Below are positions 1 to 64,000 of a DNA stretch of 64,000 nt, piece by piece (the first letter of the stretch is position 1; every line of letters starts with the position of its first letter). The stretch spans positions 1 through 64,000 of the forward strand of contig JBBHKE010001325.1 in assembly GCA_037447655.1 (NCBI GenBank), given 5' to 3'. Under the pieces are notes generated by a model that worked only from the letters and a program-made list of their open reading frames with translations, ran no database searches and was not told the origin of the DNA. Made by a program: the position numbers and the translations under genes. The DNA is from Zygnema cylindricum. Its lineage: Eukaryota; Streptophyta; Zygnematophyceae; Zygnematales; Zygnemataceae.

Positions 1-2188
1 TAAAAACGCTAATTAAACTTTACCTTAAATAGAATAATGAAAAAATTAGAATCATTTACTCTATTTCATGTGATAGAGTCGAAATTTCGAGCGACCGAAT
101 TAGGGTGAAGTTCCATCATTCGTTTCTGTAATTGTACGGAAAACTCTACAGACCGGGTCGATTGAGTCGATGTTCCATCTCGTAGACTCTGTAAGCCACG
201 TGCTCTAAATTGACTGGCGCCACGCAAGCTACGATCTGATATTGAATATCTTTCAGATTTTTAGCACCGACAAACTCAACTTCAAATCTTGACTTGCGTA
301 CCGTGTACGTTCGTACAAAGTAATCATACGACAAAACTTTTATACATTTTGCAAACGTCAGTCTGTACGCCAGCTCATTTTTTAGGGTTTCAGTTTTCGA
401 ACATAACGAAAGTCCTTTGAGAGAAATAGTGTGACGAACAAAAGTTATCGAAAATAGCGTGTCGAGGGAATGTTACGAAATTTCGTTTTTATTTTCGGTT
501 GTATTTTGGAAAGCGCGTGTCATGTGCAAATCTTAAGATTTTTCGTTGGTTTTCCATCATCACACGTAGCTTAATCGTCCAGCGTGTCACGATTTTTTTT
601 TTCTGTATTTGCCAACCCACCTCCTCGAGGTGGGTTGACAGTTACAGAAAAAAATGAAGCGAACTCCTCGCAGATGAACATCCGACGGTCATTATTACTC
701 TAAGACCTTCGGAGAGTATCGGCAAGATTCTCCGTAATGTTGTTTTTTGTATAAAAACAAAATAGGCGGTACGATTTGGTACGGAGGGTCGCGGATTTTT
801 GTGAACTACGCCACTTTTCGCCTGATGGAACGTCACCCTTAAAGTAATTTACTCTAATTACGATTCGCAGTGTACCCCACTTTTTGACTGATGGACTTGA
901 CCCTAATTCGGTTCCCTTAAATTTTGACCTAAATTATTAAATACCATTAATAATTTTTTTTTTTTTTCTTTACGCTTTTGAGGGTTCTGTTCCAATTAGC
1001 GTTACTAATGAAAGTACACTGCGATTTGAATAGTGTGGTGTACGGTCAGTATCATACAGTACAGAATTGTACCTTTCTAAAGAATATAATTTAACATAGG
1101 CGCGCGCGCATGGGATGGGCACTGGAAGAGAAAGAAAATTTTAACTGACATTCGCGGTGTAGTACAGTGCTGTACAGAATGCCAGTCATCCAAAATGCGT
1201 CAAGATTTTAAAACTGCCGTACATGCGCTACATTAAAAAAAAAAACAAAAAATCTTCTTATGTAATGCAGGCAACATACATGATACAGTACGGAAACGAA
1301 GTAAAATTTTAGTTACATGTACCCGAAATTTCCACCCTGACAAATGACGAATCCGACAAAAATTATTCTGATGCTTTATGGCCTTTATTTGTACGATGAG
1401 GACAAATAATGTCCGTGCACTACATGTCATTCTTTAAATTATGAGCAGCATCCCAACTGTTTTTGATTCTAACCAGAGTTGTCTGTAGTACTGTACCTCC
1501 GGCTTGTGGACAAAAAATCACAATATTGTACGGACTGAAAGTCAAAGGCCTGCATCGACACGCTTCCTGCATTATAATAAAGACTTTTGAATCTATCGAG
1601 TCCAAAAATATGGGGATTGTCCAGTAAGAAAGCACCATCGAAACAGCTTCAGATTCGCTACCACAAACCTTTACCTTTTCATTTTTTGTCCGAAAGCAGC
1701 CACTGCGCCTCCGAAGGTACAAAACTGTACACTACGATGCACTACATGTTGCGGCCCAATGAAATTCCGCCGTTCTTGCGCTGTACGGTACAGTTGCATC
1801 CGAACGTGTAGAACATTTTCGAACCAACTCGACATGTTCGCAAGAAAGGGTTACAAATTTACAATCCTCGATAACGATTTATAAACTAACATGGATAAGG
1901 TGCAGAGGTCGAAAAAGTCAAAATTTCAGATACCCGAATCCGACGCTTTTTTTTTTCAAAATCTGAACACCCGAATGGCCGAAACCCGACCGGGTTATGT
2001 GACGCTCCTAAATTGTTGCCCGGTACCCGATACGCGTTTACGAAAAAAAAAGTTTAACCGAAACTCGATTTCTGGCGATTACCCGTTCTCAACCGTACCC
2101 AATAAGTACGAAATTAGTGGTACATCTCCCATATACCTTCCACGATACCAAGAGTACAAAGTACAATTATGTTGGATAGTATGGACAC
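1..2188. other. AT-rich non-coding region with small repeat fragments
   Basis: I see no supportable gene. Short ORFs here are under 110 codons, of no recognisable family, and run through repeats. The stretch 850-1110 resembles parts of the TA-flanked inverted-repeat elements annotated downstream: it shares the segment around a GTGTGGTGTACGGTC motif with 2560-2585. Around 1960-2040 there is a CCCGAATGGCC / GGTACCCGATAC-type repeat that recurs at 3740-3830 and 6730-6830. Confidence 0.5.
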
Positions 2189-2190
2189 TA

Positions 2191-2396
2191 CACCATGAAT
2201 CGCTATAAGCGCAATGAAATAGATCGCGTAATGAAACAATTAGCGATCTTTACGCTATTTGGGAATTTGGGGGTTTTGAAGGAAATCATTTACTCTAATT
2301 TGTTTTTTAAAGGGTTTTTATTATTTCTATTTGAGAATTTGGGTAAAAAAACGGGGTACCATAATTAGTGTTATTGACGCTAATAGCTATTCACAG
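2191..2396. mobile_element. short TA-flanked inverted-repeat element (MITE)
   Basis: About 206 bp. It starts CACCATGAATCGCTATAAGCG and ends with a degenerate inverted copy (CGCTAATAGCTATTCACAG), with TA on each side (2189-2190 and 2397-2398). It belongs to the same terminal-repeat family as 58853-59341. It has no coding capacity. The TA target points to a Tc1/mariner-like non-autonomous element, but no transposase is visible. Confidence 0.55.
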
Positions 2397-2408
2397 TAAT
2401 GTACAGTA

Positions 2409-2950
2409 CACCGTCAATCGCTATTAGCGTATTGAACGCTAATTTGGTTCCCTCAAAATTTGAAAAACATCCAAAAATATCATTAATACTTCAATTTTTT
2501 CCTTTACGCCATTTAAGTTTATGTTCGAATTAGCGTTACAAACAAAAGTACACTACGATTTCAATAGTGTGGTGTACGGTCAAAGTCAGACCATACAAAA
2601 TTGTACCTTTCTAAGTGAAAAAGTACAGAAAATCATTAAGCATATGTACGCGCGCGCATGTGAATGGGCACTGGAAGAAAGTGAAAATTTAACTAACATA
2701 AAATAGTCTAACAAATACGGAAAGTAAAATTATGCAACGGCGTACGATTTCAAATATTTTGTACGGACACCTATATTAGTGTAAGCATGTTTAGGGCTTT
2801 TTTCTAATTATTTGAAAAACCCAAATTAGCATTAGTAAAAAACTAGAATATATGTTTTTTTTTTAAATATTCAAATTCCCAATTAGCGTTAATAAATCTA
2901 ATTATTTTTATACGGCAAAAAAACTTCTACACTAATAGCGATTCACGTTG
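2409..2950. mobile_element. TA-flanked inverted-repeat element, about 540 bp
   Basis: Begins CACCGTCAATCGCTATTAGCG after TA (2407-2408) and ends CACTAATAGCGATTCACGTTG before TA (2951-2952). The interior shares segments with 62390-62948, including the GTGTGGTGTACGGTC region and a run of CGCG before a CTGGAAG motif. Non-coding. The terminal match is imperfect (about 17 of 21 by eye), so the exact ends are approximate. Confidence 0.5.
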
Positions 2951-3450
2951 TAACTTTATTACAATAAAGGAATAAATAGCGGTAAAAAAAAACTAGTGTT
3001 ATTAACGCTAATTAGGTAAAAAAAAATCCAAAAAAGACATATATACTAATTAATCACTAACTCTAATTTGGGTTTTTTCGAATAATAAATGACCGCCGTA
3101 TTGATGTTTACATCAATATATGAATCTGTACAAAATATGACAATTCGTACGCCAAAATCTGAATATTCGAGTTTGCGTCTCTTTTTCCCAGCTCACATTC
3201 ACATGCGTGCGTGATTACTTTAAATGACTTTTTGTACATTTTTATTTTAAAAAGTACATTTTGGTACGGACAAACCTTGTCCGTACACCACACTATAAAT
3301 ATCGCGGTGTACTTCTGTTATTAACGCTAATTAAAAAAAGAACCCTAAAAGGCGTAAAGGAAAAAATAGAATTATTGATTGTATTTCGGAAAAAAAGGGG
3401 CAACGAATTAGCGTTACTTACTCTAATTGCGATAGGAAATGTATAGTATA

Positions 3451-3664
3451 CCGCCAATCGCTATTAGCGTATTTAACGCTTTTTCGGTCCCGCTTTTTTT
3501 TTCTCATATTCTCAAACAAAATTATCCATACTATTTAAAACAAACCCTAATTTTTAATTAGATTAAATGATTTCTTTGAAAATTTCCAAATTCCCAATTA
3601 GCGTTAATAACAGTGATTATTCCTATACGCTAAAAAACTTATACACTAAAAGCGATTGGCAGTC
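3451..3664. mobile_element. short TA-flanked inverted-repeat element (MITE)
   Basis: About 214 bp, with left end CCGCCAATCGCTATTAGCG and a right end CTAAAAGCGATTGGCAGT in inverse orientation. It is similar in size to the 2191-2396 element. The region 2953-3450 between the elements contains a further degenerate copy in the opposite orientation (shared GTACACCACACTAT segment near 3275-3295). Confidence 0.45.
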
Positions 3665-3852
3665 TAGTGGAACGTACCTACGAAACCTTCAATTTTTTCG
3701 TTTTTTTATTATCCGGCCGTGATTTTTTTGTTTTCAGTATCACCCGGCCGAATCTAGCGGGCATCCAAAATTTTACACTCGAATCCGTTTTGGGTCCGAC
3801 ACGGTCGATTGGGTAAGGATTCGGGTACCCCATTGCGACCTCTGATAAGGTA

Positions 3853-4069
3853 CAGTGTGTATCGCTCTTAGCGTTAATGTATTTTTCGCCACTTAAAACA
3901 TATTTTTTCCGTCCATAACTGTCAGATTGTTGATCTGGCGGTTTCAATTGAAAGGTGAGGTTCTCGGCTTCCAATTAGCGATCTCAAATTTAAAATCGGA
4001 CAATTGTGGATAGAGGAAATATGTTTTAAGTGGCGGAAACAATATTAACACTAATAGCGCTACACGGTG
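3853..4069. mobile_element. 217-bp MITE with long imperfect terminal inverted repeats
   Basis: The two ends are inverted over about 55 bp, including a shared CGCCACTTAAAACATAT core (3889-3905 and its inverse near 4016-4034). The termini CAGTGTGTATCGCTCTTAGCG and CACCGTGTAGCGCTATTAG belong to the same family as the other elements, with TA on both sides. A second copy of the same 217-bp length lies at 6839-7055, inside a longer duplicated segment. Confidence 0.65.
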
Positions 4070-5145
4070 TATGGTTGTGTGTTGAAGGCCCATTGACGAA
4101 ATTCGATATGTACCAAATTTAGGGTACACGATAATGTATACATCGCTTCAATATATAGAGGATCTTAATGTCGTGATGTTTATGCGATATATCGACCAAT
4201 ATCAGGATATATGTTATCGTGAAATACCAAAGTGACGGTAGGTCAATTATTTTTCAAACATCTCCCAGGAGGGGAGGGAGGGAAAAAAAATTGTACGATT
4301 TTCCGTACCGGATCTGTAACGACACCCACCTTCTACCGAATATATCACGGTATAATATGTTGGTTCTGCTGCGATATATTGAGGCCTCTGGCCGATCAAT
4401 AATCGATATATCGAATATTAAATTTATCGCGATATGGTTTTATCCAATACACAACATTACTGATAAGGTGTCAAACATACACAAATTTTCTCTCTCTCTC
4501 TGGGTGAACCTTGACTAAACGATAGTTGACCAAAAGTTTTAAAACCGATACTAAAAGCAGAGGCTCAAACATGGTCAATACGTTACCGAAACTATGCATA
4601 TAAAATATGCCGTTTCACACAATTTACCCTAACAAGGTGTACTTTCGATTCTTAATGATTTTTATTCTTGAATCACAATATTGTGCATTAAATACAATTG
4701 ATCTCTAAAACAATCATAAGAAAAAATACATCGTACTTCACTAACAACTATCACTATTAATGTTTAAGTGGAATTCATATAAACTACATTATGTTTTGAA
4801 GTGTGGTTGATTGTGGGTTGCTCAACTAAATAATGTGTTGAACACTATTTTATGATTCCCAGCCAACAACGCAATCAAATTAGAGTTATTAATTATACCT
4901 CTAATATTAATGAAAGGGTGTATTCAAGGAATAATTCGACCTTCAACATTTTGTACCTCAACCTTTCTTAGCGTTTGACTTATTCGATAAACGGCCACAA
5001 TTTGATTATCCTATGGCCACAAATGTTGACGTCAGAAGTTGATCTAGAAATGAATTGGGGACAATCTTGACGGTTTTCATTTTGAGTTTTTCCACAAAAT
5101 GGCGACGACGTTAACCACGATCAACCTAGCGGAGGTACTCCATAA
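4070..5145. other. AT-rich non-coding stretch
   Basis: No supportable gene. 4130-4450 is rich in the self-complementary motif CGATATATCG and matches 7080-7250. A short (TC)n run lies near 4487-4500. The rest up to the LTR at 5146 is AT-rich unique-looking DNA with no recognisable ORF or RNA gene. Confidence 0.4.
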
Positions 5146-6146
5146 TGTTGAAAAAACTAGTTTTTGGGTATTTTCAAGGTCTAAATATATTAGCAGAAAC
5201 AGATAAGAAAAATGCAGACAACCTTCCTCTATCTCTTCTCTCTTGCCCCCATACTTGTTGTAGTCACTGAAGGGGAAAGAGAGTGATGGAGCCATGGCTA
5301 CCTCAGCTCCACAAGGAGGACTAAAGAGTGACTTAAGTCACTCTCAACAAAAGGTTGAGTCCGGCAGGACTCGAACCTCCGACGGGCAGAGCGCGGCGTA
5401 GCCGTTAGCTCTAACCAATCAGTCATAGAAGTCTGTTAGGATATAAAAGGTGATATGTAGTTAAACCATTGTATGGTACTAAAACCGATTAACTAAAATA
5501 TGTACGAAGGAACATAGAACTTGTTAAAGTTTAGTGGGGATGTCATTTCGCACGAAACAAATACATCGGACATTTGTTTCGACAACCGACATTTAATGTC
5601 AGATTTAATAAGACGTCACACATCACTGCCGAGATCGCGGAATGGTCACTTTGGCGTTTATGGACGTGGCATGACCTGACGCCACGTGGAGGGATAACAT
5701 TTGGTTGCAAGAATTCCGGGGAACATACGAACGAGTGGAAGGGTGACACACGTCCACTCGGTGGCCTTGTCGTACATAGGCCGTCCATAAAGGACATCGT
5801 CCGTAATACCTTTGTGTACTTTATAATAATATGATTTGTTTGTACTTTAGTAGATAGGGGTTGTGAGAGGGGTTTAGGACTAAGGAAAATCTCGTAGGTA
5901 GTCACCTCTCTCTTAGAGAGCTTTTTATAAATTGGCATTTTTGCCGACTTATAACTAATCGGCTCGTTGGCCGTTTTCAGTGATTCTTTTTGCTACAACC
6001 TCAAAGGAGTCTAGGCTCCACAAGGGTGCAGTGAGATTGTTTGTTTTCTCTCTTAGGAAGCAGTGGTTGTGGCTTGACGTAGGTTAGTTAAAAGCTATCT
6101 AGAGGCTTCTTGAATTTTGTAGTCATATGGAGGACACATAATTGTA
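5146..6146 (+). repeat. 5' LTR of a truncated copia-type element (LTR-A)
   Basis: Starts TGTTGAAAAAACTAG and ends at ATAATTGTA directly before a primer binding site (6147-6161), 1001 bp in all. It carries the features shared by all LTRs of this superfamily: a TATTTTC(A/T)AGGTCT segment near the 5' end, an antisense tRNA-like segment (5358-5430), a CCACGTGG G-box near 5684, and the TATAAA-containing segment near 5925. The usual terminal CA is TA here. The start codon inside the LTR (6127) is followed by two in-frame stops, so this copy is decayed. Confidence 0.85.
5358..5430 (-). other. antisense tRNA-like segment within LTR-A
   Basis: On the minus strand this reads like the D arm and T arm of a tRNA: a GATTGGTTAGAGC A-box-like stretch, then GGTTCGAGTCC, which fits the Pol III B-box consensus GGTTCGANTCC exactly. 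The 5' acceptor strand does not pair and the D stem is broken, so I do not call a functional tRNA. Equivalent antisense segments occur in all the other LTRs of the superfamily in this window. Confidence 0.6.
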
Positions 6147-6161
6147 GGTTATGGGCCCACC
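6147..6161 (+). promoter_or_regulatory. primer binding site, half-tRNA-iMet type
   Basis: GGTTATGGGCCCACC follows the LTR immediately. Its reverse complement matches the anticodon stem-loop of plant initiator tRNA-Met as I remember it (GGUGGGCCCAUAACC), rather than the tRNA 3' end. This is the priming mode known for Drosophila copia and yeast Ty5. The site lies inside the gag reading frame and encodes VMGP. Confidence 0.75.
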
Positions 6162-6640
6162 CTCTAGAGTACCCACCTTCAATGGTTCAGGGTTCATCTA
6201 TTGGGAATCTATGATGATGGGGGCTTTGTGCGAAATACGATGTTCGGGTATTGTCAATGGACAAGTGAAACGACCACCTCAAGGAACTCCACCAGGGTTT
6301 GGTGGAAAAATGTTTGTTGCAGCAACCTTTGCTGTACCAGAGGAGGCGGATGATGGGGACAGCAGTGTGTCCGAAAAGGGGAAGGAGAAGGAGACGCCTC
6401 TTAATCTCTTAGCTCTTATTACCACGACACTCGGAGCGGCGACCGTGAAGACCGCGGAGAACGACACCCAAACGTGGGAAGACATCAACATGGCTGCTAA
6501 AAACTTCATTCTAAGACACCTCACTCAGGCTTTGGCAACCCCCCATCTTCATATTTACAAGGCCGAGGAGTTGTGGGTGAGTTTGGTGGAAATCTATAGA
6601 GCACGTAGTATTCGAAGCTCCAGTTGGCCGAACAAAAGTT
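6147..6640 (+). pseudogene. copia-type gag fragment, 5' part only
   Basis: Downstream of LTR-A. The reading frame starts at the ATG inside the primer binding site (6151) with MGPPSRVPTFNGSGFIYW and follows the Gag of the intact element (10325-14119) for about 160 residues. This covers the VKRPP-GTPPGFGG segment and the MAAKNFILRHLTQ region of the Gag (UBN2-like) domain. The homology breaks at about 6640, within the LQLAEQKL motif, and the frame runs into unrelated repeat DNA. The protein made in intact copies would be the capsid-like Gag. This piece cannot supply a zinc knuckle or Pol. Confidence 0.8.
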
Positions 6641-7284
6641 GGGGAATTTTCAATTTTTATTCGTTTTTAACTTACCTCGTTGTACCCGAAATTAATTTTT
6701 CTTTATTTTTTCTGTATCACCCAGCGAAATCTGGCCGTCCCCCAAAATTTTACACCCGAATCTGTTCGGGTCCGACGTGGTCGGTCGCATACGGATCTGG
6801 TATGGATTTGGGTACCCGATTACGACATTTGATAAGTACACTGTGTATCGATGTTAGCGTTAATATTTTTTCAGTCACTTAAAACATATTTTCTTCGCAC
6901 AAAACTATGTGATTGTTGATGTGACGGTTGCGATTGAAAGCTGAGATTCTGTGCTTCCAATTTGCGGTCTCAAATTGAAAGTCGTAAAATTGTGTAGAGA
7001 GAAAAGATGTTTTAAGTGGCGAAAAAAATATTAACACTAATAGTGCTACACGGTGTAGTGTTGTGTGTTGAAGGCCCCTAGCTAATATTGGATATGTATC
7101 TAATTTTTGTTACCCAATAATAGATATATTGCTTCAATATATCGAGGATCTTAACATCGCGATATTTATGCGATATATCGAAAAATACCACCATATATTT
7201 TAATCGCGATATATCAATGTGACGCTAGGTCATTTTTTTTTTGAAACATCTCCCTTTCAAAGTGAGAGGGGGGAGGGGGGGAGA
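6641..7284. repeat. dispersed non-coding repeat containing a 217-bp MITE
   Basis: Homologous to 3670-4260: both have a CAAAATTTTACAC(T/C)CGAATC segment, a GGGTCCGAC segment, a MITE (here 6839-7055 with TA at 6837-6838 and 7056-7057), and a downstream part rich in CGATATATCG. It is inserted at or fused to the broken gag at 6640. A polypurine GGGGGGAGGGGGGGAGA-like tract ends it near 7283. Non-coding. Confidence 0.55.
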
Positions 7285-7288
7285 TTTT

Positions 7289-8295
7289 TGCAATTCTGTG
7301 TCCTCCATTGGACTAGAGAATCAAAAAGCCTCTAGATAGCTTTTAACTAACCCACTTTAAGCCACAACCACTACTGCCTAAGAGAGAAAACTGACAATCT
7401 AACAACACCCTTGTGCAGCCTGGACTCCTTTCAGTCTGTAGTTAAAAGAATCACTGAAAAGGGCCAACCAACTGATAAGTTATAAGCTGGCAAAAATGCC
7501 AATTTTAAACAAAGCTCTCTTAGAGAGAGGTGACTGCCTACCAGATTTTCCTAAGTCCTAAACCCCTCTCACAACCCCTATTTACTGAAGTACGAACCAA
7601 TCACATGACTGTAAAGTATAGAAAAGTACTATGGCCGATATCCTTTATGTTCGGTTTTTGTACTACAAGACCACTAAGTGGACACGTGTCACCCTTCCAC
7701 TCGTCCGTATGTTCCCCCGAATTCCTACGACCAACTGTTATCCCTCCACGTGGCGCCAGGTCATGCCACGTCCAAAAACGCCAAAGTGACCATTTCGCGA
7801 TCTTGGTAGTGATTCATGCCGTCACATTAAATCCGACATTAAATGTCGGCCGTCGAAACAAATGTCCGATTCATTTGTTTTATAAGAAATGACGTCCGCA
7901 CTGAAACTTTAACTAGTTCTATGTTCCTTTGTTCACATTTTAGTTAATCGATTACAAGACCATGTAAAAGATTAAATAGGTATCAAACTCTATGTATCTC
8001 AACGGACTTCTACGACAGACTGGTTAGAGCTAACGGCTACGCCTTACTCTACTGGTCGGAGGTTTGAGTCTTGCCGGACTCAACCTTTTGTTGAGAGTGA
8101 CATAAGTCAATTTTTAGTCCTGTCAATGGAACTAAGACAGCCATGGCTCAACCACCATCTCTATCTTTCAATGACTACAACAAGTATGGTGGCTAGAGAG
8201 AGGAGGTGGAGGTAGGCTGTCCGCCCTTTTCTTTTCCTTTTTAAAGTGACATATTTAGACCTAGGAAATACAATATAAATCTAATAATTTCAACA
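7289..8295 (-). repeat. 3' LTR of a minus-strand copia-type element (LTR-B)
   Basis: Read on the minus strand it starts TGTTGAAATTATTAG at 8295 and ends CAGAATTGCA at 7289 (1007 bp). It is preceded by the polypurine tract AGAAAATAAAGGGAG. It contains the tRNA-like segment antisense to the LTR (8014-8083 on the plus strand, with GGTTAGAGC and GGTTTGAGTC), a CCACGTGGC G-box near 7747, and the 20-nt start-codon segment ATGGAGGACACAGAATTGCA at its end. Confidence 0.85.
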
Positions 8296-8602
8296 CTCCC
8301 TTTATTTTCTGGTCTTACTTTAACTTCAATTTAAGTCAATACTTTTTTTTGCAATATTTTAACTTGGGAGAAGACATTGGTTTTGTTGTATCAGCCACCA
8401 TTTCCTCATCTGATCTATATACAAGATTCACAATCTTATTCTCAACATTTTCTCTCACAAAACTCAACCTTATGTCTATTTGCTTAGCCTTGAAATGATA
8501 TTTTGAATTAGCTGCAATTGTAATGGCAGCTTGATTATCATAGAACACTTCATGCACTACCTTCTTCATATACCCCAGTTCTTGCAGCAAGGACTTGACC
8601 CA
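8296..8602 (-). pseudogene. copia RNase H C-terminal fragment
   Basis: Minus-strand coding remnant (8590-8336) upstream of LTR-B. It encodes the end of a copia RNase H: VFYDNQAAITIAANSKYHFKA contains the DNQAA segment of the RNase H active site, followed by IDIRLSFVRENVENKI and the TKP-SPKLKYC tail. It matches residues near the end of the intact element's RNase H (9773-10309) but has lost an M and other residues around VADTTKP. The upstream part is cut at 8602 by insertion of another LTR (8603) in the target sequence ACCCA. Not functional alone. Confidence 0.85.
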
Positions 8603-8711
8603 TGTAGAAATTGATGGTTAGTTTAGTATTTTCTAGGTCTAAAATAAAATACAGAAAAGAAGCCAAGGCAGTTCGCCTCTAACTTCTCTCTTCAACTCCC
8701 ACACTTGTTGC
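8603..8711 (+). repeat. left part of the 5' LTR of a plus-strand copia element (LTR-3), split by insertion
   Basis: Starts TGTAGAAATTGATGG and contains TAGTATTTTCTAGGTCT plus the CTTCAACTCCCACACTTGTTGC segment. It is interrupted at 8711 by the complete minus-strand element 8712-15147 and resumes at 15153 after the duplicated GTTGC. The element it belongs to had inserted into the RNase H region of the older minus-strand copia copy. Confidence 0.85.
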
Positions 8712-9759
8712 TGCAATTCTGTGTCCTCCATTGGACCACAGAATACAGGAAGCCTCTAGATAGTATTTAACTAACCCACTTTAAGCCACAACCATTGCTG
8801 CCCAAGAAGGCAAACTTACAATTTGACTGCACCCCTGTGTAGCCTGGACTCCCCTGAGTCCGTAGAAAAAAGAATCACTGAAAACGGCCAACCAGGCGAT
8901 AAGTTATAGGGTGGCAAAGATGCCAATTTATACAAACTCTCTGAGAGAGAGGACTATCTACCTAAATTTTCCTAAGTCCTAGTTTTTCCTAATTCCCTCT
9001 CACAGCTCCTATCTACTGCCTGTATGAACCAATCACAAAACTGTATAGTACTAGAAAGTACTACTGTCGATGTACTTTCTGTACGGCCTCTGTACGACAA
9101 GGCCATTAAGTGGACGCGTGTCCACTTTCCACTCGTCCGTACGTTCCTCGGAATTCCCGCGACCGAATGATGTCTTCCCACGTGGCGCCAAGTCATGCCA
9201 CGTAACTAAATGCCAAAATTACCACTCCGGGATTTCGGCGATGATGTGCGCCGTTGGATTATATGCGAAACGTAATCTTGGCCGGAATAAATACTTGCGC
9301 GATATTTGTTCCGATGTAGAAATAAAATGCGTGGTATCCGTTTTGAATTAGCGTCGTACGACATACTTTATAAAACTGTATATATGTACGCCGTAAACAG
9401 TTTTGGTTAAATGAACTTTATCCTTTCGAACTAAATATATATCTATCACATACCATAGCACTTAGCACTGGTCCTAGTCTATTAGGATAAAGCTGACCGC
9501 TACCGGTCGATTTGACGAACCGCAGGTACCGGGATCAAATCTCTGGTCCGTCAAGTATATTTTTAGTAACCTACTAAAAATAGTTGTCTGTTGAACTAAG
9601 GCAGCCATGGATCAACCTCTCTCTCTTTCCTTCAGTGACTACAGCAAGTATGGGGGCTAGAGAGCGGAGGTGGAGGCAGGCTGTCCGTCCTTTTCTTTTT
9701 CCTTTTATAAAAACATATTTAAACCTAGAAAATACTCTAGAAATCTATAAATTTCAACA
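8712..9759 (-). repeat. 3' LTR of copia element 1
   Basis: 1048 bp, TG...CA on the minus strand, preceded by the purine tract AAAATAAGGGGAG. It holds the antisense tRNA-like segment (about 9473-9556, plus strand) and a G-box CCACGTGGC at 9179-9187. It differs from the 5' LTR at a few single bases (for example CCAAAATTACC against CCAAAATGACC, and GACATACT against GACGTACT). Confidence 0.95.
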
Positions 9760-9772
9760 CTCCCCTTATTTT

Positions 9773-10324
9773 CTAGTCTAATTTTAATTTTTCTTTCAAC
9801 CCGCATTTTTCCCGACAATATTTTAGTTTAGGAGAGGGCACAGGTTTGGTCATCATGTCAGCCACCATTTCTTCATCAGGTTTATACACAAGATTTAGAA
9901 TTTTATTTTCAACTTTTTCTCTTACGAAGCTTAATCTTATGTCCATATGTTTTGCTTTGAAATGGTGTTTTGGATTGGCTGCAATTGCAATTGCAGCTTG
10001 GTTATCGCAAAAGATTTCATGCACTCCCTCCTTCATAAATCCCAGTTCTTGTAACAATGATTTCACCCACATTAGTTCTTTTACAGCAGAACACGACGCC
10101 ATATACTCAGCCTCCATAGTAGACTGAGCAACCACCTTTTGTTGCTTACTGCTCCAACAGCAAGCACCTTCCCCCACATACAAAACATATCCAGAAGTGC
10201 ATCTTCTCATACGTGCATCCCCATAACTGGCGTCACTCCAAGTGGTGATATCAGTATGCTCCCCTCCCAAATGCAACCATAACTCTCTAGTTCCCACCAG
10301 ATATCTCATGACTCTCTTGGCTGC
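9773..10324 (-). CDS. copia element 1: RNase H end of Pol (downstream of nonsense codon)
   Basis: This is the last 178-184 residues of the polyprotein, in frame with the upstream ORF but separated from it by TAG at 10325-10327. It encodes the copia-type RNase H, which removes the RNA template during reverse transcription. The three acidic positions are visible: TTWSDASYGD (Asp), TMEAEYMA (Glu) and CDNQAAIAIA (Asp), followed by the C-terminal MMTKPVPSPKL segment typical of plant copia Pol. The codon in the related copy at 25700 is TGG (KKDWEAAKR), so the stop is probably a TGG-to-TAG change. Without readthrough this part is not translated with RT. Confidence 0.9.
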   Translation of the reverse strand, partial: AAKRVMRYLVGTRELWLHLGGEHTDITTWSDASYGDARMRRCTSGYVLYVGEGACCWSSKQQKVVAQSTMEAEYMASCSAVKELMWVKSLLQELGFMKEGVHEIFCDNQAAIAIAANPKHHFKAKHMDIRLSFVREKVENKILNLVYKPDEEMVADMMTKPVPSPKLKYCREKCGLKEKLKLD

Positions 10325-13300
10325 CTCCTAATCTCTCTTTCTAGGATCATTAAGACTCCTACTGAGTACTCCAACTGCTGCCGCTATGTCCGGCTTGGTA
10401 CAGTTCATAAAATAGATTAAGCTTCCTACGACCTGTCTATAAGGAATAGACTTCATGAACTCTCTCTCCTCTAGACTCATCTGATCGTCTAAGATCATCA
10501 CTCCTCCTTTTACACTCCCATCACTTACTTTTTTCAAGTCCATGGGAGTGGTACAACTGTTAGCATTTTCCATCTGGAATTTCTCAAGCATATTACCTAT
10601 TGCTTCTTTCTGAGTAAGTCTGATAATCTTCTTCCCTCTATCTCTCTCCATTTGGATCCCCAAAATATATTTTGCCTCCCCTAAATCCTTCATATCAAAT
10701 CTGCCCCTAAGATCTTTCTTTTTATTGATATTATCTAAAGACTTACTTAACACAAGCAGATCATCCACATAAATTGCAATAAAAATGACACCATTCTCAT
10801 CTTCAAACATATAGATAGAATGGTCAGAGCTGATCCGGATGTATCCCAGATCGGTGAGAAACTCATCTAGTTTCTTGTTCCACTGTCGGGGAGCCTGTTT
10901 CAGTCCATATAAGGACTTTATGAGCCTGCACACTTTGCTCTCTTCTCCTTTTTCCACAAACCCCTCGTGTTGCCTCATAAAAATTTCTTCCTCTAACTCA
11001 CCATTAAGAAAAGCAGTCTTAATATCCATCTGGTGAATTTCCATGTCTTCCGCTGCGGCCAGACTGAGGAGAATCCTTACCGATGGGAACCGAACAACTG
11101 GAGCAAAGGTCTCCTCATAGTCAATCCCCTCCTTTTGGGTGAACCCCTTTGCTACCAATCGAGCCTTATACCTCTCAATTGTATTATCTGGGTTCAGTTT
11201 TAGTTTAAATACCCATTTACATCCAATAGGTTTTCTGTCAGGAGGGCAATCCGCTAGTTCCCAAGTATTTGCTTCCATGATAGAAGCCATCTCATCATTT
11301 ATGGCTCTAATCCATCTTTCTTTCTCTGGACTATTTACTGCCTCTAAGTAAGACTGAGGCTCATCTGGGTGAGATAGCTTAGTTACCTTATGTGCAGCTT
11401 GTTTTTCCTGTATCCTTTTGCTGCTCCTCCTTCCTCCCTCAAACTCCGAAGCTGGAATGGATGGAAGTCTTGGATTTCTTCTCACTGTCTCATCGGCTCC
11501 CCTGTCCATAAAAACCGTATCTTGTCCCGCTTCTTCCATCTCCTCGAAGTCCATAGGAGTATGTGAGGTTTTCGGTGAGTCTCCTGTATCTTCGATCTCC
11601 CCTGAATCTGTAATCACAGTTTCACTCATGTCTTTTTCGGGAATGACTGAGTTCTCCTCACTTTCGGACTCAAATCTGATTCTTATCTTCTTTGTATATT
11701 TGAAGGGGTCAAATGACTTCCCTTCATCCATGACAACTAAGTGTTTGACCAGAATGATATCTTTCTTTGCTAAGTCATAGACTCTATATCCCTTAACATC
11801 CTCATCATATCCCACAAAGTATCCAGGTTTTCCCTTAGCATCTAGTTTCCAGTTTTTCCTATCCGTGTCAAGACTGTAAACTTGGCTACCAAATACTTTA
11901 AGGTGTGAGATATCTGGTTTCCTTCCAACCCATCTCTCATAAGGTGTCACTCCCTTTACAGCTGAGGTAAGGACTCTATTTTTAATATAGTTGGCACAGT
12001 TCATTGCCTCTGCCCAAAATCTCTTTCCTATTTTCTTGTCTGCCAACATACTACATGCACTATCTCCTAGTGTTCTATTCAACCTCTCAGCTACCCCATT
12101 TTGTTCTGGGTTATATGGTACAGTTTTCTGGTGCTCCACTCCCTCATCTCTCAAATATTCCTCAAACTCGTTAGAGGTATATTCCCCCCCATTATCACTC
12201 CTTATCCTTTTAATGGGGATTTCATGCAACTTCTCACTCCAAGCTTTATATTCTTTGAAGTAAGTTGATGCTTCAGACTTTGTTTTCAGAAAGTAGACTC
12301 TAGAGTATCTAGACCAGTCATCAGTTATTGTCATCATAAACCTCTTTCCTCCAACCGAAGGTACTTTTGCAGGCCCCCAAATATCTGTGTGGACTAAATC
12401 TAATACTTTCTCACCTCTATATGTGGCGGCTTTGGGAAAGGGAAGTCTGTGAGCCTTACCTTGAGCACAACCACTACAATCATCCATCATTTCATTATCC
12501 CCAAACTCAATGCCATCTACTACCCCAAGTTTTTTCATTTCCCTTAACCTATCAAAATGTACATGCCCCAACCGCTTATGCCAAATCATCACCTTAGGGA
12601 CACCAACATAGTAAGCATTCTTCTTTTCATTACTCAAGTTAAGCCTAAACATTCCTTGGCTACCCTTATCTGCTGTGAAGTAAACTTCATCCCCATACTT
12701 AGCTGTAAAGACTCCCTTTCTGGTGAAGGTATCAAACTCTTTGTCATCTAACACAGAAGTAGAGACAAGGTTTTTACTCAGCTGTGGAATGTAAAGTACA
12801 TCTGAGAATGTAAGTATAGAAGTCTTACCCTCCACTAAGACTTTCAGATCTACTGATCCCACTAGATCTGTAGTAACCACTCTCCCATCCCCATACTCTA
12901 TCTCTACAGTAGGAATCTTTCTTAACTTAGTGAAGAGTTCTTTATCACGACACATATGCATGGATGCACCTGAGTCGATGATCCATCGTTCCTGTGGAGC
13001 TTCCCGGATGGCTCCAAGGGCACACTTCTGCCTCCGAGGAATCTCCTTCTCCTCCAAACTCTTGTCAAAAAGAAGCTCCCCATCCTCCTCAGAGGACTCA
13101 TCCTCGGTTTCTCCTGACACCTTTGTAACCACAAGTGCCTTTTTCTTCCCTCCGGAAGAACCCCCTCCACGGTTCTCTTGGAGCCTCAGCTCTGATAGCT
13201 TGACACAATCTGCAATAAAGTGCCCCGGCTTTTTGCAAAAATGACAAAGACCCTTTGGGGGCCTTTGTCCCCCTGAATGATCTCTTTCCCCTCTATAAGG

Positions 13301-14119
13301 TTTCTTCGGGTCCTTTCCCCATCGGTCCCCTCCTACTGCTAGAGCTTGAATGCTCTTTCCTCCTCTCCTAATCTCCATTGTGTTTTCCTGCACAAGTATC
13401 ATCCTGACTACTGTGTTCCATTTCCATGAACTATCAGGCATTCCCTGTACTGGGTACACTAAATTTTCGAACTCATTTGGTAATTTCATGATAAGGGTGT
13501 TAACTTTCATTTTCATTGTACCTATCCACCCGGCACTTTCCATTTCTGTATACAAACAAGAAAGATCATTACAGTAATCTAACATCTTTCCTCCTTTGTA
13601 AGTGTAACTCAATAGCTTTTGCTCAGCCAACTGGAGCTCCTGAATAGTTCCAGCTCTATAAATTTCCACCAAACTCACCCACAACTCCTCGGTCTTGTAA
13701 ATGTGAAGATGAGGAGTGGCCAAACCTTGAGTGAGGTGCCTCAGAATGAAGTTCTTGGCAGCCATGTTTACATCCTCCCACATTTGAGTATCGTTCTCCA
13801 CGGTCTTCACGATTGCCGCTCCCGATACTGTGGCAATAGGAGTAAGGGGTGTCTCCTTCCCTTTCCCCTTTTCGGACACACTGCTGTCCCCATCATCTGC
13901 CTCCTCCGCCGAGGCAGCCGTTGTTGCAGGAAACCTTACTCCCCCAAATCCTGGTGGAGTTCCTGAAGGTGGACGTTTCACTTGTCCACTGACGATACCC
14001 CAGTATCGTTTTTCACACAAAGCTCCCATCATCATGGCTTCCCAATAGATGAACCCAGATCCATTGAAGGTGGGCACCCTAGAGGGTGGGCCCATAACCT
14101 GCAATTCTGTGTCCTCCAT
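10325..14119 (-). CDS. copia element 1: Gag-Pol polyprotein (Gag, protease, integrase, RT)
   Basis: 1263 codons before the TAG. The start ATG (14119) lies 20 nt inside the 5' LTR, and residues 8-16 (VMGPPSRVP) are encoded by the primer binding site. Domains: Gag capsid-like region about residues 110-255; zinc knuckle CHFCKKPGHFIADC (292-305); aspartic protease WIIDSGASMH (catalytic D382); GAG-pre-integrase HHCC region WHKRLGHVH...CSGCAQGK (513-554); integrase D579, D642, E678 (DD35E); RT with MDIKTAF (D1032) and YVDD (1117-1120). All catalytic residues I can check are present. The ORF is long and uninterrupted, in line with recent insertion. The only clear lesion is the terminal nonsense codon that cuts off RNase H. 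Expression would start from the LTR promoter (TATAAA at 14320-14315). Confidence 0.95.
14085..14099 (-). promoter_or_regulatory. primer binding site of copia element 1 (tRNA-iMet anticodon arm)
   Basis: On the minus strand GGTTATGGGCCCACC directly follows the LTR end GCA. The 15 nt are complementary to the anticodon stem-loop of plant initiator tRNA-Met as recalled. This suggests priming by a cleaved half-tRNA as in Drosophila copia. The site is inside gag. Confidence 0.8.
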
Positions 14120-15147
14120 TGGACCACAGAATACATGAAGCCTCTAGATAGTATTTAACTAACCCACTTTAAGCCACAACCACTGCTGCCCAAGAAGGCA
14201 AACTGACAATTTGACTGCACCCCTGTGTAGCCTGGACTCTCCTGAGTCCGTAGAAAAAAGAATCACTGAAAACGGCCAACCAGGCGATAAGTTATAGGGT
14301 GGCAAAGATGCCAATTTATACAAACTCTCTGAGAGAGAGGACTATCTACCTAAATTTTCCTAAGTCCTAGTTTTTCCTAATTCCCTCTCACAGCTCCTAT
14401 CTACTGCCTGTATGAACCAATCACAAAACTGTATAGTACTAGAAAGTACTACTGTCGATGTACTTTCTGTACGGCCTCTGTACGACAAGGCCATTAAGTG
14501 GACGCGTGTCCACTTTCCACTCGTCCGTACGTTCCTCGGAATTCCCGCGACCGAATGATGTCTTCCCACGTGGCGCCAAGTCATGCCACGTAACTAAATG
14601 CCAAAATGACCACTCCGGGATTTCGGCGATGATGTGCGCCGTTGGATTATATGCGAAACGTAATCTTGGCCGGAATAAATACTTGCGCGATATTTGTTCC
14701 GATGTAGAAATAAAATGCGTGGTATCCGTTTTGAATTAGCGTCGTACGACGTACTTTATAAAACTGTATATATGTACGCCGTAAACAGTTTTGGTTAAAT
14801 GAACTTTATCCTTTCGAACTAAATATATATCTATCACATACCATAGCACTTAGCACTGGTCCTAGTCTATTAGGATAAAGCTGACCGCTACCGGTCGATT
14901 TGACGAACCGCAGGTACCGGGATCAAATCTCTGGTCCGTCAAGTATATTTTTAGTAACCTACTAAAAATAGTTGTCTGTTGAACTAAGGCAGCCATGGAT
15001 CAACCTCTCTCTCTTTCCTTCAGTGACTACAGCAAGTATGGGGGCTAGAGAGCGGAGGTGGAGGCAGGCTGTCCGTCCTTTTCTTTTTCCTTTTATAAAA
15101 ACATATTTAAACCTAGAAAATACTCTAGAAATCTATAAATTTCAACA
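14100..15147 (-). repeat. 5' LTR of copia element 1, with promoter
   Basis: 1048 bp. On the minus strand U3 holds the ACGTGGC boxes near 14575, a GTAC-rich imperfect hairpin near 14433-14475, and a TATAAA box (14320-14315) roughly 200 nt upstream of the LTR end. The tRNA-like segment (about 14861-14944) is antisense to transcription. The gag start codon sits 20 nt before the end. Confidence 0.93.
14315..14320 (-). promoter_or_regulatory. TATA box of the copia element 1 LTR promoter
   Basis: TATAAA on the minus strand, directly downstream of a CTCTCAGAGAG-like palindromic stretch. The same TATAAA plus palindrome arrangement is found at the equivalent place in the other LTRs (for example 38271-38276), which supports it as the core promoter defining the U3/R border. 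Confidence 0.6.
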
Positions 15148-15152
15148 GTTGC

Positions 15153-16123
15153 AATCACTGAAAGTCGGAGATAAAGCTAGAGCCATGGCTGCCTATGTTA
15201 TCCTGAGATTTACGGGTAGTAGATTAGTTGACTTACAGCAGTAAATTAGTTGATTTACTTTATGGGTAGTAGATTAGTTGACTTACAGTAGTAAATTTGT
15301 TGATTTACTAATTAACTAAAAGAAGAGCTGTCGGAACTAGGATTTGATCCTGGTACCTACTGGCCGTCAAAGCTGCCGGTAGCCGAAAGCTATATCCATT
15401 TAATCTATGAGGAGAGTTAGATTATATACGGTTTGATAATTAGATAAACATTTCTACGCTAACAAATTCATTTAACGGAAACTATTTACGGATACAAAGA
15501 TTTGGTTATGTAAAAGTACGGATTAATGAACGGACTAGAAACAAATACCGCGCATTTATTTCGATAGTGAAACGAATACCGCGCAAGTATCTATTACGGC
15601 TACGATTAAATCTCCATTTAAATCGGACGGCTAAAATGAATGCCGAGATCACAGAGGAGGATTTTCGGCGGTTTTTGGTCATCGCCACATCGGATGATAC
15701 GTGACAGAATGACATTGGATCGCGGCATCTCGGGGGATTAAGGGAGCAAATCCGGATATACCACTTGTCGACATTTAGGCCATGTCGTACAGTATCCGTA
15801 AAGAAAGTACACCGGTAGCTGTACTTCTGTGTACAAAAGAGTAATATAATTGGTTTCTGTACATTAGTAGATAGAGTTTGTGAGAGAGATAGAACTTCGA
15901 AAAATTGGTAGATAGGACCCTCTCTCTTAGAGAGTTTCTGTACAAAAGGTCAACTTTCACCCTCCATAACTGACTTCTTAGGGGAGCAAACTCAGAGATT
16001 ATTTTTGCTATTGACTTAGGGGAGTCTTGCCTTCACAGGGATGAAAGACAAAGGGGTCAGATTATCCTAGAGGCTTCGTGTGAGCTGCTTACTCAAAGGT
16101 CCTATAGAGGTCTCAGAATTGCA
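15153..16123 (+). repeat. right part of split 5' LTR (LTR-3)
   Basis: Continuation of the LTR begun at 8603, resuming after the duplicated GTTGC (15148-15152) and ending AATTGCA at 16123. The two parts total about 1080 bp. It contains an antisense tRNA-like segment (about 15330-15417) with a diverged B-box (GGATCAAATCC), a purine-rich TTAGTTGACTTACAG(C/T)AGTAAATT direct repeat at 15225-15300, and the superfamily hairpin and TATA region. Confidence 0.85.
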
Positions 16124-17663
16124 GGTTATAGGCCCACCATCTAGGGTGCCCATATTCAATGGAGCAGGCTTCATATACTGGGAAAGTATGATGACAGGAG
16201 CTCTATGTGAGAAACAATTTTGGGGAATAGTGAGTGGACGGGTGAGGCGTCCATCCAGTCCTGGGATACCTCCAAGGTTTATAGGAGGTAGATTCCCTAG
16301 AGATGCAAATCCATTTTCAACAGAGGAGACAAAGGAAGGAGAGGTGGTGGACAAAGGAAAGGAGAAGGAGACGACCACACAAATGGCAACTGGTTCGGCA
16401 TTCATGTCACCTATTCCAATGAACGAAGAGAATGATACTAATACGTGGGACTTCACCAATATGGCGGCAAAGCACTTCATCCTCCTTATCTTACTCAAGG
16501 ACTTGCATGTCCTCATTTGCAGATAGAAAGGGCATCCGATCTTTGGATGGCTCTCATAGAGATGTACCGAAGTGGTACGATTCAGTAACAACAGTTGGCT
16601 GATCAGAAAGTTAAGGAGTATGTATACAAAGGTGGGAAGATGTTGGATTTTTGCAATGAGCTTGCTACACTTTTCATGGAGCTAGAGAAACGACTTGCCC
16701 ACTCTTTTTTGGGGGGCAAGTGTTTAGGACTTGCCGGACTCAAGATGGATATGGAACTTAATGGTAGGAATGATTCTCGTTCGGGAGAACACAATTGAGA
16801 TCTGAAGGTGAGGAATAAGTGGGCAAGCCTTGGCAGCTGGGACCGACTGGAGGAAAAAGGATTCCCGAAGACCGGTTAGGAATTACGGAGCGGGGGAGCC
16901 GAAAAATCACACCGATGAGTTTGGACCAAGGGCTCCTAAGGGTTTATGTCATTTCTGTAAGAAACCATGGCACTATATGGCGGAGTGCTGTAAGCTAACT
17001 GAGCTTCGATTAAAGGAGGGGCAGTCCGGTGGAACCCCGAGAGGAAAGAAAAAGGCCATTGTGACACAGGTACATGAGGTGGAATCCAAAGACGAAGACG
17101 ATGAGCTCCTATTAGATGAGGAGTTGGAAGCGACAAACGAGGTAGAAATTCCACGAAAGCAGAAATGTGTTTTCAATGGATTGAAAGGTGAAGCAGGCTC
17201 GATTGTAGATTCAAGTGCCTCCATGCACATGTGTAAGGATAAACACCTGTTCACTAAGATAAGAAAGATTCCCACCGTAGAGATAGAGTACAAAAATGGG
17301 AGGATAGTCACTACTACTCTTGTAGGATCGGTAGATCTAAAAATATTAGTAGAAGGAATGACACCATAGTTACATTCTCCGATGTGTTGTTTATTCCGGA
17401 GCTGAAAAAAAACCTCATCTCAACATCTGTATTAGATGATAAGGGTTTTGATACTAGCACTAGGAATGGAGTCTTTACTGCTAGTTTTGAGGAAGAAGTT
17501 TATTTCAACTTTGAAAAAGGTAGCCAAGGGATGTTTAGGCTGATTTTAAGCAATGAAAAGAAGAAACTTTATTATGCTGGTATTCATGATATAATGATGT
17601 GGCATAAGAGGCTTGGGCATGTGAAAATCTAGATAAGCTAAGATAGATGAAAAATATGGGAGT
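16124..17663 (+). pseudogene. copia gag and protease region, decayed and truncated (element 3)
   Basis: Plus-strand gag to pre-integrase remnant following LTR-3. It contains the PBS-encoded VIGPPSRVP (PBS has one mismatch, ATAGGCCC), a Gag domain broken by frameshifts near 16490 and 16700, a zinc knuckle CHFCKKPWHYMAEC where the Gly before His is Trp, and a protease motif DSSA in place of DSGA. It then reads FSDVLFIPELKKNL and the WHKRLGHV motif of the pre-integrase domain. Frames change at about 16530, 16800 and 17370. It stops at 17663 in KNMGV, where the 3' LTR of a minus-strand element is inserted. Related to 21915-26246 but not functional. Confidence 0.85.
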
Positions 17664-18846
17664 TAAAACTCTGAGACCTCCATTGGCCCTCAGAGTATGC
17701 AGATCCAAAAGAAGCTAATCTAGATAGTGCCGACTCCAAGTTAATATAAACCCAAATGATTGACCCCTTGACAGTCACAATCACAATATAGATTTACCCC
17801 TGTGAAATAACACTTTCTGTGTGCTCAGTTCCACCATTGAATGCAAAGTTAGAATATGAGATTTGGACACATTCACCCACTTTGACTTTCCCTTATAAAT
17901 GCAGCCACCCTGGCAGACAAAAACTCTGACCCACTACACCCGTGTGTAGCTTGGACTCCCCTGAGTCCGCAGCAAAAAGAATCACTTAAAATGGTCAAGT
18001 AAATTGATAGTTATGGCTGCCCAAAGTTTGCCATTTATACAAGATGCTCTCTGGGAGAGGCGACTAGCTACTCAAAAAATTCTAAGTCCTATTCTCACTC
18101 TAAGACCCTATCTACTGACGTACGGCACCAATCACATCACTGTACCGTAAAGATAAGTACAGGTGCCGGTGTACTTTCTGTACGACAATCGTACGATATG
18201 GCTGAAATGTGAACACATGTCATATATCTATTTGTTCTCGTAATCTCCGGTGTCCCCGCATTCCAATGTTGACGTGCCATGTGTCATCCTATGTGGCGAT
18301 GACCGCAAACCGCCAAAAGTACATATCCCGCGATCGCGGCGCTTATCGTGGCCGTCCGATTAAATCCGGCTATATTGCTAGCCGTTGAAAATAGACGCGC
18401 GGTATTTGTTTCGCGGTCAAACCAAATGCGCGGTATCCGTTTCAATTAATAAATCTGTACTCCGTACTATACATAACTGTATCTATGCAATACGTATATA
18501 TTTCCAGTTAAATGAACTAGTCTACGTGTAACTATGTAAATAATTATCAAACCCCATACGTCGTAATACCAGCTCTAGTCTAAATGGATAAAGTTACCGG
18601 CTAATGTCGAATTGACGAACGGTAGGTACCAGGATCAATTCTTGGGTCCGTCAAATACCTTTTGGTAAGTATTACTAATTCACCCCCTGTCTTCTCTAGA
18701 GAGCTTAGGCAGCCATGGCTCTAGCTCCCTATCCAGCCTTCAGTGACTACAACAAGTGTGGGGGCTTGGAGATGGGAGTTAGAGGCAGACTTCCTCTGCC
18801 CTTTTTCTATCCTATTACAGACCTAGAAAATACACAAATATCAACA
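17664..18846 (-). repeat. 3' LTR of gag-only element copy 1
   Basis: 1183 bp, starting TGTTGATATTTGTG on the minus strand, preceded by CTAGAAAATAAGGGGAG. The end is TTTTA where TTTCA is expected. It has the same length and sequence family as the LTR at 49505-50687. The tRNA-like segment, antisense to the LTR, lies at about 18570-18653. Confidence 0.9.
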
Positions 18847-19029
18847 CTCCCCTTATTTTCTAGTATTTTTCCCTTTGAACTTCCACAAAAAAAAGTAGAC
18901 AAACACCCCCTTCTCTTTTTCTTTTTCTTTTTCCTTTTTCCTTTTCTTTTCATAAAACTTAAGTATTTAACACAGTGCATTAAATGAACTGAAATAATAA
19001 TTGCATCACACATTTTATTTAACATCCCA

Positions 19030-20847
19030 CTATTCATAAATCGGAGCAAAGATGTTATCCACCTCATCACACACAAACCGATTTCCCTCTTGGGATCCAA
19101 ACAGCCCAGCCCCATCTCCAATCTGCAACATAAACCCAGATGCTAACCCTTTTACAGGCACATCTACACAAGTGACGTCACACCAAGTAGTGATGTAAAA
19201 TCCATCCACCCCCAAATATTCCCAAAAAACACTAGTCCCCACTAAGTTCCTCATAAGATCTACATCTTTCGTACTCATATTTTTATCCATGATAATTACC
19301 CCATTTTCTGAACTTCCCTCACTCTCTCCCATGGAATTCTTTCCACTATTACTTTCTAATTTAATTCCCAATAAATATTTCTTCTCCCCTAAACCTTTAA
19401 TCAAATATTTCTCTTCTCCCCTATCCTTTGAAACCTCTTCGAGTTTCACTTCTCCCCTTTCCTCGGAATCCGTTGAAGTCTCCCTTTCCGACCAGTTTTC
19501 TGGTTCCCTATTATCTATAAAATTATCCTGATTAATTTTATCTTTCCCGTTTTCACTTATGTATCCTAGAACTGACTTTCTCATTTCTAAGTCATACACT
19601 CTACACTCCTCGACATCCTCAAGTACCTCCTCTCTCTTTACTTCCCTTATACCTCCAAAAGCACACTGTTGCCTTCGTGCAATTACTGTGTGCTTTTCTT
19701 TCTTCCCCATACTACTAATCCGGAGAAGCTCTAAAATATCTTCATCCTCTTTCTCCTCTTCCCCTTTTTCCTCCTCATCCACATTCCAACTTCTAAGTTT
19801 TTCCAAACAAGGGCATTCCTCCATATAATGACCCGGTTCCCTACAAAAGAAGCAAACCCTTTTTTTCAAAGCTCCCGTGCCTTTTCCTCTCCCTCTCTTT
19901 CCACCAAAGTTCCGATAAGGTTTACCTTTGTCTTTCTTTCTCTCATCACGCTTCCGCTCGTCACCACTGTTCTTCTCATCACGCTTCCGCTCGTCACCGC
20001 CGTTCCTCTCATCACGCTTCCGCCAATCACCACCAGCTGAAAATGCATTGACCCTGTCTTTTCCCGTACAAAGCTCCAAAGTGCTTTCCCTCACAAGAAT
20101 TATCCCCATGGTAAAGCTCCAAGTCCATGAGGAGCCATCCATTGCCTGCATACGACAAATTATGTTTTCGTACTCATCTGGGAGTTTCATAATTAGTGTA
20201 TTAATCTTACTCTCCTCAGATTCTACATATCCCGCACTAGTAAGCTCAACATATAACGCAGCAATATCATTGCAAAACTCTATCATGCTACCGCCTTTAT
20301 AAACGTAGGCATCTATTTCCTGTTTTACTAATTGCTGCCTCTGAATAGTCTCACTCTTATAAATTTGAGTTAGTGCTTCCCATATCTTTGAAGACTTGGT
20401 TAGACTTAAAAGAGTGATAGCTTTCGACTTAGACACATATCTAAGTATGAGATGTTTTGCTATAGTGTTTTTGTATTCCCATATTTTTGTGTCATTTTCT
20501 TCAGTTTTAATCCCTACATGTGGTACCATAGCTGAGAGCCTAGCTCCCCTCACCATAGGTGTCCCTTTTTCCTTCTCCCCTATTTCCCCATCCACGGAAA
20601 GGTTTTTCCCTTCACCTTCCGTTGCATCTGAACTCTGGATGATATTCTGGGCAGTCTCAGATGATTCTCCGTAGTAAGCTCCTCTAAAGCTAGGTGGCGG
20701 ACATCTCACTTGTCCCGCAACAATTCCCCATAAGTGCTTCTCGAAAAGCAATCCCTCCATTGTAAACGCCCAATACGTGAAGCCTGTTCCATCAAACATA
20801 GGCACCCTAGATGGTGGGCCCATAACCTGAAACTCTGAGACCTCCAT
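19030..20847 (-). CDS. Gag-plus-Pol-relic protein of a non-autonomous copia derivative (605 aa)
   Basis: Start ATG 20 nt inside the LTR; residues 8-16 are VMGPPSRVP from the PBS. Residues 110-255 are the copia Gag domain. A basic, repeated stretch (RKRDERNGGDERKRD, about 275-305) precedes the zinc knuckle CFFCREPGHYMEEC (332-345). After QQCAFGGIRE (about 400) the protein jumps over protease and integrase and keeps only scraps of Pol in order: EECRVYDL (end of integrase), KGLGEKKYLLGI (RT, after the lost YVDD), GVIIMDKNMS (RT/RNase H linker), and YITTWCDVT (start of RNase H). So several in-frame deletions removed all the catalytic cores while keeping one ORF. The product is probably a nucleic-acid-binding capsid protein. 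Frame is lost just after residue 605; a related tail (MLNKMCDAIIISVHLMH) continues in another frame. Confidence 0.9.
   Translation of the reverse strand: MEVSEFQVMGPPSRVPMFDGTGFTYWAFTMEGLLFEKHLWGIVAGQVRCPPPSFRGAYYGESSETAQNIIQSSDATEGEGKNLSVDGEIGEKEKGTPMVRGARLSAMVPHVGIKTEENDTKIWEYKNTIAKHLILRYVSKSKAITLLSLTKSSKIWEALTQIYKSETIQRQQLVKQEIDAYVYKGGSMIEFCNDIAALYVELTSAGYVESEESKINTLIMKLPDEYENIICRMQAMDGSSWTWSFTMGIILVRESTLELCTGKDRVNAFSAGGDWRKRDERNGGDERKRDEKNSGDERKRDERKKDKGKPYRNFGGKRGRGKGTGALKKRVCFFCREPGHYMEECPCLEKLRSWNVDEEEKGEEEKEDEDILELLRISSMGKKEKHTVIARRQQCAFGGIREVKREEVLEDVEECRVYDLEMRKSVLGYISENGKDKINQDNFIDNREPENWSERETSTDSEERGEVKLEEVSKDRGEEKYLIKGLGEKKYLLGIKLESNSGKNSMGESEGSSENGVIIMDKNMSTKDVDLMRNLVGTSVFWEYLGVDGFYITTWCDVTCVDVPVKGLASGFMLQIGDGAGLFGSQEGNRFVCDEVDNIFAPIYE
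20813..20827 (-). promoter_or_regulatory. primer binding site of gag-only element copy 1
   Basis: GGTTATGGGCCCACC on the minus strand immediately after the LTR end TTTCA; identical to the PBS of copia element 1. Confidence 0.78.
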
Positions 20848-21914
20848 TGGCCCTCAGAGTATGCAGATCCAAAAGAAGCTAATCTAGATAGTGCCAACTC
20901 CAAGTTAATATAAACCCAAATGACTGACCCCTTGACAGTCACAATCCCAATATAGATTCACCCTTGTGAAATAACACTTTCTGTGTGCTCAGTTCCACCA
21001 CAGAATGCAAAGTTAGAATATGAGATTTGGACACATTCACCCACTTTGACTTTCCCTTATAAATGCAGCCACCCTGGCAGACAAAAACTCTGACCGACTA
21101 CATCCGTGTATAGCTTGGACTCCCCTGAGTCCGCAGCAAAAAGAATCACTTAAAATGGTCAAGTAAATTGATAGTTATGGCTGCCCAAAGTTTGCCATTT
21201 ATACAAGATGCTCTCTGGGAGAGGCGACTAGCTACTCAAAAAATTCTAAGTCCTATTCTCACTCTAAGACCCTATCTACTGACGTACGGCACCAATCACA
21301 TCACTGTACCGTACAGATAAGTACAGGTGCCGGTGTACTTTCTGTATGACAATCGTACGATATGGCTGAAATGTGACCACATGTCATATATCTATTTGTT
21401 CTCGTAATCTCCGGTGTCCCCACATTCCAATGTTGACGTGCCATGTGTCATCCTATGTGGCGATGACCGCAAACCGCCAAAAGTACATATCCCGCGATCG
21501 CGGCGCCTATCGTGGCCGTCCTATTAAATCCGGCTATATTGCTAGCCGTTGAAAATAGACGCGCGGTATTTGTTTCGCGGTCGAACCAAATGCGCGGTAT
21601 CTGTTTCAATTAATAAATATGTACTCCGTACTATACATAACTCTATCTATGCAATACGTATATATTTCCAGTTAAATGAACTAGTCTACCTGTAACTATG
21701 TAAATAATTATCAAACCCCATACGTCGTAATACCAGCTCTAGTCTAAATGGATAAAGTTACCGGCTAATGTCGAATTGACGAACGGTAGGTACCAGGATC
21801 AATTCTTGGGTCCGTCAAATACCTTTTGGTAAGTATTACTAATTTACCCCCTGTCTTCTCTAGAGAGCTTAGGCAGCCGTGGCTCTAGCTCCCTATCCAG
21901 CCTTAAGTGACTAC
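20828..21914 (-). repeat. 5' LTR of gag-only element copy 1, missing its first ~96 bp
   Basis: 1087 bp aligning to the 3' LTR (18846-17664), about 98% alike by eye. The alignment stops in CAGTGACTAC (21914), after which the sequence is the TGGGCCCACC of another copia element's PBS/gag. The tRNA-like segment lies at about 21735-21820. Confidence 0.88.
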
Positions 21915-24900
21915 TGGGCCCACCATCTAGGGTGCCCATATTTAATGGAGCTGGCTTCATATACTGGGAAAGTATGATGACAGGAGCTCTATGTGAGAAA
22001 CGGTTTTGGGGAATAGTGAGTGGACGGGTGAGGCTTCCATCCAGTCTTGGGATACCTCCAGGGCTTACAGGAGGAAAATTCACTAGAGATGCAGATTCAT
22101 CTTCAACGGAGGAGACAAAGGAAGGAGAGGTGGTGGACAAAGGCAAGGAGAAGGAGACGGTCACACCAATAGGAGCCGGTTCGGCATTCATGTCACCTAT
22201 TCCGAGGAACGAGGAGAATGATATCAATACATGGGACTACAACAATATGGCGGCTAAGCACTTCATCCTCCGCCATCTTACTCAAGGGCTTGCATCACCC
22301 CATTTGCCAGTAGAGAGGGCATCCGATCTTTGGATGGCTCTCATAGAGATGTATCGAAGTGGTACGATTCAGCAACAACAGTTGGCTGATCAGAAAATTA
22401 AGGAGTATGTATACAAAGGAGGGAAGATGTTGGATTTTTGCAATGAGCTTGCTACACTTTTCATAGAACTAGAAAGTGCTGGAAAAGTATTTAGTGGAAA
22501 AGAAAAGGTTAACTGTTTACTGATGAAGTTACCCGAGGAGTTCGAGAACATAGTCAACCGTGTGCAGGACTTGGCGAACTCAAGGTGGATTTGGAATTCA
22601 GTGGTAGGGATGATTCTCGTTCGCGAGAATACAATTGAGATCCGAAGAGGAGGAAAGAGTGGGCAAGCTTTGGCAGCCGGGACCGATTGGAGAAACAATG
22701 ATTCCAGAAAACAAGTTGGAAATTATTGAGGGGAGGGGCAGAAAAATCAGACCGAGGAGTTCGGACCAAGGACTCTTAAGGGACTGTGCCATTTTTGTAA
22801 GAAACCCGGGCACTATATGGCTGAATGCACTACGTGAACCGAGCTGCGGTTAAAGGAGGGGCAGATTGGTGGACCCCCGAGAGGAAAGAAAAAGGCCCTT
22901 GTGACGCAGGTACATGAGGCGGAATCCGAGGACGAGGACGATGAACTCCTATTGGATGAGGAGTTGGAAACGAAAAACGAGGTCGAAATTCCACGAAAAC
23001 TGAAATGTGCTTTCGGTGGATTGAAAGGTGAAGCCGGCTGGATTGTAGATTTAGGAGCATCCATGCACATGTGTAAAGATAAACACCTGTTCACTAAGAT
23101 ACGAAAGATTCCCACCGTAGAGATAGAGTACGGGGATGGGAGGATAGTCACTACTACTATTGTAGGATCGGTAGATCTAAAAGTGTTAGTAGAAGGAAAG
23201 ACATCTATAGTTACATTCTCCGATGTGTTGTTTATTCCGGAGCTGAACAAAAACCTCATCTCTACGTCTGTTTTAGATGATAAGGGTTTGATACTAGCAC
23301 TAGGAAAGGAGTCTTTACTGCTAGCTTTGAGGAGGAAGTTTATTTCACTGCTGAAAAAGGTAGCCAAGGGATGTTTAGGCTGATTTTAAGCAATGAAAAG
23401 AATAAACTTTATTATGCTGGTGTTCATGATATAATGTTGTGGCATAAGAGGCTTAGGCATGTGAATCTAGATAAGTTAAGAGAGATGAAAAAGATGGGAG
23501 TAGTGGAAGGGATTCAGTTCGGTGAAAGTGAGAATCTAAGTGATTGTAGGGGATGTGCTTAAGGTAAAGCACACAGGTTGCCCTTCCCAAAAACTGCCAC
23601 CTATAAGGGAGAAAAGATTCTAGATTTAGTACACACAGATATTTGGGGGCCGGCTAGAGTGCCATCACCCGGGGGGGAAGAGATTTATGATGACTATCAC
23701 CGATGATTGGTCTCGGTATTCAAGAGTGTATTTTTTGAAAAATAAGTTAGAGGCTCAGGAATGTTTTAAACAATATAAAGCATGTAGTGAAAAACTCCAT
23801 TAAACCTCAATGAAGAGAGTAAGGAGTGACAATGGTGGCGAGTATACCTCTAACCAATTCGAGGATTTTTTGAGAGAAGATGGAGTGCAACACCAAAAGA
23901 TAGATCCTGAAAATCCTGAGCAGAATGGTATAGCTGAAAGATTAAATAGAACACTGAGTGATAGTGCTAGGAGTATGCTGTCTGATAAGAAGATAGGAAA
24001 GAAGTTTTGGGCCGAAGCAATGAACTGTGCAAATTATCTCAAAAATAGAGTTCTTACTTCAGCAGTAAAAGGCCAAACACCTTATGAGAGATGGACAGGC
24101 CGAAAACCAGATGTTTCACACTTAATGGTTTTCGGTAGTCAAGTGTTCAGTTTAGACACAGATCGGTCAAACTGGAAGTTAGACCCAAAAGGAAAACCAG
24201 GATATCTACTAGGATATGATGAAGATGTAAAAGGATATAGAGTCTATGATCTCAAAAGAGAGGATATTATTCTAGTGAAGCATCTAGTGGTTATGGATGA
24301 AGGAAAATCTATTAATCCCTTTAAGCATACAAAGATAGTCAAGATCAGATTTGAGTCAGAAAATTCTGATGACTTTGAGCTTCCTAACTATCACGATTTC
24401 AAAAAGATGATGATCTTGCAGGTACGCATTAGATCGAGAAGGACCTAAATGTGGAACCCCTAGAATTAACTCCAACCGAAGCGGAAGACGTGGTGGAAAT
24501 CGACCCGGAATCAAGGGATAGGGGAGAAGTAGAAACTGTTCGGAAAAATCCAAGAGAACCATCTATTCCGGCAACCGAGTTTGAGGGAGGAAGTAGAAGC
24601 AGCAAAATACTGCAAGAGAGACAAGTTAACAATAAGGTAACCAAACTGTTTCACCCCGATGAACCTCAAACTTATAATGAGGCAATGACTTGTCCTGAAA
24701 GAAACCGGTGGAAAACAGCCATAAATGAGGAGATGGCCTCAATTATGGCGGCCGATACATGGGAATTGGTGGATTGTCCTCCTGACAGGAAGCCAATTGG
24801 GTGTAAGTGGGTATTTAAGCCGAAACTCAACCCGGATAACACCATTGAGCGCTACAAGGCTAGGTAAGTGGCGAAGGGATTTACCCAGAAAGAGGGAATC

Positions 24901-26246
24901 GAATACGAGGAGACTTTTGCTCCGGTCGTTAGGTTTCCTTCGGTTCGGATACTTCTCAGTATGGCGGCATGAGAAGACATGGAAGTGCATCAGATGGACA
25001 TCAAGACGGCCTTCCTACATGGAGAGTTGGAAGAGGAAATTTTTATGCGACAGCCCGAAGGATTTGTGGAGCAAGGGGAGGAAAGCAAGGTATGCCGATT
25101 GATCAAATCTTTGTATGGGCTGAAACACGCGCCCAGGCAATGGAACAAGAAGCTCGATGAGTTTCTTACAGGTTTGGGATATATTCGGATCAGCTCAGAT
25201 CACTCTATATATTTGTTTGAAGATGAGGAAGGAATTATTTTTATTGCAATTTATGTCGATGATTTGCTTGTTTTAAGTAAATCTATGGATAAAATAAATA
25301 AGTTGAAAAATGATTTAAAAGGAAGATTTGAGATGAAGGATATGGGAGAAGCAAGGTATATTTTGGGAATTCAAGTAGAAAGGGATAGAGAGAGAAAGAT
25401 AATCAGATTAACTCAAAGAGAGGCCATTGGAAACATGTTAGAAAAATTCCAAATGGACAAGGCTAATAGTTGTACCACTCCTATGGATTTAAAGAAGGGA
25501 AGTGAGGGGAGTGAGGAAGAGGGAGTTATAATCTTAGATGATGAGGTAGGCCCGGAAGAGAAAAGATTTATGCAGACCATCCCTTATAGACAAGTAGTGG
25601 GCAGCCTAATATATTTTATGAATTGTACCCGTCCGGACATAGCCGCAGCTGTAGGAGTACTAAGTAGGAGTCTGAATGCTCCCACTAAAAAAGATTGGGA
25701 GGCAGCTAAGAGAGTCTTTAGATATCTCATAGGAACTAGGGATCTATGGTTGCATTTGGGTGGGAACAATACTGACATCACCACTTGGAGTGATGCTAGC
25801 TATGGGGATGCTCCTATGAGGAGATGCACATCTAGATATGTATTGTATGTGGGTGATGGGGTGCAAGCAGCAAAAGGTCATTGCTCAGTCCATCATGGAG
25901 GCTGAGTACATGGCTTCTTGCTCTGCTGTAAAAGAATTAATGTGGGTCAAGTCTTTGCTTGGTGAGCTTGGTCAACTTAAGAGTGGTGTCCAAAAAGTGT
26001 TTTGTGATAATCAGGCTGCCATTGCCATTTATGCCAATCCTAAACATCACTTTAAAGCCAAACACATGGACATTAGGCTTAGCTTTGTTAGGGAGAAAGT
26101 AGAAAACAAGATAATCAGTTTGGAGTATAAACCAGATAGTGAAATGGTAGCTGATATGATGACCAAACCTGTTCCTTCCCCTAAACTAATTTTCTGCCAG
26201 GAGAAGTGTGGTCTTAAAATAAAGAGTGACTAGAAAATAAGGGGAG
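21915..26246 (+). pseudogene. decayed copia gag-pol (element 2)
   Basis: Plus-strand copy starting within the PBS (TGGGCCCACC) and running through all domains to a polypurine tract TAGAAAATAAGGGGAG (26231-26246). Visible pieces: Gag (21932-22729), protease motif with DLGA in place of DSGA (about 23045-23060), pre-integrase WHKRLRHV, integrase core with SDNGGEYTS and PEQNGIAERLNR (23810-24448), RT MDIKTAFLHGELEEE and YVDDLLVLSK (24979-25905), RNase H MEAEYMA and CDNQAAIAI (25838-26233). It is broken by at least six stops or frameshifts, for example at 22729, 23290, 23562, 24448, 24867 and 25865. Its LTR subtype (TGTAGAAAT) matches LTR-3, so it may once have been one locus with 16124-17663. Confidence 0.92.
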
Positions 26247-26688
26247 TGTAGAAATAAAAGGTTATTTTAGTATTTTCTAGGTTTTGCAAAATGCAGAAAA
26301 GAAGCCGAGGCAGTCTGCCTCTAACTTCTCTCTTCAGCTCCCACACTTGTCGTAGTCACTAAAGGTTGAAGAGGGAGCTAGAGCCATGGCTGCCTATGCT
26401 GATTAGAGATAGAGTTACGGGTTGTAGATTTTGGTAGATTTACCAAAATGTATATTGACGGACCTAGGGTTTGAACCTGGTACTTACTGCCCGTCAACTT
26501 AGCCTGTAGCCTTAGCCATTTAGTCTGCCATCATGCTTGAAGATATATAGTTTGATAGGTATTTAAATGTTAACACGTAGTCTATTTCATTTAACGGATC
26601 TTTAAACATAGACACAGTTTGTAAAGTACGACGTACGAAACATCCGAAACGAATACTGCGCATTTTGTTTAGAAAGCGAAACCGTGAA
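26247..26688 (+). repeat. truncated 3' LTR of copia element 2
   Basis: Begins TGTAGAAATAAAAGG right after the purine tract and follows the superfamily LTR through the antisense tRNA-like segment (about 26455-26535) to the AACGAATACTGCGCATTT segment. LTR homology ends near 26688, where an unrelated dispersed repeat begins. Confidence 0.85.
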
Positions 26689-26960
26689 ATTGCACAGGCT
26701 GGAAGGCGCTACGTCTACAATGTCACGGTAAGACATGCGACGTCACACGCAGGTACAAAAAACAACGTGCGACCACAGATTGTAGACGTTGACAACCGTC
26801 ACAGGTATTGTCGACGTATACAATCGTCACAAGCGCAAGTTACGATTTCGTTCTTACAGATAGGGACACTTGAATACCGGGTCCGGCGGATCCGCGCTAA
26901 AATACAAAGTAATTTCGCTAAGTTACAAGTACATGGGGACACACCCTTAGAATCAATATA
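26689..26960. repeat. dispersed repeat shared with 53.6-54.7 kb
   Basis: Contains GGCGCTACGTCTACAATGTCACG, a GACATGCGAC segment, and GGTCCGGCGGATCCGCGCTAAAAT, all found in the same order at 53680-53930 and 54420-54665. Non-coding. The junction with the LTR at 26688 marks where this repeat replaced the LTR end. Confidence 0.55.
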
Positions 26961-29510
26961 ATATCGTAATATCAAAATATCGGTATATTGCTATATCGTT
27001 ATATCGGTACAATTGTGTATCGGTATCGATTTTCAATATCCGAATTTGTCGAAGTAGAAATCGTTCGCGATTCGTTGTGGAAGATTCAAAAATTCCGCAT
27101 CATCAATTTGGCCACAGAAGAATAGTAAAGTATTGGCACCCTTTGTGAATTAAATCTCGGCTCTATCAGGACCTTATCGTGTCGAATGATAAAGATAACG
27201 CTTATTGAGATTATATATAAACGAGAAAATGAAGTTACAAAGGCATGCCGTATCACTTAATATTGTATAAAATCAATCTAAGAGATCTCCATGTGTAATT
27301 ATACAATAGAAGGATAAAGTTGTTTTTCAGTCAACTATGATAGATAAGTCTTTCCATTTCGCTCATGGGCCACTTCACCAAATAAGGTGAGTACAATTAA
27401 GTTTCATCATATGCATTAAATGATAATAATTGTGAAATCTTTGTAAAAGATAAACAACATACATTTTCGCATGCATGAATTTAACAAACATGAAATTTTT
27501 GTGTGTGTGGGCCACGCTGTACATGCTAATTTGGGGTGATATTGCATATTTTTATTGTAGCATTCCGTAGTGTAAAAGGACAGGTTAAATGCAAAGTCTA
27601 GCCATGGATGTGCACCAAGATTGCATGTAATAAGATGATTAAGATAATTGATGATGACACAACAACATGCCCTCGTTTCAACATTTGAACGACGGAAAAA
27701 ACATTATGCATTCCTTGGTTGGCGACGTTCTTCTTTCCTTGAAAATTATGTCTTCATCCCACATACTTATTTCATTTTTGTTGTTTTTTTATTGTTATAA
27801 ATGGTTCTTGCATATTTGTTCAAAATTTATAGTTTAATCTTATTTCTCATTGGTTAAGTGAACAGGATAAAAGTCACTTTTAGGGTTTACGACACGGATA
27901 TAAGAAGTCAAATGCTTATAAATAATTGTTTGTAAGTTTTTTCTCCCTTTAACATCATCACATTTGAAGACACACAGACGAAGTGTTCGTCTCACCCTTC
28001 TTTTCTAACCTTACATTTTTTTAATTACAATTGCTCACATTTCTAAGAGATTTGACAATTAAATAAATCTGTTGGACTCGTATTTGATCAAATACAGAGT
28101 GCAATAATATATTTGAACTATTAGGTTTTACCGGCAATTGCAATCCTCGTAAAAAAGAGTGTGGACAACATAAGATCATATGATTGTGGGGCCGTTTTCT
28201 TATAATCCTTTTACGAGACTGCTAATATTTTCTAAATTGGATATCTTATTCAGATTGGTCATTTCGAGGGAAACGACAAAGATGCTTTTTCTTCCTCAAT
28301 AATTTATTGTGGTTAAAATTTTGTGGAAAAGCTTACCTTAAGTCTAAGTGTGGTGATATCCTTGAATCTCATGAAATATCACCACACAAGATTGTAAAAC
28401 CTATTCAGTTATAACAATTGGCCAAATAATTATACTATGTTATTTTATTCATCAACAGAGTTGTAAGAAATAAAGACATCCAGTAGTTGAGGATTTGCAT
28501 TAAAAAACAAAATTTATGTTATTTAGTTAGTTCTGATATTCTAACTTACATAATGTACTTAGTTCAGTTTGTGTTTTTCTTGTAGATTCTCATAAGCGTA
28601 AATTATACCCCTTGGCAATGGATTTGATCCACAACTTTTCATTGACAAACTAAGGATTTTTTTTTCCCTTTTCAGCCAATGACCTAAGTGACCCTTTGGG
28701 TCATGAAAGCTCATTCAATCTTGAAAAGTCACCTTCATAACCTTCTCCTTTTTATTTATGCTAAAATTTTGAATGTTTTTTATCAATCAAGAAAAACAAT
28801 TGTTTTTTCCACCTGTTTAACTTGTTTATATTGTTTTTTTTTGCTAATTTTGTCCGTTGTAAAGTCAGCTAGTGCAATTGTGTAAAAATTGATCAACTAC
28901 CGTTAACAACTATAATTTGAACATGTTTTTATTAGTGTAGTGTACTAAATGTGTCAATCTGTGCTAAACTGACCTCCTTTTTGTATAATCGTACAAAAAG
29001 AGTGTCAAATAAATTCGTCGACACACGAAGGTAAGTGAGTCGATGCAAAAAAACACAGTCACATTTGAATCCTAGTGATAAAGGCGAGGAAAATCACGGG
29101 AACCAGTTCTCACATGTACAAACATTGAGTATGTGAACGCAAGCTATTCCGGTTGCTTTATGGGAAGAATGTACCCAAAATAGAGTTATGCATAAATTAG
29201 AGCTGATTTTTTCATGGCGAAAGGCCTTGAATCTAAATTAGAGTTAACAACACTAATTGTTTTTTTACACTGTTTGTATCTTAACGGTGATAGCGGTTCA
29301 TGGTGTACATGTCTTTTTCGCGAAACTCGAAACATGAGTAATTGAAAAACAACCTTTAGGGTTGTGCTCCATTGGGTCACTTTCAAGGTCCAAGCGCTCG
29401 CATAGAAAAAATGAAACAATTCGTCTTTTCACTGCCTACTTGGCCATTGAAAATGTATCGTGTGGCAATTACGTAGAAAATACTTGAGTGTTAGGGGGAT
29501 ATATAATTTG
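26961..29510. other. AT-rich region without recognisable genes
   Basis: I see no ORF of a known family, no tRNA or rRNA, and no clear transposon structure. Small runs of ATATCGATATATCG-like sequence (26965-27020) begin the stretch. It might hold regulatory or highly diverged DNA, but nothing supports a specific call. Confidence 0.4.
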
Positions 29511-29935
29511 AAGTGTAGTGTAACATGGAAAAACCTTTTGTGATGATATCAATACCGATAGTTATCTTTTGTCAAACGGTGATAAGTTTCGATATATCGT
29601 TCCATGACCAAAAAATTCCTTATCAACGATAAGTGGAAAAAATTATAGTGCCCTATATAATAGTGTTTTTTAATCTGTTGTAGTATATATATATAGCGTG
29701 GGCATACCACGTAAGAAAATCTTCTCATGTACGTGGAATAAACCATGTAATTGTACGGTATGAGCTGTACAATTATCGTCGATAATTATCGAACCCGTGT
29801 TATCGAGATAAAAAACCCGATTATATTGGGATAACACCGGAACCGATATTGTTGTGACAATATGTTGATTATCAGTAGCCCAACAAAAGAGGCATATTGG
29901 TATCACTAAATGGGTACCGATACAAAACACTTATA
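29511..29935. repeat. inverted-repeat element rich in CGATAAC motifs
   Basis: Shares with 55600-55800 the ordered segments ACCGATAGTTATC, TCAAACGGT, a GACCAA(A/C)AA segment and a GGCAT(A/G)CCACG segment. It ends in GGTACCGATACAAAACACTTA. Probably a diverged copy of the hAT-like small element at 55585-56370. The left end is unclear. Confidence 0.4.
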
Positions 29936-30079
29936 TTTTGTCTAAATTATCATAGTACTAAACATAGAGAATCACTTATAATGTTAACAACACTAAGTTC
30001 GCGCCCCCAAATTTCGACCATTGAACGTTAAATAGATTTAATAATACTATTTTTTATCTACGTTAATAACAACACGATT

Positions 30080-31147
30080 TGTAGAAATTAATGGTCTGTT
30101 TAAAGTATTTTCTAGGTCTAAATAGAAATATAGAAAAAGCCGAGGCAGTCTACCTCTAACTTCTCTCTCCAACTTCTCAAACTTGTCGTAGTCACTTAGA
30201 AATTGGAGAGGAAGCTAGAGCCATGGCTACCTAGGCTATCCAGAGGTTTACGGGAAATATATATATTAGTTTATTTACAGTTAGAGGTTTATTTAGTAAA
30301 AGAATATGTGCCAACCCTAGGATTTGATCCTGGTACCTGCCGACCGGTAAACAGCCGGTAGACGGTAGCCTTATCAATTATGTATAGACCTAGTGTTACA
30401 TATTACGTGGTTTGATATTTAATTATACATTACCAAGTAGGATAATTCATTTAACTGAAACTATTTACGGGATACATAGATTTAGTAATCTAAAAGTACG
30501 GATTGTGGTACGAATAAAGAAACGAATACCGCGCATTTGTTTCTTTAGCGAAACGAATACCGCGCAGGTATTTATTATAGCTACGATTAAATGTGAATTT
30601 AATCGGACGGCCGGAATGAACGCCGAGATCACGGAAGAGGATTTCAACAGTTTGTGGTCATCGCCACATCGGATGACACGTGGCGAAATTACATTGGATC
30701 GTGGTATCTCCAGAGATTATGGCACCGAATCCGGATATGACATGTGTCGACATTTAGGCCATGTCGTACAATATCCGTACAAAAAGTACACCGGTAGTTG
30801 TACTTTTGTGTACGAAAGTGGAATATGATTGGCTCCGTACATCAGTAGATAGAGTCTGTGAGAGAGATAGGACTTAGAAAAATTAGGAGATAGGACCCTC
30901 TCTCCCAGAGAGCTTCAATACAAAAGGTCAACTTTGACCCTCCATAACTTACTGCTCAGGAGAGCAAATTCAGAGATTCTTTTTGCTATCGACTCAAGGG
31001 AGTCTTGTCTTCACAAGGGTGAAGGTGGTCAGAGTTTTTGTCTGCAAGGGTGGCAGTTATTTTTGCTTAAACACAAAGGGGTTAGGATTATCCTAGAGGC
31101 TTCTTGGAAGCTGTCCACTCTGAGGACTTATGGAGGTCTCAAAGTTT
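30080..31147 (+). repeat. copia-superfamily LTR joined to a gypsy-type gag fragment (LTR-C)
   Basis: Starts TGTAGAAATTAATGG and runs through the usual order: TATTTTCTAGGTCT, an antisense tRNA-like segment (about 30310-30400), GACACGTGGC (30675-30684), the GTAC hairpin and the TATACAAA-like region, to GGTCTCAAAGTTT. The expected terminal CA and the PBS are absent. From 31148 the sequence is the interior of a different, gypsy-like gag. So this is a broken LTR, not a normal 5' LTR of what follows. Confidence 0.85.
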
Positions 31148-33665
31148 GTGAAAGGCATGGGAACAAGAATTGACGCTCATTAGGGAAGCTCGGCGTAGGA
31201 CAAGTGGGATTTTTAACGCGATGATTCCTCCTACCTCAAAGATAAGGCTGCATTTTGAAGCTCCAGTAGTGGGGACTTCTCCTCTCGCCAGTTCCCATAC
31301 TGGAATGCCTTTTTCAGAGCCAAACCAAGAGCCTCCCCTTCAGCGGAAAGGGAAGGAAAACACAAGACCTAATGTGGAGGGTTTGGGTGCAGATCTACCT
31401 TCTAAAAACACTTCGGCTCATTGGGAAGAGACCACCTTTGTCAAGGTGGAGGTGTCTACTGCTGTGGAGGCTTTAGTGGAGTTACGACCTAACGAGAGGA
31501 TTAACATCCCCTTGAGGGCTCCGACACCCCCTCTCACTTCTCCCAAAAAATCCCCGGAGCCCCCATTTTCTGCTCCTCCTCCTTATTCCTCTCACTCCTC
31601 CGAACACGTAACAGGTCTCGGGGATGTCCAGATCCCTCTCATTCGCCATCCGTTTCTCCTGCTGCAGCTGTCGTGGGTCGCTTGGTGCGCCTGTGTTGCC
31701 CTACAAATACGACGTACATGCCTATTCACCTCCTCACCGACGCTCTACTTCCTCCAGCTCCGGAACTTTCCCTCTGGAGACCTCAAGGAGGCGAACCAGG
31801 AGACAGACACCTTTCGCGGCAAGGGCTACGCTGTCTCCTTCTTAATCCCCTTCTCTGTTTGCGCCACCAGCCATTCCTCAAAGGCTTGGGAACAAGCCGC
31901 TTCTCCACATCCCATCGGAGGCAACCGTTCTCTGGGATCCACAATATTTTGCTAGATATATAGGAGTAGTGGGGGACATCCTACCTCCAACCATCTTTTC
32001 CGGCGCTGATACTTCCTCATTGGGAGGGGGATCCACACCACAGGGGGCCGCACCTTCCAGCAGGGAAGGATCCGGTTCCGATCTTGAGGAACAGGATACG
32101 AGAGTCATCTCGCCCGCTCAGTTTGTCTGTCCCACCGGGCCTTCCTCTTCCCATTTCACCAACTTTGAAGAGGAAGAAAAGGAAAGGGGGGGAATTTTGA
32201 TCTTTACCGAAGATAGCTCGAGAATTGCATTCTCACATTTTGAGTTATTGTGGAAATATTTCACCCAATTTGAGATAAATAAGTACCGGGGGGGGGCTAT
32301 TCCGTATGAATTCGTAACCACCCTCTTCCCCATGATGGTCAACTACCTGTCTGGAGGGGCGTTGGTAGATTACAAGGAGCGTCAACCTCTTTTGATGGCT
32401 CTTAGCATTAAAATCTCGGATCCAGCCCTTGATGCCGCTGTTTTGCAAGCGGAGGCTGACTTGGCCGCGGCTGCGGCGACCCCTGTGACTGCTACCTTTA
32501 CACAAGGCATGAAACTACAGGCGCAAGGAAGTGCCTATGTTAACCAGCTGCAGGCGATCCAGGAAGCCCAAGCAGCAACTCGCCTGGTTGGCAACCCAAA
32601 CCCTTGTACCACCCTGCTGAATATCTGGAGACTCCTCTACACAGAGAGGAACGAGTTCGCGATCAAGGAATTCACGGAATTCCGATGTTTGAAGAACGAG
32701 ACTCCCCAGACTCTTTTTAACCGACTCTCCATTCTTTGTCAAAAGACAAAGCTGTCCACGATTGATCTTTCGGCCATGGCCACAAAATATTTCATCGCCG
32801 TCCGTAATTCCTTCGGGCCGACAGGGCAGACTGCACTGGACAATTAGATTGCCGGAAAGGCAATTCAGGACATTAATCCCTCCGCGAAGGACATTTCTCT
32901 GGTGGCCATAAAGTTTGTATGACCATTTCGTCCATAGTGAGGCAAGGGAGAAGGCCGTGACTGGCAAGGCCCGAGCAAATTTGGCAAGATTCACCGGGGA
33001 GACCTCTTTGAATGCGGAGGAATAGGCTTAACTTCAAGCTCTTCGAAAGCTTAAAGGGAAGCAAGTGGCTGACAGCGGGTCAGAGCTAGCTATGAGAGCA
33101 GATGAGCGGGTATTTCTCTATAGTTGCCAGAATTGTCAACAATCGGGTCATTGGTGGAAGCATTGCACTAGAAAACTTAAACCAGAGCTGGCTTTGAAAC
33201 TTAAACAATGGGAGAAAGAACGCGCAGAAAAAACCTTGAAACAGAAAGAAAGGCTCAAGGAGGGGAGGGGAGAGGACGAGACACCGGTAACCAAAGAAAC
33301 TTACCGTCCAACTCCACGGAGCGAAACCTCTAAGATGTCCCAATATCAGTTGCGGCAAATCAAACTTCCCAAGTTTGATGACGCCCAAATCTCCAACGAA
33401 ATCCGGAGTAAATATACTACCGAGGGCGCCAAGTGCGAAGCTTGTGGATTTCTGGGCATAAAGAAGGGCAATGCTTTCGGAAAAATGGAATACCCAAGGA
33501 AATGATGCAGTTTGCTTTGTTTATTGGGGAAGGGGAAACCGTCGTTAACCCTCTACCCCTCTTACTCCTTTACCCGTGGGGGCGCCAACTTATGCCAACA
33601 CGAGAAAGACTTGAGCGAGTTCTGTCGAGCGTGCCTGGTTCACCCGAAAGAATAAAGCTTTTGGC
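31148..33665 (+). pseudogene. gypsy-type gag fragment, plus strand (inverted relative to the main gypsy copy)
   Basis: Decayed gag in at least three frames (31170-31955, 31969-32847, 33065-33505, 33433-33669). It matches the minus-strand gag at 47365-44617: both share WE-EL-LIR near the start, a Pro-rich region with RPNERI-IP, the central segment KFF/KYF-IAVRNSFGPTGQ, a zinc knuckle CQNCQQSGHWWKHC (33122-33165), and a C-terminal KLPKFDDAQIS. The tail IPKEMMQFALFIGEGE is also shared. Its first ~180 codons are missing at the LTR-C junction. It stops near 33665, tail to tail with the 3' end of the minus-strand gypsy pol. It would encode the nucleocapsid/capsid precursor. Confidence 0.85.
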
Positions 33666-34035
33666 GTAAATTGTCGGCCTGGAATCCTGTCAATAACCCC
33701 AGAATGCGGGTGCTTCCCATGACAGTGAAAATGTCCAGTTCTGCCCTCCCATGCCTCCGGGCGACGTGCATGCAAGGCATTGGAGATAATGCGACAAGAT
33801 GAGAAATGCAGGGTTGGGAAGAAGAAAAAGATGCCCCACTTCCCCTCCATTTTCCCCATATGACCGAGAAAGGGTGGCCGTAGAGGTCATCGGGCCGAAA
33901 TCCCAATTTTCCCCCCCTCTTAGTCAATCGGGACTAAGAATGAAATTGTTATCTGCTCAATTCGCAATTCCCGCTGAACAAGGTAATTGAGGGCTGAGGG
34001 CTTGGCTCCCAAGAGGGGGGAAGACATGAAGGATG
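33666..34035 (-). repeat. probable polypurine tract and partial 3' LTR of the gypsy-like element
   Basis: Downstream of the integrase end on the minus strand there is AAGAGGGGGGGAAAA (33921-33907), followed by TTGGGATTTCGGCCC. This fits a polypurine tract with an LTR starting TGGGATTTCGG at 33905. Only about 240 bp follow before the inverted gag piece at 33665. I find no matching 5' LTR at 47366, so the assignment is tentative. Confidence 0.35.
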
Positions 34036-37000
34036 CTAGCACTGGCTGCAGTGGTTACACACCAAAACGTGGTCTAGCTGGGAGGACAAATCACAGGATG
34101 AGGAGCAAGAGGGAGGATCGGCGAAATAAGTCAAGTGGAAGGTGCGTTTGTCCTCCAATCCTTGAAGATGGCAAGGGGCCACATTGACTTGGTTCTCTTT
34201 AATTCTTCGGCCATCCTTCCCTTCCAAAGTGAGAACACCCTTGTTAGAAACTTCCACCACTTTTAAGATTACTTGACCGGCAGCAATATCTAACGTATCC
34301 TTTTTTTGTTGCATCCTATATACAAAGTCACCAGGCATAAACCGCCGCTGTCTGGGCACATAATTCCCGCTCCGTCGTTGGGAATACCACAAGTGATCCA
34401 TGTGTTGAGATGACTGCAAATTTCCCATGGCCAGGGGTATCTCGCGGTGGAATACTTTAGCTCTTTGAGATATCAGTTTTTCGACAGTCCCCTGGTCATC
34501 CATTTCCGGAAAAACCACCGCCTGGGCCGAGGCCGCTCACGGAAGGATGGGATGTCGTCTAAAGAGGATGAAGTAAGGGCTGTAGGAGTGGAGGGAAGCT
34601 TATCGTCTGAACCTGTATCCCATGGCAATCCAAGGAACCCTTTGGTCGCACTCCCCCAGATCTTCTTCGACCGCATATTTCCGCAGTGACCGCTTCACTG
34701 TTTGGACGCACCTTTCGGCCAGTCCGTCGGCTTGTGGGTGGTCCTGACTAGTTAGCCGATGATCGATGAGGCATTTCTCCAAGAGGGTGGAAAATTCTCA
34801 GGCGAATTCAGAGCCTTGATCTGTCAAAACCTCTGCGGGCGCTCCGAATTGAGAGAACACTCTCTGCAAAAATGCATCTGCAATAGACTTGGACTCTTTC
34901 CGGGGCAAAACCACCAACTCTATCCATTTGGAAAAATGTTCGATCATGACAAGAACGAAGTGATTGCCCTTTCGATTGGTAGGCAAAGGCCCCAAGAGAT
35001 TCTAAGACCATCGGTAAAACATTCCCCGGATGGGCAAAGAATGCAGCTCAGTTCCACCCTTTTTGTCGAAGGCTGCTTTAACCCGATCGCAGGAGGTACA
35101 AGTCTGTACAATTCGGTTGACCTGAGCCCGTAGCGCATGCCACCAATAGGATCCAATGACCAGTGAAGTGGTCCGTTTTTGCTTGAAATGTCCACATTGC
35201 TGATGGAGACGGGTAATCAGCGTTTCTCGATCGGAGGGAGGAGGAACCACTTTCTTTGTCCCGTCCGCCCATTTGCGGAGGAGGATACCTTGGTCCCAGT
35301 CATAAGCCGCCATACGGGTTTGAACTCGGGACAATTGAAATCCGGACAAGTGAGGAAGAGGCGATCCTCGTTGTATGGATTGCACGGAATCGAGATCATT
35401 CCAGATATCCTTCCGCCCGGCTCCTATGGGTGCCTGTCCCTCCACGTCGGCTGAAAATGTGGACAGTTCCCCCCTAGATGGCGGAAGCCAAATAAAAGTG
35501 GAGGAGGCCCGATTTAATCCCAAACTGACCTCTGGATCCTCATCCTGTCTTGCTGTGGTAGAATCCAATGTGGAGGGGTCAAGGTTTCGGCTAAGTCCGT
35601 CGGCATTTCTATGGATTTCTCCAGCCCGATAGATAATACTGAAATCGTATTCCTGCAAGATAAGAACCCATTTGGCGAGTTTGCCGGTTAATTTGCTATT
35701 TTCCATGATCCATTTCAGAGGCTGATGGTCCGTAATCAAAGTGAAATGGATTCCGTATAAATATGGCCGGAAATGATGAATCGCCCAAACTGCGGCCAGA
35801 AGCTCCTCGTGGTAACTGCTATAATTTCCTTCGGCTCGGTTATTGCTTCGACTCGCAAAAGCCACTACATACTCTGCACCAGCATCATCCACCTGAGCTA
35901 AAACTGCCCCCAATCCAAACCTGCTCCAATGAGTGTAGAGGAGGAAAGGTCTTTAGTGATCGGGCATTCGGAGCACGGGGTGCTGCTTGAGTGCGTCCTT
36001 CACAAACTGGAAGGCGATTTGCTCCTCGGTGGCCCACAGCCATTCTTGGTCTTTTCGCAACAACTGGTTCAGAGGTTGGGCATGACTACTGAACTCGGGT
36101 ATGAACCTCCGGTAATAATTAGCCAGGCCAAGAAAGGTGCGTAGAGCTGATATATCTTGAGGTGGGGGAAGAGCGTCCAGAGGGGCCACCTTAACCATAT
36201 GGGGACCCACTGTCCCGGGGTGACTTCATGTCCAAGGTAAATGATTTTCTGGACACCGAAAATACCTTTACCCGAGTGGCATTTCAAACCCGTTGCTTGA
36301 AGTGCCCGAAGGACCATCTGGATATGTTCCAGGTGTTCTTCAAAAGTCTTGGAGAAAATAATCACATCATGGATATAGCACCTGGCACAATCAATTCCTC
36401 GGAGGGCTTCGTCCATCCCCCTTTGGAATTTGGCCGGCGCATTTTTCAACCCAAAGGGCATCTACATCCACTCGTATAACCGGCAACCTGCCCAAAATGT
36501 CGTTCTCTCCCGGTGCTTCGGTTCCATGGCAATTTGGTGAAACCCGTTCTTCATATCAAGAGTAGAGTAGATGGTGGCCCACGAGAGAGAGTCGAAAATC
36601 TCTTCTGGAGTTGGCACTAGATACCGGTCTGGAATGGTAGACGCATTGAGCATTCAGTAATCCCCACACATCCGGAAATCTACTGTCTTCCCGGAAGCAT
36701 CCTTCTTAGGAGGGAGAACGGTTGGGGAAGCGAACCCATGGAGTCCGGTGCTATCGTGAACCAGCCCAGCTTCTACCAAGGTCTGAACTTTGGCGGTGAT
36801 AAACTCTTTTTCTTTAAAACTGAGGGGGTACTGCTTCTGCCAAACAGTTGCCGTCTCATGTATCAGGTCAATTCGGAAAGGAGTTCCTTTATAAATGCCG
36901 ACATCTGTTTTTGACCAGGAAAATACCTGTTTGTTTTTTGCTAACAGCTCCGATAACTAAGCCTTTTGTTGAGGATCGAACTGCTCCCCCAGGTTCCAAT

Positions 37001-37258
37001 CCATTTTCCTTGGTTCCACCACTGCCCATGCTTTAGGGGGTCGGCCCCATCTAGTAATATCAAATTTGGATCCTATCTGGGGGTCTAGTTTTTCCTTCCC
37101 TGCGAGGACCCTACTGTTGACAACTTCCGCTAAGTTGTCTCCTTCTGGGCAACCCCCCCCCCCACTGGAGAGACCCTCAGATGGGAAATTTGATTTTTTC
37201 GTCTCTCTCTCCCACCCTTAAGCTCTAAAGTTGCTTGCCTTGCCAACAATTTAGGGGC
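34036..37258 (-). pseudogene. Ty3/gypsy-like RT, RNase H and integrase, decayed
   Basis: Minus-strand pol following the methyltransferase. RT: DFRMCGDY, a stop, then LNASTIPDRYLVPTPEEI and STLDMKNGFHQIAM (36653-36462), then MPFGLKNAPAKFQRGMDEAL. The active-site box reads YIHD where gypsy RTs have Y-x-D-D. RNase H follows with GAVLAQVDD, FASRS and LITDHQPLKWI (35913 onward). Integrase has an H-x-H...CTSCDR zinc region (about 35190-35090), core HFSKWIELV preceded by Glu where Asp is expected, LTDQGSEFA, and QADGLAERCVQTVKRSLR (34782-34600). The C-terminal domain (34518-34036) has PGDFVYRMQ and EGKDGRRIKENQVNVAP. Several stops and frameshifts (for example near 36660, 36210, 35940, 35000, 34800). 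Inactive, but domain order RT-RNase H-IN fixes the superfamily as Ty3/gypsy. Confidence 0.9.
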
Positions 37259-37336
37259 TTAAAGGTAACTGTTTTGCCGCTCTGGAGAGTGAAGACTTGA
37301 AAAGGCAAGGGCATGTTGGATCACCCATGTGATTGC
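37259..37336 (-). pseudogene. C-terminal tail of the retrotransposon methyltransferase (separated by insertion)
   Basis: On the minus strand the frame of methyltransferase motif X, cut at 41839, resumes here after the duplicated target GCAAT: TWVIQHALAFSSLHS, then about ten residues to a TAA at 37261-37259. A hydrophobic helix after the motif X block is the normal end of C5 methyltransferases. The same frame continues past the TAA for over 30 codons without a stop, which fits a larger Pol polyprotein. Confidence 0.8.
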
Positions 37337-38647
37337 TGTTGATATTTGGGTATTTTCTAGGTCTTTATTAGATAGAAAAGAGTAGAGGCAGTCTGCCCCT
37401 GACTCCCTTCTCCAAGCCCCCACACTTGTCGTAGTCACTGAAGGCTGGAAAGGGAGCTAGAGCCATGGCTGCCTAGGCTCTCCAGAGAGACAGGAATAGA
37501 TAATAAAGGTATGTTTACCAAAAAGGCAGTTGACGGACCCATAAATTGATCCTGGTACCTACCGTCGGTGAATCGTCCCATAGGAGTTAGCTTTGTCCAT
37601 TTAGTCTAGGACCAGAACTAGAATATATAGGGTTTGATAGATATTTATATAATTACAGGTAGGGAATTCCATTTAACTGGGTTACGGTCTATAGAACATA
37701 GAATGAGTTGTACTATTAGTACCGGACGAAACAAATAGTACGGACATTTGTTTCGACGGTTCGTATTTAATCTCTATATGAATCGGACGGCCGTGGTTAG
37801 CGCCGGTCTCGAGGAAAGGACAATTTGGCGGTTTGCGGACTCCGCCACTCCGGATGACACGTGGCAACAACGTACTGGATTACGGAATTTACGGAACGGC
37901 AGAAAACAAATCCGGAAGTGACAAATGTCGCACTATGGCGACATCGTACAATGTACGTACAGAAAGTACTCCGGCACTAGTACTTTCTTGTACGGTACCG
38001 TTTTCTGACGCGGCATGACCTGGCGCCACGTGGAGAGATAAGATTTGGAGGCAGGAATTCCGGAGAATACAAGAGCGAATCCAGATAGGACAATTGTTGA
38101 CTTTTGAGCCATGTCGTACGATGTCCGTACAGAAGGTACACCGGCATCTGTACCTTTATGTACTATACAGTAATGTGATTGGTCCGTACCTCAGTACTAG
38201 AGGGTTTAGAGAGGGGTTTAGAACTTAGAATATTTTTGGTAGGTAGCTGCCTCTCCCAGAGAGCACCTTGTATAAATGTCAAACTTTGGCCAGCCATAAC
38301 TATCAATTCAATTGACCAAATTCAGTGATTCTTGTTGCTGCGGACTCAAAGGAGTCCACGCTACACAGGGGTGTAGTCGGTCAGAGTTTTTTGCCTGCCT
38401 GGGTGGCTGCATTTCTAAGGGAAAGTCAAAGTGGGGAATGTTATCCTATACTCATATTCTAACTTTGCATTCTGTAGTGAAACTGAGCACACAGAGAGTC
38501 TTACTTCACAGGGGTGAAGCTGTAATGGGGTTCTGATTGTCAAGGGGTCAATCATTTAGGTTTATATTAACTTGGAGTCGGCACTATCTAGATTAGCTTC
38601 CTTTGGACTTGCGAATTCTGTGTGGCAACGGAGCCCATAGAATTTCA
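37337..38647 (+). repeat. 5' LTR of gag-only element copy 2
   Basis: TGTTGATATTTGGG to GAATTTCA. Contains the antisense tRNA-like segment (about 37536-37615), two ACGTGG boxes (37857-37864 and 38027-38033), a GTACAGAAAGTACT...AGTACTTTCTTGTAC hairpin (37957-37995) and TATAAAT (38271-38277). The start codon seen in the 3' LTR (ATG) is ACG here (38628-38630). Confidence 0.93.
38271..38277 (+). promoter_or_regulatory. TATA box of the gag-only element LTR promoter
   Basis: TATAAAT after the palindromic CTCTCCCAGAGAG stretch, about 375 nt before the LTR end. The position is equivalent to the TATAAA at 14320-14315 in copia element 1. Confidence 0.6.
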
Positions 38648-38662
38648 GGTTATGGGCCCACC
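38648..38662 (+). promoter_or_regulatory. primer binding site of gag-only element copy 2
   Basis: GGTTATGGGCCCACC directly after the LTR end TTTCA. It contains the first usable ATG of this copy's gag (38652-38654), because the upstream LTR start codon is mutated to ACG. Confidence 0.78.
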
Positions 38663-40508
38663 ATCTAGGGTGCCTATGTTTGATGGAACAGACTTCACTT
38701 ATTGGGAGTTTACGATGGAGGGATTACTTTTCGAAAAGCACTTGTGGGGAATTGTTTCGGGACAAGTGAGGTGTCCGCCACCGGGCTTTGGAGGAGATCA
38801 CTATGGAGAATCATCTGGGGCTGCCCAGAAAACCAACCGGAGTTCAAGTGCAACGGAAGGTGAAGGGAAGATCATTACCGTGGAAGGGGAAATAGGGGAG
38901 AAGGATAAAGGGACACCTATGGTGAGGGGAGCTAGGCTCTCGCCTACGGTTCCACTTGTGGGGGTTATAACTGAACCAAAAACTGAAGAAAATGATAGTA
39001 AAATTTGGGAATATAAAAACACTATAGCAAAACATCTCATACTTAGATATGTGTCTAAGTCTATAGCTATCACTCTTTTAAATCTAACCAAGTCGTCAGA
39101 AATTTGGGACACACTAATTCAGATTTATAAGAGTGAGACTATACAGAGGCAGCAGTTAGTAAGACAAGAGATAGAGGCCTATGTTTATAAAGGCGGTAGC
39201 ATGATAGAGTTTTGCAATGATATTGCTGGGTTATATGTTGAGCTTGCTAGTACGGGATATGTAGAATCTGAGGAGAGAAAGATTAATACACTAATCATAA
39301 AGCTTCCATATGAGTACGAAGACATCATTTACCGTATGCAGGGAATGGATGTCTCCTCGTGGACTTGGAGCATTACCATGGGAATAATTCTTGTGAGAGA
39401 AAGCACTTTGGAGCTTCGTAGGGGAAGTGAAAGGGTGACTGCATTTACAGCTGGTGGTGACTGGCGGAAGCGTGATGTGAGGAACGGCGGTGACGAGCGG
39501 AAGCGTGATGAAAGGAAGAAGGACAAAGGTAAACCTTATCGGAACTTCGGTGGAAAGAGAGGGAGAGGAAAAGAAAGGGGAACTTTGAAAAAGGGGGTTT
39601 GCTTCCCTTGTAGGAAACCGGGTCACTATATGGAGGAGTGTCCTCGTTTGGAAGAACTTAGAAGTTGGAGTGTGAATGAAGAGGAAGAAGGGGAAGAGGA
39701 GAAAGAGGATGAAAAAATCTTGGAGCTTCTTCACATCGGTAGAATGGAGAAGAGAGAAAAGTACACAGAAATTCCACGAAGGCAACAGTGTGCTTTTGGA
39801 GGTATAAGGGAAGTAAAGAGAGAGGAGGTACTTGAGGATGTGGAGGAGTGTAAAGTGTATGACTTAGAAATGAGAAAGTCAGAACTAGGATCAATAAGTG
39901 AAAACGGGAAAAATAAAATTAATGAGGATAATTTTATAGGTAGTTTGGAATTAGAAAACTGGTCGGAAAGGGAGACTTCAACGGATTACGAGGAAAGGGG
40001 AGAAGTGAAACTAGAAGGGGTTTTAAAGGATAAGGGAGAAGAGGAATATTTAATGAAAGGTTTAGGGGAGGATAAATATTTATTGGGAATAAATTTAGAA
40101 AGTGAGAGTGGAAAGAAATCCATGGGAGAGAGTGAGGAAAGTTCATGTTTTGGGGGTAATGGGTTTGACATCACTAAAGGGAGTGATGACATTTATGAAG
40201 GTGTGCCTGTAAAAGGGTTAGCCTCAGGATGTGTGTTGCAGATTGGAGATGGGGCTGGCTGTTTGAATTGCAAGAGGGAAATCGGATTTAGTGTGGATGG
40301 AAAAGAGGTGAGGTGGATAAAAACTTTGCTCGGATTTATAATAAGTGGGATGCTAAATGAAATGTGTGATGCAATTATTATTTCATTTCATCTAATGCAT
40401 TGTTTTAAATACGAGAGCATATTTCTTAAGTTATATAAAAGGAAAAAGAAAAGAAAAAGGAAAAAGGGGAGGGAGTGTTTTTTGTTTGTAATAGTTGAAA
40501 GGAAGTAG
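38652..40508 (+). CDS. Gag-plus-Pol-relic protein of gag-only element copy 2 (about 619-628 aa)
   Basis: The frame is open from GTG 38622, but the normal start (ATG three codons in) is ACG, so the first ATG is in the PBS (38652). Same plan as 19030-20847: Gag domain, basic RKRD repeats, zinc knuckle CFPCRKPGHYMEEC, then QQCAFGGIRE and Pol scraps EECKVYDL, KGLGEDKYLLGI and FDITKGSDD. Unlike copy 1 it keeps the frame further, with KEVRWIKTLLGFIISG and MCDAIIISFHLMHCFKY, which align with the RNase H end (KELMWVKSLL, FCDNQAAIAIAANPKHHFKA) after losing the catalytic residues. It ends in a lysine-rich tail. The deletion boundaries partly differ from copy 1, so decay continued after the two lineages split, always in frame. 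Confidence 0.88.
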   Translation: MGPPSRVPMFDGTDFTYWEFTMEGLLFEKHLWGIVSGQVRCPPPGFGGDHYGESSGAAQKTNRSSSATEGEGKIITVEGEIGEKDKGTPMVRGARLSPTVPLVGVITEPKTEENDSKIWEYKNTIAKHLILRYVSKSIAITLLNLTKSSEIWDTLIQIYKSETIQRQQLVRQEIEAYVYKGGSMIEFCNDIAGLYVELASTGYVESEERKINTLIIKLPYEYEDIIYRMQGMDVSSWTWSITMGIILVRESTLELRRGSERVTAFTAGGDWRKRDVRNGGDERKRDERKKDKGKPYRNFGGKRGRGKERGTLKKGVCFPCRKPGHYMEECPRLEELRSWSVNEEEEGEEEKEDEKILELLHIGRMEKREKYTEIPRRQQCAFGGIREVKREEVLEDVEECKVYDLEMRKSELGSISENGKNKINEDNFIGSLELENWSERETSTDYEERGEVKLEGVLKDKGEEEYLMKGLGEDKYLLGINLESESGKKSMGESEESSCFGGNGFDITKGSDDIYEGVPVKGLASGCVLQIGDGAGCLNCKREIGFSVDGKEVRWIKTLLGFIISGMLNEMCDAIIISFHLMHCFKYESIFLKLYKRKKKRKRKKGRECFLFVIVERK

Positions 40509-40526
40509 ACTAGAAAATAAGGAGAG

Positions 40527-41838
40527 TGTTGATATTTGGGTATTTTCTAGGTCTTTATTAGATAGAAAAGAGTAGAGGCAGTCTGCCCCTGACTCCCTTC
40601 TCCAAGCCCCCACACTTGTCGTAGTCACTGAAGGTTGGAAAGGGAGCTAGAGCCATGGCTGCCTAGGCTCCCCAGAGAGACAGGAATAGATAATAAAGGT
40701 ATGTTTACCAAAAAGGCAGTTGACGGACCCAAAAATTGATCCTGGTACCTACCGTCGGTGAATCGTCCCATAGGAGTTAGCTTTGTCCATTTAGTCTAGG
40801 ACCAGAACTAGAATATATAGGGTTTGATAGATATTTATATAATTACAGGTAGGGAATTCCATTTAACTGGGTTACGGTCTATAGAACATAGAATCAGTTG
40901 TACTATTAGTACCGGACGAAACAAATAGTACGGACATTTGTTTCGACGGTTCGTATTTAATCTCTATATGAATCGGACGGCCGTGGTTAGCGCCGGTCTC
41001 GAGGAAAGGACAATTTGGCGGTTTGCGGACTCCGCCACTCCGGATGACACGTGGCAACAACGTACTGGATTACGGAATTTACGGAACGGCAGAAAACAAA
41101 TCCGGAAGTGACAAATGTCGCACTATGGCGACATCGTACAATGTACGTACAGAAAGTACTCTGGCACTAGTACTTTCTTGTACGGTACCGTTTTCTGACG
41201 CGGCATGACCTGGCGCCACGTGGAGAGATAAGATTTGGAGGCAGGAATTCCGGAGAATACAAGAGCGAATCCAGATAGGACAATTGTTGATTTTTTAAGC
41301 CATGTCGTACGATGTCCGTACAAAAGGTACACCGGCATCTGTACCTTTATGTACTATACAGTAATGTGATTGGTCCGTACCTCAGTACTAGAGGGTTTAG
41401 AGAGGGGTTTAGAACTTAGAATATTTTTGGTAGGTAGCTGCCTCTCCCAGAGAGAACCTTGTATAAATGTCAAACTTTGGCCAGCCATAACTATCAATTC
41501 AGTTGACCAAATTCAGTGATTCTTGTTGCTGCGAACTCAAAGGAGTCCACGCTACACAGGGGTGTAGTCGGTCAGAGTTTTTTGCCTGCCTGGGTGGCTG
41601 CATTTCTAAGGGAAAGTCAAAGTGGGGAATGTTATCCTATACTCATATTCTAACTTTGCATTCTGTAGTGAAACTGAGCACACAGAGAGTCTTACTTCAC
41701 AGGGGTGAAGCTGTAATGGGGTTCTGATTGTCAAGGGGTCAATCATTTAGGTTTATATTAACTTGGAGTCGGCACTATCTAGATTAGCTTCCTTTGGACC
41801 TGCGAATTGTGTGTGGCAATGGAGCCCATAGAATTTCA
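40527..41838 (+). repeat. 3' LTR of gag-only element copy 2
   Basis: TGTTGATATTTGGG to GAATTTCA, 1312 bp, preceded by the purine tract and followed by the duplicated ATTGC. It retains the LTR-borne start codon ATGGAGCCC (41819-41827). The antisense tRNA-like segment is at about 40726-40805. Confidence 0.94.
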
Positions 41839-42973
41839 ATTGCGTTTAAGTCCATGCTTTGTCCGATTAGGCTGCATCTTTGTAGTTCCGAAATACCTGG
41901 TGCAGCTGTGGTGTCTGGGTAGAATCCCATGGCTTGCTCCCTTTCTTTAATGGTTGGGGTTGTCCATGTTTTTGTGGTACTGTCAAATATCATTCCGGCT
42001 GCCCCTTTCCTATACGCATGGCTGTTGGGAAAGGAGACCAAGGTCGGAAGAGTTCTGCGGGGTAATCGTAGTTTGTTGCATTTGAAGAAGGGAGGGCGAT
42101 CAGTTTTGGTGACGGGTGTGGCCATTCGCCCCTTTTTCAGGATTTGTTGTACCGTATTGTTGTGATCTGGAATCTGCTTGTCCAAGAGCTGTCTGAGGAT
42201 GGGAAGTGGGATTAACTTGGTCTTATAAGCCATTACTAGGTGTTCCGAGATCCCATCTGTGCCGTGTCGAAAACCAACGGCATTCCTAAAATTTGGGTGA
42301 CATGTTTCCAAGTGTCCGCTACATGTTGTCGTCGATCATCCCTCGGGTGGACATTTTCCAAAACATACCCCACTGACGTGTCTTGAGGCTGTTCTATCAA
42401 TGATATTACTTGTATCATCTTAAAGAAAGTCCTACTTCTTCGGTCTGCATGTCCCTTTCCTTGTCCGGCTAGAGAGTATCCTTGACAAGGCCATCCTGTT
42501 ACAATCAAATCTACTCTTCCCAGACTGGCGAAGTGTGGGGTCATGATGTTTTCCACATTTTGAGGTAAGCTTCGGTGAGCTTGGGAGATTGCCAACACTG
42601 GGAGTTGTTGAGGATAGAGTTGGTGTAGTTGGTGAAGGCAATGCTCGTTGACGGCTCGAGCTTCAGGTGATATTTCCACTGCCGTATACGCCTCTATTAC
42701 GTATCCTGCTTTCAAAACCGCTTCTAAATCAGTGTTGATTCCTGAAAATAATGATACAATCCGGAGCGCGAGAGCTGGGATGGTCAGTGCCACCACTTGT
42801 CGGTTGAACTTCCCATCTTGGGACTGCATTTCCAAAGATTCTGACCGAAGAGTTGAAAGGATCTCATTTGGTGCTATAGTTGTAAAAGCCTGTTTTACTC
42901 CCCGCCGAAGTGCTGCTATCTGAAATAGTCGGGCTTGGTATCCCTCTTCCCACCGCTTGGAAATAGAGATTTG
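41839..42973 (-). pseudogene. C5 cytosine DNA methyltransferase domain of a gypsy-like retrotransposon
   Basis: Would transfer a methyl group from S-adenosylmethionine to cytosine C5 in DNA. Numbering from Met at 42835: motif I VSLFSGI (27-33), motif II-like AVEISPEAR (52-60), motif IV GWPCQGYSLAG with catalytic Cys117 (codon 42487-42485), motif VI YVLENV (157-162, Glu160), motif VIII MGSR (194-197). The frame is lost at about 42240 (stops, then a shift) inside or just before the target-recognition region. Another frame (42311 down) carries YKTKLIPLP, motif IX TIKEREQAMGF and motif X LIGQSMDLNA up to 41839, where the gag-only element is inserted; the tail is at 37336-37259. The motifs are in canonical order, so not the permuted DRM type. 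Upstream, 42973-42836 is open in the protease frame after a single TAG. Which methyltransferase class it belongs to needs phylogeny. Confidence 0.92.
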
Positions 42974-44052
42974 CTATATTTCGTTGGCAATATCTGGTGA
43001 GCAGGCAAAAAGTTCAGTCAGAGAGGATGTGGAATATACGGGGTAACAGGTGGACACAGGCGCATTTATCTTTCCCCTGCTCCATAATCCTAAAGGCACC
43101 ACCACCTGGGTCCCTTGAGGCTCCTCGGGGTCCCTCACCGTGAATTGCTCCTTCCACACACTCAACTCCATATTCAGTCGGGTCCAAGTTGCCATCCCCA
43201 GCAGAATCTTGAACTGCTTCCCTTCCACCACTAGAAAGGGGAGTTGGATCCGGAATCGTTGACCAGCATCATCTGAGAATTCAATTTCCATAGCTTTGAT
43301 GATTCCATGGACCGGTTGACTTTCGTTGCTAACTATACTCAGGCAGATATCGCTTGGTGAAATTTTTGGCCGTGATTCCTCAAGCATCTGCTGTAAAGCA
43401 GAAGTTGTTATTAAATTTGGAAGCGCACCGATATCAACCACGGCATCCTGATAGCCCCTGTATCCGTTGAGCTTGAAATTTCCGGTCCGATTGAGGATGA
43501 GAGCCACCGATAAGGCTTTGTAATCCCTATCCATCATAGGGGTCTTGGGTTCGGCGGATAGAAAAACGGAACTGGATTGATCTGTCGGTTCTACCTTCTC
43601 CTGTCCCAAGTGAATTTCCTCTCCCAATGCCTGAATAAGGATATCTTCTGATAGATTGTGTGATGAGGCGAGAGTTTTGACATGTGTAAAGGCGTAGGGC
43701 ATTAAGTGACGGACTAACATAGCAGCTGGTTTGGAGGAAGGAGGCACGGCCTTAGGGGAGGAAATGGGGTGATTCTCCTCTGTTTTCTGCTCCTCTTGCT
43801 CCCCCCCCCTGCTTCCTCGATTTCGGTATCCGAGCCTGGCGTGGGAGGAGTTGCTGGTGTTTCATCCTCAGGGCGTTCAGCCATGTACCGTTCGAACCTG
43901 TCCTGGGTTTTCCGCTTCTCTTCCTCTTTAGCGTTTTTCTCTGTCTCCCTTTGTTTGTCAGACTTGTATTTTTCGAATTCGGGCGGCATTTTCTTCATAG
44001 CTTGTGGGGGAGGGTTTGTAGGTTCTATTCCTAGGGCGGTGTCATTGTTCAA
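42974..44052 (-). pseudogene. gypsy-like aspartic protease region (with charged N-terminal linker)
   Basis: 43747-42974 encodes a retropepsin-like domain. AVVDIGALPNLITTSALQQ fits the D-(S/T)-G-A active site with Ile in place of Ser/Thr. A C-terminal FKILLGMATWTRLNMEL resembles the ILLGMDWL segment of gypsy proteases. It would cleave Gag-Pol. Upstream 44052-43714, in another frame, encodes a Lys/Glu-rich linker (EKYKSDKQRETEKNAKEEEKR is its core region) and a Pro-rich part, with a poly-C run at 43801-43808 near the frame change. The protease frame ends in a TAG directly followed in frame by the methyltransferase leader, so Pro and MTase were probably one polyprotein. Confidence 0.82.
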
Positions 44053-47000
44053 TATTACCTCCCGGGGGTTGAATGACTATGGTCCCGTGGTCTTTCTCTT
44101 ATGATCTCCCGGGGCTAGTCCTTGTCTGTCCCTCCTTTGCTCCGATGTTGTGTGACGGAGTTGTCTGCGCTTATCCCCCACCCCCACATTCCAGGCTCTT
44201 GAATGAAAAGTCTAGGCATGGTTAACTCTTCGGGGTGTCATGTCCCATCCCATAATGTCGTCATCATCTCCAGTCGCCGTGGCTTCCTGTTCAAGCTCCG
44301 CTAGCTTTTGTCATAGCTCTTGTTTTTTTCGTTGGAGTTTCTGAGCAGGCGTGAAAGCAGCCGAACGGTAGGGAGAATTGAAACGTAAGGCCGCTAATTT
44401 TGAAGCCATCGCGGCCAATTAGTGGCTTTGATGTTGAATTATCTCTTCCGGGGTACGGGTTGCTCGACTTGCCGGTGTTCTTTCGGGTTCCTCCATTGTG
44501 CGGCGTGCACAGGGGTAAAGGAGCTGAAGAGGGAGAGAATTCAAGGCGGCTTCCCCTTCACCGATAAACAAGGCATATTGCATCATCTCCTTTGGCACCC
44601 CATTCTTTCGGAAACACTACCCTTCCTTGTGGCCAATAAAACGGCATGCCTCCCATTTGGAACCCTCGGTAGTATATTTGCTCTGTAATTCAGTAGAAAT
44701 ATTGGCGTCATCGAATTTAGGAAGTTTGATTAGTCTCAACAGGGATTCAGACATTTTGGAGGTTTCAGACCGGGGAGTTGGGCGGTAATCATCCTTTGTT
44801 ACTGGAGTTTTGTCCTCCGATCCCCCTCCTTGTTTCCTTGCGTTTTGCTTCTGTGTTCTTTCGGCCCTTTCTTTTTCCCATTCCTTCTGTTTTAGAGCGA
44901 GTTCCGGTTTTAGTTTCTGCGGGCACCGTTTCCACCCGTGGCCGTTCTCCTGACAATTCAGACAATTATACAAAATCATCCTTTCATTCGCCCCCATGGC
45001 AGGTTCTGATCCGCTATCAGGTGCCTGTTTGCCCTTAAGCTTCCGCAAAGCTTGGAGTTCATCCTGCTCTTCTCTGCTCAAAGCGGTTTGGCCGGCAAAC
45101 CCGGCGAAATTTGCTCAGGCTTTTCCTGTGACCGCCTTTTCCCTAGCCTCACTGTTGACGAAGTGGTCGTACAGTTTCATGGGTGCCAGGGAAATTTCTT
45201 TAGCCGAGGGGTTAATGTCTTGGATTGCCTGGCCTGCGATCCAGTTATCTAGAGCAGCCTGTCCTGTGGGTCCAAATGAATTTCGGACAGCAATAAAATA
45301 TTTTGTTGCCATGGCTCGAAGATCACATGTTGACAGCTTCGTTTTCTGGCAAAGACTGGAGAGCCTATTGAAAAGGATCTGAGGCGTCTCATTATTTAAG
45401 CTGTGGAAGTCCGTGAATTCCTTGATGGCGGACTCATTCCTCTCAGTATACAACAGTCTCTAGGCGTCGAGGAGTGTTGTGCAAGGAGTGGGGTTGGCGA
45501 TCATTCGAGTGGCAGCTCGGGGTGCCTGAATAGCTTGCAGTTGGTTAACGTTGGCTCGACCTTGGGCCTCAAGCTTCATGTTTTCGGTAAAGACGGGAGA
45601 AACAGGAGCGGCTGCTGCTGCAGCCAAATCGGCTTCTGCTTGTAAAACTGCTGCATCGAGAGTCGGATCAGATATTTTGATGTTAGGAGCCATTAAAAGA
45701 TGTTGCCGTTCCTTATAATCCGCCAAGGCACCCCTTGAGAGATAGTTGACCATCATGGGGAAGAGGGTAGTCTCGAAGTCATCAGGAATAACCCCTCCCG
45801 ATATTTGTTGATTTCGGACTGAGTGAAAGATTTCCACAACAGTTCAAAATCTGAGAAGGCAATTCCGGAATTATCTCCCGTAAATATTTGGTTGTCCCCC
45901 ATTTCTTTCTCCTCCTCCGTGAGATTAGTGAATTGTGGTGAGTGAGGTCTAGTGGGACTGACAAACTGTGCGGGAGAAATCACCCCTTGCTGTTCGTTTT
46001 CGGATCCTGTATCACCTACTTCCCCGTTGGAAGTAGCCGCTTGTGAAATGGCCACTCTCCCCCCCACGGAGGAAGTGCCTGGTTCTGACAAGAAGGTTGA
46101 GGGGTAAATGTCTCCCCCTAGTGACGCTTCTGTTCCATGAGGTGCGGAAGGTCTTCTTGATCGCCTACTTCATTTTTCCGGTGGGATTTCAAGATCCGGT
46201 CGGTTTGGAGGTGTTCCCTTGGATGACGAAGAAGACGCGGATGGCGAAGGACTGTGCTTGGGATATGGGGTATGCCCCCTTGTCGTGCGCTCAGCAAGAG
46301 AAGAAGGGAGTGGTTCAGAAATGGGTGATGGTGAACGCCGGTGAGGTGGTGAATAAGTGGGAATGGAAGTTTTTGGTCGCACAACAGTTACGAGTGATTC
46401 AACTGTCAACCAGGGTACTCTTATGGGAACGTCTTTGGGATCTGCTGCGGGACCCGGAACTGGAAAGGAAGTGAGCAGAGGAGAAGAGGATGTTAGATCA
46501 AGATTTTGCCCGTGAGACGGCGAAGGAGGAGTAGCTGGTCTGAAAGGGATGTGGACCCTTTCGTTTGGTCGTAATTCCACCTAAGCCTCCACGGCGGAGG
46601 CGATCTCCACAGATACAAAGGTAGGATTCTCCCGAGGGACAGGAGCGAACTCAGAATGTAAATCTGCACCCAAACCCTTTTCATTAGGTCCTGTTGTTCC
46701 TCCCTCTCCGCGCTGAAGAGAATGTTCTGGAGACTTTTGAGATGGAGTCTCCTTAGGGTGGATTTTGTGAACTTGAGCGACTTCCTTTGTTGGCTCCTAG
46801 ATGTAGGGATTGAGTATACGAGACGTGGAGATCTGCTCCATAAGAAGTCCTCCGGACCTAAGCCATGCGTCCCTTATCAGACGTAGTTCATATTCCCATA
46901 CTTTCTTTCTTTCTTCCTCTTAAGCCTCCCAATCTATTTCGAGAGGTCCGGCCCCCGTCGTGGCCCCATTTTGAGATCTCAACATTTTTACCAATTCCTG

Positions 47001-47365
47001 AGCACTGCTTAAGACCCCAGTTAGATCTCCCACCTCTACCCTTGGAACCTCGGGATCTGTAGGTTTGGTTTGCCATAGCCCCCCTAAAGGGTGATCTGTG
47101 GGATCCTTGGGAAAGGATCTCCCCCGATCTACATCAAGAACCTCGGAATCGGTGGGTTTAGATTGCCAAAGCTCCACAGGAGGTGAGCCCTTTAGGACTG
47201 AGGAGGTAGGCCCTTCTGTCGAGGTGGGAGCTGGTGGTGGAAATGTTTCCTCCTAGTTCATAGGAGCAAATCTACCTTTACTATCCCGGTGGTCAAATCG
47301 CTTCCCCTTTGAAGGATCTGGGAAATCCTCCCTGCTGCCCCCTTCTTTGAGATCATATATTCTAT
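44053..47365 (-). pseudogene. gypsy-like gag, minus strand, decayed
   Basis: Pieces 47177-46920, 46580-46170, 46091-45753, 45837-45460, 45453-45115 and 45081-44617 share one gag with 31148-33665. Order: N-terminal Pro/Thr-rich region with duplicated KPTDxEV motifs (LWQSKPTDSEV, LWQTKPTDPEV), WEYELRLIRDAW, RPNERVHIPF, central KYFIAVRNSFGPTGQAALDNWIAG, zinc knuckle CLNCQENGHGWKRC (44975-44930), and KLPKFDDANIS. The product is the capsid/nucleocapsid precursor. Broken by stops near 46920, 46600 and 45460 and by frameshifts. Its 5' end is joined at 47366 to a copia integrase with no LTR or PBS between. 44053-44616 is the degraded link to the protease. Confidence 0.85.
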
Positions 47366-49504
47366 ATCTTTTTACATCTTCATCATATCCTAGTAGATAT
47401 CCTAGTTTTCCTTTTGGGTCTAACTCCCAGTTTGACTGATCTGTGTCTAAACTGAACACTTGACTAACGAAAACCTTTAAGTGTGAAATATTTGGTCTTC
47501 GGCCTGTCTATTTGTCATAGGGTGTTTGGCCTTTTACTGCTGAAGTAAAAACTCTATTCTTGAGATAATTTGCACAATTCATTGCTTTTGTCCAAAACTT
47601 CTTTCCTATCTTGTTATCTGAAAGCATACTCCTGGTAGTATCACTTAGCGTTCTATTTAATCTTTCAGCTACACCATTCTGCTCAATATTTTTAGGAATT
47701 GTCTTTTGGTGTTGCACTCCATCTTCTCTCAGAAAATCCTCAAACAGGTTAGAGGTATATGCTCCACCATTATCATTCCGTACTCTCTTGATTGAGGTTT
47801 CATGGAGTTTTTCACTCCATGCTTTATATTGTTTAAAAAATTCTTGAGCCTCTGACTTATTTTTCAAAAAATACACCCTGGAATACCGAGGACTAGTTAT
47901 CGGTGATAGTCATCATAAATCTCTTCCCCTCAGGTGATGGCACTCTGGCTGGCCCCCAAATATCTGTGTGAACTAAATTTAGAATCTTTTCTCCCTTATA
48001 GGTGGTAGTTTTTGGAAAGGGTAAACTATGTGCTTTACCTTGAGCACATCCACTACAATCACTTATATACTCACTCTCACCGAATTGAATTCCTTCCACT
48101 ACTCCCATCTTTTTCATCTCTCTTAACTTATCTACATTCACATGCCCAAGCCTCTTATGCCACAACAGTATATCATGAACACCAGCATAATAAAATTTCT
48201 TCTTTTCATTGCTTAAAATCAGCCTAAACATCTCATGGCTACCTTTTACAACAGTAAAATAAACTTCCTCCTCAAAACTAGCAGTAAAGACTCCTTTCCT
48301 AGTGCTAGTATCAAAACCCTTATCATCTAACATAGACGTAGAGATGAGGTTTTTGTTCAGCTTCGGAATAAACAATACATTGGAGAATGTATTTATCAAT
48401 GTCTTTCTTTCTACTAACACTTTTAGATCTACTGATCCATCAAGAGTAGTAATGACTATCCTCCCATCCCCATACTCTATCTCTACGGTGGGAATCTTTC
48501 TTATCTTAGTGAACATGTGTTTATCTTTACACATGTGCATGGATGCATCTGAGTCTACAATCTAGCCTGCTTCACCTTTCAATCTACTGAAAGCACATTT
48601 CTGCTTTCGTGGAATTTCGACCTCGTTTTTCGCTTCCAACTCCTCATCTAATAGGAGTTCATCGTCCTCGTCCTTGGATTCAAATTCATGTACCTGTGTC
48701 AAAAGGGCCTTTTTCTTTCCTCTCGGGGGTCCACCGGTCTGCCCCTCCTTTAACCATAGCTCGGTTAACTTTGTGCATTCAGCCATATAATGCCCTGGTT
48801 TCATACAAAAATGGCACAATCCCTTAGGAGTCCTTGGTCTGGACTCCTCGATCTGATTATTTTGCCCCTCCCCTTGATAATTTCCAACCTGATACAAGGA
48901 ATCATTGTTCATCCAATCGGTCCCAACTACCAAAGCTTGCCCACTCTTTCCTCCCCTTTGGATCTCAATCGTATTCTTCTGAACGAGAATCATCCCTACC
49001 ACTGACTTCCATATCCACCTTGAGTTTGGCAAGGCCTGCACACAGTTGACTATGTTCTCGAACTCATCGGTAACTTCATCAGTAAACAGTTAACCTGTTC
49101 TTTTTCACTAAAAACTTTTCCCGCATTTTCTAGCTCCATGAAGAGTGTACCAAGCTCATTGCAAAAATCCAACATCTTCCCCCCTTTGTATACATACTCC
49201 TTAATTTTCTGAACTCCCAACTGTTGTTGCTGAATCGTACCACTTAGGTACATCTGTATGAGAGTCACCAAAGATCGGATGCCCTCTCTACCTGCAAATA
49301 GGGAGATGCAAGCCCTTGAGTAAGATGGCGGAGGATGAAGTGCTTAGCCGCCATATTGTTGTAGTCCCAAGTATCATCATCATTCTCCTCGTTCCTCGGA
49401 ATAGGTGACATAAATGCCGAACTGGTTGCTATTGGTGTGACCGTCTCCTTCTCCTTTCCTTTGTCCACCATCTCCACTTCCTTTATATCCCCCGTTGAAG
49501 ATGA
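47366..49504 (-). pseudogene. copia gag-PR-integrase fragment (element 4)
   Basis: Minus-strand copia interior truncated at both ends. Gag starts only at about residue 80 (MVDKGKEKETVTPIA, 49477), cut by the LTR at 49505. It continues through MAAKHFILRHLTQGLASP, zinc knuckle CHFCMKPGHYMAEC, a protease motif DSDA preceded by a stop (WIVDSG expected, about 48562), pre-integrase WHKRLGHVN...CSGCAQGK, integrase with DNGGAYTS and VAERLNRTLSD (47876-47508), then YLLGYDEDVKRYRIYDLK. There it passes straight into the gypsy gag at about 47365. No RT or RNase H. Frames change near 49260, 49050, 48560 and 47890. Nearest relatives are elements 2 and 3. Confidence 0.88.
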
Positions 49505-50687
49505 TGTTGATATTTGTGTATTTTCTAGGTCTGTAATGAATAGAAAAAGGGCAGAGGCAGTCTGCCTCTAACTCCCCTCTCGAAGCCCCCACACTTGTTG
49601 TAGTCACTGAAGGCTGGATAGGGAGCTAGAGCCATGGCTGCCTAAGCTCTCTAGAGAAGACAGGGGGTAAATTAGTAATACTTACCAAAAGGTATTTGAC
49701 GGACCCAAGAATTGATCCTGGTACCTTCCATTCATCAATTCAACATTAACCGGTAACTTTATCCATTTAGACTAGAGTTGGTATTACGACGTATGGGGTT
49801 TGATAATTATTTAGATAATTACACGTAGACTAGTTCATTTAACTGGAAATATATACGTATTGCATAGATACAGTTATGTATAGTACGGAGTACAGATTTA
49901 TTAATTGAAACGGATACCGCGCATTTGGTTCGACCGCGAAACAAATATCGCGCGTCTATTTTCAACGGCTAGCAATATAGCTGGATTTAATCAGACAGCC
50001 ACGATAGGCGCCGCGATTGCGGGATATGTACTTTTGGCGGTTTGCGGTCATCGCCACATAAGATGACACATGGCACGTCAACATTGGATTGCGGCGACAC
50101 TTGAGATTACGGGAACAAATAGATATATGACATGTGTTGACATTTCAGCCATATCGTACGATTGTCGTACAAAAAGTACACCAGCACCTGTACTTATCTG
50201 TACGGTACAGAGATGTGATTGGTGCCGTACGTCAGTAGATAGGGTCTTAGAGTGAGAATAGGACTTAGAATTTTTTGAGTAGCTAGTCGCCTCTCCCAGA
50301 GAGCACCCTGTATAAATGGCAAACTTTGGGCAGCCATAACTATCAATTTACTTGACCATTTACAGTGATTCTTTTTGCTGCGGACTCAGGGGAGTCCAGG
50401 CTACACAGGGGTGTAGTCGGTCAGAGTTTTTGTCTGCCAGGGTGGCTGTATTTCTAAGGGAAAGTCAAAGTGGGTGAATGTGTCCAAATCTCATATTCTA
50501 ACTTTGCATTCTGTGGTGGAACTGAGCACACAGAAAGTGTTATTTCACAGGGTTGAATCTATATTGGGGTTTTTGACTGTCAAGGGGTCAGTCATTTGGG
50601 TTTATATCAAGTTGGAGTCGGCACTATCTAGATTTGCTTCTTTTGGATCTGCATACTCTGAGGGCCAATGGAGGTCTCAGAGTTTCA
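49505..50687 (+). repeat. copia-superfamily LTR, solo or orphan (LTR-D)
   Basis: TGTTGATATTTGTG to GAGTTTCA, 1183 bp, the same length and subfamily as 17664-18846. It lies in plus orientation next to a minus-strand copia interior, so it is not that element's own LTR. Left flank GATGA and right flank GCATG do not form a duplication, and no PBS follows. The tRNA-like segment is at about 49690-49775 (minus strand). Probably a leftover of recombination. Confidence 0.88.
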
Positions 50688-52150
50688 GCATGGGAAGAAG
50701 AGGAAGGGGTCGTAGGGGAAGAGGGTTCGGATGAAGACATCATCGACGTTGATGTAGGGGAAGAGGATTTAGAGTAGAGATAGATGAAAAATATGTCATT
50801 TTTTTTTGGATTAATATGATTGTTATTTTTTTAATGTTTTGTTATATTATGTCGTGCAATGCTTAATGTGAAAAATGTCATTGGTACATGGTCTGTAATT
50901 TATTTTTCTGTAGTCGGGTGCAGTCTAATAGATAGAGAGAGAAGGCATAGAGAAGGCGGCCATGGTTGTGCATCAGATGACTCAGACACACGGTGTAAAA
51001 AGGGAGGGGTGGTGATATAACACTCAATCGTATTTCACACACTAACAGGACATTCCACTGTGTACTAACCACAATAGGATTTATGACTACAAAATCAAAT
51101 CACATTCCACTGCGTTATTATGTTGCCATGTTGCGCTAGTCTGACATAACAGTTGTGCTGGTCGAACATCGTAGCCATAGCAGTTGATCCATTCCGCCCT
51201 CAACAAACTAAGTTCTTGTAACCCTGTTACATACGGAATTTGATAAAAATGTGCCGAAAGTTGCTAAAGTTGTGCGTTTTCCGACATTCGAACCCGAGTG
51301 TGACAAAACCTTGGTATAGTTTACTTTGACATTCTCAACTACCAATTGATGATAGAATTCCGATACCTACATGAAGTGTCATATTTATTTAAATATTTAT
51401 AATATTTTAGGGCTCATTTAACGGAAAACTTGCAAACTGCGCTATATGTATTTTTTTTTGTTTTAATTGTACGGAATTGTACGGATGAAAATTCATTAAC
51501 GATTTTATACGATTTTTTCAAAAGGTTCAATGCGTTCGTTACGTATAATTCGCCAAGATTGAAATGTTCGCACTAATCGCTATGAACAACTATGGTTCAA
51601 AATTTGAAAAACCAAAAAAACAGTAAAATGAAAAAACAAACGACGTGGCAATCTCGGCGCTGAACCAGCAACCGACGAAACCAAGCTGCCTCGTCGCTGG
51701 TTCGTGAACCAGCGACGAGGCTGTTTTACCGTATTAATTCGTCACATAATTAGGTAACCTCTACAACCGTCACATAATTAAGTAACGATAATTTTTGGAT
51801 ATTAGTATAGAGAATCTTCACTAAAAAAAAAGAGTATAATTGCCAAGTTCCAGTCACATAGGTTAAAGCCTCAACAGTTGCGTTCTTAAGTTTTTTTCTT
51901 AAAACTTCCAAAGGTACACTAATTTCCATAATTCGTGAATTTTTGTTATTTCCGACGAAAATCATGCGTAAACAACATATTGAGCCGTTGGATTTTCCGC
52001 GGCTGTCACGATTGCAATCATTGAGCTTTCTCGGGTCTATTTTTGTGGTTCATCGCATTTTGCTGTAAAGACCCGAATTTCAACAAGAAAAGTTTTCGAC
52101 GGAGCCGAGCTATAGAGGTATCAAACGTACGGATTTTGGCTTTTCTACTA
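50688..52150. other. non-coding region with small repeats
   Basis: No gene recognised. 51455-51600 matches 57020-57160 (shared GTTCAATGCGTTCGTTACGTATAATTCG-type segment). A perfect 15-bp hairpin lies at 51688-51721. The rest is AT-rich DNA with short ORFs only. Confidence 0.4.
51688..51721. repeat. perfect 15-bp inverted repeat (hairpin)
   Basis: Arms GCCTCGTCGCTGGTT (51688-51702) and AACCAGCGACGAGGC (51707-51721) with a 4-nt CGTG spacer. An additional partial arm (GAACCAGCAACCGACGA) lies just upstream at 51662-51678. No gene ends here; possibly the tip or centre of an old inverted-repeat element. Confidence 0.6.
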
Positions 52151-52217
52151 AAATGCGATAATAATTTTAGGGCATGTCTTGTAACTTAGCGAACTTAGGG
52201 TATGGCCCCTTGTGGCT

Positions 52218-55143
52218 AAGGGCACTTTTCCATGCGCTAAAGTTACATATATTTTCTGTCGTTTTCCTTTATAACTTGGAAAAAAAGGAAAAAATTTGCA
52301 GCCGTACCAAAAAATTAAAATTACCACCGTACAAGTTGCGTTCTATTAAAACTTTAGCTGTACCGCAGTTTGTCGCGATGCAGTTTATCGTTAAGCGAGA
52401 TTCGACCAACTTTCGCGTCCTTCTAGATCATCTTCAAACTTTAATAAAATCACCTCGCGAGGTGATTTTAACTAATTTTCCACGACGTGGGCGAATATGC
52501 ATATGATTTCGCACACGTCGAAGGTTTTTGACAAAATTTCCTAAAAAAAAAACCCACTGCACGTTTACAGTCTGTACATACTTTTTTACGTGCACCTTTT
52601 TCCGTACAGAGGAAGTGGAGGGGTCTCAACCAACGGACGCCATTTCGCAAAAGCGAATTTTGTGAAAGCGCCTCTCTCTCTCTCCCTCTCCCATTACCGC
52701 GTCTATCTCACAATTTTTGCAACGAAAAATGTCTATAATGGTATCAAATGAATGATTTATGAAAACGATTTCTTTTGACTATCTTTAAGCGTATTTTGAT
52801 GGCAAGTGGAGTAAGAAAAGACAAAAAACAACAATGGGGAAATCATGGCGGAAAGTTTTAGAAGTTGTGACGTGGGCGCTGTCATAGTTGACCGTGACGC
52901 GCGTGACGTCACAATGTCACAAACCCTAAACATCTACAATACCTCCACGTCGACAACGTGGCGTGCAGATATTGCGAAGTGACATGAACTGTTCAACGTG
53001 CGGGTGGACGTCTGAAATCGAAATTGAGTGGAAGTTTCGCAACATTTTGTGTACCGTTTATGTGTCACATGTTTCGTACACGTCTACTCTTGTCACTTTT
53101 TCAAGTAACAAGTTATTTGTGATTACATCGGAATGCTCATAAAGATGTACGGAGAATCTTCGCTATAAACAAAGTTACAAGATTAAAGTTTCAGTTACAT
53201 GGGAAAGTGCCCTAAGTTCAAGTTTTTTTCTGTCGTTTTCCTTTCAAACTTAGCGCCGTACTACCTAAGCTGCGACCGTACGAAGAAATCGCAAATTTTT
53301 ATAGTACAATCTGCGTCATTCTTTAACTTATGATGTACGAAAATTTGTCGTCTTGCGTTTTTTGACCCGCTGTCACGTCATCGTCAAACTTATCATAAAA
53401 CACATTGGCAATGTGTTTTTAGCTAAGTAAAATCCGTTTACACCAATAGGAAAACATTTTTTCACATGTGAAATTTTTTCAAAATTTTTTGACGAAAAAA
53501 ATTGTACAGGGTTGTTGGGTTTTGTCTGGTAGTACCTTGTACGGTTATTTTTTGCAAGGGTCTCAATGTTGCAATGTCATTTCACGCAAAGTTGAAAAAT
53601 TTACGAAGGTGAAAAATCTTCGAAATCATGGCGGCCGGACAGGCGAGGTTTACGCAAAGGCATGTCGTACAACCACGGTTGCAAGGCTGTAAGTCTACGA
53701 TGTCATGCAATGACATGCGACATGCCAAACCATTTCAAAAATTACGATGTGTGTTCCGACGCTTCAAAAAGTTTCGAAAAAATACGGTGCGGCAAAGACA
53801 AATTGTATACGGTGACAGCCGTCACGGGTATTGTTGACATATACACTCGTCACAAACTTAAGTAACAATCTCGAGAGAATACAAAGAGACACTTGAAATT
53901 CGGGTCCGCCAGATCCGCGCTAAAATCCAAAGTAAGTACGCTAAGTTACAACTACATGGGGTCGTACCCTTACTTTGTACTTTAGGGCGGATCCGCTGGA
54001 TCCGGTTTTCATGTGTGCCTATGTGGAAGGGTACGGCCCTATGTGGCTACGTACGGGTTTGCAACTTTACGAAGAAATTGGAAAATTGTAGACTAAAATT
54101 TGCGTCATCGTCAAACTTAGGATGTACGAAAATTTGTCACCTTGCGTTTTTTCGACCCACTTGTCACATCATATTTAAACTTATCTTGATGTCTTTTAAA
54201 TAAAGTAAAACCGCTTTGAAAAATATAAAAAGTAAAAAACATATTCTCACATCTGAAAAGTTTTCCGAAGTACATTGTTTTTGTCCGCTTGCATATTGTA
54301 CATATTTTTTATATAGGGGTCTCGAGGCTACAGTGTCATTTCACGGAAAGGTGAAAAATTTGCGAAGTCATGGCGGCCGGACAGGAGAGGTATACGCAAA
54401 GTCATGTTGCACATCCACGGCTGCAAGGCTGTATGTCTACAATGTCACGCAAAGACATGCGACATACCAAATCGTTTCGGAAATTACGATGTGTCTTGCG
54501 ACGCTTAAAAAAGTTTCGAGAAATACGGTGCGGCAAGGTAGATTGAAGACGCTGACAATCGCCATGAGCATTGTCGACGTATTCCACCATTCACACCCTT
54601 AAGTAACAATTACGTTGTTACACATAGGGACACCTAAAATCCGGGTCCGCCGGATCAGCGCTAAAAATCAAAGTAAGAAAAAAAAACCGCGTCTATCTCA
54701 CAATTCTTGCAATGAAAAACGTTAATAATGGTATCATAGAAAAGATCTCTAAAATCGATTTCTTTTTACTCTCTTTGGGCGTGAAGTACAGTGAGAGAGG
54801 ACTAAAAAAAAGAATCAGGAAACCATGGCGGAAAGTTTTAGAATTTGTGACATCGTCATAATCATAATTGAGCGTGACTAAAATGTCACAAACCCTAATC
54901 ATCTACAATGTCACAAGTAACTAGACGTCTACCACCGTCGCTACTTTGTAAACGTCATCAATTGTCGCGAGTTTCGTAGTCTTCTACAACCGTCACAAAT
55001 TACACCCATGTCTACATCCGTCACAATCTAAAGTTACGATTTCAATTATTTACATCGGAATGCTTTGAAAGTAGTACATAAAATCTTCGCCAAAAAACAA
55101 AGTAACAAGACTTAGTTTCTGTTACATGGGAAAGTGCCCTTAT
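52218..55143. repeat. cluster of duplicated non-coding repeats bounded by inverted termini
   Basis: AAGGGCACTTTTCCATG (52218-52234) is inverted at 53198-53215 and again at 55125-55143 (CATGGGAAAGTGCCCTTA). Inside are two kinds of unit, each present twice in mirrored order. Unit A (52695-53215 and 54685-55143) starts CCGCGTCTATCTCACAATT and carries ATGGCGGAAAGTTTTAGAA. Unit B (about 53560-53930 and 54310-54670) carries ATGGCGGCCGGACAG and GGGTCCGCC(A/G)GATC. No coding capacity recognised. Probably nested MITE-like elements. Confidence 0.55.
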
Positions 55144-55584
55144 TAATTGCATTTTTAAGTTTGAGGCTCAAAAGTTGGGGGCGCTTATTTAGCCTTATCA
55201 ATGCTAATAGCGGTTCACGGTATAGAGAGATAAAGAGATATTTGAATTTTAAAGTGATGTCGAAATGTCTTTCGTTTTGTTTCGATTAAAGGTAGTTGTA
55301 ATTGTAGTTGTATTTTTTTATCGAATAATTTTCTACATCCCTGTCCTATGCGCATTAAATGCAATGAGTAAACTAAGGAATACTACGTACAGTGCACATC
55401 AAACGACTTTGAAAAGCTAATAAAATTCGTACGTTAGTTTACACCCCTACATTTTTTGGTACATTTTTTACAGTGCCCGTACATGTTTGTATTTTCTAGG
55501 GTTATTTAAACGGGGGACTAAGGGTTTTTAAGGTACATTTCTAACATTCTCGTATATATAAGTACAAATGCACTACATTTTTTG
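55144..55584. other. AT-rich non-coding spacer
   Basis: Nothing recognisable beyond a fragment of the AATCGCTATTAGCG-type element family (GCTAATAGCGGTTCACGGTATA near 55200-55222). Confidence 0.35.
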
Positions 55585-56370
55585 TAGTGTTGTGTATCGG
55601 CAAAAAAATTATCGCGATAACACCGATACCGTTAGTTATCGGTTATCAAACGGTCCAAGGTCACGATGTATCGGTCCGAGACCAACAAGTTCCCTATCGA
55701 GGATAACTTACAAAAAAAATAGTAGGCATACAATATTACTTTATAATATACCTTATTATATTATTGACTTTACATAACATGGCATGCCACGCATAAGAAT
55801 CTGTTCCGTATGTTGTTTAACTGAATTTTATTATGGACAACGCGACACATAAACGTTGACAAATTTAAAACAATAGTTCATAGTTAGAAAACTCTAGTAC
55901 CGAAACGAAAAAATTAAAATACATTGTAAATTTGTAAAATAAAACTTTTTCGAAAACCAAACGAACAGAGCAAACAAAGAAATCTGTCAGACTGACGCTA
56001 TTTTCTGCCATTTATAAAGAAATAATAGTTAGGGGGACATTCTGGAAGGGTATGGGAGCGTGGAACAAAGTAAAACTCCCTTAAATTATAAATAATAAAG
56101 CATATATAGTGATTTTTTCCCGAAACCGGGGGGAAGGGGGTCCGCAGCGCTTCTGAGGAATAACGCGTTCAGTTAAGTGTACGGGCCGTACATCTAGCTG
56201 TACGGTATGTTTAGTTATCGATATCGGTGTTATTGCCGATAAACAACCATTATCGGTTGTTTATCGGCGATAACACCGATGTCGATACATCGTGTTAATA
56301 TATCGATTATCGGCAACCCGAAAAAAACCCATATCGGTTATCAGCAAATCCTAACCTATACACAACACTA
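55585..56370. mobile_element. small hAT-like inverted-repeat element, 786 bp
   Basis: Ends TAGTGTTGTGTATCGG (left) and CCTATACACAACACTA (right) are inverted copies over about 15 bp, with subterminal CGATAACACCGAT palindromes. Flanks ATTTTTTG and TTTTTTTA match at 6 of 8 bases, a possible decayed 8-bp duplication. The terminal pattern and 8-bp spacing suggest a non-autonomous hAT element. No transposase. Confidence 0.5.
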
Positions 56371-57312
56371 TTTTTTTAAAGGGACCTATTTCAAGGGACT
56401 TTTAGGGTTTTTTGTGTACATTCCCGTACGTTCTCGTATATTTAAACACCTGCCTTAGATTTTCCTTAATTTTAGGATTTTTAGGGTACACTTTTCGTAC
56501 ATTTTCATATCATTTCTTTTAGGATTTTTAGGGTACACTTTTCGTACATTTTTGTACATTTACGTTTATATTTCCGTACCGTTTAAAAAATTTTAAGGGC
56601 TCTATAGGGCCACACTTTCCGTATATTGCCGTGCATTTTGTACGTGTCCATACATAAAATGCGTTGTTGTTCAAATCGTGCGATTTTTTTCCTTTTTTCC
56701 GATTGAAACGTATAATTCGTGACTGTTGAAAAAATCGCAAAAAATCGCAATGTACTTTCTATCCGGTAAATTGAACGGCTAATTTACGGAAACTATACGG
56801 TATTTTAAGATAATTGTATGGTTATGTACGGTAAATGTACGGACTTTGACGAAAAAGATACGCTGCACTTTGTAGTACTTTTTGTCCGGTAAAATGAACA
56901 TAATTTTTACGGAAAATGTACCGAATTGTATCGAAAATGTACGGACTATTACGAAAAGATACGGAAAGTGTACGGAAAATATACAAAATGCGGTACATGT
57001 AAAATTAATTTTTGTTTACATGTACGGAATAATAAGGACGAAAATTCACTAACGTTTTTTACGATTTTTTTAGAACGTTCAATGCGTTCGTTACGTATAA
57101 TTCGTCGCAATTGAATCGTTCGCACTAAACGGTGTGAACAACTATGATAAAATGGTAAGAAATTTACGAAAATTATGAAATCGATGAATATAACGTAGTT
57201 TTCGCCAAAAAGTATAGATCCGTATGAATTGGACAACTATGTTTTTCTATTTTGTCTTTTACTGTAAAGTCAAAGTTGGTCAACACATTTTTATAAAATA
57301 GTGCATTTTTTC
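56371..57312. other. non-coding region with short direct repeats
   Basis: A segment GGATTTTTAGGGTACACTTT followed by TCGTACATTTT occurs twice in tandem (56475-56510 and 56522-56556). GTAC/CGTAC motifs are dense. 57020-57160 matches 51455-51600. No gene recognised. Confidence 0.4.
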
Positions 57313-57693
57313 CATAGTTCAAAAGTAGGCGTTTTATGGTAGGCATTTGGTAGGCGCAAGTTGTGTTATGGGCTTTTCATGTGATCTTCTTAGATCGCTA
57401 ATTTGATCAGCGACCGTCCGATTGTCCACATCTGATGGTTTAAATAAAAAATACGTCAAAACTTACATAATTTTTTTTGTCCGAATGTTGAAAATTTAGA
57501 CACGACGTTTAATTCTCTATCAAATCATTGATCGATGAGCAACTCAACCCTGCAGTATTTTTTTTCATTTTGCGACCAATACAATATGGGTCTTACGGTC
57601 ATATTGTATGTTTTACATACAATAAGCATATTGTATGTTTTACATACAATAGGCATATTGTATGGGCCTACCTTCACCTACTTTTGAACTATG
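57313..57693. mobile_element. hAT-like MITE, 381 bp, left member of an inverted pair
   Basis: Termini CATAGTTCAAAAGTAGG and CCTACTTTTGAACTATG are perfect inverted repeats. It is flanked by an 8-bp target duplication ATTTTTTC (57305-57312 and 57694-57701). Inside there is a short tandem of ATTGTATGTTTTACATACAATA. Eight-base duplication suggests hAT-type mobilisation. Confidence 0.8.
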
Positions 57694-57840
57694 ATTTTTT
57701 CCATGCGCATATCCATTATTTTCTTGACGTTTCATGCGTGCGTTTAAAACGTTTAGTAACCTCTATGCACGGAGTCCTTATGGGGACATTTGTTACTGGG
57801 AACGTATATTAGTGTGTTACGTTGTCGTATCTATTAGCTT

Positions 57841-58204
57841 CATAGTTCAAAAGTAGGTGAAAGTACGCCCATACAATATGCCTATTGTTCGCAAAACATA
57901 CAATATGACCTTAAGACCCATATTGTATTGGTCGCAAAATGAAAAAAAATAGTAACAGGGTTGAGTTGCATATCGATTGATAGAGAATTAAACGTCATGT
58001 CTAAGTTTTGTAAAACATTCGGACAAAAAATGATTTTTCTGTGAGTTTTGGGGTATTTTTTATTTAAACCGTCAGATTTGGACGATCGGACGGTTGCTGA
58101 TAAAAGTAGCGATTTAACAAGATCACATGAAAAGCCCATAACACAACTTACGATAAAGGCGCCTACAAAAGGCCTACAATAGAAACGCCTACTTTTGAAC
58201 TATG
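57841..58204. mobile_element. hAT-like MITE, 364 bp, right member of an inverted pair
   Basis: Same family as 57313-57693, in opposite orientation. Termini CATAGTTCAAAAGTAGGTG and CGCCTACTTTTGAACTATG; flanks ATTAGCTT (57833-57840) and GTTAGCTT (58205-58212) match at 7 of 8. The separate flanking duplications show two independent insertions that happen to form an 890-bp imperfect palindrome around a 147-bp spacer. Confidence 0.75.
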
Positions 58205-58387
58205 GTTAGCTTCAACTTTCCGAGTTTCGTACGCTTAAATTCTAGCGTTCTTACAAGGACACACTGATGTATGTTCTGACGGAATTTTAATTTCCCCTTT
58301 GTTCGGTGTTTCTCCTCCTTACCATGCAGTTTACACTGTACGGAGCATTGTACAATACACCGTTTATCACTATTAGGGTGGACTTCC

Positions 58388-59780
58388 ATCAGTATATAAA
58401 AAAGAGTCTTTAGACGCCTTTGTGGAAAGCCTTATATAGGCGGTGTGTCTGTCAAGGATTTTTTCTGTCCGAGGTACGGAAGGCCGTACCGTTGGCACGA
58501 TGTAGCATTGTCGCCCGTCGCTGTGCAAACCGCTGTACCGCTGGCATAATTCCACGCTGCCGCCCGCCGGTTGGTGTAATGCTACGTTGCCGTCGCTGGC
58601 GTAATTCTACGATGCCGGCCGTTGGCGTAATTTTACGCTGTCGGCTGTTGGCGTAATTCTACGCTGCCGCCCGCCAGCTGGCAGTTTTCTACGCTGCAGG
58701 CCGCTGGCTTGATTCTATGCTGCCGCCGGCTGGCGTACTTTTACGCTGCCGGCCGCTGGCGTATTTTTACGCTGCCGCCAGCTGGCGTAATTTTACGTTG
58801 CCGGCCGCTAGCGTAATTCTACGCTGCCGGCTGTTGGCGTAATTCTACGCTACACCGTGAATCGCTATTAGCGTAATGAAATAGATAGCGTAATGAAACA
58901 ATTAGCGTACTTTACGGTAAATTGTGTTTTTTCGGGTACACCATGATACTAATTTATCATGTACTCTAATTTGTAAACTGCTTTGTAAAAATTTTCAGCA
59001 CATAATATGTCCACACTAAAACATGTATATGTACGAAACTGTTCAAATCGTACGCCGTCGCGTTTTTTTGACATCTGCGTATGCCGGAAAATATTTACGC
59101 AATTATATATTATTATATTTTCTGTACTTTTAAATTTAAAAATGTACGAAATAGTACAGATCTGGCAGTCCGTACACCACACTATTTAAAAGAGAACTAA
59201 ATTACAGTTATGAACCGCATTGAGCGGGGTACCTCAAATAACGTGCAAAAACATTTAGCGTACTTTATTCTATTTGAGAATTTGCCCCAAAAAAAGGGGT
59301 ACCCCAATTAGCGTCATGTACGCTAATAGCGATTCACGGTGTACCGCCTGCCAGCTAGCAGTTTTCTACGCTGCCGGCCGCTGGCGTGATTTTACGCTGC
59401 CGCCGGCTGGCGTGATTCTACGCTGCCGCCGGCTGGCGTAATTCTACGCTGCCGCCCGCCAGCTGGCTGTTTTCTACGCTGCCAGCCGCTAGCGTGATTT
59501 TACGTAATATATTTTTGCCAGCGTCGCATTATAGAGCGCCGAACGGATGGCGTAATATAAAATTGCCAACCGTCGATGTGCAAATCGCCGTACGGCAAGC
59601 ATATTGTTACGCTGACAGCCGTCGGTGTACAGACTGTCGTACGGCTGGCGTAATGTTACACTGACAACCGTCCGTGTACAGACGCCGTAAAATACTTTAA
59701 GCTGATCATATCACCCTATGGTTTTGTTCCCATGAAGAGTGTATTACTACTGTTAAGAGAAAAAATACAAAATTAAAAGT
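58388..59780. repeat. GC-rich repeat element, copy 1 (interrupted by a MITE)
   Basis: Starts ATCAGTATATAAAAAAGAG, then a segment with GCCTTATATAGGCGGTGTG, then an array of about 26-30-bp units (58550-58850 and 59344-59510) built on GGCGTAATTCTACGCTGCCG, then a unique tail ending GAGAAAAAATACAAAATTAAAAGT. Without the MITE (58853-59341 plus one TA) it is about 902 bp. A second direct copy is at 62989-63884. Short ORFs in it are by-products of the repeat units. Confidence 0.75.
58853..59341. mobile_element. TA-flanked MITE, 489 bp, inside the GC-rich repeat
   Basis: Termini CACCGTGAATCGCTATTAGCG and CGCTAATAGCGATTCACGGTG are exact inverse copies. TA at 58851-58852 and 59342-59343 is the duplicated target. 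The other copy of the host repeat, near 63425, has no insert at the corresponding place (ACGCTGCCGCCTGCC), which confirms both ends. Same family as 2191-2396, 2409-2950 and 62390-62948. Probably Tc1/mariner-type. Confidence 0.88.
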
Positions 59781-59910
59781 TCCCTCCCTCCCTCCCCTCC
59801 CATTTCACTCCCTTAAACAGTGTTATCCATTAAGTTTTAAATTTTTGGTAAAAGAGAGTCGTATTTTTTTCTAGCCCTCTCCCCTTTCCTCCCCCCCCTC
59901 CCCCCCTCCC

Positions 59911-59961
<51 letters not shown>

Positions 59962-61172
59962 CTCCCTCCCTCTCTGTTATCTAACATTGACTTTGGAATT
60001 TGGAGTGAAAAAAAGAATCGAGCAAAAATGACAAAAACAAAAAGGGCAGAAAATGACAAAAGGAATAAAACGAATAATTAACCTGATTGCCATTTTAAAG
60101 TTAACCCTCCAAACAAGTAAACAAAACAGAAGGTGATTTCTTTCATAAATATATATCGTAATAAACACTCGAACAATTGCCAGACCTTCAAATTTATATT
60201 TTCAAAAAACCTTATAAAGCACTTCATACCCAAACATAACTAAAAATGCTCTAAAAATGTTTTTTTTTTCTTTAAACAATTCTTTAATTTGACCTCATCA
60301 GTTTAACCAGAAGTACCAATTACTATAGCTTGCAGTATAAAATCAAATATTAACATACAAATATAATCAATAACGTCATTACATCTTTCGACTTTCTCAA
60401 AAAACGACCTTAAATTCAAAATAGAAACTCAAATTTAACTCAAGGAAAGAAAAAAAAAATATATATATATATATATATATTCTCACATCAACAAGAGGTT
60501 CAAATCAGAGATTCCAGTTGCTCAAGTAAATGTCACAAAATGACAACAAAAACCCAAAAACAATATTGAAATAGCATAATAACAACCAGCTTGCAATCGA
60601 CGAGTAGCCCAAAAAAGTTTTAAATTGAAAGAGAAAAAGTTATTGAACATAAAACCTAAATTCCTTACTAACTTTACAATTTCTGCGTCTTATCTACGCT
60701 TAAAACCATGACCTAAAAAAAATCCTTCCCTTGAAAAATTCCAAATTTGATTTTTCTTTTGTACGTACATTTTTTTTTATGAAAAAGAGCGAGATTCCAC
60801 CAGAAAACTCAAAAAAGTTTAATAAGCAAAAAATATTCCAAAGAAATATTCCGCCTACTCCAATCGATTCCCTTTGCAAGTAAACTTCATAAAACTTCAA
60901 AAACTACCTTTTGTCTTTCTCCAGAAAGGCTTCCAAAACAGAACCTGAAAATAGACTTCAAAAAAAATTCCCAAAAAAAAACTGTTCCGAAAAACCTGAC
61001 TGTCGACTTCCGTTTCGAGCTGTCATCTTCACTCTCGAAACCAAAATTCAGAAATCAAAAATCAAAAATCTGAAAAAGCTCATACCAAAATAATTGCCTC
61101 CTTATAAAACTCTCAAGAAGCCAACCCTAAAATTCCTTAAAACCCTAAATCTTTTGCAATACCTTTCCACAC
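59781..61172. other. non-coding region 3' of the Tic20-like gene, with simple repeats
   Basis: Holds a pyrimidine-rich block (about 59776-59970) with 47 consecutive C (59912-59958) flanked by CCCT/TCCC repeats, and an (AT)n run at 60459-60480. No ORF of a known family. Part of it is presumably the 3' UTR and terminator region of the minus-strand gene, but I cannot place the poly(A) site. Confidence 0.5.
59880..59971. repeat. poly-C / CCCT low-complexity tract
   Basis: A 47-nt C homopolymer (59912-59958) within CCCCCCTCC and CCTCCCTCCC repeats. The minus strand is G-rich and could form G-quadruplexes, the plus strand an i-motif. Homopolymers this long are often mis-sized in assemblies. Confidence 0.9.
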
Positions 61173-61952
61173 CTAAAATGGTACTTGTGCTTCGGCTGCG
61201 TCTGCGACAATCGGCAATCGAGGCGTCTTTCCGAGAAGACAGGATCCCACTCCAAAAACAAAACAAGAAAACAAATATATAAACACTGTATTGTACACCA
61301 AAATAATAAAATCCAATCCTATACCGCCGCCACCTGGCGAAATCAGCCGCTCCACGAGCGACGGAAGAATCATCAAAATATCTAAAATGACAGCTTGCAT
61401 GCAGTTATATCTCACATACCGAGGCAGGTTCTGGTTTTGAATAACTCCTATGTATAAAGCGAAAAAAGCGATAAAACCGGCGTACGGAAAACCGTTATAA
61501 GCTTTAATGAGAGGACCGAGAGGCTGAAAGAGAAGATAAGCGGAAGGAAATTGGAGGAATAAAAATCGGCCGTATCGGAAGCCATCCAATAAAGGAAGAA
61601 AGTAGCCAATGGAGGCGATGATTCGCTGAGGAGCCGTAACGGAATCATCGGAACCGCGAGCATAGATAGGGAGGGAAGAGCGGCGAGAGGGAGGGGAGGG
61701 AGAGTGTTGACGGACGACAGGGAGAGGAGGGAGGAAGAGGGAGGGGAGAGAGAGGGAGCGAGGGCAGGAGGAAGAGGAGGAGGAGGGACGAGAGAGGGAA
61801 AGGCATCGAGGGGAGACGAGAGAGGAAAAAGGAGAGGAGGTCGGGCGGGAGAAGGAGAGGGAAGAAGAGGATGAGGAGCGAGAGGGTGAAGGTGAGGAGA
61901 GGGAGAGGGAAGAGCAGTGGAGACCAGGGGAGAGAGAGGCGAGAGACGCCAT
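61173..61952 (-). CDS. TIC20: Tic20-II/Tic20-V-like chloroplast inner-envelope protein
   Basis: 259 residues, one uninterrupted exon. Tic20-family proteins are four-helix membrane proteins linked to the protein-import translocon of the chloroplast inner envelope (also related to cyanobacterial/plastid Ycf60). Residues 1-97 are Ser/Pro/Arg/Leu-rich with almost no acidic residues (MASLASLSPG start), as expected of a plastid transit peptide though unusually repetitive. The mature part begins about residue 98 with RIIASIGYFLPLLDG. Helices lie roughly at 110-122, 154-172, 183-203 and 213-240. Family marks: YGRFLFLQFP, YVRYNCMQAVILDI (179-192), SCLLGKTPRLPIVADAA (237-253). The closest match from memory is the Tic20-II/V branch, not Tic20-I/IV. 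The start Met suits the transit peptide. Neighbours are repeats only, so no operon-like context. Confidence 0.88.
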   Translation of the reverse strand: MASLASLSPGLHCSSLSLSSPSPSRSSSSSSLSFSRPTSSPFSSLVSPRCLSLSRPSSSSSSCPRSLSLPSLFLPPLPVVRQHSPSPPSRRSSLPIYARGSDDSVTAPQRIIASIGYFLPLLDGFRYGRFLFLQFPSAYLLFQPLGPLIKAYNGFPYAGFIAFFALYIGVIQNQNLPRYVRYNCMQAVILDILMILPSLVERLISPGGGGIGLDFIILVYNTVFIYLFSCFVFGVGSCLLGKTPRLPIVADAAEAQVPF

Positions 61953-62389
61953 GGCAGCGTTGAAGATATTCCAGTGTAGCTAAAAAAGAATCTGAATGGC
62001 AAAGGAAACTTGAGAGGGGAAGAGAATTGCAGTGCAAGTTCACGTGATGTGAAAATGACAGCCATTCACAGAAAAGTACAGTACGGAGATGTTGCGTTGT
62101 TTCAGGTTGATGTATATGTTTGGCAAGGGGCCTAGGAGTGATGTGTTGTACTTTTCTGGGAAGGATCGCCGATGCGTTTATGCCTTCAAGGGACGATGTG
62201 ATGTCGTTCGAGGAATAATGATGAATCACGATTGTGGGTTATGGTTTGTGATTGTTGTATGTTACAGTAGCAGGTGTGAATGTACGTGGCATAATTATTG
62301 CAAAGATAAGCAGATCTGTGGGTATAAATGTGATGTAGAGACATAAGAGATGTCGTATGTTAAATTGTGATAGGAGGTACATTACAGTA
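61953..62389. other. 5' flank of the Tic20-like gene
   Basis: Presumed promoter and 5' UTR on the minus strand. I see no confident TATA box. ORFs on either strand here are overlaps with the gene's Ser-rich region or short chance frames. Confidence 0.35.
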
Positions 62390-62948
62390 CACCGCCAATC
62401 GTTATTAGCGTAGAAGTTTCTTTAGCGTACATGAAAAATTACCGTGGTTTACGCTAATTAAGAATTTGAAAATTTTGAAAATAAACATACATTCTAATTG
62501 TTTAATAATTCTAATTTGGGTCTTTGAAAAAAATAAACGTCGGTAGCAAGCATGCTTACACTAGTATAGGTATTCGTACAAATTCGGACAAATCGTACAC
62601 AAATCGTACGTTCACACAGTCGAAACGAGGTTGCTGGACGAATATGTGCGAACGCGATATTTGACAACCCGATTAGACCCTATTTTTAGAGCGCACATTC
62701 TCATGCGTCCGTGGCTACTAAAACTCATTAATTATACTTTTTCACTTAAAAAGGTACAATTATGTACGGTCTGGCACTTTCCGTACACCACACTAATTGA
62801 CTGATGGCGTACTTCCATTTTGTATGGTACTAAAAAATTCACCCTAAATAGAGTAAAGAAAAAAATAGAATGAAGTACGCTAATGGAGAATAAAAAAAAA
62901 AAAGCGGGACGGAATTAGCGTACACAACGCTAATAACGATTGGCAGTG
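62390..62948. mobile_element. TA-flanked inverted-repeat element, 559 bp
   Basis: Begins CACCGCCAATCGTTATTAGCG and ends CGCTAATAACGATTGGCAGTG; the ends match at 20 of 21 bases in inverse orientation, with TA at 62388-62389 and 62949-62950. The interior shares GTACACCACACTA and related segments with 2409-2950. It lies about 40 bp from the second GC-rich repeat copy. No ORF. Confidence 0.8.
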
Positions 62949-62988
62949 TAATGAACCGTACTGATAGGGTAATTTGAAAATACTAATT

Positions 62989-63884
62989 ATCAGTATATAA
63001 ATAAGAGTCTTTCAGACGCCTTTGTGGAAAGCCTTATATAGGCGGTGTGTCTGTCAAGGATTTTTTCTGTCCGAGGTACGGAAGGCCGTACGGTTGGCAC
63101 GATGTAGCATTGTCGCCCGTCGCTGTGCAAACCGCTGTACCGCTGGCATAATTCCACGTTGCCGCCCGCCGGTTGGCGTAATGCTACGCTGCCGTCGCTG
63201 GCATAATTCTACGCTGTCGGCTGTTGGCGTAATTCTACGCTGCCGCCCGCCAGCTGGCAGTTTTCTACGCTGCCGGCCGCTGGCTTGATTCTATGCTGCC
63301 GCCGGCTGGCGTAATTTTACGCTGCCGGCCGCTGGCGTATTTCTACGCTGCCGCCGGCTGGCGTAATTTTACGCTGCCGGCCGCTAGCGTAATTCTACGC
63401 TGCCGGTTGTTGGCGTAATTCTACGCTGCCGCCTGCCAGCTGGCAGTTTTCTATGCTGGCGGCCGCTGGCGTGATTCTACGTTGCCGCCGCTGGGTAATT
63501 TAGCTGCCGCCCGCCAGCTGGCAGTTTTCTACGCTGCCAGCCGCTAGCGTGATTTTACGTAATATATTTTTGCCAGCGTCGCATTATAGAGCGCCGAACG
63601 GATGGCGTAATATAAAATTGCCAACCGTCGCAGTGCAAATCGCCGTACGGTGGGCGTAATGTTACATTGCCAACCGTCGATGTGCAAATCGCCGTACGGC
63701 AAGCATATTGTTACGCTGACAGCCGTCGGTGTACAGACTGCCGTACGGCTGGCGTAATGTTACTCTGACAACCGTCCGTGTACAGACGTCGTAAAATACT
63801 TTAAGCTGATCATATCACCCTATGGTTTTGTTCCCATGAAGAGTGTATTACTACTGTCAAGAGAAAAAATACAAAATTAAAAGT
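62989..63884. repeat. GC-rich repeat element, copy 2 (uninterrupted)
   Basis: Direct copy of 58388-59780 without the MITE: same AT-rich start (ATCAGTATATAAATAAGAG), GCCTTATATAGGCGG segment, array of GGCGTAATTCTACGCTGCCG-type units (63130-63510), and identical-looking tail to AAATACAAAATTAAAAGT. Length about 896 bp. The two copies flank the Tic20-like gene 3.2 kb apart. Confidence 0.78.
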
Positions 63885-64000
63885 CGTCGATTAAAAATTA
63901 TAGACCTTTGGCTGCCGTGTTGAAAAAATTAAATAGGCGATATCTGTGTGCGCGCGCGGCGGTGACTCTACGTCCGCGCAACCCAAAACGAGATGTCCCT
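63885..64000. other. unassigned end of window
   Basis: Short AT-rich then GC-rich tail with a GTGCGCGCGCGGCGG run. Nothing recognisable. Confidence 0.3.

Follow-up and report, generated by a model that had tools for sequence, protein, structure and literature searches.

A decayed Ty3/gypsy element from a family in which a DNMT3-type cytosine methyltransferase is probably a regular Pol domain

The window, a stretch of 64,000 nucleotides, carries on its minus strand a decayed copy of a Ty3/gypsy element which extends from about 47081 to 33900, past both ends of the interval 37259-42973 to which a preliminary description had assigned it, and which consists, in this order, of gag, protease, C5 methyltransferase (MTase), reverse transcriptase (RT), RNase H, integrase and a decayed PHD finger. 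Within the gag region (44502..47081), where the open reading frame 44620-45114 bears the CCHC-type knuckle CLNCQENGHGWKRC, the public protein P0002 aligns at 44967-44569 and the 5' part of another copy in the host genome at 47081-46837 and 46720-46660. The subsequent protease-like open reading frame (42977..43861), in which a Pfam scan at 0.001 found no domain, shares its frame with the MTase, and residues 507-1033 of P0002 align at 43816-42248. The RT is preserved in three pieces (36072..36956), the third of which matches PF00078 (E 3e-12), with 52% identity to P0002 over 37025-36345. RNase H and the integrase zinc domain (35005..35952; PF17917 E 4e-34, PF17921 E 1.5e-13) are followed by the integrase core and C-terminus (33961..34941), including the remnant of the PHD finger at about 34072-33961; despite internal stops, the integrase is 83% identical over 327 aa to that of the host-genome copy L031. 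The order PR-RT-RH-INT is that of Ty3-type elements. This order of Pfam domains and the colinear tblastn alignment of P0002 to the window element, from the protease through the MTase into the RT (E 1e-84 and 1e-70), bear out the earlier claim of an MTase inside a minus-strand gypsy-like element. Inverted relative to this element, at 31338..33586 on the plus strand, lies a gag fragment from a second family member, in which 32104-33586 is 72.6% identical to 45983-44502.

The N-terminal part of the window MTase (42239..42973, minus strand) contains motifs I, IV (GWPCQG) and VI (ENV) and matches PF00145 above its cut-off (E 4e-9). The C-terminal part with motifs IX and X (41839..42335, minus strand) is read in another frame, within 41784-42335, and shows 46% identity to P0002 over 42254-41829; this second frame is family-like down to 41839, and its last residues are copia LTR sequence. 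Of the motifs initially described, I, IV and VI are thus present and IX and X are recovered in the second frame, whereas motif VIII is interrupted by a frameshift. Inside the MTase sits a nested copia-type LTR element of about 4.5 kb on the plus strand (37337..41838), foreign to the gypsy element, with LTRs at 37337-38647 and 40527-41838 that are 98.9% identical, a gag open reading frame (38592-40508) matching PF14223, and the target duplication ATTGC at 37332-37336 and 41839-41843. The MTase end lies beyond the insertion (37260..37336, minus strand) with the tail ITWVIQHALAFSS, and the empty-site reading across the insertion, GQSMDLNAITWVIQHALAFSS, is similar to the family MTase end. The interval 37259-42973 of the preliminary description holds this copia-type element as well as the MTase.

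In the host genome, of which 353 Mb were searched, at least 123 places match PF00145, one of them a host exon; judged by a motif, L032 resembles an exon of a host CMT-type gene. This CMT-like exon and a TIC20 gene place the host in the plant lineage. Of the 20 best PF00145 loci, 18 have a protease upstream and 16 an RT downstream in the same orientation, one of these RT matches being weak, and when copies were sampled by RT alone, ignoring the MTase, 18 of 20 had an MTase upstream of the RT. Long open frames are among these copies (the longest cited span 2395 aa in L040 and 1520 aa after the TAG in L031), as anticipated by the preliminary description, which had regarded the window copy as broken, had considered that others might be intact and had named the lack of the MTase from all other family copies as the sign that an independent gene, or an insert of bacterial origin, merely happened to lie between the remains of protease and RT. 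Such a general lack was not found. Plasmid and phage MTases do match the N-terminal piece, at 27-31% identity for the top five listed from either source, with, beyond these, six phage records having places in the 60-80% band, but the MTase in 18 of 20 RT copies, the colinear public proteins such as P0002 and a closer similarity to DNMT3 than to bacterial enzymes lead us to reject a chance insertion, the probability of which is practically nil. Its retention in many related copies marks the MTase as integral to the element, not as a stray gene, and it is almost certainly element-borne and conserved. The MTase and RT trees have their main groups in common; P0002 joins lineage A when RT sequences are compared but is placed separately by the MTase tree, where support is weak (89/77). 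When 150 of 513 candidates for a DNMT3A piece were scored in the host genome, all 150 gave places with 29-42% identity; none of these is clearly a host DNMT3, although introns could mask such a gene. The window copy is probably a decayed member of a large Ty3/gypsy family of a plant-lineage genome, in which Pol regularly includes a cytosine methyltransferase of DNMT3 type.

Protease and MTase are separated by a TAG (TAG CAA ATC; 42974..42976, minus strand), a probable readthrough site. Of 15 lineage-A copies, 14 have it in this position, namely the window copy and 13 of the 14 other loci with a protease, and it is present as TAG CAA in 12 of these 14, while TAGCAATT occurs in 14 of the 20 loci of the RT sample, with about one in 20 expected in letter-shuffled sequence. 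A stop common to almost all lineage-A copies suggests readthrough rather than damage, and on these sequence patterns ribosomes likely read through it. P0002 and three lineage-B loci, which are open across this place, would fit an inherited lesion, in which case MTase-Pol would arise through reinitiation or be translated from a spliced RNA; but TAG and context recur across copies, the downstream region is under purifying selection and long open frames begin directly after the stop, so that a lesion has been set aside as improbable.

The MTase is very probably of DNMT3 type, as judged from sequence comparison: among solved C5 MTases, the family enzyme is nearest to DNMT3, and its motifs are unpermuted. 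DNMT3C is the best PDB sequence match of the N-terminal part, and Foldseek gave 90 matches with E up to 0.001, of which the 50 listed are without exception DNMT3, although the fold model is of low confidence (pLDDT 59). Among the 60 of 67 matches listed, a profile of three family MTases matches chains of DNMT3A, DNMT3B and DNMT3C at 1e-23 to 6e-18, 4onj at 1e-12, DRM2 at 3.5e-9, HaeIII at 1e-7, HhaI at 2.5e-5 and Dnmt2 at 1.4e-4; 4onj, recorded as 'DNA methyltransferase', is presumably a tobacco DRM. A homolog search with the 245-aa MTase piece, in which candidates were probably limited to proteins of similar length, gave no match. The catalytic Cys is retained in 51 of 53 aligned rows and the E-N of motif VI in all 53, some rows being closely related. 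Median dN/dS of the MTase was 0.25 (18 pairs, dS 0.05-0.2), 0.10 (2 pairs, 0.2-0.6) and 0.13 (4 pairs, 0.6-1.5), that of the RT in the same bins 0.19 (7), 0.12 (7) and 0.05 (2); two close pairs (dS under 0.05) had a median of 1.17. A further 76 MTase pairs fell outside these bins through saturation, shortness or zero values. These ratios indicate that the MTase is under purifying selection, and it would be expected to be catalytically active. A catalytically dead structural domain would be in line with the host-genome copy L052 and the Marchantia model P0026, from which the Cys is absent, yet is very improbable in view of its retention in the other rows and the sequence constraint.

Copy L040 possesses full A-coding-B-A-B repeats, a DIRS-like arrangement instead of two simple flanking LTRs, and ends with TGTC...GACA between 4-bp duplications TTGG, as seen in this one copy. 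In lineage A, a 3' B-A-B is present in L027, L038 and L039 and a 5'-side A in L031; the repeat region of L033 is cut by the end of the retrieved sequence, and in the window copy A and B repeats were not found except for a faint similarity over the end of the integrase and the B region. DIRS elements are characterized by a tyrosine recombinase and no target duplication, whereas this family encodes an rve integrase and L040 is flanked by TTGG. The PHD finger at the integrase end scores above the Pfam threshold in L017 and L040, not in L031, and neither PWWP nor ADD was detected in Pfam scans of six family proteins.

Hosts silence transposons by cytosine methylation; an element which keeps its own methyltransferase under selection implies that methylation can serve the parasite as well. 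As its main role we tentatively propose that the MTase travels with the RT and methylates new cDNA. A fraction of ribosomes would read through the conserved TAG CAA, whereby the MTase would be made with Pol and enter the particle, there to methylate the new double-stranded cDNA before or at integration; methylated beforehand, a new copy would arrive marked like host DNA, and the PHD finger may help to select chromatin. CpG values lend no support to self-methylation having depleted the dinucleotide, MTase loci (0.52-0.82 in lineage A) being not lower than a copia open reading frame without MTase (0.32). The PHD finger could tether the enzyme to host chromatin, which as the target instead of the element's own cDNA would serve to restrain the element or to tune silencing, and self-restraint is discussed in the text of the 2018 report (PMC5890265); this is unlikely, since a Pol-linked enzyme would be expected mainly in particles. 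RNA as the target, genomic RNA or primer tRNA, was raised by the same authors for a LINE form, and their text describes a Klebsormidium enzyme without observed DNA activity (PMC5890265), but an MTase nearest to DNMT3 and distant from the tRNA enzyme Dnmt2 makes this rather improbable. With an abundant family, long open copies and related proteins in the tractable land plant Marchantia, the self-methylation idea of 2018 has become testable.

The report of retrotransposon-borne MTases which the preliminary description mentioned does exist, and through its KnitGypsy-Dnmt3 of Klebsormidium nitens, an LTR Gypsy Pol with a divergent Dnmt3, this kind of element is already known (PMC5890265). As far as the description in that text allows comparison, sequences aside, both have a Dnmt3-type MTase in a gypsy Pol, are intronless, multicopy and under purifying selection, and combine DIRS-like repeats with Gypsy domains; the family described here stems from another genome, that of 353 Mb. 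The main text, figures aside, contains neither 'PHD' nor 'readthrough', mentions 'stop codon' once, for premature stops, and reports no methylation by the KnitGypsy MTase in yeast, a result called inconclusive (PMC5890265). Related proteins were found in Marchantia, Calypogeia and Closterium, with no Klebsormidium-named sequence among the relatives returned. SymbioDIRS-Dnmt3 of Symbiodinium, in the same text, likewise has a Dnmt3 in a retroelement Pol and A-coding-B-A-B repeats, but a tyrosine recombinase in place of the rve integrase and 4-bp target duplication seen here (PMC5890265). Cellular DNMT3A/B/C, the best match in sequence and fold, share motif order and an AHRxR-type motif VIII, but have PCN in motif IV where the family mostly has PCQ, and the family enzyme, in the six proteins scanned, is devoid of PWWP and ADD and embedded in a retroelement polyprotein. 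In gammaretroviruses, the gag and pol parts are separated by an in-frame UAG that is read through, as far as described in PMC5009743; in the family here, known from sequence, the protease precedes the stop and the MTase directly follows. It is possible, though short of probable, that a single ancient DNMT3 capture founded a long-lived streptophyte Ty3 group (Klebsormidium, Closterium, liverworts and the host genome) in which an enzyme that writes DNA methylation is coupled to a PHD finger as reader, the dose of the writer being set by UAG readthrough.

The Ty3/gypsy element on the minus strand of the window (about 47081-33900) displays the order gag, protease, C5 cytosine methyltransferase (MTase), reverse transcriptase (RT), RNase H and integrase which had been claimed in the preliminary description. 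A gag region with a CCHC-type knuckle is read in an ORF at 44620-45114(-), while the protease ORF (42977-43861, -) shares its frame with the MTase ORF (42239-42973, -; PF00145 at 4e-9), with one TAG in between. A second MTase part with motifs IX and X (41839-42335, -) lies in a frame different from that of the first, and RT, RNase H and integrase are located 3' of the MTase down to about 33961(-). Inside the MTase, a nested copia-type LTR element on the plus strand (37337-41838; copia gag PF14223; LTRs 98.9% identical) is flanked on both sides by the five bases ATTGC, and the joined flanks read GQSMDLNAITWVIQHALAFSS, resembling the MTase end of the family in the public proteins P0002-P0004. 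P0002 (1458 residues) is colinear with the window copy across protease, MTase and RT, and the final 327 residues of the copy, including a decayed PHD finger, are 83% identical to the own-genome locus L031 (tblastn, several stops read through). The window also harbours several related copia elements, an open copia-type pol ORF of 1271 codons with a low CpG ratio of 0.32 (10331-14143, -), a repeat family in multiple copies (58388-58851, 59344-59780 and 62989-63884) and a host gene encoding a TIC20-like protein of chloroplast import (61176-61979, -; PF16166, E 7e-36).

Linkage of the MTase to the element extends across the genome (352.8 Mb, 2689 contigs), which holds at least 123 PF00145 places, a lower bound with 123 of 782 first-look candidates scored. 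Among the best 20 of the 123, a protease is found upstream of the MTase in 18, the exceptions being L035 and L032, which looks like a host CMT-type exon, and RT lies downstream, in the same orientation, in 16 (weakly in L028, 34 bits). That the MTase resides inside this gypsy family was upheld independently of the MTase by a search with the window RT piece, in which 150 places of 1297 candidates were scored and every seventh, ranks 2 to 135, was sampled (20/150): an MTase lies upstream of RT in 18 of these 20, with a weak match in L055 (39 bits), and a protease is present in 14, the two loci without MTase (L060, L062) being also without protease. One place, C2458, is common to both samples of 20.

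With respect to enzyme type, a profile built from the MTases of P0002-P0004 matches, in the 60 rows listed out of 67, the DNMT3A/B/C chains (1e-23 to 6e-18), followed by 4onj ('DNA methyltransferase', a tobacco DRM; 1e-12), DRM2 (3.5e-9), HaeIII (1e-7), HhaI (2.5e-5) and Dnmt2 (1.4e-4). Folding the window MTase piece from a four-sequence alignment gave a low-confidence model (pLDDT 59); Foldseek with this model suggests the same class, the 50 matches listed (of 90, E <=0.001) all being DNMT3 structures. In the 53 rows of sufficient coverage, which count the window and leave out partial rows and P0040, the catalytic Cys is kept in 51 (exceptions L052 and P0026) and the motif VI E-N in all. Constraint is evident from pairwise dN/dS (Nei-Gojobori), with low medians in three dS bands for the MTase (0.25, 0.10 and 0.13; 18, 2 and 4 pairs; 15 loci with unbroken match, 14 own-genome plus the public locus L017) and for RT (0.19, 0.12 and 0.05; 7, 7 and 2 pairs; 12 loci), and a somewhat higher value for the protease (0.39; 49 pairs, dS 0.05-0.2). 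The two MTase pairs with dS <0.05 have a median of 1.17, and 76 MTase pairs were saturated, short or zero. Stretches sharing 60-80% identity with part of the MTase ORF at 42239-42973 occur in six phage records.

The TAG between protease and MTase is conserved. Of 14 fetched loci of lineage A, the window-like copies, that have protease and MTase, 13 carry it (14/15 counting the window, which reads TAG CAA ATC); an in-frame TAG was looked for and not found at the L042 junction, where TAGCAA occurs nearby out of frame. CAA directly follows in 12 of the 13, with TAA there in L034, and in some plant viruses a UAG with CAA after it makes a leaky stop. In the RT sample, TAGCAATT occurs in 14/20 loci versus about 1/20 in letter-shuffled sequence, directly adjoining the protease match in nine of these 14 loci; L061 reads TAA at the junction. 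A 1520-codon open frame begins right after the TAG in L031, and L017 has TAG CAA TCA instead between MTase and RT ORFs of the same frame. In lineage B, no stop was found at the protease-MTase junction of L030, L040 and L041, and the protease and MTase frames differ in L029.

Lineage-B locus L040 has the layout A1, a 2395-codon ORF, B1, A2, B2, and the insertion is probably recent, since A1 and A2 show no difference over 931 bp and B1 and B2 are 99.6% identical over 243 columns. It ends in TGTC and GACA with TTGG on both sides, and its joined flanks give an open reading resembling an RNase H end. In lineage A, B-A-B lies 3' in L027, L038 and L039 (the fetched stretch of L033 ends within B2) and A lies 5' in L031; in the window copy no A repeat was found, only a faint match to the integrase end/B region. 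A C-terminal PHD finger scores above the Pfam threshold in L017 and L040, not in L031, and precomputed annotation gives it for five public relatives (P0033, P0036-P0039).

A search with the L017 MTase, scoring the 7992 candidates that had most words in common with it, retrieved at least 37 proteins, including Marchantia polymorpha P0024 (protease and MTase by our own profiles), P0025, P0026 (protease, MTase and start of RT), P0028 and P0030, Calypogeia fissa P0022 and Closterium sp. NIES-53 P0040 (gapped MTase match). L017 itself is contig CADCWO010000201.1 of a cyanobacterial MAG filed as 'Synechococcales'; it encodes a eukaryotic-looking retroelement and is probably a contaminant in this public prokaryote genome. 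P0033 and P0039 have a different domain order, with the MTase between RT and integrase plus PHD; P0033, P0036, P0038 and P0039 carry PEC or FEC instead of PCQ in motif IV, the MTase preceding integrase plus PHD. In the MTase tree, 30 retroelement rows stand apart from DNMT3A and DNMT3C and the window groups with lineage A (98/96); the RT tree (14 rows, 13 different) gives the same main groups, and P0002 joins lineage A in the RT tree only. A single DNMT3 capture behind the family is possible, judged from a tree that sets the retroelement rows against DNMT3A and DNMT3C.

These features suggest a mechanism in which the conserved TAG would be read through, the MTase would be packaged together with RT and may methylate new cDNA, and the PHD finger might steer site choice. 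CpG ratios, taken over fixed stretches of 5 kb, were no help here (0.52-0.96 for MTase loci versus 0.32 for the copia ORF without MTase). For liverwort copies, PHD finger and TAG, no earlier report was found in titles and abstract openings, which is weak evidence, most subscription papers, figures and supplements being outside reach. Readthrough of a UAG between gag and pol is described for murine leukaemia virus (PMC5009743). MTase-carrying retroelements as a kind were published in 2018 (PMC5890265); in that paper, the Klebsormidium nitens element combines a DIRS 'structure of repeats' with Gypsy domains. The elements described here are Ty3-type.
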